DNA of 41,362 nt from Chromatiales bacterium (GTDB taxonomy: Bacteria; Pseudomonadota; Gammaproteobacteria; SZUA-152). The translations under genes and the position numbers were made by a program. Position 1 is the stretch's first letter. Every line of letters starts with the position of its first letter. Positions 1 to 41,362 of this stretch are shown piece after piece. Where the stretch lies: the NCBI GenBank assembly GCA_026982555.1, contig JALSGT010000149.1, positions 1-41,362 on the forward strand. Reading direction: 5' to 3'. The notes under the pieces were generated by a model. It did no database searches and had not been told where the DNA came from. It saw nothing but the letters and a program-made list of their open reading frames with translations.

Positions 1-2860
1 TTGTGCCATCATAAACATCAATATTAATGCTGGCCGTACCGCTTTGATAATCGAGATCAAAAACAGCCACACCGTTATCTGCAATATCAAAAGTGTAAGT
101 GGCCAGACCATCGTTGGCGGTGGCATCCGCAAAATTAAGTGCAGTGCCGGTATTGAGTGTCCAGGTGCCGGTGGCGCTTTGTGTGTCCAGCACAATATTG
201 CCAGTGTAGCCGGTATACGTTGCACCACCTGATAATTTAGCGGTAACAGTAATGGATTCCGTCAAGCAATGAATGCCTGTATTGTTATGTGAAATGACAA
301 AATGATCCAGTGTTGAACTACAGGGGTGTGTGGCGTTCATGTCAGCCTGGATTTCGATCTGGCTGCGCACCGTGCTATAAATACGCGCCTCATCAATGGA
401 GCCATTGGCCGAATTACCTGTCATGGGGCCCACTACATATGAACTGCGGTTATCACCAAAATACAGTGTATCCAGCTCCCCCATTACGCCGTTGGTGGGA
501 TAAACCTGTGAGACATCGAGATTACCGTTTATATAAATTTGCAACCGGTCGTTTGGAAGATCCCAGGTAGCAGCGATGTGTACCCAGACATTGGCGGCAA
601 AGTTGTTATTACCACCTTCGGGGCGCCAATCACCATCCGCACTGTCTTCCAGGCCAAAGCTCAGGCGACTGTTGTTTTGCAACGATAGGTAAAAATATTT
701 TCCGGTACTGGCCAGGGAAGCATCCATTAACTGACGATCACCATTATTGCCGTCCCAAGGCACGTTGCTCTTGTACCAAAAACTAATGGTACCTGTATTG
801 CCAACATCGTTATTGATGTCAACGCCAGTATCGACAGCATCATAAATTGCGCTTGATGTATTGGAGGGGATATCACCATAACCACAAGTACCCGGATTGC
901 CGATGACAACCGGACTTGTACTTGCAGGTGTGGCTGTGCCGACGGCGACACCATGATTCCCGTTACCGCTGCTGTCCACCACACTGCCCCATGTGATTTC
1001 ATCCATTGCATAATAGGCCAATGCATCCGTAGGGCAAGGCCGTGTTTCCATCATGGCGACACCGACCTGTGCAGCACTAAGGGCTGCATTGTAAATACGC
1101 ACTTCATCAATCATGCCGTCAAATTCACGGCCACTGAAACCCTGGTCGGCACCAATTTGTAACGGGTCATTATTATTGATGAGATTTTCAGCATACGCCG
1201 TTGATCCACGATTAATGCCATCGATATAAATTATCTGACTGCCGCTGTTGGAATAGACAATGGCAATGTGATACCAGGTTCCCGGAGTCAGTATTACACC
1301 ACTGCTGTTAAACTGGCGAACACTACCTCCAGAATTTTGCCACCACCAGTTAATGTTAGCGCTGCTGTTAATATGAAATTCATAATTTTCATCTTTGGAG
1401 AGAATGCTCATTAACCCGCTGCCGGGAATGGAGTTCGGTCTGATCCAGGTCATCACCGTCAGATTGTCAGATATATCCAGTAGTGCATTATCAGCAATTT
1501 CCACAAAATCAGTGCTGCCGTTGAGTGCCGCGCCATTGCATACTTGTGCAGGTGCTGTGGTTGCAGAACCCATGCGCACCCCGTCAAGTCCGTTACCGGT
1601 GCTATCAACGACTTCACCTGCTGCACCCGTCCAGCTGACTTCATCCATACGCCATTCCCCAACTGCCGCAGGTAACGTGACGGGTGGTGCGCCATTGAAC
1701 TCCACAACAAACCAGCCGATGTCCGCGCTTTGCCCGGTAAAATTACGGCGCATATCAATGGAGGTTGATGACAGTCCCAATGTGACCGAGCTGACACCGG
1801 TAATATCATCACCATTATAGTTATTCATGCCCATGTTTTGTCCGCTATAGGCCTGTACTGATGCAAATGCTACGGAACGATTGGTATCAATGGCAGTAAT
1901 CGCAATGGTGTTTTGTGCATCGCCACTGTTAAGGCGCTCGCTGCCATGTTGCACAGAACTGCCATCATTCAATTCCACCACCTGCCAGACAATTTCATCA
2001 ATTCGATCACCAACAGAATCACGATCAATGCGCAATGTTGTGGAGTCAATCAGTTGCGCACGAATCATGCGCTCGTCAACATCCGGGCCGGAATGCGGGC
2101 TGAGAAACCCCACCAACGCAAAACTGGTAGCCGTATTGACCGCTGTTGGTAAAGTAATATTGACACTGCCGGTGCTGCTGGACATGGCAGAGCTGCCCGT
2201 TTGCACATTAATATCTGCTGCGTTGGTAAACTCCACGACTTGCCAGGCAATGATATGGCTACTGTTGCCATTGCTGGCCCTGAACTGCACATTGGTATTA
2301 CTGGTCAGCCTGCCGGTGGAGGGGTCATCTGAACTCCAGATTGAATCCGTATTTCGGGGAGTTTTTGAGAACAATACAAAGGCCTGGCTGGTAGAGCTGA
2401 CGGCGGTAATGGGCACATTCAGTGTCGCAGAAGTTTGATTCACTTCGCCCCGTTGTACCGACACACCGGAACTGAATTCCACGACGTACCATTGAATATT
2501 AATGGTTGAGGTTTCATTGGTTACCCGCACAAATTCAACGGCAGTACCCGCACTGTTGATTCTCCCCCGCACGGTAGAGCCTGGTGGCCGATTACTGGAG
2601 GAGCGAGTTTGAAACATCAAAAAAGACCGGCCAGGATCAACAGCAGTAATACTGACTGATGTAGTGCCGTTACCGGAACTGGTTGTTATACCACTTTGTA
2701 CCTGATTGATAATCGCAGAATGAGCCGCAGAAAAATTCCCGGAAAAACATAAAAAAGCAACTACCCATAAAGCCCGGGCAATAAACGTTATTGGCAAAAC
2801 AGCATCTCGAAATGCTCTTGCCAAAATTGTTTTTTTTTCACGGCATAAAAACAGCGTCAC
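1..2860 (-). CDS. MshQ-like large exported LamG protein (3' end outside window)
   Basis: One uninterrupted reading frame runs on the minus strand from a GTG at 2860 to the window edge (about 953 residues, no stop seen). Residues 1-48 look like a long signal peptide (hydrophobic stretch around 29-45, then SAAHSA). Four tandem modules of about 82-91 residues follow, each closing on W-x-V-V-E-[FL] near residues 123, 205, 291 and 382. Two LamG/concanavalin-like jelly-roll domains follow (about 390-610 and 615-840), each opening with a Y/W-x-M-D-E strand and a D-S-(S/T)-G-N-G turn and ending I-D-E-(V/A)-R-I-Y. Position directly downstream of the MSHA pilin, size and LamG content fit MshQ, the large last gene of MSHA loci. 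Likely cell-surface or pilus-associated; its ligand is unknown. Start is uncertain: a TTG at 2827 is an alternative. Confidence 0.75.
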   Translation of the reverse strand, partial: MTLFLCREKKTILARAFRDAVLPITFIARALWVVAFLCFSGNFSAAHSAIINQVQSGITTSSGNGTTSVSITAVDPGRSFLMFQTRSSSNRPPGSTVRGRINSAGTAVEFVRVTNETSTINIQWYVVEFSSGVSVQRGEVNQTSATLNVPITAVSSTSQAFVLFSKTPRNTDSIWSSDDPSTGRLTSNTNVQFRASNGNSSHIIAWQVVEFTNAADINVQTGSSAMSSSTGSVNITLPTAVNTATSFALVGFLSPHSGPDVDERMIRAQLIDSTTLRIDRDSVGDRIDEIVWQVVELNDGSSVQHGSERLNSGDAQNTIAITAIDTNRSVAFASVQAYSGQNMGMNNYNGDDITGVSSVTLGLSSTSIDMRRNFTGQSADIGWFVVEFNGAPPVTLPAAVGEWRMDEVSWTGAAGEVVDSTGNGLDGVRMGSATTAPAQVCNGAALNGSTDFVEIADNALLDISDNLTVMTWIRPNSIPGSGLMSILSKDENYEFHINSSANINWWWQNSGGSVRQFNSSGVILTPGTWYHIAIVYSNSGSQIIYIDGINRGSTAYAENLINNNDPLQIGADQGFSGREFDGMIDEVRIYNAALSAAQVGVAMMETRPCPTDALAYYAMDEITWGSVVDSSGNGNHGVAVGTATPASTSPVVIGNPGTCGYGDIPSNTSSAIYDAVDTGVDINNDVGNTGTISFWYKSNVPWDGNNGDRQLMDASLASTGKYFYLSLQNNSRLSFGLEDSADGDWRPEGGNNNFAANVWVHIAATWDLPNDRLQIYINGNLDVSQVYPTNGVMGELDTLYFGDNRSSYVVGPMTGNSANGSIDEARIYSTVRSQIEIQADMNATHPCSSTLDHFVISHNNTGIHCLTESITVTAKLSGGATYTGYTGNIVLDTQSATGTWTLNTGTALNFADATANDGLATYTFDIADNGVAVFDLDYQSGTASINIDVYDGT

Positions 2861-2872
2861 AATGTTTTTCCC

Positions 2873-2913
2873 AAAAAAACAAGCCAGGCAGCTTGCGCGG
2901 CCTGGCTTGTTTT
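2873..2913 (-). terminator. Intrinsic terminator after the pilin gene
   Basis: Arms 2879-2889 and 2900-2910 form a perfect 11-bp stem (ACAAGCCAGGC / GCCTGGCTTGT) with a 10-base loop. Flanking A and T bases extend it. On the minus strand the stem is followed by a run of seven T. It lies between the pilin stop and the MshQ-like start, so it should lower expression of the MshQ-like gene relative to the pilin. Confidence 0.75.
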
Positions 2914-2969
2914 CGATAGTTTTTCACGATAAAGGCAACAGCTGCCCTGGTGATAAACCGGGCCGTCAG

Positions 2970-3404
2970 TTAACAGCCTGTGCCAAGAACAGTGCTAATA
3001 ACCGGAGCAGCAGGGGCGACTGCTTCTGTATAAGTAAAGCTGCAGGTACCTGAGCCATTGGTAATGGTTAATACAACAGGTGGACCAGGAACGGTTGATC
3101 CCTGAAAATCCAGTCCCGCGCCGACATTAAGGCCAGCCAGATTAGCGATGGTGGTGGCATCTGGATAACCATTTTGATAGGTGACAGGAGTGCCTTCAAT
3201 GGTTGCTGTCGTGTTGTCAATTAAAAATGCTGCATGGGCAATAGCTGCTGCAGAGGAAACGGCACCGCGTGCTCCAGCAATGGATGCACCTTCTGCCCGG
3301 GTAGACAGGTCGGCAAATTTTGGTAAGGCTGTTGCCGCCAGAATTCCCAGAATAACAATCACCATTACCAGTTCAATGAGGGTAAAACCGCTTTGTTTCT
3401 TCAT
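2970..3404 (-). CDS. mshA: MSHA-type type IV major pilin
   Basis: The 144-residue product has a textbook type IV prepilin N-terminus: short leader MKKQSG, cleavage before F7, E at mature position 5, then a hydrophobic helix with GFTLIELVMVIVILGILAA. The rest is a small Ala/Gly/Thr-rich globular domain with two C-terminal cysteines (in GTCSF and the final GTGC) that can form the pilin disulfide loop. A GGAG ribosome site lies 7 bases before the ATG. It follows mshG and precedes a terminator, the usual position for the most abundant subunit. MshB-like minor pilins have the same N-terminus; since this is the only pilin in view, major pilin is the simpler call. Confidence 0.85.
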   Translation of the reverse strand: MKKQSGFTLIELVMVIVILGILAATALPKFADLSTRAEGASIAGARGAVSSAAAIAHAAFLIDNTTATIEGTPVTYQNGYPDATTIANLAGLNVGAGLDFQGSTVPGPPVVLTITNGSGTCSFTYTEAVAPAAPVISTVLGTGC

Positions 3405-3537
3405 GTCACTTCTCCAGCTTTATATACTTTAATGTGTCAATAATTCGGGGCGGTTGTACCCACAATTGCTCTGACGTGGCCCCATTCCTTGTAACTATCG
3501 GTCTTGCGGAAAAAAATCTTTACCTATTCTTAATTAT

Positions 3538-4758
3538 TTATTTGAGTGTCACTTCAGACAAATTCCACATAGGAAGAAATACACCCAGGGCCAGCACTAA
3601 CACAATGCCTGCAATGATCACCGTTAATATAGGCTCAATGCGCGCGCTGAGTTTATCGATATCATTTTCAACTTCAGCCTCATAAAATAAAGCGACTTCG
3701 GCCAATAGCGTATCAATAGAGCCGGTCTCTTCACCCACGGCCATCATTTGCATCACCAGGGCATCAAATAAACCGGTAGCCGCAGCAGTGCGTGTAATGG
3801 ACTCACCGCGCTCGATGCCCGTTTGCATGCCCAGCAAGCGTTCTTCTACATAATGATTGTCCAGCGCCTTGGCCACCACAGTCAGCGCGGTGATCAGTGG
3901 TACTCCTGATTTTATGGACATGGAAAAAAGTCGTGTAAAGCGTGCCAGCGTGGCGCGATAAATAATATCGCCAGCCAGTGGTAGTTTGAGTTTTTGTTTG
4001 TCCCAGCGATAACGTCCATTATCCGTTTTTATGTAATACCGAATGCTCAGTGTCATCACCAGAAATATACCCAGCAGTTCCGGCCAATAAGCCACACTAA
4101 AATTTGAAACATTCATCAGGATCAATGTTGGCAGAGGCAGTTCCGCGCCAAACCTGGAAAACACACCGGCAAAGGAAGGAATTACAAATAAATTAATAAT
4201 AGCGATAGCAACGGAAATGGCGATGAGTACAAAGCCAGGATAACGCAGTGCAGATTTAATCTGATTGCGTGTACGTTTGTCACGTTCTATATACCGTGCC
4301 AGCTGATTAAAAATTTCATCCAGTTGACCGGTGGTTTCACCAATACGGATCATCGATACATAAAACAGCGAAAATATTTCAGGGTGCTCATTAAATGATG
4401 TCGCCAGATCCCGGCCGGACTCCAGGCTCATAGTGACATTACGAATAGCTTCGGCCAGCGTGGCATTTTTGGTGGATTGTGACAAACCATGCATGGCACT
4501 CAACATGGGTACGCCCGCTTTGGTGAGACTGTACATTTGTCGGGAAAACTGAATAATGTCTGTGTCGGTTACTTTTTCGGTAAAAAATTTACCAAAATCA
4601 ATTTCAGTAGAAGCACCCGTTTTTGCCGGATTGATATTAATGGGTATAACGCCATTCTCCAATAATTGCGAAGCCACGGCATCTGAACTCACGGCTTCCA
4701 TGGTACCTTCAATGGCATCTCCTCGATGACCACGCGCCTTGTATTCAAAGAGTGGCAT
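3538..4758 (-). CDS. mshG: MSHA pilus platform protein MshG (GspF/PilC family)
   Basis: A 406-residue polytopic inner-membrane protein of the GspF/PilC family, the platform of type IV pilus and type II secretion machines. The N-terminal MPLFEYKARG is characteristic. Two related GspF domains occupy about 70-190 and 275-395, with three hydrophobic segments (about 168-190, 218-240, 375-400). Length matches the family. It begins 29 bases after the mshE stop, in the same operon, and works with the MshE motor and the MshJ/PilN-like alignment proteins. Confidence 0.9.
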   Translation of the reverse strand: MPLFEYKARGHRGDAIEGTMEAVSSDAVASQLLENGVIPININPAKTGASTEIDFGKFFTEKVTDTDIIQFSRQMYSLTKAGVPMLSAMHGLSQSTKNATLAEAIRNVTMSLESGRDLATSFNEHPEIFSLFYVSMIRIGETTGQLDEIFNQLARYIERDKRTRNQIKSALRYPGFVLIAISVAIAIINLFVIPSFAGVFSRFGAELPLPTLILMNVSNFSVAYWPELLGIFLVMTLSIRYYIKTDNGRYRWDKQKLKLPLAGDIIYRATLARFTRLFSMSIKSGVPLITALTVVAKALDNHYVEERLLGMQTGIERGESITRTAAATGLFDALVMQMMAVGEETGSIDTLLAEVALFYEAEVENDIDKLSARIEPILTVIIAGIVLVLALGVFLPMWNLSEVTLK

Positions 4759-4787
4759 AAATTAATCCATCAGATTCCGGTTAATGC

Positions 4788-6494
4788 TCAATCAATCCAG
4801 CCACTGATACGGATAACTTCATCAATGGAAGTTAGACCTCGTTCAGCCAAAGCCAGACTGTTTTCCAATAGGGGTGTAAACTGTTCTTGTGCTAATGCAT
4901 GTTTTTTGAATTCGGTATAATTTTGATGCCGCAAGGCATCGGCAAGCTCGCTGGTAATATCCAGCATTTCGTGTACGGCGGTACGACCGTGATAACCGGT
5001 ATGCCCGCAAGCAGGACAGCCCGTACCGTGTTGAAACGTCATTTCTGCTAAACGCTCTTCGCCCACTACCGCTTTCAACCAAGCCAGTTGACCCGCATCC
5101 AGCGTATGGGCAGCAGTACATTTATCACAGATACGGCGTACCAGACGTTGTGCAACAATGGCATGCACTGCTGAAGCCACCAGAAAACCTTCCACACCCA
5201 TATCGATAAGTCGTAATGCGGTACTGATGGCATCATTGGTATGCAATGTTGACATCACCAGATGGCCGGTAATTGAGGCCCGCAAGGCAATTTCTGCAGT
5301 TTCCTGATCACGAATCTCGCCAACGAGAATAATGTCCGGGTCCTGGCGCAATGTGCTGCGCAATACTCGCGCAAAATCCAGGCCCACTTTTTGATTGATT
5401 TGCACCTGATTGATTCGGGGTAAACGATACTCCACCGGGTCTTCTACGGTGATAATCTTTTTTTCCGGTGTATTTAATTCATTTAATGCAGCATACAGCG
5501 TTGTGGTTTTACCACTACCCGTTGGCCCAGTGACCAGCAATAAACCGTGAGGCCGATGAATAGCTTTTTCCAGCCGGATGCGAATATCATCCGACAAGCC
5601 AATTTGATTCAAACCCTGTACACCCGTGGAGTGATCCAGCAAGCGCATTACCACAGCCTCACCATATTGAGTCGGCATCGTGGAAAAGCGAACATCCACC
5701 GCTTTATTTTTTAACTTGATATTAAAACGACCATCCTGTGGTAAACGTCGTTCGGCAATATCCAGGCTTGCCATCAGTTTCAGGCGGGACACCAGAGCAG
5801 GCACAATGGCCTTTTCATCCATCACTTGTTCATATAAAACACCATCAATGCGACGGCGAATACGCAACACGGTTTCGTCCGGTTCGATGTGAATATCAGA
5901 GGCATTGGTTGCCATGGCCTCTTCAAATATTGTTTCAATCAAACGGACGACCGGCGCATCAGACTGACTGACAATTTTGTCTAAGGTCGCCAGATCAAAG
6001 ACATTTTCTATCATGTCTTCGCCGATCTCTGTGGCAAGGCTTTGTATTTCAGTGCCGTGTTGGTAAACCTTATCGATGGCAGCGACAAGGTCGCCCTCTT
6101 TTACTACGGCAACTTTAATCGGGCCTTTTACCACCCGCACCAAGTCATCGTAGGCAAAAATATTGGTCGGGTCAGCCATGCCAACCAGTAAGCCATCTGG
6201 TGTATCTTCCAGTGCCAATGCCCGGAATCGACGCGCCGCTGTTTCCGGGATTCTATTTACGATGTCCGGTTTGAACTGAAAAATGCTCAAATCGACAAAA
6301 GGGACATTGAGCTGACGAGACAATAAATTAAGTACGTCATCTTCTTTTACATAACCATTTTCGATCAGGACACGCCCAAGTTTGTGGCCGGATTTTTTCT
6401 GTTCATTCAGCGCTGCAATCAATTGGCTTTCGGAAATGAGTTTGTGCTCAACCAGCAAATCACCCAGGCGAATGCGTTTTATTTGTGCCGACAT
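4788..6494 (-). CDS. mshE: MSHA pilus extension ATPase MshE with c-di-GMP-binding N-domain
   Basis: A 568-residue GspE/PilB-type hexameric ATPase that powers pilus polymerisation. The N-terminal MshEN domain contains two tandem motifs: R9-L-G-x-x-L ending A-L-x-x-Q32, and K38-L-G-x-x-L ending Q61. These match the c-di-GMP-binding consensus described for Vibrio cholerae MshE. Walker A GPTGSGKT is near residue 323, the Asp box and Walker B (ILVGEIRDQETAE) follow, and a four-cysteine zinc site is visible as CDKC and CPAC. The stop lies 29 bases before mshG and the start 2 bases after mshN. Pilus assembly is therefore probably c-di-GMP dependent (inference from the motif). Confidence 0.93.
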   Translation of the reverse strand: MSAQIKRIRLGDLLVEHKLISESQLIAALNEQKKSGHKLGRVLIENGYVKEDDVLNLLSRQLNVPFVDLSIFQFKPDIVNRIPETAARRFRALALEDTPDGLLVGMADPTNIFAYDDLVRVVKGPIKVAVVKEGDLVAAIDKVYQHGTEIQSLATEIGEDMIENVFDLATLDKIVSQSDAPVVRLIETIFEEAMATNASDIHIEPDETVLRIRRRIDGVLYEQVMDEKAIVPALVSRLKLMASLDIAERRLPQDGRFNIKLKNKAVDVRFSTMPTQYGEAVVMRLLDHSTGVQGLNQIGLSDDIRIRLEKAIHRPHGLLLVTGPTGSGKTTTLYAALNELNTPEKKIITVEDPVEYRLPRINQVQINQKVGLDFARVLRSTLRQDPDIILVGEIRDQETAEIALRASITGHLVMSTLHTNDAISTALRLIDMGVEGFLVASAVHAIVAQRLVRRICDKCTAAHTLDAGQLAWLKAVVGEERLAEMTFQHGTGCPACGHTGYHGRTAVHEMLDITSELADALRHQNYTEFKKHALAQEQFTPLLENSLALAERGLTSIDEVIRISGWID

Positions 6495-6496
6495 GT

Positions 6497-7609
6497 TTAT
6501 TTCTCAAACTCATTTATCACATGATTAGCTTTTGTATGCACGGGCGCTACAGATGTTAATGCCAGGATGCGTGTTTGTATGTATTTCAGCACGGCATCAC
6601 TCAGGCCGCCAGCACGTTGTGCCCGCTGAAAAGCATCCAATGCGCGTGTGGTTTCACCCATGGCTTCCTGTGCCAAAGCCAGCCCCATCCACCAGTGCGC
6701 TGTTCCAGGATGCCGTAATAAAATTTGCTGATAAACGTGCGCTGCTTGTGCATATTTTTCCAATTGCTGATACAGAGCTGCCAGCAAGGCATAATATTCC
6801 GGGTCAGCGGCCATGCCTGGGTGTGCCCGTTCCAATACTGCGACAGCGTTAACGATATCACCCTGATCCACCAGAATACGGGCATACAGTTTTGCCAGTG
6901 GTGCAGCAGCCGGTTTTAAATGCAAGCCTTCTTTTAAGCTGCTTGCAGCCTCACTGATGCGACCGGTATTTAAAAAAATTGCGGCCAGCGTTTCACGAGC
7001 CCGAAGATGAACAGGTGAAAAAGACAATGCTTCTTCCAGAGCCAGTTGTGCATCCTGTGGATTATTACGAGACAGCATTTGTATTGCACGTTGAAAGGCT
7101 AACTGTGATTGTTGTGTGTCAGTCAGTGGGTGGATGACTTTATTGAAGTTTTGTTCTCGGTTGACAGCCGTTGCTTCGGTTATGTTTTCAATATTCGGAG
7201 TGATATCTGCGGGCGCCACTTTTTTTTCAACCGGTTTTTTTATAATGATTTCGACAGTTTTCATTTTATCAGTACGTGAAAAATCAGAGGTTACTGTTGT
7301 CGATGATATGTTTTTTTGTGTATTTTCCGGCCCAATGTTTGCGACAAAATCAGGTGGTTCCTGTTCAGGTGTGATAGCCATTATATTTTCTGCTACCCCT
7401 GTTTGTTGCTGGCTGCTCAATAAATAAGCCACCAGTACACCGGTCATAAAAACCACCGCCACCATGGTGATCGGCGCCATATAATTAATTGAAAGTCCCA
7501 CAGGTTGTGTTATTGCGCCACTGACATCGAGCCCGCTCAAAGGTGATGATGCTACTCTTGAAGTGTGGCGTTGTTCGAGGTCGCGCAACATTTGGTTAAT
7601 TAGACTCAT
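6497..7609 (-). CDS. mshN: MshN, TPR-containing MSHA biogenesis protein
   Basis: A 370-residue protein with N-terminal MSLINQMLRDLEQRH, the typical start of MshN. A single transmembrane helix spans about 45-67, followed by a Lys/Thr-rich periplasmic linker and TPR repeats from about 160 to 350 (for example LRARETLAAIFLNTGRISEA). It is single-pass in the inner membrane with a periplasmic TPR scaffold. It sits between mshM (3 bases) and mshE (2 bases), so it is translated in the same operon. Its exact role is not well established; a scaffold near secretin or platform is the usual inference. Confidence 0.85.
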   Translation of the reverse strand: MSLINQMLRDLEQRHTSRVASSPLSGLDVSGAITQPVGLSINYMAPITMVAVVFMTGVLVAYLLSSQQQTGVAENIMAITPEQEPPDFVANIGPENTQKNISSTTVTSDFSRTDKMKTVEIIIKKPVEKKVAPADITPNIENITEATAVNREQNFNKVIHPLTDTQQSQLAFQRAIQMLSRNNPQDAQLALEEALSFSPVHLRARETLAAIFLNTGRISEAASSLKEGLHLKPAAAPLAKLYARILVDQGDIVNAVAVLERAHPGMAADPEYYALLAALYQQLEKYAQAAHVYQQILLRHPGTAHWWMGLALAQEAMGETTRALDAFQRAQRAGGLSDAVLKYIQTRILALTSVAPVHTKANHVINEFEK

Positions 7610-7612
7610 GCA

Positions 7613-8518
7613 TCAGGCTCCCAGGCTTATTGCCGCTGCCGCGGCGGCGGCACCCACAGTAGAAACAATTGCCGTGCCCATGCGCGCAAAACCGGACGTT
7701 GGCAATGGTATTGTGACATCAGTATCTTCCGCAGCCAGTTGTAAATGTTGCAACGTGACATGAAATACACCCTGACCATAAGCCACCATTAACATTTTAT
7801 GTGCCAATACATTAATCACCCGCGGCACGCCTCGACTGATACAATGTAAACCCTCCACCACATTATGCTGAAACAGTGGCTTTCCGCGATAACCGGCGAC
7901 CCGTAGCCGGTGTGTCAGATAACCTTCAATACCATTGATGTCGATAGCTTCCAGCTCCTGGGAAAAGGTGATGCGTTGACGCAACTGACGCAGTTTATTT
8001 TGTGCCAGTCGCTCATCCAGCTCAGGTTGTCCAAACAAGACAACCTGAAGCAGCTTGTTTTTTTCGGTTTCCAGATTGGTTAACAGGCGCAAAGCTTCCA
8101 TGGAATCATCCGGCAAGGCTTGTGCTTCATCCATAAATAAAACGACCTGTTTGCCTTCCGTATTTAATTTAATCAGGCAATCATTGATCAATGACAAAAT
8201 ACGATGCTGACCCATGTTACGGGCATATTTAATGTCCAGTTCATCGGCCAGGGCCATACGTAAACCCGCCGGTGTCAAACAGGGATTGGGCAACCAGGCA
8301 GTAACAAAATTATCATCCAGAATATTCAGTACCTTGCGGCACAATAGTGTTTTTCCCGTACCCACCTCACCACTGATTTTTATAAAGCCTTCACCGCTGC
8401 GCAATGCAACCAGTAAAACATTCAAAGCCTCTTGATAACTCCCGTAACTATAAAAATAACTGGTATCAGGCGTAATAGCGAAAGGCATTTCCTGCATGTC
8501 AAAGTGTTCCAGATACAT
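7613..8518 (-). CDS. mshM: MshM, ExeA-like AAA ATPase
   Basis: A 301-residue protein of the ExeA/GspA ATPase family. N-terminal MYLEHFDMQEMPFAITPD is characteristic. Walker A G50-EVGTGKT57 and Walker B VVLFMDEAQ (D130, E131) are intact, and an Arg-rich sensor region follows (RQRITFSQEL). The C-terminus ends in a short Ala-rich hydrophobic stretch that may touch the membrane. ExeA-type proteins help insert or assemble secretins through the cell wall, consistent with its position next to mshL. It is slightly short because no C-terminal peptidoglycan-binding domain is present. Confidence 0.88.
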   Translation of the reverse strand: MYLEHFDMQEMPFAITPDTSYFYSYGSYQEALNVLLVALRSGEGFIKISGEVGTGKTLLCRKVLNILDDNFVTAWLPNPCLTPAGLRMALADELDIKYARNMGQHRILSLINDCLIKLNTEGKQVVLFMDEAQALPDDSMEALRLLTNLETEKNKLLQVVLFGQPELDERLAQNKLRQLRQRITFSQELEAIDINGIEGYLTHRLRVAGYRGKPLFQHNVVEGLHCISRGVPRVINVLAHKMLMVAYGQGVFHVTLQHLQLAAEDTDVTIPLPTSGFARMGTAIVSTVGAAAAAAAISLGA

Positions 8519-8541
8519 GGATGTTCACCGCCGTTTTTACA

Positions 8542-10332
8542 TTATTCCGCTGTGTTATCACTAACAGCAGATGGTGAGCCAAAGTGCGTGATCCTGCCAA
8601 AACGTTCCGTGACATTTTTCATTTCATCAGCCCATACAGTATCGTTGTCAACGACGATAGGCCGTAACAAGATGACTAATTCGCTCTTGCGGGTGATTTT
8701 TTTCTCATGCCGGAACAAACCACCGATCAGTGGCAAATCGCCCAATAAAGGTACTGAACTCGTTTTGTCCCTGGTCTGGTTTTGCATCAAACCACCAATC
8801 ACGACGACCTGACCACTGCGCGCACGCACAATGCTGTCAGATTCCCTGATCATGCTCAGTGCCAGTGGAACGCTAAGCTGGCTGGTTGATGACAAACTAA
8901 TTTGCTTGACACGCTCAGTCACTTCACTGACAGATGGGTGAATATGCAAAGTCACCATGCCGTCTGCACTGATTTGTGGGATCACATCCAGCGCCACACC
9001 TGAGAAAAACGGGGTTAATTCAACGTTGACAGATTGATTGGCGCTGGCACCACCGAGAGAGGTATTGGTATTCGTATTGACATCGGTGACAAAAAACTCA
9101 TCAGTTCCCACCTTGATAACCGCTTTTTGGTTATTAACGGTAGATACCCGAGGACTGGATAGCACATGTACATCACCCTGTGTTTCAAGAAATTCCAGGA
9201 ACCCGGTAAAGTCGCCAATATCGAGACTCATGGCAAACATACCGCCAAAGGCCGAAGCCACATTGGAACGCAGGCCAGACAGGTCGGCGGGATTCAAGGC
9301 ATTGGTCTGTCCTTGCAAATTACTGACGCCCGAAGTAAAAACACTGGAACCACCAAACTGCCCGGCAATGATACTGTCCCCATTTTTACCTTTACCCAGC
9401 GCAGACCAGTTAACGCCTGATTGAAAACCATCACTGAGTTCCACTTCCAGAATTTTTGCTTCGAGGATGACCTGTCGCTCAATAATATTTTGTGTCGTAT
9501 GTAAATATTTTGATACTGCACGCAACTCCGCTGGCATGGCACGTACCACAACAATGCCGGATTGTGCATTGACAATCACTTTGCGGCCTTCTTCACTGCC
9601 AATGATGGCCTGCAATGCGACGGTTAACTCTGTCCAGAAATTGGACTCGGACCGGGTACTGACCTGACTGCCAGAAACCGCTGTATTTCTGCCTGACCCG
9701 TTACCATTATTTGTACCGGAATTGCCCTTGTTTCTGCCAGAACCTGTTCCTGAGCGATTTTTCTGGGATGTCTGGACCTGTCCGGAGCTTACCCGTACAT
9801 TTGACAACCCTGAGCGTTTTACATTGAGGTAGTCGATGGTAAATATTTTTGAACGCAATCTGGCGGGCAATACCTCATAGCCATTCCTGGTGCGATTAAA
9901 TTCATAACCATAAACGGTGCGTACTGTTTCCATTACTTCATTAATGGTAACGTTTTTCAGGCTCAGGGAGATTTTTCCTGACACACCCGGATGGGCTACC
10001 ATATTGTAAGGCGTATCTTTTACCAGACTCATAAAAAATGTTCGTGCATTGACACGGTCAACGGTAATATCAAACCTGCGTTCTACAGGAGCCTGGCTAA
10101 TACCTGAAAACTCAATATTCAATGGCGGCATCAATGCGGCAGATACCTCCGGTGGTAGTATTCCCGGTTTGTTTTTTACGGAGGTTTGTCGGGTGATTTT
10201 TTGCAGGTTTTTATTAATTTCATCTGCAACACTGCCACCTCGGGGCAGCTTGGTCGAGCATGATGTTAACAATAATGTGAAGATGATGATTATCAACACA
10301 AAATGTTGTTCAAACTTTTTTTCAGTTTCCAT
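8542..10332 (-). CDS. mshL: MshL, outer-membrane secretin lipoprotein
   Basis: A 596-residue secretin that forms the outer-membrane pore for the pilus. The N-terminus has a lipobox, L22-T-S-C25, so it is probably a lipoprotein. An STN/secretin short domain spans about 75-165 (FDITVDRVNARTFF onward), and a Ser/Gly/Asn-rich low-complexity linker about 180-225. The secretin domain ends with the hallmark VPLLGDLPLIGGLF motif. The start is supported by AAGGGA 7 bases upstream of the ATG. Only 16 bases separate it from mshK. Confidence 0.92.
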   Translation of the reverse strand: METEKKFEQHFVLIIIIFTLLLTSCSTKLPRGGSVADEINKNLQKITRQTSVKNKPGILPPEVSAALMPPLNIEFSGISQAPVERRFDITVDRVNARTFFMSLVKDTPYNMVAHPGVSGKISLSLKNVTINEVMETVRTVYGYEFNRTRNGYEVLPARLRSKIFTIDYLNVKRSGLSNVRVSSGQVQTSQKNRSGTGSGRNKGNSGTNNGNGSGRNTAVSGSQVSTRSESNFWTELTVALQAIIGSEEGRKVIVNAQSGIVVVRAMPAELRAVSKYLHTTQNIIERQVILEAKILEVELSDGFQSGVNWSALGKGKNGDSIIAGQFGGSSVFTSGVSNLQGQTNALNPADLSGLRSNVASAFGGMFAMSLDIGDFTGFLEFLETQGDVHVLSSPRVSTVNNQKAVIKVGTDEFFVTDVNTNTNTSLGGASANQSVNVELTPFFSGVALDVIPQISADGMVTLHIHPSVSEVTERVKQISLSSTSQLSVPLALSMIRESDSIVRARSGQVVVIGGLMQNQTRDKTSSVPLLGDLPLIGGLFRHEKKITRKSELVILLRPIVVDNDTVWADEMKNVTERFGRITHFGSPSAVSDNTAE

Positions 10333-10348
10333 TGTTAGTTCCCTTGGC

Positions 10349-10723
10349 TCAATGGCGCATCTGAGACAATGATTTAATATTTTTCTTCAACATCATTAAC
10401 GTAATTTTTCGTCCGCCGATGCGCAGCCGTACTGTAGAAGGCTGAATGTTTATGACCTTTGCACCATTGATACGATCTCCACGGGATACCACGATGTCAT
10501 TAATCACCGCTGTTCGTCGTTGTGCAGATATTAATGTCGATGTCAGTACCCAGCGTGGCCGCTGGATTTTTTGAGGTGACGCAGAAGCTGTTGTTGTTAC
10601 GCTTGGTGGTCGTGTAGGGTCTTCCAGCGCCGCTTGTAATGGCATTGCCAGTAATAGCATTACTGTTACAATCATCGTGACCAGGTTGTTTTTCAGAAAA
10701 TCACACACCGATCCAGCCCTCAT
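10349..10723 (-). CDS. mshK: MshK-like small periplasmic pilus protein
   Basis: A 124-residue protein with a signal/anchor segment (about 14-32) followed by A-L-E-D-P-T-R-P-P, the typical mature start of MshK and of related PilP/GspC-like linkers. A short domain follows with repeated G-D-x-I-x-G-A-x-V-x-x-I, resembling the HR/PilP fold that contacts the secretin. It overlaps the mshJ end by 23 bases if the ATG at 10723 is used. Assignment rests mostly on the motif and the position between mshJ and mshL. Confidence 0.75.
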   Translation of the reverse strand: MRAGSVCDFLKNNLVTMIVTVMLLLAMPLQAALEDPTRPPSVTTTASASPQKIQRPRWVLTSTLISAQRRTAVINDIVVSRGDRINGAKVINIQPSTVRLRIGGRKITLMMLKKNIKSLSQMRH

Positions 10724-11372
10724 GCAAGCTCAGGGTATGTACCGTAATTTCTACATTGGCCTTTGGATATTTTGTCACGCTGTATTCCACATTGTCCCAG
10801 TACAGGCTCCAGGGCATGGCTTCCAGTGAACGCAGATAATCCAATGTTTTAAAATAATCACCCTTGAATACAATACGCAGACCGTGTTTATAGATTTCAG
10901 GTTGCTGTGTACGGATGCCATTTTTTTCGTCATCCTCTTCCATAGGGAATAATGGTTGTACACCGAGACTTTCCAGGCTTGTTAACACCAGCCCGCTTTC
11001 TGCATGTAGCATGTCACGCAGCACACCTGCCATTTGTACCGGTTGAATGAATTCGATTGTCAGGTCTTTCTGCTGCTGTTTTAATTTACCCAACAGTGTT
11101 TTCAATTCATTGACTCGGGCATTGATATGTGTGACCTGGCTGCCGCGCAATGCCGCCGACATTTCCTTGATTTTTTCGGCGACCGCTTCGGTTTGCTGAT
11201 TGGTGTTATACATTTCGACAACGATTTTTTTTTGCTGAGTTTCCTGTGGGCTCAATAACAAGGTGTCCCAAAACAAAAACATCACCACAATAATGCCCGT
11301 GGCAATCAAACTCCGTTCCCGTAACGAAAAGGCCTCAAAGCGCTCTCCCCATGCGGCAAAACGGTTTTTCAT
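10701..11372 (-). CDS. mshJ: MshJ, PilO/GspM-like inner-membrane alignment protein
   Basis: A 223-residue bitopic protein: a short cytoplasmic N-terminus, one transmembrane helix (about 22-38), a predicted coiled coil (about 45-100, Gln/Lys/Glu-rich) and a C-terminal ferredoxin-like domain ending in HTLSLHEGWIGV. That layout is the GspM/PilO fold and MshJ is the MSHA version. It overlaps the upstream PilN-like gene by 4 bases (ATGA), indicating coupled translation. Confidence 0.8.
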   Translation of the reverse strand: MKNRFAAWGERFEAFSLRERSLIATGIIVVMFLFWDTLLLSPQETQQKKIVVEMYNTNQQTEAVAEKIKEMSAALRGSQVTHINARVNELKTLLGKLKQQQKDLTIEFIQPVQMAGVLRDMLHAESGLVLTSLESLGVQPLFPMEEDDEKNGIRTQQPEIYKHGLRIVFKGDYFKTLDYLRSLEAMPWSLYWDNVEYSVTKYPKANVEITVHTLSLHEGWIGV

Positions 11373-12004
11373 GGTGATGCCTCCGTCAAGGTGGTGGTCT
11401 GTGGTGGTTGTGTGCCGGTGTATACAATGAAATCAACAAAACGGGTGTCAGGCTTTTCACGTTGAATTTGCAGCAAGCCAAACTCAGTACCACTTAATGC
11501 ACTTTCACTGGAAAGTTGCTGTAAAAATACCGGCACCAATGCCGCCTGTAATGATCTGCCGCGAATCACCAAACCTTCGCCACCCGCCTGTACGCTAAAA
11601 CCGGTCAGCCACACTCCCTTGGGAGCTTGACGGGAAAAACTTTCCAGATAATTTGAGATGCCATGTGTGTAACTGTTTTTTACCCGCGTCAGCGCAGCGA
11701 CGACTTTTTGCCGGGCTGCCAATTCCTGTTCCAGACTGGTCAGCGCCAACTGAGGGGCGGTATCTGTTTTCATTCCAGCCAGGCGACCGCTCACTTCAGC
11801 CAGTTGCGTGGAAAACTGTGTTTGCCGCTTTTTTAGTTGCGCCAAATCGGTTTCCATTTGTTGTGTCTGTTGCACGCTCCAGCCGTACAGTAAAGTCAGC
11901 ACCACTAATACCGCTGCACAAGCCTGGGTCAATACTCTGAACGACAGCAGTTTCCGTTCTTTGCGAAAAATGGGTTGAAACAAATTGACCTGCTGATTGA
12001 TCAT
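11369..12004 (-). CDS. PilN-like MSHA biogenesis protein (MshI2-type)
   Basis: A 211-residue bitopic protein beginning MINQQVNLFQPIFRKE, with the conserved INLF box by which PilN-family proteins bind an actin-like PilM partner. A transmembrane helix spans about 28-44 and a coiled coil about 48-80, followed by a PilN C-terminal domain (GVWLTGFSVQ). It is the first gene of the operon. No PilM/MshI1-like gene lies upstream in this window, where a divergent regulator is found instead, so the cytoplasmic PilM partner must be elsewhere or absent. Confidence 0.78.
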   Translation of the reverse strand: MINQQVNLFQPIFRKERKLLSFRVLTQACAAVLVVLTLLYGWSVQQTQQMETDLAQLKKRQTQFSTQLAEVSGRLAGMKTDTAPQLALTSLEQELAARQKVVAALTRVKNSYTHGISNYLESFSRQAPKGVWLTGFSVQAGGEGLVIRGRSLQAALVPVFLQQLSSESALSGTEFGLLQIQREKPDTRFVDFIVYTGTQPPQTTTLTEASP

Positions 12005-12142
12005 GCCTGCTCTGCGTCCTTTGAAAAGCTGAGTAATTGTTTTGGTAAGTTTTTTCTACTAACCCATTGAATCTCATTTGGATAAGGCAAATTTTATGCC
12101 GTAACCCAATAGCGACACCCCGGCCAACAAGCTTGAATTCAT

Positions 12143-12158
12143 TGTGCGCCACATCACA
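12143..12158. promoter_or_regulatory. CRP-like site upstream of the MSHA operon
   Basis: TGTGC-GCCACA-TCACA matches nine of the ten conserved positions of the TGTGA-N6-TCACA CRP site. It lies 139 bases upstream of the first pilus gene and 138 bases upstream of the divergent response regulator, so it could serve either. A nine-of-ten match can occur by chance; the shared window location with cyaA raises interest slightly. Confidence 0.35.
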
Positions 12159-12295
12159 AAACGCAAACAGAAAGTGGCGCGACCTATGACAAAACGGGTT
12201 ATTTGTGTAGTTGGTTGAATTTTCATCTTCTCCTGCCGTTATACGGGCAATAACAACCATTATTTCCCGGTTTTGAGGCGGGTACAGGAGAAGCA

Positions 12296-13480
12296 ATGAC
12301 CGACCAACAGCTGCTGTCCGCAAGCAAACCTCGCGTGTTGATCATTGATGACTCCCGTGTGGTACGTGTTTCGCTAAAAAAAGTACTCAATAATGAATTC
12401 GAGATTGTTGAAGCCGAAGATGGTGAAGCGGGTTGGGAAATGCTGCTGGCGGATGCAAAAATTCAAGTGGTACTCACCGATGCAGGTATGCCCCGGTTGG
12501 ATGGTTATGAATTGATTGCACGTATTCGTGCTTATGATGATGTGCGTATCAGCGACATCCCGGTGAACATGGTTACCGCAGCAGACGATACAGCTGCCCG
12601 CCAGCGGGCATTGGACTTAGGCGCAACAGACTTTATTACGAAACCTTTTGACAGGGCTCAATTACTGGCACGGGTACGTGCCCAGGCTCGACTGGATCAA
12701 ACCACGCGAGATCTGGCACAAACCACTGTGGCACTGCAAGAGCAGGCCACGGATGATGCACTCACGGGAGTACATAGCCGACATTATTTGCTGAAACGTG
12801 GTGAACAGGATCTGGCGTTTGCTTCCCGTCATAAACAGGATTTGTCAGTGTTGGTCATTTCCCTGGATGATGTTGTTCAGCTAAAAGCAAAGCACGATAC
12901 CACCACGCTGAATTTGCTGTTAACAGAGATGGCAGGCTGTTTACAAACGGCGATTCGCAAAGAAGACACTTTGGCACGTATTGCCGATACCCGGTTCGCT
13001 ATCATTGCGCCTACTCTGAGTGCTGCCGAAGCATATAAAGTCTGCAATCGCATCCGCCAACAGATTGCCAGTGAGCCTTTTAAAGCGGGTAAAATACATA
13101 TTGCGCTGACGGTCAGTCTGGGCTTGAGCAGCCGTGAGATCAATAACCTCGAGTCCATTGAAGCGTTTCTTGCGCTGGCAGAAAAATACGTAACCAGCGC
13201 ACATGCTGAAGGGGGAAATCGATTGATTCCTGGTGAGTACAGCGGTGTGCAAACACCGAAAAAACTCGTCAGCATTGATGCCGCATTACGTATTCTCAGT
13301 AAAGGGGATTCCGAAAAACTCATTCCACATATTGACATTATGCTGGAGCAACTTATGCCATTGCTGGATTTTTGTAATCGGAAACAACAATGGGGTGCCG
13401 AGCTTGAATTAGCCACTATTCGTCAAAAAGCCGGGAGTCTGTCCGATCCGAGTGAATGCAGCAAAAGGGAGCTGTCTTGA
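12296..13480 (+). CDS. Response regulator with degenerate GGDEF domain
   Basis: A 394-residue PleD-like protein. The receiver domain (about 12-130) has the acidic pair D18-D19, phospho-acceptor D62 (LTDAGMP), T94 and K116, so phosphorylation looks possible. A linker helix leads into a GGDEF fold (about 152-310; DDALTGVHSRHYL and VSLGLSSR are recognisable). The catalytic GGDEF signature is replaced by A-D-T-R-F at 230-234, so diguanylate cyclase activity is unlikely. A helical C-terminal tail of about 80 residues follows. The start is supported by AGGAG shortly upstream. It is divergent from the MSHA operon; a role as a c-di-GMP- or phosphorylation-linked regulator of the pilus is inference. 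Confidence 0.85.
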   Translation: MTDQQLLSASKPRVLIIDDSRVVRVSLKKVLNNEFEIVEAEDGEAGWEMLLADAKIQVVLTDAGMPRLDGYELIARIRAYDDVRISDIPVNMVTAADDTAARQRALDLGATDFITKPFDRAQLLARVRAQARLDQTTRDLAQTTVALQEQATDDALTGVHSRHYLLKRGEQDLAFASRHKQDLSVLVISLDDVVQLKAKHDTTTLNLLLTEMAGCLQTAIRKEDTLARIADTRFAIIAPTLSAAEAYKVCNRIRQQIASEPFKAGKIHIALTVSLGLSSREINNLESIEAFLALAEKYVTSAHAEGGNRLIPGEYSGVQTPKKLVSIDAALRILSKGDSEKLIPHIDIMLEQLMPLLDFCNRKQQWGAELELATIRQKAGSLSDPSECSKRELS

Positions 13481-14123
13481 ACATGGCAAATTTATGGCCA
13501 GTATTGCTATCCCGCCAAAAAATCAACCGCCTGGATTAGTCGAAACCATCAGTTTTCATCCTTTTCAGGAGTTTTCAATTTGGAAAATGAGGGAACCTGA
13601 CCGCAGGAAATAGCGTTCATAGGCTGTTGTTAGATAAAAATTGCTTTGATATCAACAATAAAGCTATTTGTTTTTTTGTGTTTTTATACGGCTCGTGTCA
13701 GGTGTGTGACCGGGATCACAGTGTTTTTATCGCAATTCCCGGAGCATAGCAGCAGGTGTGCAAACTATGCTTTACGCAATGATAGCCTCACTCGGCAGTA
13801 GGCCATTTTGGGGAAACACTGTAAAACAGGAAAAACAAGGCCAGGAAAGCCGCATAAAAAACACGGCGGATAATATTAATAAAAATAGCTGTTTGCTGTA
13901 ATGACAAACATGCACCGGCCGATATCGTATCGAAAGCTAAATGTAGTTGGGGAAAATATACATGCTGTATGACACTAAAAAACAACATTCACTGAGATCT
14001 GCTGCCTGCATATATGGCCATAGCGATATGGATGTTTGTTTACACCCGCTGGGCTGTTTTGTTTCTCTGTATGCAAATATCAACTTTGCCTCCACCCAAT
14101 CCCGTTTTTAAGGATGCACAACC
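13481..14123. other. Intergenic regulatory region before the haem/LamG/DUF1501 genes
   Basis: About 640 bases without a convincing gene. It contains the perfect CRP dyad at 13705-13720, a short palindrome TTGATATCAA near 13650 and many A/T tracts. A 66-codon open frame on the minus strand (13788-13988) has no family resemblance and is not called. No clear transcription terminator for the upstream regulator was found. Confidence 0.5.
13705..13720. promoter_or_regulatory. Perfect CRP-type binding site
   Basis: TGTGACCGGGATCACA gives TGTGA and TCACA separated by exactly 6 bases, matching all ten core consensus positions for cAMP-CRP. It lies 404 bases upstream of the ATG at 14124 in an otherwise empty stretch. 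A class I adenylate cyclase gene in the same window (28643-31477) makes cAMP signalling plausible. The promoter it would serve cannot be located with confidence. Confidence 0.65.
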
Positions 14124-15341
14124 ATGAGCACTAAAATTTTTCCACAAAGCATTTCACAAAAAATGGTCTGCACTGCGCTGGCTCTGATTTTATCGGCGAC
14201 GTTTGCGGGTAGTGCGCTGGCTGGTGCGCGTGAACAGGCCAAACGGATCCATGACCGGCTGACGGGTGTACCCCCTAGTGTTGACTGTCTGGCGCAATTG
14301 GAAGCCAAGGTGACTGCGGGTAATGCTGTTGGTGCTGCCATGGATGCCATTACCAACGATGGTACTGGTGATAATTGCACAGGAAGGGAATTTTATCGGG
14401 TGACCCTGAAAAATTTCATTACCCCCTGGACTAATGAAGAACAAACCGTGTTTGCACCGCTGAATGATTATACGGCGACAGTGATCGGGGTGATTCGTGA
14501 TGATTATGATTTCCGCCGGATTCTCTACGATGACATTCTCTATACAGGCCCCAATCCAACAAATTTGGCCAGCAGCAACGCACACTACAAGGCATTGGAA
14601 GACACAGGCGCCGACTTGCAGGCGGTACTCACAGAAACCACGCAGTCTGCTATTTCACCGACAATAGCACCGGCCGGCATACTGACCACCCGTGCGGCTG
14701 CTAAAGCTTTTTTTGTGGATGGCACCAACCGCGCCATGTTCCGTTTTACCCTGCTTAATCATTTATGCACAGACATGGAACAGCTAAAAGATGCCAGCTA
14801 CAGCCCGGACCGTGTCCGTCAGGACGTTTCCCGCAGCCCTGGTGGGGACAGTCGTATCTATATGAATGCCTGTGTTGGTTGCCACAATGGCATGGACCCC
14901 TTGACTCAGGCCTTTGCCTATTACGATTACGATTATCCCATGAATGGTAATGAACCCGATTACGATGCCGGGCAAATGGTTTACACCGAAGGTGCTGTAC
15001 AACCCAAATACCTTATCAATGCTAATAACTTTGAACATGGTTACGTGACTTCCAATGACAATTGGGTTAACTACTGGCGCACTGGCAGTAACAGCGCGCT
15101 GGGCTGGGATAGCGAATTGAACGGTAGCGGCAGTGGTGCGGCGTCTATGGGTCGGGAACTCGCACATAGTGATGCTTTTGCCCGCTGTCAGGTAGAAAAA
15201 GTCTTTAAGGCGGTATGCCTGCGTACGCCGGTTGACGCTGACGATCATGCTCAAATCAATGACATGATCACTGGCTTTCAGGGTGACTACAAGCTGAAGC
15301 AGGTGTTTGCTGATTCCGCAGCATTCTGTAAAGGCAGTTAA
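14124..15341 (+). CDS. Exported single-haem protein, DUF1588-like
   Basis: A 405-residue protein with a signal peptide (hydrophobic core about 15-30, cleavage after A-L-A33). A single haem c site, C250-V-G-C253-H254, lies in ACVGCHNGMDPLTQAFAYYDYDY. This resembles the C-x-x-C-H-x-x-x-D-P-x-G-x-x-x-E-x-F-D signature of DUF1588-type cytochrome domains in planctomycete-like PSD1 proteins. The preceding GILTTRAAAKAFFVDGTNRA fits the same family in general shape. An AAGGA ribosome site precedes the ATG. It is the first of three co-directional genes, with 78 bases to the next. No enzymatic activity can be assigned. Confidence 0.6.
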   Translation: MSTKIFPQSISQKMVCTALALILSATFAGSALAGAREQAKRIHDRLTGVPPSVDCLAQLEAKVTAGNAVGAAMDAITNDGTGDNCTGREFYRVTLKNFITPWTNEEQTVFAPLNDYTATVIGVIRDDYDFRRILYDDILYTGPNPTNLASSNAHYKALEDTGADLQAVLTETTQSAISPTIAPAGILTTRAAAKAFFVDGTNRAMFRFTLLNHLCTDMEQLKDASYSPDRVRQDVSRSPGGDSRIYMNACVGCHNGMDPLTQAFAYYDYDYPMNGNEPDYDAGQMVYTEGAVQPKYLINANNFEHGYVTSNDNWVNYWRTGSNSALGWDSELNGSGSGAASMGRELAHSDAFARCQVEKVFKAVCLRTPVDADDHAQINDMITGFQGDYKLKQVFADSAAFCKGS

Positions 15342-15419
15342 AAAAACAAGACGCGAATAATTTTTCTTTAGTGGTCACGCTGTTTAAAGGGTGCCATAAC
15401 AGTTTTTTGGAGCATTACA

Positions 15420-18176
15420 ATGAACATTCCAGGCCGAACAACTTTCTGTATAAAACATCAGTCATGGTCGTTGCCACTTATTTTGCTCAGTGGTTTATTG
15501 TTATCGGCTTGTGACAGTGTGCCCAATGAGCCTACGGTTACGGGGGGTGTTGATAATGGCAGCACCGCAGCGCGTTATACCGGAAATGCCTGTAACGCAG
15601 TTGCGACAGAGGCTGAGGCGATAAAAGATATCTGTAATTTCCAAACGGAGTTTTGGGCCAAGATGCTGGATGCCAGTAATTGTGAAAACTGCCACAATAC
15701 CAATACGGGCAGTCAGGCACCCTATTTCCTGGATACAGACGATGTCAATACTGCCTACGGCCAGATGATCAGCAGCAATCTGGTTGATCGAGACGTTCCG
15801 GGCAGTTCGGCACTTATCACCAAAATCAATGAGGGTCACAATTGTGGCACAGCGAGTGCCTGTAGCGCGTTGGCCACTAATGCCACGGCATATATCAGTA
15901 ATTGGGTTACTGGCGGTGTTCCCGGTGGCGGTACAGATGACGAACCTAACGTTATCACGCTTACTCCACCAACGATTAAAGACGTTGGGAGCAGTAAAAA
16001 CTTTCCAGCTTCGGCACCTTCTGACTTTAGTGGCGTGCATACCCTGCTTGTGGACAATTGTGCTGACTGTCACAGGGATTCAGCCTCTGTCCCGCAAACG
16101 CCCTTCTTTGCTGATGCCGATATAAATATTGCCTACGATGCCATTGTTACCAGCCAGAAAATCAGTCTGGATATCCCCCGGGATTCACGTCTGGTGGTGC
16201 GCATGGATGAAGGTCACAACTGCTGGGATTTGAGCAGTACCCTGCAACAAGCCGTTACCGAAGGCCGTAAAAATTGTGCCGTGGAAATGGAGCAGGCCAT
16301 CGTTGCTTTTGCTGACATCATTGAGACCGATGAAGTGGACCAGAACTGGAAGACCAGCAAAGCTCTGACGCTACTCGATGGTACCGTTGCCAGTGGGGGT
16401 GCCCGCGATGATTCCAGTACCATTGCCTTGTACGAATTCAAAGCGGGCTCTGGTGCCACAATACAAGACACCAGTGGTGTGGGTGTGCCACTTAATCTCA
16501 AGCTCTTCGGCAACGAAGGCACTGACTACCGCTGGGTAGGTGGCTGGGGTATAGAGTTCCTTACCAGTAGCGCAAAGGCACAGGCGACCACGCAAGACAG
16601 CCGTAAATTACTGACTCAGATTCTTGGCAGCAATGCTTATTCTATTGAAGCCTGGGTAGTACCTGCCAATGTGTCACAAGGCGATGACAGCCCCGCGCGC
16701 ATTATTAATTATTCAGGTGGTGCCAGTGAACGCAACTTCACCCTGGGTCAGGCTGAGTATCGTTACGCGTTCATGAATCGCAGTTCCGAAGGGCAAGCAA
16801 ATGCCAATGGTAATACCCTGTTGACGGATGACATGGATGAAGATCTGCAATCCACTCAGCAGCATGTTGCGGTTACATTCAATCTTGCTGAAGGTCGCAA
16901 GGTTTATGTGAATGGTGTTGATGTATCCACCATCGGCAACGATGCAGGTTCCGTTGATCCTCTGCTTCCTGCGGGTGACCTGGCTAGCTGGGATCCCACT
17001 TATGCCTTCAGTATGGGCAATGAAGCTGACTTCAGTGAACCCTGGGAAGGCAGGCTACGTCTGGTAGCTATTCATAACCGTGCGATGACACCGGAGCAGG
17101 TCCGGCAAAATTTCGAAGCGGGTGTGGGGCAAAAATTCTTCCTCATGTTCAGTGTCAGCGGGTTAATGGATGACCCCAGCTGCTTCCGTGTTCCTGAGGG
17201 GGGCAGCAACCCGATTGATCAATGCTTTATTTATTTTGTGGCCAGCCAGTTTGATGATTACAGTTACCTGTTTACTCAACCGACTTTTGTCAGCCTTAAC
17301 CCTGGCTTCACCCCCAGTGATACGGTTATCAAGGGTATGCGCATTGGTCTTAACGGTAAGGAGCCCGTTGGCGGTCAGGCTTACATTAATCTTGAGACCA
17401 CAATTAATGCCACAGATTTCGACAGCGCCACAGGCCAACAGGTTTTATCCGCTATTGGTACGGTCATTGCCGTGGAAAAAGGCTCAGGCAGTGACGAGTT
17501 CTTTCTGACCTTCGAAGATTTCGACGGCAAGCAGTATAGCCGTACCCCGGCGATTTGTGGCAGCGAAGAGAACAGCCCTCCAAACTGCAATATTGCGCCA
17601 GTGTTTGGTACTCCAGTACCTGATATTGGCCTGCGCACCTTTGAGGAGGTTCTTCATTCCATGTCGGCTATGACGGGTGTTGATCCTTTCCAGTTTCCTC
17701 GTGTGCAAGAAACCTATGCCAACGTTAAACAACAGCTTCCCGCGACAGAAAATATCACCGGTTTTCTTGCTGCACATGAAATGGGTGTCGCCCAGCTGGC
17801 TATTGCCTATTGTGATGCCTTGGTGGATGACACCGCGTTGCGGGACAACTTCTTCGGTGCCTTTGCTTTTGGTTCGGACGTGAGTACCGCTTTCGCTACC
17901 ATCGCCATGAAGAACCAGATTGTCGATGCCCTGTACAACAAGATGGTGGGCATTGGCGGTGTGGTGCCCGCCAATATGCCCAGCCAGGCAGAACTGCGCA
18001 TTGAGCTGGTAGGTCCTGATGCAGGCGTCGCCGGACATCCTGGAAATCTGTTTGACCGATTGTTTGATGCCTGTGCAGCGGATGAATCCTGTAATAATGA
18101 CATTCCCCGTACGGCCTCGGTGGTCAAGGCACTCTGCACCTCGGTTCTCGGTAGCGCGGCGATGATTATTCAGTAG
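15420..18176 (+). CDS. Lipoprotein with two cytochrome c sites and a LamG domain
   Basis: A 918-residue lipoprotein: lipobox L28-S-A-C31 followed by Asp at +2. Two related segments each carry a haem c motif, C88-E-N-C91-H92 and C214-A-D-C217-H218. Each is followed by a matching block (DVPGSSALITKINEGHNC versus DIPRDSRLVVRMDEGHNC), so the haem domain is a tandem duplication. A LamG/concanavalin-like domain covers about 334-570 (YSIEAWVVPANV and VYVNGVDVS strands). The remaining C-terminal 350 residues are unassigned and contain several Cys. The GGAG ribosome site is well placed. It is presumably an electron-carrying, ligand-binding envelope lipoprotein that works with its two neighbours. Confidence 0.65.
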   Translation: MNIPGRTTFCIKHQSWSLPLILLSGLLLSACDSVPNEPTVTGGVDNGSTAARYTGNACNAVATEAEAIKDICNFQTEFWAKMLDASNCENCHNTNTGSQAPYFLDTDDVNTAYGQMISSNLVDRDVPGSSALITKINEGHNCGTASACSALATNATAYISNWVTGGVPGGGTDDEPNVITLTPPTIKDVGSSKNFPASAPSDFSGVHTLLVDNCADCHRDSASVPQTPFFADADINIAYDAIVTSQKISLDIPRDSRLVVRMDEGHNCWDLSSTLQQAVTEGRKNCAVEMEQAIVAFADIIETDEVDQNWKTSKALTLLDGTVASGGARDDSSTIALYEFKAGSGATIQDTSGVGVPLNLKLFGNEGTDYRWVGGWGIEFLTSSAKAQATTQDSRKLLTQILGSNAYSIEAWVVPANVSQGDDSPARIINYSGGASERNFTLGQAEYRYAFMNRSSEGQANANGNTLLTDDMDEDLQSTQQHVAVTFNLAEGRKVYVNGVDVSTIGNDAGSVDPLLPAGDLASWDPTYAFSMGNEADFSEPWEGRLRLVAIHNRAMTPEQVRQNFEAGVGQKFFLMFSVSGLMDDPSCFRVPEGGSNPIDQCFIYFVASQFDDYSYLFTQPTFVSLNPGFTPSDTVIKGMRIGLNGKEPVGGQAYINLETTINATDFDSATGQQVLSAIGTVIAVEKGSGSDEFFLTFEDFDGKQYSRTPAICGSEENSPPNCNIAPVFGTPVPDIGLRTFEEVLHSMSAMTGVDPFQFPRVQETYANVKQQLPATENITGFLAAHEMGVAQLAIAYCDALVDDTALRDNFFGAFAFGSDVSTAFATIAMKNQIVDALYNKMVGIGGVVPANMPSQAELRIELVGPDAGVAGHPGNLFDRLFDACAADESCNNDIPRTASVVKALCTSVLGSAAMIIQ

Positions 18177-18218
18177 GTCCATACAAACAAGCAACAGACG
18201 TATTTGAGGATTAAGACG

Positions 18219-19856
18219 ATGGCTAAAAGAACAGTTAACCGAACCGCGAGACGCATGAAAAAGAATCGCCACGGGCTTTCACTCGATGCACCTCTGTTGC
18301 ATCAGGACCATAGTCGTCCGGTAACGCGGCGGGACTTTTTGCGCCAGGGCTTTATTACGGGCACGGGTGTCACGCTGGGTGGTTCGTTGTTTAGCCTGTT
18401 TGCTAATCCGCGTGCGGCACACGCAGCGTTGGCAGACGACTTGCAAGCCATGTTTGCCAACAACGACAGCTGCGCATTGGGCACTGCTGGCGGCAATATT
18501 CCTTTTATCTGTTTTGATCTGGCGGGCGGTGCCAGTATGGTTGGTTCCAATGTATTGGCGGGTGGACAAGGTGGCTATCTCAATGATCCCATCAGTGCTG
18601 CGGGCTATAGCAAAATGGGTATTCCCGGTGATATGGTGCCCGGTATAGTCGATGCTGCTTCGACCATGAGTGGTCCCAATAACGATTTCATTGACACTCG
18701 CCTGGGTTTGCCTTTCCATTCGGACAGTGGCTTTCTACGCGGTATTATGGAAAAAATCAGTGTTGGAACTGCCCCGCTGATTAATGGTGCAGTCATCCCC
18801 GCCCGTTCTGATAACGACACAGGTAACAACCCGCATAACCCGATGTACGGTATTGCCCGCACGGGTTCTAATGGCAGCGTAGTCACTCTCATCGGTTCGC
18901 GTAATTCTGAGTCGGGCGGCAACTCTATGGCACCCGCGATGAGCATTGATCCTTCTGTTCGTCCTACCAAGGTGGACCGTCCTTCGGATGTCACCGGCAT
19001 GGTAGAAACAGGTGATCTTACTGCGGTATTGACCGAAGCTGATGCCAAAGCTGTGATGGAATCTATCGCCCGCCTTAGTGATAAAAAAGTTGCCAATATC
19101 AACGCGAGTGCCGTAGTGAAGGATCTGGTGAATTGTGGCTACTTGGGTGCTGCGGATATTGCAGATCGTTTTGTGGGTGTGAATATTGATCCAGCCACAG
19201 ACACCAATATTGTTGGACCGAGCGGCATCTTCAATCAAACCGAATTTGATGGCGAAGGTGAATTCCGCAAAACTGCTGCCGTGATGAAAATGGTCATCGA
19301 TGGTTACGCCGGAGCGGGTACCATCACCATGGGTGGTTTCGATTATCACACGGGTGACCGCCAGGCCGGTGAGCGTCGAGACCTGCGCGCCGGGCGTTGC
19401 ATGGGAGCCTGCCTGGAGTATGCCGCACGACGGGGTCAACCATTGATGTTATATGTTTTCAGTGATGGTTCTGTGGCCAGTAATGGCACCATCGATGGTT
19501 CGCAGGACGGTCGTGGTAAAGGTGTGTGGACCGGTGATAATTCTTCTACAGCGGGCAGTTTTTTCCTGGTCTACAACCCGACGGCCACCGGCGGTCAAGC
19601 CACGCTGTTTTCCGGGGACAATCTCGGTGCAGAACGGCATCAGCAAATCGGCTGGTTCCGTGCAGATGGTTCGGTAGAAACCTCGTCCAGTGTGGCTGCC
19701 AACAATGTCAACCTGCTGGTAGATACTGTAGTGCTTAATTACCTTGCCCTGCATGGCTCGGATTATCGTGAGGTTTACCGCAGCCTGTTTCCCAATAACG
19801 ATCTGGGTACTGATGCGCACATGATGAGTTTGACGGCTTTCAATCCTATTCGATGA
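18219..19856 (+). CDS. Tat-exported DUF1501-like protein
   Basis: A 545-residue protein with a twin-arginine signal, T-R37-R38-D-F-L-R-Q, a hydrophobic core GTGVTLGGSLFSLF and an A-H-A cleavage site near 69. Overall layout and motifs (GGGFDYH-like GGFDYHTGDRQAGERRDL, VFSDG, NDLGTDAHMM) resemble DUF1501, a large family of exported proteins with an alkaline-phosphatase/sulfatase-like fold. The ATG at 18219 is chosen because GAGG lies 9 bases upstream; an upstream in-frame TTG at 18204 is less likely. It is 42 bases after the lipoprotein gene. Tat export suggests folding or cofactor loading before secretion. Substrate is unknown. Confidence 0.65.
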   Translation: MAKRTVNRTARRMKKNRHGLSLDAPLLHQDHSRPVTRRDFLRQGFITGTGVTLGGSLFSLFANPRAAHAALADDLQAMFANNDSCALGTAGGNIPFICFDLAGGASMVGSNVLAGGQGGYLNDPISAAGYSKMGIPGDMVPGIVDAASTMSGPNNDFIDTRLGLPFHSDSGFLRGIMEKISVGTAPLINGAVIPARSDNDTGNNPHNPMYGIARTGSNGSVVTLIGSRNSESGGNSMAPAMSIDPSVRPTKVDRPSDVTGMVETGDLTAVLTEADAKAVMESIARLSDKKVANINASAVVKDLVNCGYLGAADIADRFVGVNIDPATDTNIVGPSGIFNQTEFDGEGEFRKTAAVMKMVIDGYAGAGTITMGGFDYHTGDRQAGERRDLRAGRCMGACLEYAARRGQPLMLYVFSDGSVASNGTIDGSQDGRGKGVWTGDNSSTAGSFFLVYNPTATGGQATLFSGDNLGAERHQQIGWFRADGSVETSSSVAANNVNLLVDTVVLNYLALHGSDYREVYRSLFPNNDLGTDAHMMSLTAFNPIR

Positions 19857-19949
19857 GCGGGTTCGTGAAACAATCCACAGGGTGGACACCCCATAGTCGC
19901 CAGGATAAATTTTCCCTGGATCGATGGCAGGGCTGGGGTGTTTACCGGC

Positions 19950-19983
19950 TTTTTATTCCACGTTGTTCAATACAGAGTAAAAC
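19950..19983 (+). repeat. Direct repeat, copy A
   Basis: A 34-base segment ending in ACAGAGTAAAAC that matches copy B at 28 of 34 positions. It lies just before a REP-like hairpin. The pair looks like a decayed duplication of a non-coding repeat unit. Confidence 0.5.
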
Positions 19984-19987
19984 CGTT

Positions 19988-20018
19988 TGGTGGAACCGCT
20001 GCGCTTGTTCCACCCTAC
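19988..20018 (+). repeat. REP-like hairpin repeat, copy 1
   Basis: A 31-base unit with internal inverted arms GGTGGAAC / GTTCCACC around a C/G-rich loop. Copy 2 at 20148-20178 is its exact reverse complement. Such paired short palindromes in opposite orientation between genes resemble REP/BIME elements. No flanking transposase is present. Confidence 0.7.
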
Positions 20019-20061
20019 CGGATAGAGGGTGGCGTTGGGGCGTCCATAGATTTTTTGTTCC

Positions 20062-20095
20062 TCGCTATTCAACACAGAGCAAAACTTTTCTCCAC
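20062..20095 (+). repeat. Direct repeat, copy B
   Basis: Counterpart of copy A (19950-19983), ending in ACAGAGCAAAAC, with six differences over 34 bases. Unlike copy A it is not directly followed by the palindrome. Confidence 0.5.
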
Positions 20096-20147
20096 TTAAC
20101 ATGGCCTGCAATAACTCCCCTTCATCACGTAAAGGGAAGTATTAATT

Positions 20148-20178
20148 GTAGGGTGGAACAAGCGCAGCGGTTCCACCA
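20148..20178 (-). repeat. REP-like hairpin repeat, copy 2 (inverted)
   Basis: Exact 31-base reverse complement of copy 1, 129 bases further on. Together the two could fold into one long cruciform spanning 19988-20178. The rest of the 19857-20359 gap holds the 34-base direct repeats and no gene that I can support. Confidence 0.7.
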
Positions 20179-20359
20179 TGGCCTTGCAGACACCCTGTAA
20201 ACTCGATTACCTAGAAGGAAGTATAAACTCACGCCACTCGAATGATGATTGCCGCTTTCAAGCGACTGATTAATAAAGATTTTCATTATCTCGAAATTAA
20301 CAGCCTTGCGTAACCTGACGGTTACGTTGAACACCTTCATGGATCTATGGTATGTGCCT

Positions 20360-20944
20360 CTATTGCACGCCAGACTCAGTCACCACACCTTCCAAGGGTA
20401 CATCCCAGTGTTGATGAGGCAGTTTCGCCAGACTTTTCTGCACATCAAATGCCACTCCCCATAAATGTGGTTTACGCCAGCATTGGCGACGGCGCAAAAA
20501 GGCAAAGGTGCGGTCATAAAAACCACCACCCATCCCCAGCCGGTTACCCCACGCATCAAATCCTACCAGTGGGGTCAGCACCAAATCCAGTCGTGTCAAT
20601 GCGGCGGCCTGACGCGGGCGCGACACGGGTTCTGGAATACCAAAACCATTGGCGATCAGTGTATCGCCCGGCGCATAAGGTAAAAAATGTAAACGGTGAT
20701 GATGAGTCGCGCTGACTACCGGCAGATAGACGGTTTTACCCATGGTCCAGGCACAGTCCATTAGCGAGGTCAGGTCCACTTCAGCATCGTTAGATAAATA
20801 ACAGGCAATGTGTTGTGCGGAACGAAACACACGATGATTCACCAGTTGCCGGGTGATGGCTGCGCTGCGCCGGGCGTGCTCATGCGTATCAATAGCATGT
20901 CGCGCTAAACGAAATTGCCGGCGCAAGGCCTGACGTTCTGTCAT
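20360..20944 (-). CDS. ygfA: 5-formyltetrahydrofolate cyclo-ligase
   Basis: A 194-residue cytoplasmic enzyme that converts 5-formyl-THF to 5,10-methenyl-THF using ATP. Start MTERQALRRQFRLAR is typical and the signature G-M-G-G-G-F-Y-D-R for nucleotide/folate binding is intact, as is LVGFDAWGNRLG. The frame is open further upstream to 20995, but that part overlaps the 6S RNA, so the ATG at 20944 is used. The 6S RNA-ygfA order is conserved in many gammaproteobacteria, where the two are often co-transcribed. Confidence 0.92.
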   Translation of the reverse strand: MTERQALRRQFRLARHAIDTHEHARRSAAITRQLVNHRVFRSAQHIACYLSNDAEVDLTSLMDCAWTMGKTVYLPVVSATHHHRLHFLPYAPGDTLIANGFGIPEPVSRPRQAAALTRLDLVLTPLVGFDAWGNRLGMGGGFYDRTFAFLRRRQCWRKPHLWGVAFDVQKSLAKLPHQHWDVPLEGVVTESGVQ

Positions 20945-20984
20945 GGGGTTAATTCGGAAGAAGAAAGAGGCGTCACCCACATGT

Positions 20985-21153
20985 GCCGGTTGCATCGTCG
21001 CTCTTGGGACCGGAGCGATAAAGTGGGAACAACGATCAACATATCAGGCTTTCCGTAACACGGACATGCACACAACATCGATGTAATGTCCCCAACAGGG
21101 TTAAGCATAGGCCAAGAAAATTCCGATACAGTATCGAACACCACAGGCAACGC
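20985..21153 (-). ncRNA. ssrS: 6S RNA (regulator of RNA polymerase)
   Basis: It lies between zapA and ygfA, the conserved place for 6S RNA. Read on the minus strand it folds as the 6S rod: GTTGC/GCAAC near the ends, GTATCG/CGATGC, then TCTTGG/CCAAGA. A large central bubble follows, then GGGGAC/GTTCCC, and an apical hairpin TCCGT-GTT-ACGGA followed by AAAGCCT. The apical part resembles the E. coli TCCGTCCGAGAAGCCT segment and the 5' part carries TGTTCG as in E. coli. The bubble mimics an open promoter and sequesters sigma-70 RNA polymerase. Ends are approximate (within 10 bases). Confidence 0.85.
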
Positions 21154-21232
21154 CATTCTTTGAAAACGTATGTTTCTAAACAAATTTACCACAACCCAAT
21201 GCCATTGAGTTAACAAGTAACGGTGCAGCGCA

Positions 21233-21304
21233 GGTTGGTGGTGAGTTTGTGAACCCTGCCAACGGAACCGACCATATACAGGGCTAGCAAACTCACCACC
21301 AACC
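21233..21304. repeat. Large perfect-stem hairpin between zapA and 6S RNA
   Basis: Outer arms 21233-21249 and 21288-21304 are a perfect 17-bp inverted repeat (GGTTGGTGGTGAGTTTG and complement). Inside, 21254-21258 and 21279-21283 form a second 5-bp stem (CCCTG/CAGGG) with symmetrical 4-base internal gaps and a 20-base loop. No T-run follows on either strand, so it is not an ordinary intrinsic terminator. It begins 18 bases after the zapA stop. Confidence 0.8.
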
Positions 21305-21321
21305 GACTTAATGACATTGTG

Positions 21322-21663
21322 CTACAACCCCAATTGTCGGCTCCGGGCAATGGCAGCTTCCACTTTGGTTTGCAAGTTGCGCAATTTGGTTTCCATCACT
21401 GGCCCATCATTGCCACTGCTCGATTGTAGCTGCAAAAAATCGTGGGCCAGATTCAACGCTGCCATCACCGCCACCCGGTCTGCGCCTACCATTTTACGTG
21501 CATTCCGAATCTCGCGCATTTTTTCGTCCAGTAAACGTGCAGACTCCAGCAGTGCCGGTTCCTCATCCACTGGGCAGGCCACTTGATATTCCTTGTCCAG
21601 TACCCGGATACTGATCACCTTGCTTTCTACAGGTTGCGGTGGTTTAGTCGCCCCGGCATTCAT
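21322..21663 (-). CDS. zapA: Cell division protein ZapA
   Basis: A 113-residue cytoplasmic protein that bundles FtsZ at the septum. An N-terminal small beta-alpha domain (VISIRVLDKEYQVACP, then EEPALLESARLLDEKM) is followed by a long dimerising coiled coil from about 58 to the end. An Ala-rich VAVMAALNLAHDFL segment is typical. The start overlaps the upstream gene's stop by 4 bases (ATGA), so the two are translationally coupled. Confidence 0.92.
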   Translation of the reverse strand: MNAGATKPPQPVESKVISIRVLDKEYQVACPVDEEPALLESARLLDEKMREIRNARKMVGADRVAVMAALNLAHDFLQLQSSSGNDGPVMETKLRNLQTKVEAAIARSRQLGL

Positions 21664-21869
21664 GCTTCAGCCTCCATTGCCTTGAGTCGCACCAGCATGG
21701 ATTCTACGCGAGAGCGCGCCAATTCGGCTTTTTCGATGAGTCGGGCACGTTCTTCCACCAACAGGTTTTGTCGTTCGCGCATAAGGTTGTTTTCATTGCT
21801 CAATTGGTCCGTCAGCGCGATCAACTCATCAATACGTTGTTCCAATTTGCTAATTTCAGATTCAGACAT
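21660..21869 (-). CDS. ZapB-like small coiled-coil protein
   Basis: A 69-residue protein that is almost entirely coiled coil (MSESEISKLEQRIDELIALT...), resembling the TIGR02449 family found upstream of zapA in non-enteric gammaproteobacteria and thought to be a ZapB analogue. The ATG at 21869 is preferred over a TTG nine bases upstream. The ATGA overlap with zapA supports a joint role at the division ring, ZapB acting through ZapA (inference). Confidence 0.8.
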   Translation of the reverse strand: MSESEISKLEQRIDELIALTDQLSNENNLMRERQNLLVEERARLIEKAELARSRVESMLVRLKAMEAEA

Positions 21870-22041
21870 GTTATCCAATCGTCCAGGGGGAGTTTGTTGT
21901 TATCACATCTATGTCACACTAGACCCCCCACTATAGAGCGGGGCACAAAACGGGTCAACGACTGTCAGCCACTGCTTACGGATGTTAGAATCAGCGCCTC
22001 ATTTTTCCCTGCTCACCAGCGCAAAACACGATACCATCGCC

Positions 22042-22626
22042 ATGCCACAAAATCTGCCCGACTACTTGATCCTCGACAGCGCCCTGCACAAGCTGGACAC
22101 TGAAATCACCCCCAGCGAAGTTCATGGCACACTGTGTGGCCTGTTGTGCGCTAACAGCAATGCCGGGGTGGATATCTGGCAATCGGCGCTGTGGCCCAAC
22201 CGGCCCAGCGGTGATCTGCTGGCCGCCGAGGCACACGAGGTTTTCAAGCAGACTCATGACATTACCCGGCGACAGCTCAACGACCCCACTTGTGAGTTTC
22301 AGATGCTGCTGCCTGACGATAATGACAGTCTGGATGCGCGCGTCAATGCACTGGGTGACTGGTGTCAGGGTTATCTCATTGGTCTTAGTCTCGGTGGTAT
22401 TACCGATTTCGCGCCATTACCCGAAGATGCTCGCGAGATCACCAAAGACCTGTTGGAAATTGCCCGCGCTGGTACCTCCTATGAGCTGGAAGGCAGCGAA
22501 GAAGATGAAAATGCCTACGCCGAATTGGTGGAATACCTGCGTGTGGGTGTGTTGCTCATTAACGAGGAGTTACAGCCGACCCGGGTACCATCAGTGGAAG
22601 TTGAGCCTGATGCGACGTTGCATTAA
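22042..22626 (+). CDS. ygfB: YgfB family protein (UPF0149)
   Basis: A 194-residue soluble protein of the UPF0149/YgfB family. SEVHGTLCGLLCA, the LPDD acidic loop, ALGDWCQGYLIGL and the C-terminal EYLRVGVLLI are recognisable. The start at MPQNLPDYL gives the usual family length and N-terminus; the frame is open further upstream to 21982. It is divergent from zapB-like/zapA, the usual arrangement. Biochemical function is not firmly established; in Pseudomonas aeruginosa YgfB affects beta-lactamase expression. Confidence 0.9.
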   Translation: MPQNLPDYLILDSALHKLDTEITPSEVHGTLCGLLCANSNAGVDIWQSALWPNRPSGDLLAAEAHEVFKQTHDITRRQLNDPTCEFQMLLPDDNDSLDARVNALGDWCQGYLIGLSLGGITDFAPLPEDAREITKDLLEIARAGTSYELEGSEEDENAYAELVEYLRVGVLLINEELQPTRVPSVEVEPDATLH

Positions 22627-23063
22627 TACATAACCTGAATTATTCAGGGGCTTTCTGCGTGACGTGTTTTGAATCCCGGTGGTTATTGTTGATCCCTGAG
22701 GGTTTAATTTCCCAGCTCACTGCATTTCATCACATGGTGGTTTGCATGCAAACCACAGTGGGACGGTCAACACTGAAAAATAAATCCAAAGAAGCCTGTA
22801 ATGACGGGTAATATTGCCTTGTTATTTGCACGAATAAAGGTGAGAGTGCGCGCTTCTGCATCGGCAAGCTGAAAAACCAGTGGTTTTACCCTGAGTTTCG
22901 CCAGTGTTATTATCCGCGCCGGAAGTCTACGCCGAAATATGGCAAGTTATTCCTCGCAACATAATTTTTAGCTTCAGCGATAAACCGATTCAACAATTGT
23001 GAATTGTCGAAGTAAAGCAAGATTGTGTGAACCGGAAACATCTTACTGAAGGTAAATCGTAAC
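22627..23063. other. Intergenic region between ygfB and the autotransporter
   Basis: About 440 bases without a gene. It contains a small stem-loop just after the ygfB stop (CCTGAA-TTA-TTCAGG, 22634-22648), which may be a weak terminator. A perfect 20-base palindrome lies at 22737-22756, and a short dyad ACAATT-GTG-AATTGT around 22993-23007. Confidence 0.5.
22737..22756. promoter_or_regulatory. Perfect 20-bp palindrome, candidate operator
   Basis: GTGGTTTGCATGCAAACCAC reads identically on both strands with no spacer. It lies about 330 bases upstream of the autotransporter start and 110 bases after ygfB. The uninterrupted dyad suits a dimeric regulator better than a terminator. No regulator can be named. 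Confidence 0.45.
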
Positions 23064-23066
23064 GTG

Positions 23067-24743
23067 ATGCAACGATCAAAAATACAATGCTGGACTGACC
23101 ATGACTTTGCCAAAAGTTTTGCCGGCAGAACCGTCACTGGGAAAAACATTATCAATCGTGGTTTGATCAAGGTTGATAATGGCATTCATATCAGTACGGC
23201 ATTGATACTGGCAGTCCTGATATTGTTTCCTGCCTTTGCTCAGGCAGCGCTAAAAAATGTGGCGATTTCAACGGACATAAACCAGCCAATAGTCATCGAT
23301 TTATCCCAGAGTATCAGCAATATCAGTGAGCCTGTGGTGACGATTCCTGCCCAGCCCGGTTCAGGGGTGGCGGCTGTTATTGAGTGTTCTGACGGGAGTG
23401 TGCTGTGTGTGGAATATCAGCCTGCGGTCAATTTTGAGGGTCGGGAAAGTTTTAATTATGCGGTAGTAAACAACGAAGGTATAACAGAAACAGCAACAAT
23501 AACTGTTAATGTGGGCAATGTGGCAATTCCTGACCAAGGTAATTCGCCCGGTGTTGTTACGAACAATGTGTTAACCGGTATTTGCCTGGATCAGGAGAGA
23601 ACGTACGATTTGTGTGAACAGTTTCGTATTGCAACCCGCTCGGGCGTAGCAGAAGATTTACGTGAGTTTATTGATGCCACATCTCCCACTAATGTGGGTG
23701 CGCAAAGCGCCTTGAATGATGAGCTGACCAAGGAGCAGTTATCCAATATCAGTCGCCGTTTAACGGCGTTACGACGTGGCCAGAATTTGACACTGCTCAG
23801 TGGTTTGAGTCTCAATTATGGCAATGAGCGCATCACCGGCGACATGTTTGATCAGTTGTTACAAGGCAATACCAGTGGTGGCAGCGCGGGTTCGGGTTTT
23901 GGTAAAAACCAGGAATGGTTTATCAGCGGTAAAATAGGTGGCGGCTCACAAGATGAAACTCTTTATGAAACCGGGTTTGGGTTTGATAGCTATGCCCTGA
24001 CCATAGGTTCTGATTACCGTTTTGAACATAAAGGTTTAATGGGCTGGGCATTGGGTTATGGTCAAACAAATATGAATATAGACCGCCAAAGAGGCGGCAT
24101 GGATGTAGGAAACTACAACGGTACTTTTTATGGCAGTTATTATCCTTCCGATAACAGCTACATTGATGCCATTGGTGTTATTACTCTCAGTAATTATGAG
24201 ATGCAGCGGCGGGTGGTATTTGGTACCACGGACGTAACGGCCAGAGGTGATACGGACAGTACCGGTTATGCCATAAGCGTGGGTGGAGGATATGATTTTG
24301 CGCGTAAAGGCTTTACTTCAACGTTGAATGCGCGACTGGATTACCTGAGAACCACCATCGGTGGATATCAGGAAACCAGTGCAGGCTCCTATAGTGTCGC
24401 CATTAATAAACAACAGGTATTTCAACTGGTGTCCACTGTTGGTGTGCAATTGCGTTATGCCTTCAGTTATTCATGGGGGGTATTGGTGCCCCACTTCAAT
24501 GTTTCGTGGCTTCATCAGTTTCAAGGTGATGCCAATAAAGTGAAAGGGTATTTCCTTATCGACCCGAATACGCAATTCAGTTTTGAAACCAATTCGCCCA
24601 GCGCCAATTATTATGTGCTGGCTCTGGGCACGTCGGCCACGTTTGCCGATGGCGTATCTTCCTACGTTCAGTACGAAACCACGGTGGCCCAGGATAATTT
24701 GATCGTCTGGAATGTGGCTGCGGGCCTGAGGTTTGAGTGGTGA
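23067..24743 (+). CDS. Autotransporter-type outer membrane protein
   Basis: A 558-residue protein with an extended N-region of about 40 residues before a signal peptide core (STALILAVLILFPAFAQA, ending about 65). A single Ig/cadherin-like domain follows (about 75-150; EFGRESFNYAV-type NFEGRESFNYAVVNNEG). A helical linker then leads to a C-terminal autotransporter beta-barrel from about 290. It has alternating amphipathic strands (GSDYRFEHKGLMGWALGYGQ) and ends in the aromatic C-terminus G-L-R-F-E-W recognised by the BAM complex. The passenger is unusually short. Start is uncertain: GTG at 23064 or ATG at 23067, after GAAGG. It breaks the usual ygfB-pepP adjacency. Confidence 0.78.
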   Translation: MQRSKIQCWTDHDFAKSFAGRTVTGKNIINRGLIKVDNGIHISTALILAVLILFPAFAQAALKNVAISTDINQPIVIDLSQSISNISEPVVTIPAQPGSGVAAVIECSDGSVLCVEYQPAVNFEGRESFNYAVVNNEGITETATITVNVGNVAIPDQGNSPGVVTNNVLTGICLDQERTYDLCEQFRIATRSGVAEDLREFIDATSPTNVGAQSALNDELTKEQLSNISRRLTALRRGQNLTLLSGLSLNYGNERITGDMFDQLLQGNTSGGSAGSGFGKNQEWFISGKIGGGSQDETLYETGFGFDSYALTIGSDYRFEHKGLMGWALGYGQTNMNIDRQRGGMDVGNYNGTFYGSYYPSDNSYIDAIGVITLSNYEMQRRVVFGTTDVTARGDTDSTGYAISVGGGYDFARKGFTSTLNARLDYLRTTIGGYQETSAGSYSVAINKQQVFQLVSTVGVQLRYAFSYSWGVLVPHFNVSWLHQFQGDANKVKGYFLIDPNTQFSFETNSPSANYYVLALGTSATFADGVSSYVQYETTVAQDNLIVWNVAAGLRFEW

Positions 24744-24824
24744 ACGCGGTGCGGGGTTTTTAGATCCGGGCTGTTCATTCAGGCTTATTGGCGTCATCCC
24801 CTGCTTCCCCGCTACAATCACGGC

Positions 24825-26162
24825 ATGAATGCCAACCAATACATCAAACCCGCAGAATTTGCCCGTCGCCGTAAACGCTTGATGCAGATGATGGGCAAAG
24901 CCAGCGTTGCCATCCTGCCTGCTGCGCCCATGCGACTGCGCAATCGTGATGCTGAACACCCTTACCGGCAGGATAGTGATTTTTATTACCTGAGTGGCTT
25001 TAACGAGCCGGATGCTGTGCTGGCGCTGATTCCCAGGCGCAAACACGGTGAGGTGATCCTGTTTTGTCGCGAACGTGATCCGGAAATGGAAACCTGGCAC
25101 GGTCGCCGCGCTGGGCTGGAGGGTGCAATGGCGCACTACGGTGCTGATGATGCTTTTCCCATCAGTGACATCGACGATATTCTGCCCGGCTTGCTGGAGC
25201 ACAGCGAACGTGTGTATTACGCCATGGGATGTGATACTCAATTTGACCAGCGCGTTACTGGCTGGATCAACCGGCTCAAGGAACAATCTCGTGCGGGTGC
25301 GCATACTCCCAGTGAATTTGTTGCTCTCGATCACTTGCTGCATGACATGCGTTTGTACAAAAGCCGTGCCGAAATCAGCGCTATGCGCAAAGCCGCGAAA
25401 ATTTCCGCCCAGGCACATAAGCGTGCCATGCAGCGGTGTCAGCCGGGTAAGATGGAATACGAGATTGAGGCGGAGTTTCAGTACCATTTCAAACAACATA
25501 ATTGTGTCAATGCCTACACTCCCATTGTGGGGGGGGGTGAAAACGGCTGTATCCTGCATTACACCGAAAACAGTGCTGAATTGCGTGATGGCGATTTGCT
25601 GCTCATCGATGCCGGTGCCGAAAATGAACTCTATGCTGCGGATATCACCCGCACTTTTCCTGTTAATGGTCGCTTCAGTCCTGAGCAAAAAGCGCTGTAT
25701 CAAATTGTGCTCAACGCACAACTGGCTGCGATTGATAAAGTACGCCCCGGTAATCATTGGGATGCTCCCCACGAAGCCGCCGTGCGCGTACTCACCAAGG
25801 GGTTGATCAAACTTGGCCTGCTCAAAGGCAATTTGCGCACACTCATTAAAGAACAGGCCTACCGCACGTTTTACATGCACCGCACCGGTCACTGGCTGGG
25901 GATGGACGTGCATGATGTGGGTGATTACAAAGTGGGTGATGCCTGGCGTGAACTGGAGCCCGGCATGGTACTGACTGTGGAGCCTGGTCTGTATATTGCG
26001 CCTGGTACAAAAGTAGGCAGGCGCAGGATTGCGAAAAAATGGCAGGGCATTGGCATTCGCATTGAAGATGATGTGCTGGTTACCAAAGACGGCTGTGATG
26101 TATTGAGCAAAGATGTGCCCAAGACCATTGCCGATATTGAGGCATTGATGGTAAAGACATGA
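24825..26162 (+). CDS. pepP: Xaa-Pro aminopeptidase
   Basis: A 445-residue M24 metallopeptidase that removes N-terminal residues preceding proline. The N-terminal domain starts FARRRKRLMQMM. The dinuclear metal ligands are visible: D in LLLIDAGAE, D in AADITRTFPVNG, H in MHRTGHWLGMDVHDVG, E in LTVEPGLY and E in GIGIRIEDDVLV. Length is normal for PepP. It overlaps ubiH by 4 bases (ATGA), as in the conserved pepP-ubiH-ubiI order. Confidence 0.95.
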   Translation: MNANQYIKPAEFARRRKRLMQMMGKASVAILPAAPMRLRNRDAEHPYRQDSDFYYLSGFNEPDAVLALIPRRKHGEVILFCRERDPEMETWHGRRAGLEGAMAHYGADDAFPISDIDDILPGLLEHSERVYYAMGCDTQFDQRVTGWINRLKEQSRAGAHTPSEFVALDHLLHDMRLYKSRAEISAMRKAAKISAQAHKRAMQRCQPGKMEYEIEAEFQYHFKQHNCVNAYTPIVGGGENGCILHYTENSAELRDGDLLLIDAGAENELYAADITRTFPVNGRFSPEQKALYQIVLNAQLAAIDKVRPGNHWDAPHEAAVRVLTKGLIKLGLLKGNLRTLIKEQAYRTFYMHRTGHWLGMDVHDVGDYKVGDAWRELEPGMVLTVEPGLYIAPGTKVGRRRIAKKWQGIGIRIEDDVLVTKDGCDVLSKDVPKTIADIEALMVKT

Positions 26163-27400
26163 ATACCAGCACCGATTACGACCTGATTATCATCGGCGGC
26201 GGCATGGTGGGTGCCAGTCTGGCCATTAGTCTGGCCAAACAGGCATTACGTGTTGCACTTATCGAAGCAGCCCCCCTTCACAGGTCAACGCCGCCGGGTT
26301 ACGACGACCGCGCTATCGCTTTATCTTTTGGCAGTCGGCGTATTTTTGATGGCATGGGGCTGTGGGAAAAAATCGCGCCACAAACCACGAGCATCCAACG
26401 CATTCATGTCTCCGACCAGGGGCATTTTGGTTTTACCCGTCTGGATGCCGCACAGGAAAAAGTCGATGCGCTAGGGTATGTTGCCACCGCACAGCAACTG
26501 GGCGCAGTGCTGATGAGTCAGCTCCAGCAATGCGATAACCTGACGCTGATAAGTCCGGCCAGACTGACGGACTTAACGCTGGGTGATGGCCATGCCGCTG
26601 TTGTCATTACACATGACCCGGATAACAACAATGGGAACACGGAATCATTGACCAGTAAATTGGTCGTTGCCGCCGATGGAGGCAACTCTCATGTGCGCAA
26701 CCAGCTGGGTATTCATACCACCGCACATGATTACGGACAGACCGCCATCATTGCCAACATCACACCGGAAAAATCACATCGCCACATCGCCTATGAGCGT
26801 TTTACCCGCAATGGTCCACTGGCGTTGTTACCGATGCCGGACAATCGTTGTTCACTGGTATGGACACGCTCACCGGAAAGTGCGCAACATCTTTCGCGAC
26901 TGAACGATGAAGATTTTCTGGCAAAACTTCAGCTTTGTTTCGGCAAACGCCTGGGGCGTTTTATCAAGGTTGGCAAGCGTCATAGCTATTCATTGCAACT
27001 GATTCAGGCGCAGGAGCAGGTGCGCCACCGGCTGGCACTGATCGGCAATGCTGCGCACACGCTGCATCCCATCGCCGGTCAGGGTTTTAACCTCGGTTTG
27101 CGTGATGTTGCTGCTCTCGCACAAAACATTGTTGATGCCTTTCATGCAGGTGATGACATTGGCGCATTGCCCATACTTGAAGCGTACGCACAATGGCGGG
27201 AGCGGGATCATCGTCAAGTTATTGGTTTTACCAACACACTGGTACACACTTTTTCCAACCGTTTTCCACCCCTCGTGCTGGCACGCAATCTGGGTCTGGT
27301 GGCCACCGACATTGTACCACCGCTCAAACACCTGCTGGCCCGACATTCCATGGGCATCGTCGGCAAGCTGCCCCGGCTGGCGCGAGGGTTGCCGCTGTGA
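26159..27400 (+). CDS. ubiH: 2-octaprenyl-6-methoxyphenol hydroxylase UbiH
   Basis: A 413-residue FAD monooxygenase of ubiquinone biosynthesis. GxGxxG motif in IIIGGGMVGASLAISLA, the D-G motif in VVAADGGNSHVRNQLG, and the second FAD motif LIGNAAHTLHPIAGQGFNLG are intact. It hydroxylates the ring of the quinone precursor with O2. It overlaps both neighbours by a few bases, so the three genes are translated together. Paralogue naming (UbiH versus UbiI/F) follows gene order. Confidence 0.9.
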   Translation: MNTSTDYDLIIIGGGMVGASLAISLAKQALRVALIEAAPLHRSTPPGYDDRAIALSFGSRRIFDGMGLWEKIAPQTTSIQRIHVSDQGHFGFTRLDAAQEKVDALGYVATAQQLGAVLMSQLQQCDNLTLISPARLTDLTLGDGHAAVVITHDPDNNNGNTESLTSKLVVAADGGNSHVRNQLGIHTTAHDYGQTAIIANITPEKSHRHIAYERFTRNGPLALLPMPDNRCSLVWTRSPESAQHLSRLNDEDFLAKLQLCFGKRLGRFIKVGKRHSYSLQLIQAQEQVRHRLALIGNAAHTLHPIAGQGFNLGLRDVAALAQNIVDAFHAGDDIGALPILEAYAQWRERDHRQVIGFTNTLVHTFSNRFPPLVLARNLGLVATDIVPPLKHLLARHSMGIVGKLPRLARGLPL

Positions 27401-28617
27401 TCAGTGCAGTACAGGCAGCACCCAAAAAATACGATATCGCCATTGTTGGCGGCGGCATGGTAGGCAGTGCATTAGCCTGCGCCTTAGGTAGCCATATCGA
27501 AAGTAATAACACATTAAAAATCGCCCTTATTGAAGGATACAAATTACCTGCGCAGTGGCCCAACGATTCTTTTGACCTGCGTGTCAGTGCAATTAATCCT
27601 GCCTCACAAGCCCTTTTTAAAACACTGGGTGTATGGAATGCAATGCATGAAATGCGCGTCACCGCCTATACCGAAATGCATGTATGGGATGCTGGAGGCA
27701 ATGGCAGTATTCATTTTGATAGCGCCGAAATCGGCGAAGCCAGTCTTGGTCACATTATTGAAAACCGTATTATCAATAAAGCACTGATTGACCATGCCCA
27801 CACTTTTGACAATATTGATGTTTATTGCCCCAATACCCCCACAAGTCTTCAACTCGACGACGACTCTGCCAATCTACAATTAGATGATGGCACCCTGCTC
27901 CAGGCGGAACTCCTGATAGGTGCCGATGGTGGGCAATCCTGGGTGCGGCAACAGGCTGACATTAGCGTTACGGTCAGTGACTACCAACAAACCGCGGTGG
28001 TTGCCAGCATTACCACAGAGCATGCACATCAACATACCGCCTGGCAACGGTTTTTGCCCAGCGGGCCGTTGGCCTTTTTACCCGTAAGCGAAAACAACAT
28101 CAGCTCCATTGTCTGGAGCACACGCGCCGAAGAAGCAGAACGTTTATGTGAGCTGGATGAAATGACTTTCAAGCAGGAGCTGGAAATTGCCTTTGAGAAA
28201 AAACTGGGAAAGATTTTGCACGCCGGGCCGCGCGCATGTTTTCCTATTAAAGGTCAGCATGCAAAAAACTATGTTAAACCGCATCTCGCCCTGGTTGGTG
28301 ACGCAGCGCATACTATCCATCCGCTGGCCGGACAAGGGGTTAATCTGGGGTTTGCAGATGCACAATGTCTTGCAGATGTCGTGCTCACAGCATATGCGGC
28401 ACACAAACCCATAGGCAGCTTCAAAACTTTACGGCGTTTTGAGCGTGCTCGGCGTGGCGATAATTTATTGATGCTGGAAGCTATGGGAATATTTAAAAAC
28501 CTGTTCAGTAATAATAAGCCAGGGCTGCGTGAATTACGCAATATTGGGCTTGATATTTCTGACCGTGCCACACCTATCAAGCATTTTTTTATGGCAAAAG
28601 CACTAGGGGGGCGTTAA
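27397..28617 (+). CDS. ubiI: Ubiquinone biosynthesis FAD monooxygenase (UbiI/VisC type)
   Basis: A 406-residue paralogue of UbiH with IAIVGGGMVGSALACAL, LIGADGGQSWVRQQ and LVGDAAHTIHPLAGQGVNLG. The GTG at 27397 overlaps the ubiH stop and has GAGGG 8 bases upstream; longer in-frame extensions into ubiH are rejected. Gene order ubiH-ubiI points to the C5 hydroxylase UbiI, but the UbiF-type C6 hydroxylase cannot be excluded by eye. Confidence 0.85.
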   Translation: MISAVQAAPKKYDIAIVGGGMVGSALACALGSHIESNNTLKIALIEGYKLPAQWPNDSFDLRVSAINPASQALFKTLGVWNAMHEMRVTAYTEMHVWDAGGNGSIHFDSAEIGEASLGHIIENRIINKALIDHAHTFDNIDVYCPNTPTSLQLDDDSANLQLDDGTLLQAELLIGADGGQSWVRQQADISVTVSDYQQTAVVASITTEHAHQHTAWQRFLPSGPLAFLPVSENNISSIVWSTRAEEAERLCELDEMTFKQELEIAFEKKLGKILHAGPRACFPIKGQHAKNYVKPHLALVGDAAHTIHPLAGQGVNLGFADAQCLADVVLTAYAAHKPIGSFKTLRRFERARRGDNLLMLEAMGIFKNLFSNNKPGLRELRNIGLDISDRATPIKHFFMAKALGGR

Positions 28618-28626
28618 CACCCCCTT
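28605..28626. terminator. Weak G/C hairpin between convergent ubiI and cyaA
   Basis: AGGGGG and CCCCCT flank a 9-base loop and overlap the ubiI stop codon. No T-run follows, so termination is uncertain. It sits where the converging ubiI and cyaA transcripts meet. Confidence 0.25.
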
Positions 28627-28642
28627 GGTCAATAGAGAAAAA

Positions 28643-31477
28643 CTATAATCTGGCAAGCTCCCGGTTCATTTTTTCTTCAATGCGTTTTTTGTATTTCAGA
28701 TAATCGATGACTTGTACGTTATCAGTACGTCGCGCACCTAATAACGTCGGTGATAAGTCCACATCAGTAATATAAATAGGGTAACGCTGAGCACTGCTGC
28801 GTTGCGTTAATACATAACGTACGACTTCCCGGAATAAATGTTTCCCATAATCCAGTGACGAAAATTCCTGATCATTGCAATACACAGTGAATTCAGCATT
28901 TTTATCCACCATGTCACCAATGACCTGTACATCAAAATAACGTGGAGGCCGATTAATATCCGGTGTCTTTCGGCTAAAGCTATATTTATTAAATCGACGT
29001 TTTTTAACTTTATAAATTTCCAGAGCATCCAGCATCAGGCTGGCATTTTTATCCTGAAACAAAAAGCTTTGCCGGTTTAATACAGCATCAAAGAAACGGC
29101 TGTAATGATTTACCAGCGCCTCATCTTCAAAGTGCGGTGCGCGCTGATGAAATAATGAACCATTTTCATCCAGCACAAAGACATCCACTTCTTTGCCCAG
29201 GCCAAAATAAAACATTTGAATAAATCCGGTACGGTTCCTCGACAAAATAGAGGGTAGTGGTGTATTCAGCAAGGCATAGCGATCTACTTTAATGGGGCGG
29301 AAAGTATCCTGCGGTGCTGCCAGTGCTTTTAACAGGTCTTCGTAGGTGGATTGATATGTGTAAGTAAATGCGCTGGTATCTGACCCCAATAAAAAATAGG
29401 ACTTTTCCACCTGTAAAATATAACGTGCCCCCCCTCCATTATTTAAGTTGGAGAATGTAGCAGCGACATCTTTGTAGAGTTCTTCAATGCGTTGTGCAAT
29501 CGCCCGGCTATGACTGGAAGAATAACTGAAGGCTCGTAATGAGGGAGGCTTCCCCGCATTGTCTGCCGTATTCCAGCGCATATATTGCGACATGCAATCC
29601 AGTAAACCTTCGATACCGACATATTTGTATGTGATAACTTCCTGCCAGCTGGTGACGACCACCAGATCAAAAGTCAATGCCAGGTTTAATGAAAAACCAC
29701 TGTAATTCATTACATCAGACTGGTCACTTACCAGGTCAGTGCCACGTCGGGAATGGCGTGGCAGCGGATCAATACCCACGTTGACAAACAGACAGCCTTT
29801 TTCAATCAATGGAGGGTTGTTAAAGTTCTTAATTTCGGTTTCTTGCAAGTGACCATCAGGAAACAATGATTGCAAAGCATCCAGAATTGACCGTGTTTCT
29901 TTCAAGCCTAAAATACTGTCACTTAACAATAATGTGATGATAGTGCGCAGCCCAACCAAACGGTTAAAATGGCACCAGGCAAGTACTTCAACAATGCTGC
30001 GTGCACGTTTTAATGCCCCCCCCGGTTCGTGCCCATCCACAATGCCTGGATATAAGCTCCACGATTCTTCCGTATTTTTTCCCTTGCTTTGAATGATGGT
30101 GATATTGCTTTCAACAATATTGGCAGAAATGCCGCGATTAATGGTTTCGATTTTACCGGCCTTGCGCTCAAATGCCGCATACAATTTTCTTCCCAGAATG
30201 TTGAGGTCTTTCTGCTCTATACGCGCCAGCTCGGAATGTGCGCGCGCGAATTTTGACAATGCCATATAGCTATGTGTTATTTCATCAACCAGTATACGGC
30301 GCTCTTTTAATACCTGATGTACGTTCCAAGACTTTCGGTTGTCCAGCATTTCAATATGTCCTTCCGACCAATGCCAGGTCTCGGCCAATTCAAGCATTCG
30401 CCGCCATCGCCAATTCTGGTTCATTCTTGATTGGCGACTCAGAACCATTTCTACTTTGAAATAAAAGCAGCGACGTACTACATCCAAGCGCTCAGGGGAT
30501 TTTTGTGCGGTTAAATAATTTTCCAGTTTTTCCAGAAGAATGGTATATGGATCGAGCATGTCCATGTCCTTTATACCTTCGTAAATCGCCTGCTTGTATC
30601 TCAGGCTCAATAAATCACTGTGTGGGTATTCTGCGGCATAGGCTTCCATCAACAGCATTTTCAACACGGATTTATAGGGTGAGTCAATGCCTTTATAAAC
30701 TTGCCATAGCGCCGCGCCAAAAAACTCCTCCGCAGGAATTTCACTTAATCCACCAAAATCAATAACTTCATTTTCCGGGATAAAACGTTGGCGGATAAGT
30801 CGTGACACATATTTTTTGTAATTTTTTTCTTCATTCGGTGGTACCAGCCACCATACAGGATAACGCCCGGCCACCAGCAAACCTGTACGATAGAACTCCT
30901 CCAGCAGCAAATGATGTTGAGTGCTGCCACTGCTTTCACGGCTTAGCTCAACGACATTGCCGCCGCGAAATTTTTCTGCATCCATCAGAAAAAAATGTAT
31001 TTCCAAGCCCACAGAAGTGCCCCACTCTTCAATTGACTCACATTTTTCAGCAAGCTGAAATAGCTGTTCTTTATCCAATCCAGGGCGATGACAAACCCAG
31101 ACATCAAAATCACTTTTTTCCGAATGCGCAATAGTGCCAACACTGCCCATCAAAAAAATTGAGTGAATATCAAAAGTTCTTAACGCCCTTTTTTTATAAT
31201 CAAAACTTTTGGCAATACGCTTGCCCGCTTCCAGACCTTTTTTGGTAGGTGCCCAATTTGAGATTCCGGCAGGTGTTTGCTTGGATACGAAACCGGGTAA
31301 CATGGCGTGATTGATATGGAACAGCACGGGTAATAATTCCAGAAAATCACGATTGCGCCAACTTAATACCCCTTCTGCACGCCGCAAACGCTCCCGGTTA
31401 ATTGCCAGAAAACGCTTGCGTATCGCGCGTACATCCAGGTGGTCATCGCTGTGTTTTATGCGTTTTGCTATCGACAT
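28643..31477 (-). CDS. cyaA: Class I adenylate cyclase
   Basis: A 944-residue cytoplasmic enzyme that makes cAMP from ATP. The N-terminal catalytic domain shows RNRDFLELLPVLFHIN, LMGSVGTIAHSEKSDFDVWVC (G-S and the paired Asp of the nucleotidyltransferase fold) and the long helical regulatory region typical of enterobacterial-type CyaA. Length is somewhat above the E. coli enzyme (848). The ATG at 31477 (MSIAKRIKH) is preferred; an ATG at 31555 would add 26 basic residues and abut a hairpin. It supplies the ligand for any CRP acting at the sites at 12143 and 13705. Confidence 0.92.
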   Translation of the reverse strand: MSIAKRIKHSDDHLDVRAIRKRFLAINRERLRRAEGVLSWRNRDFLELLPVLFHINHAMLPGFVSKQTPAGISNWAPTKKGLEAGKRIAKSFDYKKRALRTFDIHSIFLMGSVGTIAHSEKSDFDVWVCHRPGLDKEQLFQLAEKCESIEEWGTSVGLEIHFFLMDAEKFRGGNVVELSRESSGSTQHHLLLEEFYRTGLLVAGRYPVWWLVPPNEEKNYKKYVSRLIRQRFIPENEVIDFGGLSEIPAEEFFGAALWQVYKGIDSPYKSVLKMLLMEAYAAEYPHSDLLSLRYKQAIYEGIKDMDMLDPYTILLEKLENYLTAQKSPERLDVVRRCFYFKVEMVLSRQSRMNQNWRWRRMLELAETWHWSEGHIEMLDNRKSWNVHQVLKERRILVDEITHSYMALSKFARAHSELARIEQKDLNILGRKLYAAFERKAGKIETINRGISANIVESNITIIQSKGKNTEESWSLYPGIVDGHEPGGALKRARSIVEVLAWCHFNRLVGLRTIITLLLSDSILGLKETRSILDALQSLFPDGHLQETEIKNFNNPPLIEKGCLFVNVGIDPLPRHSRRGTDLVSDQSDVMNYSGFSLNLALTFDLVVVTSWQEVITYKYVGIEGLLDCMSQYMRWNTADNAGKPPSLRAFSYSSSHSRAIAQRIEELYKDVAATFSNLNNGGGARYILQVEKSYFLLGSDTSAFTYTYQSTYEDLLKALAAPQDTFRPIKVDRYALLNTPLPSILSRNRTGFIQMFYFGLGKEVDVFVLDENGSLFHQRAPHFEDEALVNHYSRFFDAVLNRQSFLFQDKNASLMLDALEIYKVKKRRFNKYSFSRKTPDINRPPRYFDVQVIGDMVDKNAEFTVYCNDQEFSSLDYGKHLFREVVRYVLTQRSSAQRYPIYITDVDLSPTLLGARRTDNVQVIDYLKYKKRIEEKMNRELARL

Positions 31478-31556
31478 GCCAGGGCTTCTCTCTTTAATAC
31501 CTTTTCCGCTTTGTCTCAGTTTTCGACTTTTTTCTAACGCGCGCGGAATACGCATT

Positions 31557-31663
31557 GTGGCGGTAAAAAATACCCCGCCACCTCATTACTTCGGCACCAT
31601 TCTTTAATGTTTGAGGTGTAAACAAGCTACAATTGGTGACGGTAAGCGCTAAAGTTTTACCGT
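31557..31663. repeat. Two hairpins upstream of cyaA
   Basis: GTGGCGG (31557-31563) pairs perfectly with CCGCCAC (31575-31581), and ACGGTAA (31639-31645) with TTACCGT (31657-31663). They lie in the 325-base gap between cyaA and the divergent PAS/GGDEF gene. They may be operators or leader structures. Nothing else was identified in this gap apart from a GGAG ribosome site before 31803. Confidence 0.5.
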
Positions 31664-31802
31664 TGTAAGACCGCTGATAAGCCCATGTTCCTGTTGATGA
31701 TTTGTGTATGGCAAAATGATACAAGAAAAATCAATGGGTTACGCCGCATGATGACGATTATTTGGCACACTGATACACACACCACTTCAGGAGCATCGCC
31801 GC

Positions 31803-32672
31803 ATGGATGAACCCAGCCTCGATACCAGCCGACACATTCTTGCCAACGCACCCATGGCCATTATCATTACGGATGACGATGGCTTGGTGCTCTGGTGCAA
31901 CAAGACATTGACGGCATGGCTGGAATGTCCACCGGGACACTGTATCGGGCGCACAGAGCTGGCGTTATTGGGAAAAAATGCCTCGGCAAATCAGGATGAG
32001 AGTACCGGGGTGAATAATGGTCCCTTTACTCTGGGTTATACGCAGCCAGGTATCCAGCGTCGTGTGCTACGTTACTCCCTGCCGCCGAATAATGGTCAGT
32101 ACACAGTTTGCTATCTTGATATCAGTGAAGAAGAGATGCTGCGCAGTGATCGCAATCAGCTGGCGCAGCAACTGGCACAGCACAATACAGTAGATACCCT
32201 GAGTGGTCTGCTGAATACACATGCCATCAACAGAGGGCTGGAGCCACTGATCTCACGCAGCCGCCGCTATCAGAACCCGTTGTCGGTGGTGACCATGGAC
32301 ATTATTAATCTGGAGGAGATTATCCAGTCTGCGGGTCAAGTAGCCGCAGATAAAGTGATTGTCGCTGTCAGCCAAATGCTGCGTGACCAAATACGCTGGG
32401 CAGATATGGTAGGGCATATAAGTGCAGGTCAATTTATTTTTATTTTACCGGAAACCGACAAAGATGCTGCTGTCGCATTGGCCAATAAGCTGGCCGGGCA
32501 ACTCAAAAACTTCACAATAATGATTGGTGAGCAGACCGGTATACAGGCCGTCGTCTGTTTTGGTGTTACTGCCTGGGTCAAAGGTGATGATGCCCGTTTA
32601 TTGATGTCACGTTCCAATGATACCGCACAAGCGGCTCGCCAAAATGGAGCCTTTACCGTAAAAATCACATGA
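31803..32672 (+). CDS. PAS protein with degenerate GGDEF domain
   Basis: A 289-residue soluble protein. A PAS domain spans about 8-108 (ILANAPMAIIITDDDGLVLWCN, VCYLDISEEE), followed by a short helical linker and a GGDEF fold about 128-285 (VDTLSGLLNTHAINRGL). The signature position reads S207-A-G-Q-F211 in place of G-G-D-E-F, so cyclase activity is unlikely. It may act as a ligand sensor or as a partner that binds nucleotide without catalysis. A GGAG site lies 9 bases before the ATG. It is divergent from cyaA and its stop is followed closely by the YqgE-like gene. Confidence 0.82.
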   Translation: MDEPSLDTSRHILANAPMAIIITDDDGLVLWCNKTLTAWLECPPGHCIGRTELALLGKNASANQDESTGVNNGPFTLGYTQPGIQRRVLRYSLPPNNGQYTVCYLDISEEEMLRSDRNQLAQQLAQHNTVDTLSGLLNTHAINRGLEPLISRSRRYQNPLSVVTMDIINLEEIIQSAGQVAADKVIVAVSQMLRDQIRWADMVGHISAGQFIFILPETDKDAAVALANKLAGQLKNFTIMIGEQTGIQAVVCFGVTAWVKGDDARLLMSRSNDTAQAARQNGAFTVKIT

Positions 32673-32779
32673 TTTTTTATCCTCTGCGGGCTCCCCGCTC
32701 ACAGAGGGTTTCCGCTATACTCATGATTCATACTCGCAATACCGCCCTGGCAGATTGTCCGTGCGGTCTGGAGGCGGTC

Positions 32780-33430
32780 ATGCCCTTACAACACCACCTG
32801 CTGAGTGCTATAGCACACAATCACACTGTTCGGCATATCTTGTTTGGCGTGCTGATGATTCTCGGTGGATATTCAACAGCCGTTGCGGGTGCGGCACCGT
32901 ACCATTCGCCGTCCGCCCAAAAAAGTGAAGGCGTATTTCTTGTTGCCACAGAACAGCTGCATGGCAGCAGTTTTCAGCAAACCGTTATTCTGTTAACCCA
33001 TTACAGCAAACAGGGTGCCACCGGGCTTGCCATTAATCGGCCTGCGGGCATACCGCTGCAACAGGCTTTTCCCGGGGTTCGTCAATTACAGCAACGTACT
33101 GACCCGTTGTATCTTGGTGGCCCGGTAAGCACCAATGCTATTTTTGTATTGCTACGCACGCAGCAACCCGGAAAGACCATGCACCACATTGCCGATGACG
33201 TTTATTTTTCCACCGGAAAAAATGTTTTTACGCATTCACTCAAGCCCAGAACACATGCCGCGACACGCACCTATGCGGGTTATGCGGGTTGGGCTGCCGG
33301 GCAACTACAAAACGAAATCAGTCGTGGTGACTGGATTATGGTGCGTACTCATCCCAAAATTGTTTTTGAGGAAGACTCCAAAAGCCTGTGGCAACGTTTA
33401 AGTAAACGCTGGACTGGAAAATGGATTTAA
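32780..33430 (+). CDS. YqgE/AlgH-family protein with an N-terminal signal peptide
   Basis: A 216-residue protein. GGAGG 5 bases before the ATG at 32780 supports this start over the longer frame from 32669. Residues about 18-40 form a basic-then-hydrophobic stretch (RHILFGVLMILGGYSTAVAGAAP) like a cleavable signal peptide. The rest is a DUF179/YqgE domain (GVFLVATEQLHGSSFQQTVILL, TGLAINRP, YLGGPV, YAGYAGWAAGQLQNEI). Canonical YqgE has no signal peptide, so export is unusual. Function of the family is unclear (AlgH was linked to alginate regulation). Confidence 0.8.
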   Translation: MPLQHHLLSAIAHNHTVRHILFGVLMILGGYSTAVAGAAPYHSPSAQKSEGVFLVATEQLHGSSFQQTVILLTHYSKQGATGLAINRPAGIPLQQAFPGVRQLQQRTDPLYLGGPVSTNAIFVLLRTQQPGKTMHHIADDVYFSTGKNVFTHSLKPRTHAATRTYAGYAGWAAGQLQNEISRGDWIMVRTHPKIVFEEDSKSLWQRLSKRWTGKWI

Positions 33431-33458
33431 GATTCGATAACTCCGAATTAACACAACT

Positions 33459-34001
33459 CTATTCATCTTCATCAAAATCTTCAGGTAATTCATGTGCCAC
33501 GCCTTTGTGGCAATCGATACAGGTCTGACCTTTTTCCGCCATCTTTTTATGTTTTCGTGCGGCACGTCCTTGCTGCTCTTCAAAGTCCATGGATGCCACA
33601 GCATGGCAAACACGGCACTCACGAGAATCCGTTTCTTTCATGTTTTGCCACACCGTTTTAGCCATTGTCAGCCGATAGCTTTCATATTTTTCCTTGCTGT
33701 CAATAGTGCCAATAAGGTGATGCCAAACATCCTTGGCCGCACGGATTTTAGCGACCATCTTGGGGCCAAAATCCCGTGGCACATGACAATCCGAACACGT
33801 TGTGCGTACACCAGTACGATTTCTATAATGTACGGTATCTTTATATTCTTCATAAGCAATACTCATTTCATGGCAGGAAATACAAAATGACTCAGTATTG
33901 GTTGCATTTAATGCGCCATGAAAACCCACAGCGAGTAAAGCGCCCACAATTAGTGTGCCGATAATGACAGACAGAGAAATTCCCTTTAGCAGTTTACGCA
34001 T
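33459..34001 (-). CDS. Tetrahaem NapC/NirT-type membrane cytochrome c
   Basis: A 180-residue protein with one N-terminal transmembrane helix (about 8-28) and four haem c motifs: C40-x-x-CH44, C69-x-x-CH73, C129-x-x-CH133 and C161-x-x-CH165. Spacing and the H-E-M residue after the first motif match the NapC/NirT/CymA family, inner-membrane quinol dehydrogenases that pass electrons from quinol to periplasmic or outer-membrane acceptors. It has the four-haem form and a strongly acidic C-terminus. It is the last gene of a set that starts with the porin-cytochrome, 38 bases after the flavoprotein gene. Confidence 0.88.
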   Translation of the reverse strand: MRKLLKGISLSVIIGTLIVGALLAVGFHGALNATNTESFCISCHEMSIAYEEYKDTVHYRNRTGVRTTCSDCHVPRDFGPKMVAKIRAAKDVWHHLIGTIDSKEKYESYRLTMAKTVWQNMKETDSRECRVCHAVASMDFEEQQGRAARKHKKMAEKGQTCIDCHKGVAHELPEDFDEDE

Positions 34002-34039
34002 AAAATGGCCGAATCGTCATTTTGTTGAACATAGCAGAG

Positions 34040-35332
34040 TCAGGTTTTTCCAAACGTATCCATGGTAATTCCCTTATACCAACCGGACGCAAACCTGGCC
34101 TCTTTGAGTCGTGTTTTGCGCGATGCCTTTTTAGCACTCAAACCGCCCGCAACCTGTTTCAATTTTCCATTTTTCAAACGGTATACTCCCGCTGATGAAA
34201 AGGCATACTTGGGGTTGAGGAGACTGTAGATGCCGGTGTTGTAGGTGACATCCGGTATGGTGCCACCATTCAATTCAATCACGATAGCAGCCGCACAAAT
34301 TTTACCCTGGGTATTGGCGCTGTGCCCCGTTTTTTGCATAGGGTCCGCAATACAGGCATCACCAATCACATGAATATTTTTTTGTAATGTAGACGCGAAA
34401 TTTTGTGGATTTACAGGACACCAGCCCGACTCATCTGCCAAGCCGGTAACCCGTGCAATCTTCCCCGCGTGTTGTGGTGGAATTAAATTAACAACGTCGC
34501 CTTTAAGAGTGCCGATTGTGCGTCCTGTCAGTGATAGTGCCTTGGTATCTGCGGATACAATCTCACCCTGCTCCGAGCCATCAACCCATTCAATCATACC
34601 CTTATAGAGTTTTTCCCAGCCTTTACGGAACATGGCCAGTTCTTCAGAGTCACCACTGGAGTCAATCAGTAGAATTTTCGAAGAAGGCTTGGTTTTTTTA
34701 AGGTAGTGCGCGATCAGGCTGGCGCGCTCATAGAGAGCAGGAGGGGCACGAAAAGGTTTACGAGGCGCTGCAATAATGACGTTACCACCATCTTTCATCG
34801 CCTCTAATTGTTTTCGCAACAAAAGAGTTTGCGCACCGGCCTTCCAGGCATGCGGCATAATTTTACTATTTTCCGCACTTGCCCCTTTGATTTCATGCCA
34901 GTTAAAAGAAATACCGGGAGAAACAACCAATCGATCATAGGCGAGTGTTTTACCACTTTTCAGTTTAATTTTTTTCGCAGAGGCATCAATTGAGATCACC
35001 GTATCATGCATGATATTAACGCCATGATTTTTACGCAGCCCATCATAATTGTGGGTAATGAAGTTTATCGATTTCATTCCTGCCAATACAGTATTGCTGA
35101 ATGGGCAGGTAATAAACTGAACGTTTGGTTCAATCAAAGTTACATTCAAGCTGGAATCATACTGACGTAAATAATTGGCACAGGTTGCACCACCAAAGCC
35201 ACCGCCAACCACCACCACGCGAGCTTTGGATTTTGCCATGGCGCTGCCTGGAAAAACAAAGCCATTGGCTGAGGAAATAATGCCAGCGGCCCCCAGTAGT
35301 TTGATAAATGTTCTGCGATCAATCTGGTTCAT
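34040..35332 (-). CDS. FccB-like flavoprotein lacking the redox cysteines
   Basis: A 430-residue Tat-exported protein (signal D-R-R-T-F-I-K-L-L) homologous to the FAD subunit of flavocytochrome c sulfide dehydrogenase. It has a GGGFGG dinucleotide fold, the covalent-FAD cysteine region F-I-T-C77-P-F-S-N (numbered from the GTG at 35335) and a C-terminal GDACIADPMQKTGHSANTQGK. In FccB a redox disulfide joins Cys161 (in F-R-C-P-P) and Cys337 (in N-T-C-Y-S). Here the same places read F-R-A-P-P and N-T-G-I-Y-S, so both are missing. It is adjacent to a small cytochrome c as in fccAB. The activity may differ from sulfide oxidation. Confidence 0.85.
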   Translation of the reverse strand: MNQIDRRTFIKLLGAAGIISSANGFVFPGSAMAKSKARVVVVGGGFGGATCANYLRQYDSSLNVTLIEPNVQFITCPFSNTVLAGMKSINFITHNYDGLRKNHGVNIMHDTVISIDASAKKIKLKSGKTLAYDRLVVSPGISFNWHEIKGASAENSKIMPHAWKAGAQTLLLRKQLEAMKDGGNVIIAAPRKPFRAPPALYERASLIAHYLKKTKPSSKILLIDSSGDSEELAMFRKGWEKLYKGMIEWVDGSEQGEIVSADTKALSLTGRTIGTLKGDVVNLIPPQHAGKIARVTGLADESGWCPVNPQNFASTLQKNIHVIGDACIADPMQKTGHSANTQGKICAAAIVIELNGGTIPDVTYNTGIYSLLNPKYAFSSAGVYRLKNGKLKQVAGGLSAKKASRKTRLKEARFASGWYKGITMDTFGKT

Positions 35333-35346
35333 CACACCGCCCCTGA

Positions 35347-35685
35347 TTATTTATCTAAAGCTGAAAAATATTCGGCGAGCAGATTAATCTCATCATCACT
35401 TAGTGCTTTAGCGTATCGCCCCATGATGGTGGATTTTTCATCACCCGACTTAAAGCCAAATAGACTTTCGGTGATATCACTTTTTTCCAGCCCCTTAAGT
35501 TCGGGAATTTTTCCTGATCCAGACCCGTTTGGTCCATGACACGTTAAACAGGCATCGGCCATCATTTTAATTTTATTGGGTGCTGCGGCCATAACGGTAT
35601 TTATTGAGAGCAATAATGTGACAGCGCTAATTGTCAGTAAATGCACTGATACATTCCGTGTCATACATTTTTTTTGTTTCATCAT
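35347..35685 (-). CDS. Small periplasmic class I cytochrome c (FccA/SoxX-like)
   Basis: A 112-residue protein with a signal peptide (about 12-35), one haem motif C46-L-T-CH50 and the downstream S-T-I-M-G-R-Y-A-K-A-L-S-D-D-E-I that provides the Met ligand. This is the class I single-domain cytochrome fold of the FccA/c553 type. The ATG at 35685 has GGAAA upstream; the open frame continues to 35748 without support. It lies 14 bases before the FccB-like gene, the arrangement of fccA-fccB, so it is the likely electron acceptor of that flavoprotein. Confidence 0.82.
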   Translation of the reverse strand: MMKQKKCMTRNVSVHLLTISAVTLLLSINTVMAAAPNKIKMMADACLTCHGPNGSGSGKIPELKGLEKSDITESLFGFKSGDEKSTIMGRYAKALSDDEINLLAEYFSALDK

Positions 35686-35773
35686 GGTTTTAATATTTCC
35701 ATATAAATAACTGTGGCAGTGTATTAGACGGGTATGTGTTTTTTGCAAAATATTATTCCTTTAATAGGTATTA

Positions 35774-35816
35774 AATAATGCAAGCCATACAGAAAATTTG
35801 TATGGCTTGCATTATT
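35774..35816 (-). terminator. Strong hairpin between porin-cytochrome and cytochrome c genes
   Basis: A perfect 18-bp stem (35774-35791 with 35799-35816) and a 7-base loop, about 40 bases after the porin-cytochrome stop. On the minus strand it is followed by TAATACC, with several T at the end of the stem. It probably ends or attenuates the porin-cytochrome transcript, so the three downstream genes would be less expressed or use a separate promoter. Such hairpins may also stabilise the upstream mRNA. Confidence 0.65.
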
Positions 35817-35858
35817 TTAAATCATCATGTTGCTCAATGATTCATTGAATAATAAAAA

Positions 35859-37019
35859 TTATAAACCAACATAGAGCTGAAGAGTTAAACGATTATCTTT
35901 ATCGATACCCGTTGGCGTATCAAAACGATCCCAATACTCGATATAGGCTTTAATATTTTGTGCCAGATAATGGGTAACGTTTAAAGTCAACTCATTGTAT
36001 TCATGGGTGCCATCATTTCTTTCATAGTTGTCCAAGCGCACCAACTGCACCCAGGTAGGCATGCCTTTTTTGGTTTTCATAACGTTATAAGCCTGAATGG
36101 AGAATGCATTGTTTTTATCTGTTCCCCCCGTTACATCATCCTCGGCCATGACATAAGCTGCCTGAACACGGATATTTTTCAGATCAGCCTGGGTATCGAT
36201 TGCCATGCGATTGAAATTCATGTTGCCCGCCTCACCATCGAGGATATAGCCGCCCACCATGATGTTCTTTTTCACATCAAAGGCAACACGGGCATTCATG
36301 CTGGTACCGTTTCCCGGGTCATTGCCGGATATACCTTCAACATTATCTGCTACACCACCGAGACCAATGTTATAAAATAATTTATCATCGGCAACACGGC
36401 CTGTTACGGCCACATTTTGGCGTTTGGAGCGTAAATTCCCACCATTGTCAGCGCCACCAAAGTTTTGATCAATGACACCTACGCTGCCACGGGTTAATCG
36501 GAAATGATTGCCGAGGAAACCATAGCCGTCAGCCCAGTTGGCCTGACTCCAGGTCATTTGCAAAGTGGCTTCGTTGTTGAAACGATAAGACAACGCAGTA
36601 CTGCCAACTTCTGGCGCAAAGCCGGCTTCGTCTTCAGCTTCAATTTGAGTGAATACGGAAACGTTTTTACCCATGGTGCCGGCAATAAATAGCGCCACAC
36701 CATGAACTGCACGCACCATACGATCACCATTGTCTGTTTTATCATATGGGCGTGAAATAACCAGGCCACTTATTGGAAAATTACCAGCCTCATAATAAGG
36801 AGCGGTTTTACCTTCTATCTTTAAGTCTTCCTTAAGGCGATAACCCCGTTCTTTGAATTTTCGGCCTTTGTTATTCAGTTGGGGCCATGCGTTATGACAG
36901 TATGAACAATTTTTTTCGTATTTAGCTGCGAATGACGGTACGGCCTGAGCGGTTCCCGTTAAAGTAATGCCAGCAACGGCCAATATGCTCAGGGCCAATC
37001 CTGTTTGAATACGCATCAT
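35859..37019 (-). CDS. Cyc2-like fused cytochrome-porin, outer membrane
   Basis: A 386-residue protein. Signal peptide ends at A26 (TGTAQA). Directly after it, the mature N-terminus carries one haem c site in A-K-Y-E-K-N-C38-S-Y-C41-H42-N-A-W-P-Q-L, followed by N-N-K-G-R-K-F-K-E-R-G-Y. This layout, one N-terminal haem then a porin-like beta-barrel (alternating strands to the end at Y-V-G-L), is that of Cyc2-type fused cytochrome-porins. The start at 37019 is chosen because AAGGAG lies 6 bases upstream; an ATG at 37043 is in frame but unsupported. It would move electrons across the outer membrane; direction is unknown. Confidence 0.78.
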   Translation of the reverse strand: MMRIQTGLALSILAVAGITLTGTAQAVPSFAAKYEKNCSYCHNAWPQLNNKGRKFKERGYRLKEDLKIEGKTAPYYEAGNFPISGLVISRPYDKTDNGDRMVRAVHGVALFIAGTMGKNVSVFTQIEAEDEAGFAPEVGSTALSYRFNNEATLQMTWSQANWADGYGFLGNHFRLTRGSVGVIDQNFGGADNGGNLRSKRQNVAVTGRVADDKLFYNIGLGGVADNVEGISGNDPGNGTSMNARVAFDVKKNIMVGGYILDGEAGNMNFNRMAIDTQADLKNIRVQAAYVMAEDDVTGGTDKNNAFSIQAYNVMKTKKGMPTWVQLVRLDNYERNDGTHEYNELTLNVTHYLAQNIKAYIEYWDRFDTPTGIDKDNRLTLQLYVGL

Positions 37020-37043
37020 CAAGCTCTCCTTGTTAAATTCCAT

Positions 37044-37612
37044 CGTAATTTTTATATTCTGGTTTATATCAATGACACAAAAAATGAATACCCCTGTTAT
37101 TATTTATTCTCCGGATAGAGTCAGGCAGCACTCAATAATTACAACTGCCGCATAAATTTATAACGATTTTTTTATGCCTATAAAAACTTGCAGGCACAGT
37201 AAAGCTCTGCTGCTGAGAATCAAATCAGATGCCGGGGAAGGGACTCTTGAATGAGAAATATAACTACAATTAAGAGTTTGCTAATGTTAAGTCATCAACC
37301 TTCGCACGTCCCTTGTTTGCAGCGTGATATTCCCTGGCAAGAGCCTCATCATTTTAGTAGGTAAAATAGTATGTGTGAGACACAGGTATGACAAGCTTTT
37401 TTTTCCAAAAAAACCTAGGTAATTTCCCTTGTAGCTTGATGGGAAAGTGCCGCTAAAAACAGGTAAAATTGTTTTATGATAGTTTTCTCAGGCAAGGGTA
37501 TATTGCCTGTATGACTGATAGTTATTGAAAATAAACATCAATTGCAGCGGACTGGCTCCATCAGAAAGGTAAAGGCCGACACTGGGTTTTACGTAGCAGG
37601 CTACATAAAAAC
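37044..37612. other. Intergenic region upstream of the porin-cytochrome gene
   Basis: About 570 A/T-rich bases without a supportable gene. It should hold the porin-cytochrome promoter on the minus strand. Visible structures: an inverted repeat CAGGCAA / TTGCCTG at 37489-37509, and a larger hairpin overlapping the dbpA stop (arms 37585-37597 and 37600-37613, with one bulge), without a T-run. No CRP or FNR site with a good match was seen. Confidence 0.4.
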
Positions 37613-39001
37613 CTATTCACATATTTGCCTGACTCGAAACGAACGCCCTTTTAATTTTCCTTCTTCCAGTTTTTTCAGTGCAGGTTTAACAACTTCACGG
37701 TTAACCGCCACATAGGCCCGGTTGTCATCAATGCTGATTTTCCCAACGTGTTTTCCGGCGATACCCTCTTTCCCGGTGAGAGCACCAAGAATATCACCCG
37801 GACGCACTTTTTGTTTTTTACCGCCATCAATCTGTAAAGTGACCATGGCTGGCTGATAGGGTGTTTTATTCAACAGATTTGATGATGGCAGCGTCTCATT
37901 ACTGATATCTTGTTTAAGGTAGTCTTCCAGCATTGCGACTTTATAACTTTCTTTGTCGGTATACAGCGTACAGGCAATGCCTTTGCTGCCAGCCCTGCCT
38001 GTACGGCCAATGCGATGCACATGTACTTCGGTATCGCGTGACAGATGATAATTAATGACCGCATCCAGTGCATCAATATCCAGACCGCGTGATGCGACAT
38101 CGGTAGCGACCAGAATCGATGTGCTTTTATTACTGAAGCGTACCAGTATCTGGTCGCGGGCTTTTTGATCCAGGTCGCCGTGCAGTGCCAGCGCACTAAA
38201 ACCATATCGAACCAGCTCATCCGCCACTTCCTGTGTCTCACGCCTGGTGTTACAAAATACCAGAGCAGACTCGGGACAATGTGCCAACAACAGCAAACGC
38301 AAGGCATCCATGCGTTGCTCATCACCGCTTAATTTATAAAAATGTTGCTCAATGCTGGCCTCATCATGTGTCGAAGCCACTTGCACTATCACGGGATCAA
38401 TCATGATCTGTTTTGCAATGGTTTGTATCTGCTCAGGGTAAGTGGCACTGAATAACAGTGTTTGGCGCTTGCGGGGCATATGCGCGATGATGGCATCCAG
38501 TGTTACCTGAAAGCCCATGTCCAGCATGCGATCAGCCTCATCGAGAACAAAAACTGTCAGGCGCTGTAAATCCAGAGTACCTTTGCGCAGATGTTCTTCA
38601 ATGCGTCCCGGCGTACCAACCACTATATGGGCGCCATGTTCTAACGAACCAATTTGCGGACCAAAAGGCATACCGCCGCAGAGCGTCAGTATTTTAATGT
38701 TATGGGTTTTACGTGCCAGCTTGCGCAATTCTTTTGCCACTTGGTCGGCCAGCTCCCGGGTCGGGCAAAGAACCAGTGATTGTACGCAAAAACGTTTTAC
38801 CGCCAGTTTTTCCAACAGCCCCAGGCCAAAAGCTGCCGTTTTTCCTGAGCCGGTCTTACCCTGCGCAATGACATCGTTTCCCGCCAAAATGGGCGGCAGG
38901 CTTTTTGCCTGTATAGGTGTCATCGTCAAATAATTCAGCGATGTGAGATTTTCAAGGAGCTCAGTACGTAACTTGAGAGATGAAAAACAAGAGTGACTCA
39001 T
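37613..39001 (-). CDS. dbpA: ATP-dependent RNA helicase DbpA
   Basis: A 462-residue DEAD-box helicase. Motifs I (GKTGSGKT), Ia (PTRELADQV), II (VLDEADRM), III (SATYP), IV/V (ATDVASRGLD) and VI (HRIGRTGR) are all present. The C-terminal domain (about 385-462; VTLQIDGGKKQKVRPGDILGALTG) is the DbpA RNA-binding domain that recognises hairpin 92 of 23S rRNA and directs the helicase to 50S assembly. Length matches E. coli DbpA. It precedes nothing it is clearly coupled to and lies 43 bases from the ABC-F gene stop. Confidence 0.93.
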   Translation of the reverse strand: MSHSCFSSLKLRTELLENLTSLNYLTMTPIQAKSLPPILAGNDVIAQGKTGSGKTAAFGLGLLEKLAVKRFCVQSLVLCPTRELADQVAKELRKLARKTHNIKILTLCGGMPFGPQIGSLEHGAHIVVGTPGRIEEHLRKGTLDLQRLTVFVLDEADRMLDMGFQVTLDAIIAHMPRKRQTLLFSATYPEQIQTIAKQIMIDPVIVQVASTHDEASIEQHFYKLSGDEQRMDALRLLLLAHCPESALVFCNTRRETQEVADELVRYGFSALALHGDLDQKARDQILVRFSNKSTSILVATDVASRGLDIDALDAVINYHLSRDTEVHVHRIGRTGRAGSKGIACTLYTDKESYKVAMLEDYLKQDISNETLPSSNLLNKTPYQPAMVTLQIDGGKKQKVRPGDILGALTGKEGIAGKHVGKISIDDNRAYVAVNREVVKPALKKLEEGKLKGRSFRVRQICE

Positions 39002-39043
39002 TCTGAATAACCAATAGGGTGTAAAAAATAAAACAACAAAAAA

Positions 39044-40633
39044 TCAATTCGCATTTTTGTTACGCAGGTATTCTTCATAAGTACCATGAATATCGACAAT
39101 ACCCGTGGGCGTCAATTCGATAATGCGTGTCGCAATGGAAGAGACAAATTCACGGTCATGGCTGACAAAAAGCAATGTGCCGGGATAGTTTTCCAATGCC
39201 AGATTGAGTGATTCAATCGATTCCATGTCCAAGTGGTTAGTCGGCTCATCCAATAACAAAATATTAGGGCGTTGTAGCATTAATTTACCAAACAACATGC
39301 GCCCCTGTTCGCCACCGGAAATAACGTCAACCGTCTTATTGATATCATTTTGTGAAAACAACATGCGTCCCAGAGTGCCACGGATAACCTGTTCATCATC
39401 ACTTTCTTTTCCCCACTGGTCCATCCAGTCATATAAATTTTTACGCTCTTCAAAATCAGCCGCATGGTCCTGCGCGTAATAACCGATATTTGCATTTTCA
39501 GACCATTTCACTTTTCCGGTAGTGGGTTCCAGATCACCGACCAGACATTTCAACAATGTTGATTTACCAATACCGTTGGGGCCGATTATTGCAATACGTT
39601 CACCCACTTCCACCGTAAGATTGAGCCCGGAAAACAGGTCTTCATCAAAGTGTTTGCTGAGGTTTTCCACCTCCAGTGCCAAGCGATGAAGTTTTTTATC
39701 CTGTTCAAAACGAATAAAAGGACTTTGCCGACTGGAAGGCTTTACTTCGGTCAGCTGAATTTTATCAATTTGTTTAGCGCGTGATGTCGCCTGTTTTGAT
39801 TTTGACGCATTGGCTGAAAACCGACTGACAAAAGCTTTAAGCTCGGCAATCTGCGCACTCTTCTTGGCGTTGTCTGAGGCCAGTTGTTCACTGGCCTGTG
39901 TCGCTGCCGTCATATATTCATCGTAGGAGCCGGGGTAAATACGCAGTTCACCGTAGTCCAGGTCAGCCATGTGCGTACACACACTGTTCAAAAAATGACG
40001 ATCATGGGAAATGATAATCATCGTGCAATTGCGCTCGTTTAACACCCCTTCCAGCCAGCCAATGGTATTGATGTCCAGGTTATTGGTGGGTTCATCCAGT
40101 AGCATGATGTCAGGCTCTGAAAATAAAACCTGTGTCAGCAACACCCGCAGCTTCCAGCCTGGAGCCACTTCACTCATCGGGCCGAAATGCTGCTCAACAG
40201 GGATGCCCACACCCAGCAATAGTTCACCGGCCCGTGCCTCGGCGGTATAACCATCCATCTCGGCAAAATCATGTTCAAGATCAGCAGCCCGCATGCCATC
40301 CTTCTCACTCATTTCCGGATTGGCATAAATTGCATCACGCTCAGACTTCACCTTCCAGAGTTCCTCGTGGCCCATGATCACCGTATCAATCACGCTGAAT
40401 TCCTCGTACGCGAACTGATCCTGCCTCAACTTGCCAATACGTTCGTTTGGGTCTTTTGAAATATTGCCCGCAGAAGGTTCCAGGTCACCACCCAGAATTT
40501 TCATCAGGGTGGATTTGCCGCAACCGTTGGCACCGATGAGTCCATAACGATTACCATCACCAAACTTAACGGAAATGTCTTCAAACAACGGCTTGGCGCC
40601 AAATTGCATCGTAATATTTGCAGTGGATAACAC
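39044..40633 (-). CDS. ybiT: ABC-F ATPase YbiT
   Basis: A 529-residue ABC-F protein (two ABC domains, no membrane part). Walker A motifs GANGCGKST and GPNGIGKST, Walker B plus [12 protein letters not shown] and LDEPTNHLD, and a linker rich in Ala/Lys/Ser. The first signature is the degenerate [10 protein letters not shown] typical of YbiT, the second is SGGEQGR. ABC-F proteins act on the ribosome E-site. The GTG at 40633 with GGAAG upstream gives the family length; the longer open frame to 40873 is not supported. Confidence 0.92.
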
Positions 40634-41316
40634 GATATTCTTCCTGTAAAAATAATTGAGTGACGTATACAGATGATTCTGTACACGATAATAGTTTGCC
40701 CGATGGGAAAACAGGCGAATGCTAAAAACAGCATGCGCAGGCGTATTTAAAATAATCTCAGTTGTCTCAGTGCAGGTATTGACACTGTTTTTGACAGAGA
40801 ACCCAGCAGTAGAGCGGATGTAAATACATATAAAACAATAGGTTAAATGTATTTTTCGGCAAATTATGGACAAAATGCCTTTCCTGCTGAAAGTGATTAT
40901 ACGCGAGCATCAATTTTTATAAAAACAGCATTATTCCATGTAAGAATTCGGACGCCATCTTGAATTTTCAGTCCTTTCTATTTTTGCAACACAGGCTCAA
41001 ATCCATCAGGCATCTACTGGGGTGGTTTGCAGTGTTTGATGGGACATCAACAACGCAAGCTGCATTCGTAAAGACAATGCTTCGGCCATCATGGCCCGTG
41101 TTCGCCACCGCTGTATGCATGTGCTCGAACGTGCGCCTTCTTCCATCAGTTTGGCCAAAAAATGCCGCAAGGCGGCATGGAGTGCTGGCTGTTGCGCTAG
41201 AGTCTATTTATATGCGGTCGCCTTGTACGCCTGACCAGACGGGCAGACAACCCCCTTCCATTATTGTATTATGTTCAGCAATATCATCAACATACCCGCA
41301 CGCAGCAGAGCCCCCT
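40634..41316. other. Right-end intergenic stretch
   Basis: About 680 bases with no full-length gene. It contains the ybiT promoter region on the minus strand, A/T-rich near 40880-40990, and a coding-like remnant on the minus strand at 41006-41203. No repeats or RNA genes were recognised. Confidence 0.4.
41006..41203 (-). pseudogene. Possible coding remnant
   Basis: A frame of about 65 codons, open from a stop just right of 41203 to a TGA at 41006-41008, reads as an Ala/Leu/Arg-rich helical peptide (FLAKLMEEGARSST, then MMAEALSLRMQLALLM). No ATG lies near its left end with a ribosome site. It may be the tail of a decayed gene or a chance open frame. I do not recognise the family. Confidence 0.2.
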
Positions 41317-41362
41317 ATGCAACCCGCCAACATCATCTGTGACCGTTTTGAACAACACTATT
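41317..41362 (+). CDS. Start of a gene cut by the window edge
   Basis: Fifteen codons from ATG at 41317 (MQPANIICDRFEQHY) are visible before the window ends. The ribosome site is weak. Product unknown. Confidence 0.3.
   Translation, partial: MQPANIICDRFEQHY

Follow-up and report, generated by a model that had tools for sequence, protein, structure and literature searches.

A recurrent four-gene locus joining an FccB-like flavoprotein that lacks the redox cysteines to a cytochrome-porin: a possible trans-envelope redox module

Four genes on the minus strand

The window analysed here (the whole 41,362-nucleotide stretch from a Chromatiales bacterium) carries four adjacent open reading frames (ORFs) on the minus strand between positions 33459 and 37019, all confirmed in the ORF list. 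On that strand the genes run cytochrome-porin, FccA-like cytochrome c, FccB-like flavoprotein, and NapC-type cytochrome, with intergenic gaps (from ORF coordinates) of 110, 11, and 38 nt, respectively; a convergent AlgH gene ends 28 nt past the NapC gene. A sequence-only reading of this DNA had proposed one component for each compartment of the envelope; its four ORFs were borne out, and the compartment guessed for each product is supported.

The first gene (35859..37019), with AAGGAG upstream of its ATG at 37019, encodes a putative outer-membrane cytochrome-porin of 386 aa with a signal peptide, one N-terminal CXXCH, and a predicted 16-strand barrel. The protein has no Pfam family above cut-off and no NCBIfam match. 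Its AlphaFold2 model has 16 strands at low confidence (mean pLDDT 58.4, and below 50 in the haem segment), and modelling the mature chain alone, after taking off the signal peptide, gave a poorer result (mean pLDDT 54.3 versus 58.4). Foldseek matches of the model are general porins of the 16-strand type; the product models as the expected barrel, albeit at low confidence.

The earlier description of the porin as Cyc2-type holds in part. All 12 aligned porins have CXXCH followed by PXL, whereas the exact Cyc2 motif AXPXFAR[Q/K][T/Y], as given in passages of PMC8406198, occurs in none of the 12 and is matched only approximately; the window porin reads AVPSFAAKY at this position, with Ala replacing Arg. 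Shared with Cyc2 are the signal peptide, the single N-terminal CXXCH, the PXL, a length above 365 aa, and, as far as the low-confidence model goes, a 16-strand barrel. Besides the motif, the partners differ: flavocytochrome c and NapC for the module porins versus Cyc1 and an oxidase for Cyc2. FeGenie-style searches might label the porin Cyc2, and hence assign it to iron oxidation, a label that fails at the defining feature.

A rival explanation, electron uptake, would have the porin work like Cyc2 and oxidise Fe(II) or a different donor; the electrons would travel via the cytochrome and the flavocytochrome to NapC and on to the quinone pool, comparable with the ImoA proposal in Sideroxydans. 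The resemblance of the haem segment to that of Cyc2 (one CXXCH plus PXL in all 12 porins) and the number of strands in the low-confidence model, the same as in Cyc2, speak for uptake, whereas the missing exact motif speaks against it. Also counting against it, we know of no role for covalent flavin in iron oxidation. Passages of PMC13390432 do propose a NapC-family protein as quinone reducer in Sideroxydans, where, as would be the case here, it links quinones to monohaem cytochromes of the periplasm; that Mto/ImoA system differs in its multihaem conduit, MtoAB, and the same passages mention no FccB-like protein. Taken together, uptake is an unlikely account of the locus.

The second gene (35347..35748; start uncertain, at TTG 35748 or at ATG 35685, 35682, or 35664) encodes an FccA-like monohaem cytochrome c (PF00034, E 6.4e-7). 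Its best solved relative is 5n1t_B, which is the cytochrome subunit in a flavocytochrome c structure, and 3vrd_A and 1fcd_C were also matched. Since the cytochrome is FccA-like, it is likely to form a flavocytochrome c with the FccB-like product.

The last gene (33459..34001) encodes a 180-aa tetrahaem cytochrome that belongs to the NapC/NirT family (PF03264, E 2.3e-70; four CXXCH in the ORF) and is presumed to form the quinone-pool end of the chain. It falls below the curated NCBIfam cut-offs for napC_nirT (239 of 310.6 bits), NapC PRK10617 (215.1 of 349), TorC (222.8 of 478.2), and NrfH (63.3 of 134.2). In the NapC tree, the module NapC needs at least two origins, as if a NapC partner were required rather than inherited.

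Replacement of the redox cysteines in the flavoprotein

The third gene (34040..35335) encodes an FccB-like flavoprotein with a twin-arginine signal and the FCSD domain architecture (FCSD_central, E 5.9e-38; FCSD-flav_bind, E 3.6e-16; Pyr_redox_2). Its best solved relatives, similar over the full length, are 5n1t_A (3.5e-131), 1fcd_A (4.4e-112), and 3vrd_B (1.6e-108). The FAD-linking cysteine is kept at residue 77 (Cys42 in 1FCD) and is found in all 35 aligned module-type rows, a number that includes duplicates and fragments. Both redox-active cysteines are replaced, with Ala197 at 1FCD Cys161 and Ile369 at 1FCD Cys337.

The same two replacements, Cys161 by Ala and Cys337 by Ile, are found in 11 of 11 distinct module loci, whereas both cysteines are kept in all 58 other FccB loci examined (the best-scoring matches only, from two match lists with 29 and 28 besides the module type) and in two PDB chains. 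Same-genome duplicates were merged by hand (L004 to L009 were taken as G006, G003, G009, G007, G002, and G011, with contig numbers and coordinates in agreement). Matches under 150 residues were left out of the alignment, including an FccB fragment from G773 (L097) with the ordinary Cys at 337, and ten fragmentary module-type rows stop before position 337, so that only Ala161 is visible in them. Only five alignment columns fully separate module from other FccB sequences, and two of these are the Cys161 and Cys337 columns; the FAD pocket is retained, with changes limited to the disulfide and its near neighbours. The module-type flavoproteins form one clade (support 100/99).

The role of the Cys161–Cys337 pair in FccB is described in passages of PMC3504083 and PMC12010331, the latter placing sulfide binding and oxidation in FCC at these two positions. 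As both are replaced, the module flavoprotein should not be called a sulfide dehydrogenase and presumably handles something else. Sulfide oxidation, which the sequence-only reading had linked with FccAB, was therefore rejected as the first choice, the cysteines being gone from every module locus. That reading had overlooked their loss, which is the key point of the locus. Annotation pipelines would likewise label the locus FccAB and thus assign it to sulfide oxidation, which fails at the defining feature.

The flavoprotein might still be a sulfur enzyme, oxidising sulfide, polysulfide, or organic sulfur without the disulfide. Kinship with FCSDs is close (three solved structures match at E 1e-108 or better), and the canonical FCSD mechanism is only presumed to be required; yet the residues that act on sulfide in FCC (PMC12010331, in the passages noted above) are absent from all 11 loci. 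Genome G775, moreover, carries a disulfide-less module copy together with a separate ordinary FccB (L098), and this coexistence argues that the two types are not interchangeable. A sulfur enzyme is thus quite improbable.

The FccAB systems of A. vinosum (1FCD), T. tepidum (3VRD), and Thioalkalivibrio paradoxus (5N1T) share with the module the FccB fold, full-length similarity, the FAD-linking Cys, the Tat signal, and a neighbouring FccA-like gene; the module differs in having both redox-active cysteines replaced and in being coupled to a cytochrome-porin gene and NapC. Closer in layout are FccAB-NapC clusters of other Pseudomonadota (e.g., L061, L063, L064, L071, L084, L119, and L123): among the best-scoring ordinary FccB loci, 11 of 58 have a NapC-type gene no more than 1.5 kb away on the same strand, so that pairing NapC with a flavocytochrome c has precedent. 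These clusters keep Cys161 and Cys337, however, and several have a two-CXXCH FccA. No cytochrome-porin lies near any of the 58. The sequence-only reading knew of no standard pathway that joins these genes; the FccAB-NapC pairing is less unusual than that suggests, and the full set occurs in 0 of 58.

Recurrence and the upstream region

Porin, cytochrome, and module-type flavoprotein are adjacent in 11 of 11 genomes with the module-type flavoprotein (window included), a count to be read with the bias that most loci were retrieved with the porin as query and so favour a porin beside the flavoprotein. NapC is next in order in 10 of the 11, the sole exception being locus L012. The hosts are mostly marine bacteria of two classes and include two Emcibacter (Alphaproteobacteria); within the genus, the module is accessory. 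The genes are thus not scattered in relatives, the point on which the sequence-only reading had staked its proposal. They form a conserved operon-like unit, which is presumably transcribed as an operon. Searches in part of the open-access literature gave no recognisable account of the four-gene set or of a disulfide-less FccB, which is weak evidence of absence.

That the four are chance neighbours with no common function is very improbable. At least eight other genomes have a porin relative but no FccB with it, and NapC is missing beside L012, as chance would allow. Order and strand are nevertheless the same in 10 further genomes, which belong to two classes and in some cases differ considerably in the genes around the set, so that the neighbourhood is more than chance.

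Upstream, a block at 37286..37429 (minus strand) is conserved in six congeneric loci and contains a promoter-like TTGTCA-17-TACTAT (37394 to 37366). In consensus scans, promoter-like sites are at chance level (10 found versus 10.4 expected), and terminator-like sites are above it (10 versus 4.0). Visual inspection of this block suggested a short reading frame, which was dropped because it is broken in L005. No riboswitch or other known RNA reached its gathering score in 28000-41362, and relaxing the threshold to E 1 within 37000-37640 yielded potC alone (E 0.66, far below its cut-off).

FNR-type palindromes lie upstream of the porin in four relatives (L010, L011, L013, and L014); an exact site is absent in the window, its five close relatives, L009, and L012. 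For the copy in the window, FNR-type control was rejected, as the score of its best site (8/10) was reached in 246 of 400 random sequences. The palindromes of the relatives give no pointer to electron uptake, although nitrate-linked oxidation would still be compatible with them.

A possible chain from the quinone pool to the outer membrane

The explanation tentatively preferred, at somewhat less than even likelihood, is a redox chain linked to quinones, spanning the periplasm and ending in the outer membrane, built on a disulfide-less flavocytochrome c and a cytochrome-porin. NapC would exchange electrons with the quinone pool; the FccA-like and FccB-like proteins would act as a flavocytochrome c that works without the sulfide dehydrogenase disulfide, its FAD serving as an electron-transfer or a new catalytic centre. 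Through the porin, a small redox partner (a metal ion, a chelate, or some different small molecule) may gain access to the single haem, which would sit at the periplasmic mouth of the barrel. A single haem on a 16-strand barrel is, on its own, unable to wire an extracellular solid. Electron flow outward, from quinol to an acceptor when oxygen is low, has a slight edge over flow inward. In favour of this chain are the unit's presence across two classes, the Ala161/Ile337 clade, the FccA-like cytochrome, the ordinary FccB loci with a nearby NapC, the repeated origin of the module NapC, and the FNR-type palindromes of the four relatives; the lack of an adjacent NapC at L012 and of exact FNR-type sites in the window, together with the pLDDT below 50 in the porin haem segment, count against it.

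A simple haem wire needs no flavin, which suits better a rival in which the locus encodes a periplasmic terminal reductase: NapC would feed the flavocytochrome c FAD, which would reduce a soluble acceptor entering through the porin, with the porin haem accessory or structural. The retained FAD pocket, in which only the disulfide and near neighbours changed, and the palindromes in relatives are consistent with such a reductase, but its acceptor substrate lacks a known candidate. To our knowledge, the FccB-family enzymes studied so far are sulfide oxidases, which also counts against it, and its porin would need no conserved CXXCH, yet all 12 aligned porins carry the motif. In its favour, NapC-family proteins classically feed periplasmic reductases, as is generally known and as PMC4484225 relates. 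Overall, a terminal reductase is rather unlikely.

For the quinone-linked chain, a layout precedent appears in PMC4484225 as well: Shewanella CymA (NapC family), periplasmic FccA/STC, and MtrCAB. The shared plan comprises a NapC-family quinol dehydrogenase, a periplasmic flavocytochrome or cytochrome, and a haem-bearing outer-membrane porin. The flavocytochromes and the outer-membrane components look unrelated, Shewanella having a fumarate-reductase-type flavocytochrome and a 26-strand MtrB with decahaem cytochromes, and the module an FCSD-type flavoprotein and a 16-strand one-haem porin. The module may be a previously undescribed trans-envelope respiratory one, a minimal counterpart of the Shewanella CymA-flavocytochrome-porin chain made from unrelated parts. 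A former sulfide dehydrogenase, its disulfide lost, would here serve as flavin relay or as reductase, connecting a NapC-type quinone gate with a monohaem outer-membrane porin, and the module would have spread between Gamma- and Alphaproteobacteria; this fuller account is possible but doubtful. If the module works as proposed, it would offer a compact, expressible trans-envelope route and a natural experiment in converting a thiol-dependent flavoenzyme to another use. Ala161 together with Ile337 provides a marker by which the module flavoprotein can be told apart from true sulfide dehydrogenases in metagenomic data.

Gene content and the flavoprotein

The minus-strand genes at 33459-37019 begin with the porin, followed by the small cytochrome c, the FccB-like flavoprotein, and NapC; open reading frames and domain matches confirm the four genes noticed from sequence alone. 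The small cytochrome matches Pfam Cytochrom_C (E 6.4e-7), the flavoprotein FCSD_central (E 5.9e-38) and FCSD-flav_bind (E 3.6e-16), and the last product NapC/NirT (E 2.3e-70); the porin matches no Pfam family above cut-off. The NapC-type product does not reach the NCBIfam thresholds for NapC, TorC, or NrfH, which places it in the NapC family without assigning it to one of these types. Among solved structures, the flavoprotein is most similar to flavocytochrome c sulfide dehydrogenases (FCSDs), led by that of Thioalkalivibrio paradoxus (5n1t, E 3.5e-131), and the top solved match of the small cytochrome is 5n1t_B, the cytochrome chain of the same entry (E 2.8e-15). Because both best match one entry, the two genes appear to form a flavocytochrome c pair of the monohaem kind.

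In FCSD (Allochromatium vinosum numbering), the FAD is attached to Cys42, and sulfide is bound and oxidised by a disulfide between Cys161 and Cys337, as described in passages of PMC3504083 and PMC12010331. By alignment, the window flavoprotein retains Cys42, with Cys161 replaced by Ala197 and Cys337 by Ile369. The same Ala/Ile combination occurs in 11/11 distinct module loci (the window, L004-L009, L012-L014, and L054). Cys/Cys occurs in two PDB chains and in 58/58 other FccB loci, namely 29 from a phylum search, 28 from a class search, and L098 from genome G775; the phylum and class loci were the best-scoring matches, and disulfide-less FccB at lower scores could thus be missed. The module flavoprotein therefore resembles FCSD in its FAD-linking cysteine but differs in lacking both redox cysteines, and the link to sulfide oxidation drawn earlier from FccAB is not supported: judged by these defining residues, the protein is not a sulfide dehydrogenase.

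Just five alignment columns (161, 164, 304, 337, and 379) are invariant across the module type with the same residue in at most 2/60 others, and a tree that covers 10 module rows and 60 others places the module type in a single clade (support 100/99). G775 carries both types. FccB matches at E 1e-80 or better were found in 94/398 genomes of the phylum sample, where the window copy scores 828.8 bits and the next match 522.6, and in 114/369 of the class sample, where the window (828.8) and a congener (833.6) are followed by a match at 627.7; this gap agrees with the separateness of the module type. In six of the 58 other loci, all from one family (L077, L079, L082, L085, L086, and L087), the Cys42 column holds glycine beside retained Cys161 and Cys337, possibly an alignment effect.

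Recurrence of the gene set

The four-gene set recurs in other genomes. Wherever the module-type flavoprotein occurs (11/11 genomes), porin, cytochrome, and flavoprotein adjoin on one strand, although the L054 contig starts within the porin. NapC is the next gene in 10/11; in L012, an opposite-strand gene of another kind stands in its place. Partial cases comprise L010, whose contig stops after porin and cytochrome, L011, whose contig stops after the porin, and genome G005 (NapC at a contig end, L142). The Emcibacter loci L013 and L014 are alphaproteobacterial, and the other module genomes, where labelled, are Gammaproteobacteria or Ectothiorhodospiraceae; module flanks differ in L009, L012, and L013/L014.

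A porin-query search of genome contigs yielded 11 loci, and 19/57 relatives showed some porin match, mostly to paralogues. Most module loci were found in this way, which biases towards porin–flavoprotein pairing. The FccB-profile searches of phylum and class are a less biased test: among the 57 non-module loci that scored best in them, no module-type FccB without a porin was found. Within the window's genus, 7/12 genomes have a close porin, the module is absent from the corresponding neighbourhood (adenylate cyclase, GGDEF, AlgH) of G004, G008, and G010, and G011 has module and AlgH on different contigs. The module is an accessory unit within the genus.

The cytochrome-porin

All 12 aligned porins have a single CXXCH followed by PXL, and none (0/12) has the exact motif AXPXFAR[Q/K][T/Y] that, with a 16-strand barrel, characterises Cyc2 in PMC8406198. 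CXXCH and PXL are common to both, but identity as Cyc2 fails on the exact motif. Of the pathway proposed earlier from quinone to outer membrane, the four-gene observation stands, the sulfide link is not supported, and the Cyc2 likeness survives only in part. Structure prediction points to a barrel at low confidence: an AlphaFold2 model from 12 sequences has 16 strands (mean pLDDT 58.4, pTM 0.59; below 50 across the haem segment, residues 13-51), and its 164 Foldseek hits in the PDB (E 0.001 or better) are headed by Vibrio cholerae OmpT, Omp32, and VhChiP. The porin likely forms a barrel, as judged from this model, with a putative haem plug.

At 1e-25 the porin profile matches 9/369 class genomes, two of them with the module; in the other seven and in G014, the porin stands alone or beside other c-type cytochromes, without FccB. 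The window's own genome has two further cytochrome-porins, L002 1471-2745 (C117), which carries the exact Cyc2 motif (ANPAFARQY), and L003 1351-3051 (C47), which does not and is preceded by a small secreted Cys/His-rich protein without a Pfam match. A tandem pair in G004 (L057 2855-6415) adjoins what look by eye like a MerR-like regulator and a metal-binding/metal-pump-domain protein. In both Emcibacter loci a divergent porin gene lies upstream of the module (L013 5440-6609, a Porin_O_P match at E 8.3e-76; L014 5350-6651).

NapC partners, upstream regions, and proposed electron route

NapC-type proteins exchange electrons with quinones. Shewanella CymA oxidises quinol (PMC4484225), and Sideroxydans ImoA is a proposed quinone reducer (PMC13390432). 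A NapC-type gene lies within 1.5 kb of ordinary FccB, which keeps both redox cysteines, always on the same strand, in 11/58 loci (L061, L063, L064, L068, L071, L073, L075, L076, L084, L119, and L123), and none of the 58 has a cytochrome-porin within 1.5 kb on either side. FccAB–NapC is hence a recurrent pair that may carry electrons from sulfide to the quinone pool; on this view the module is the same pair after gain of a porin and loss of the disulfide. In a short NapC tree with uneven support, the Emcibacter NapCs fall apart from those of the window's family, and the well-supported branches force at least two changes. Replacement or recruitment of the NapC partner thus probably happened more than once.

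FNR-like palindromes in relatives were spotted by eye and then scored upstream of the porin as TTGAY-N4-RTCAA, an FNR-type consensus relaxed after the sites had been seen. L010 and L011 each have two exact sites within 200 nt of the porin start, and L013 and L014 also have exact sites there; the scores of L010, L011, L013, and L014 are reached in 0, 2, 4, and 2, respectively, of 400 first-order random sequences. Only L010 and L011 contain the strict form TTGAT-N4-ATCAA. No exact site was found upstream of the porin in the window, L004-L009, or L012 (best 8/10, chance level), and 2/6 porin-only loci reach 9/10. Given the sister relationship of L013 and L014 and the incomplete modules of L010 and L011, the sites hint at, but do not prove, that low oxygen or nitric oxide controls the module in relatives. 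Six genomes of the window's genus share a conserved upstream block of 146 nt that contains a promoter-like TTGTCA-17-TACTAT; elsewhere among the compared loci, nhmmer found one marginal match (E 0.13). Upstream of the L012 module, genes at 5171-6646 for a protein with a hemerythrin domain and for a cytochrome c′ match with three CXXCH motifs suggest a nitrogen-oxide context.

Electrons would pass between the quinone pool, NapC, the FccA-like cytochrome with the FccB-like FAD, and the cytochrome-porin. The usual behaviour of NapC proteins, together with the FNR-type sites of relatives, tilts the balance slightly towards outward rather than inward flow. Two points argue against this chain: a flavin is not needed in a wire, and a single haem does not span the outer membrane by itself, so that any partner must be small enough to come into the pore. 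The strongest rival is a reductase in the periplasm that receives its electrons from NapC. Next comes Cyc2-like electron uptake, with CXXCH and PXL on its side and the missing exact motif against it.

In G775, a NapC-type domain is fused to a long C-terminal haem-binding-like region (L151 1465-3228, 587 aa), preceded by a beta-propeller-like gene with, by eye, a nitrite-reductase-related look. Elsewhere in the window, three plus-strand genes at 14124-19856 (two without a Pfam match) include two with CXXCH motifs, one of these with Laminin_G_3, and one with a Tat-like signal. The minus-strand genes at 2970-12004, a set for a type IV pilus or secretion that includes an MshEN/T2SSE ATPase and a secretin, look like an MSHA-type pilus operon.
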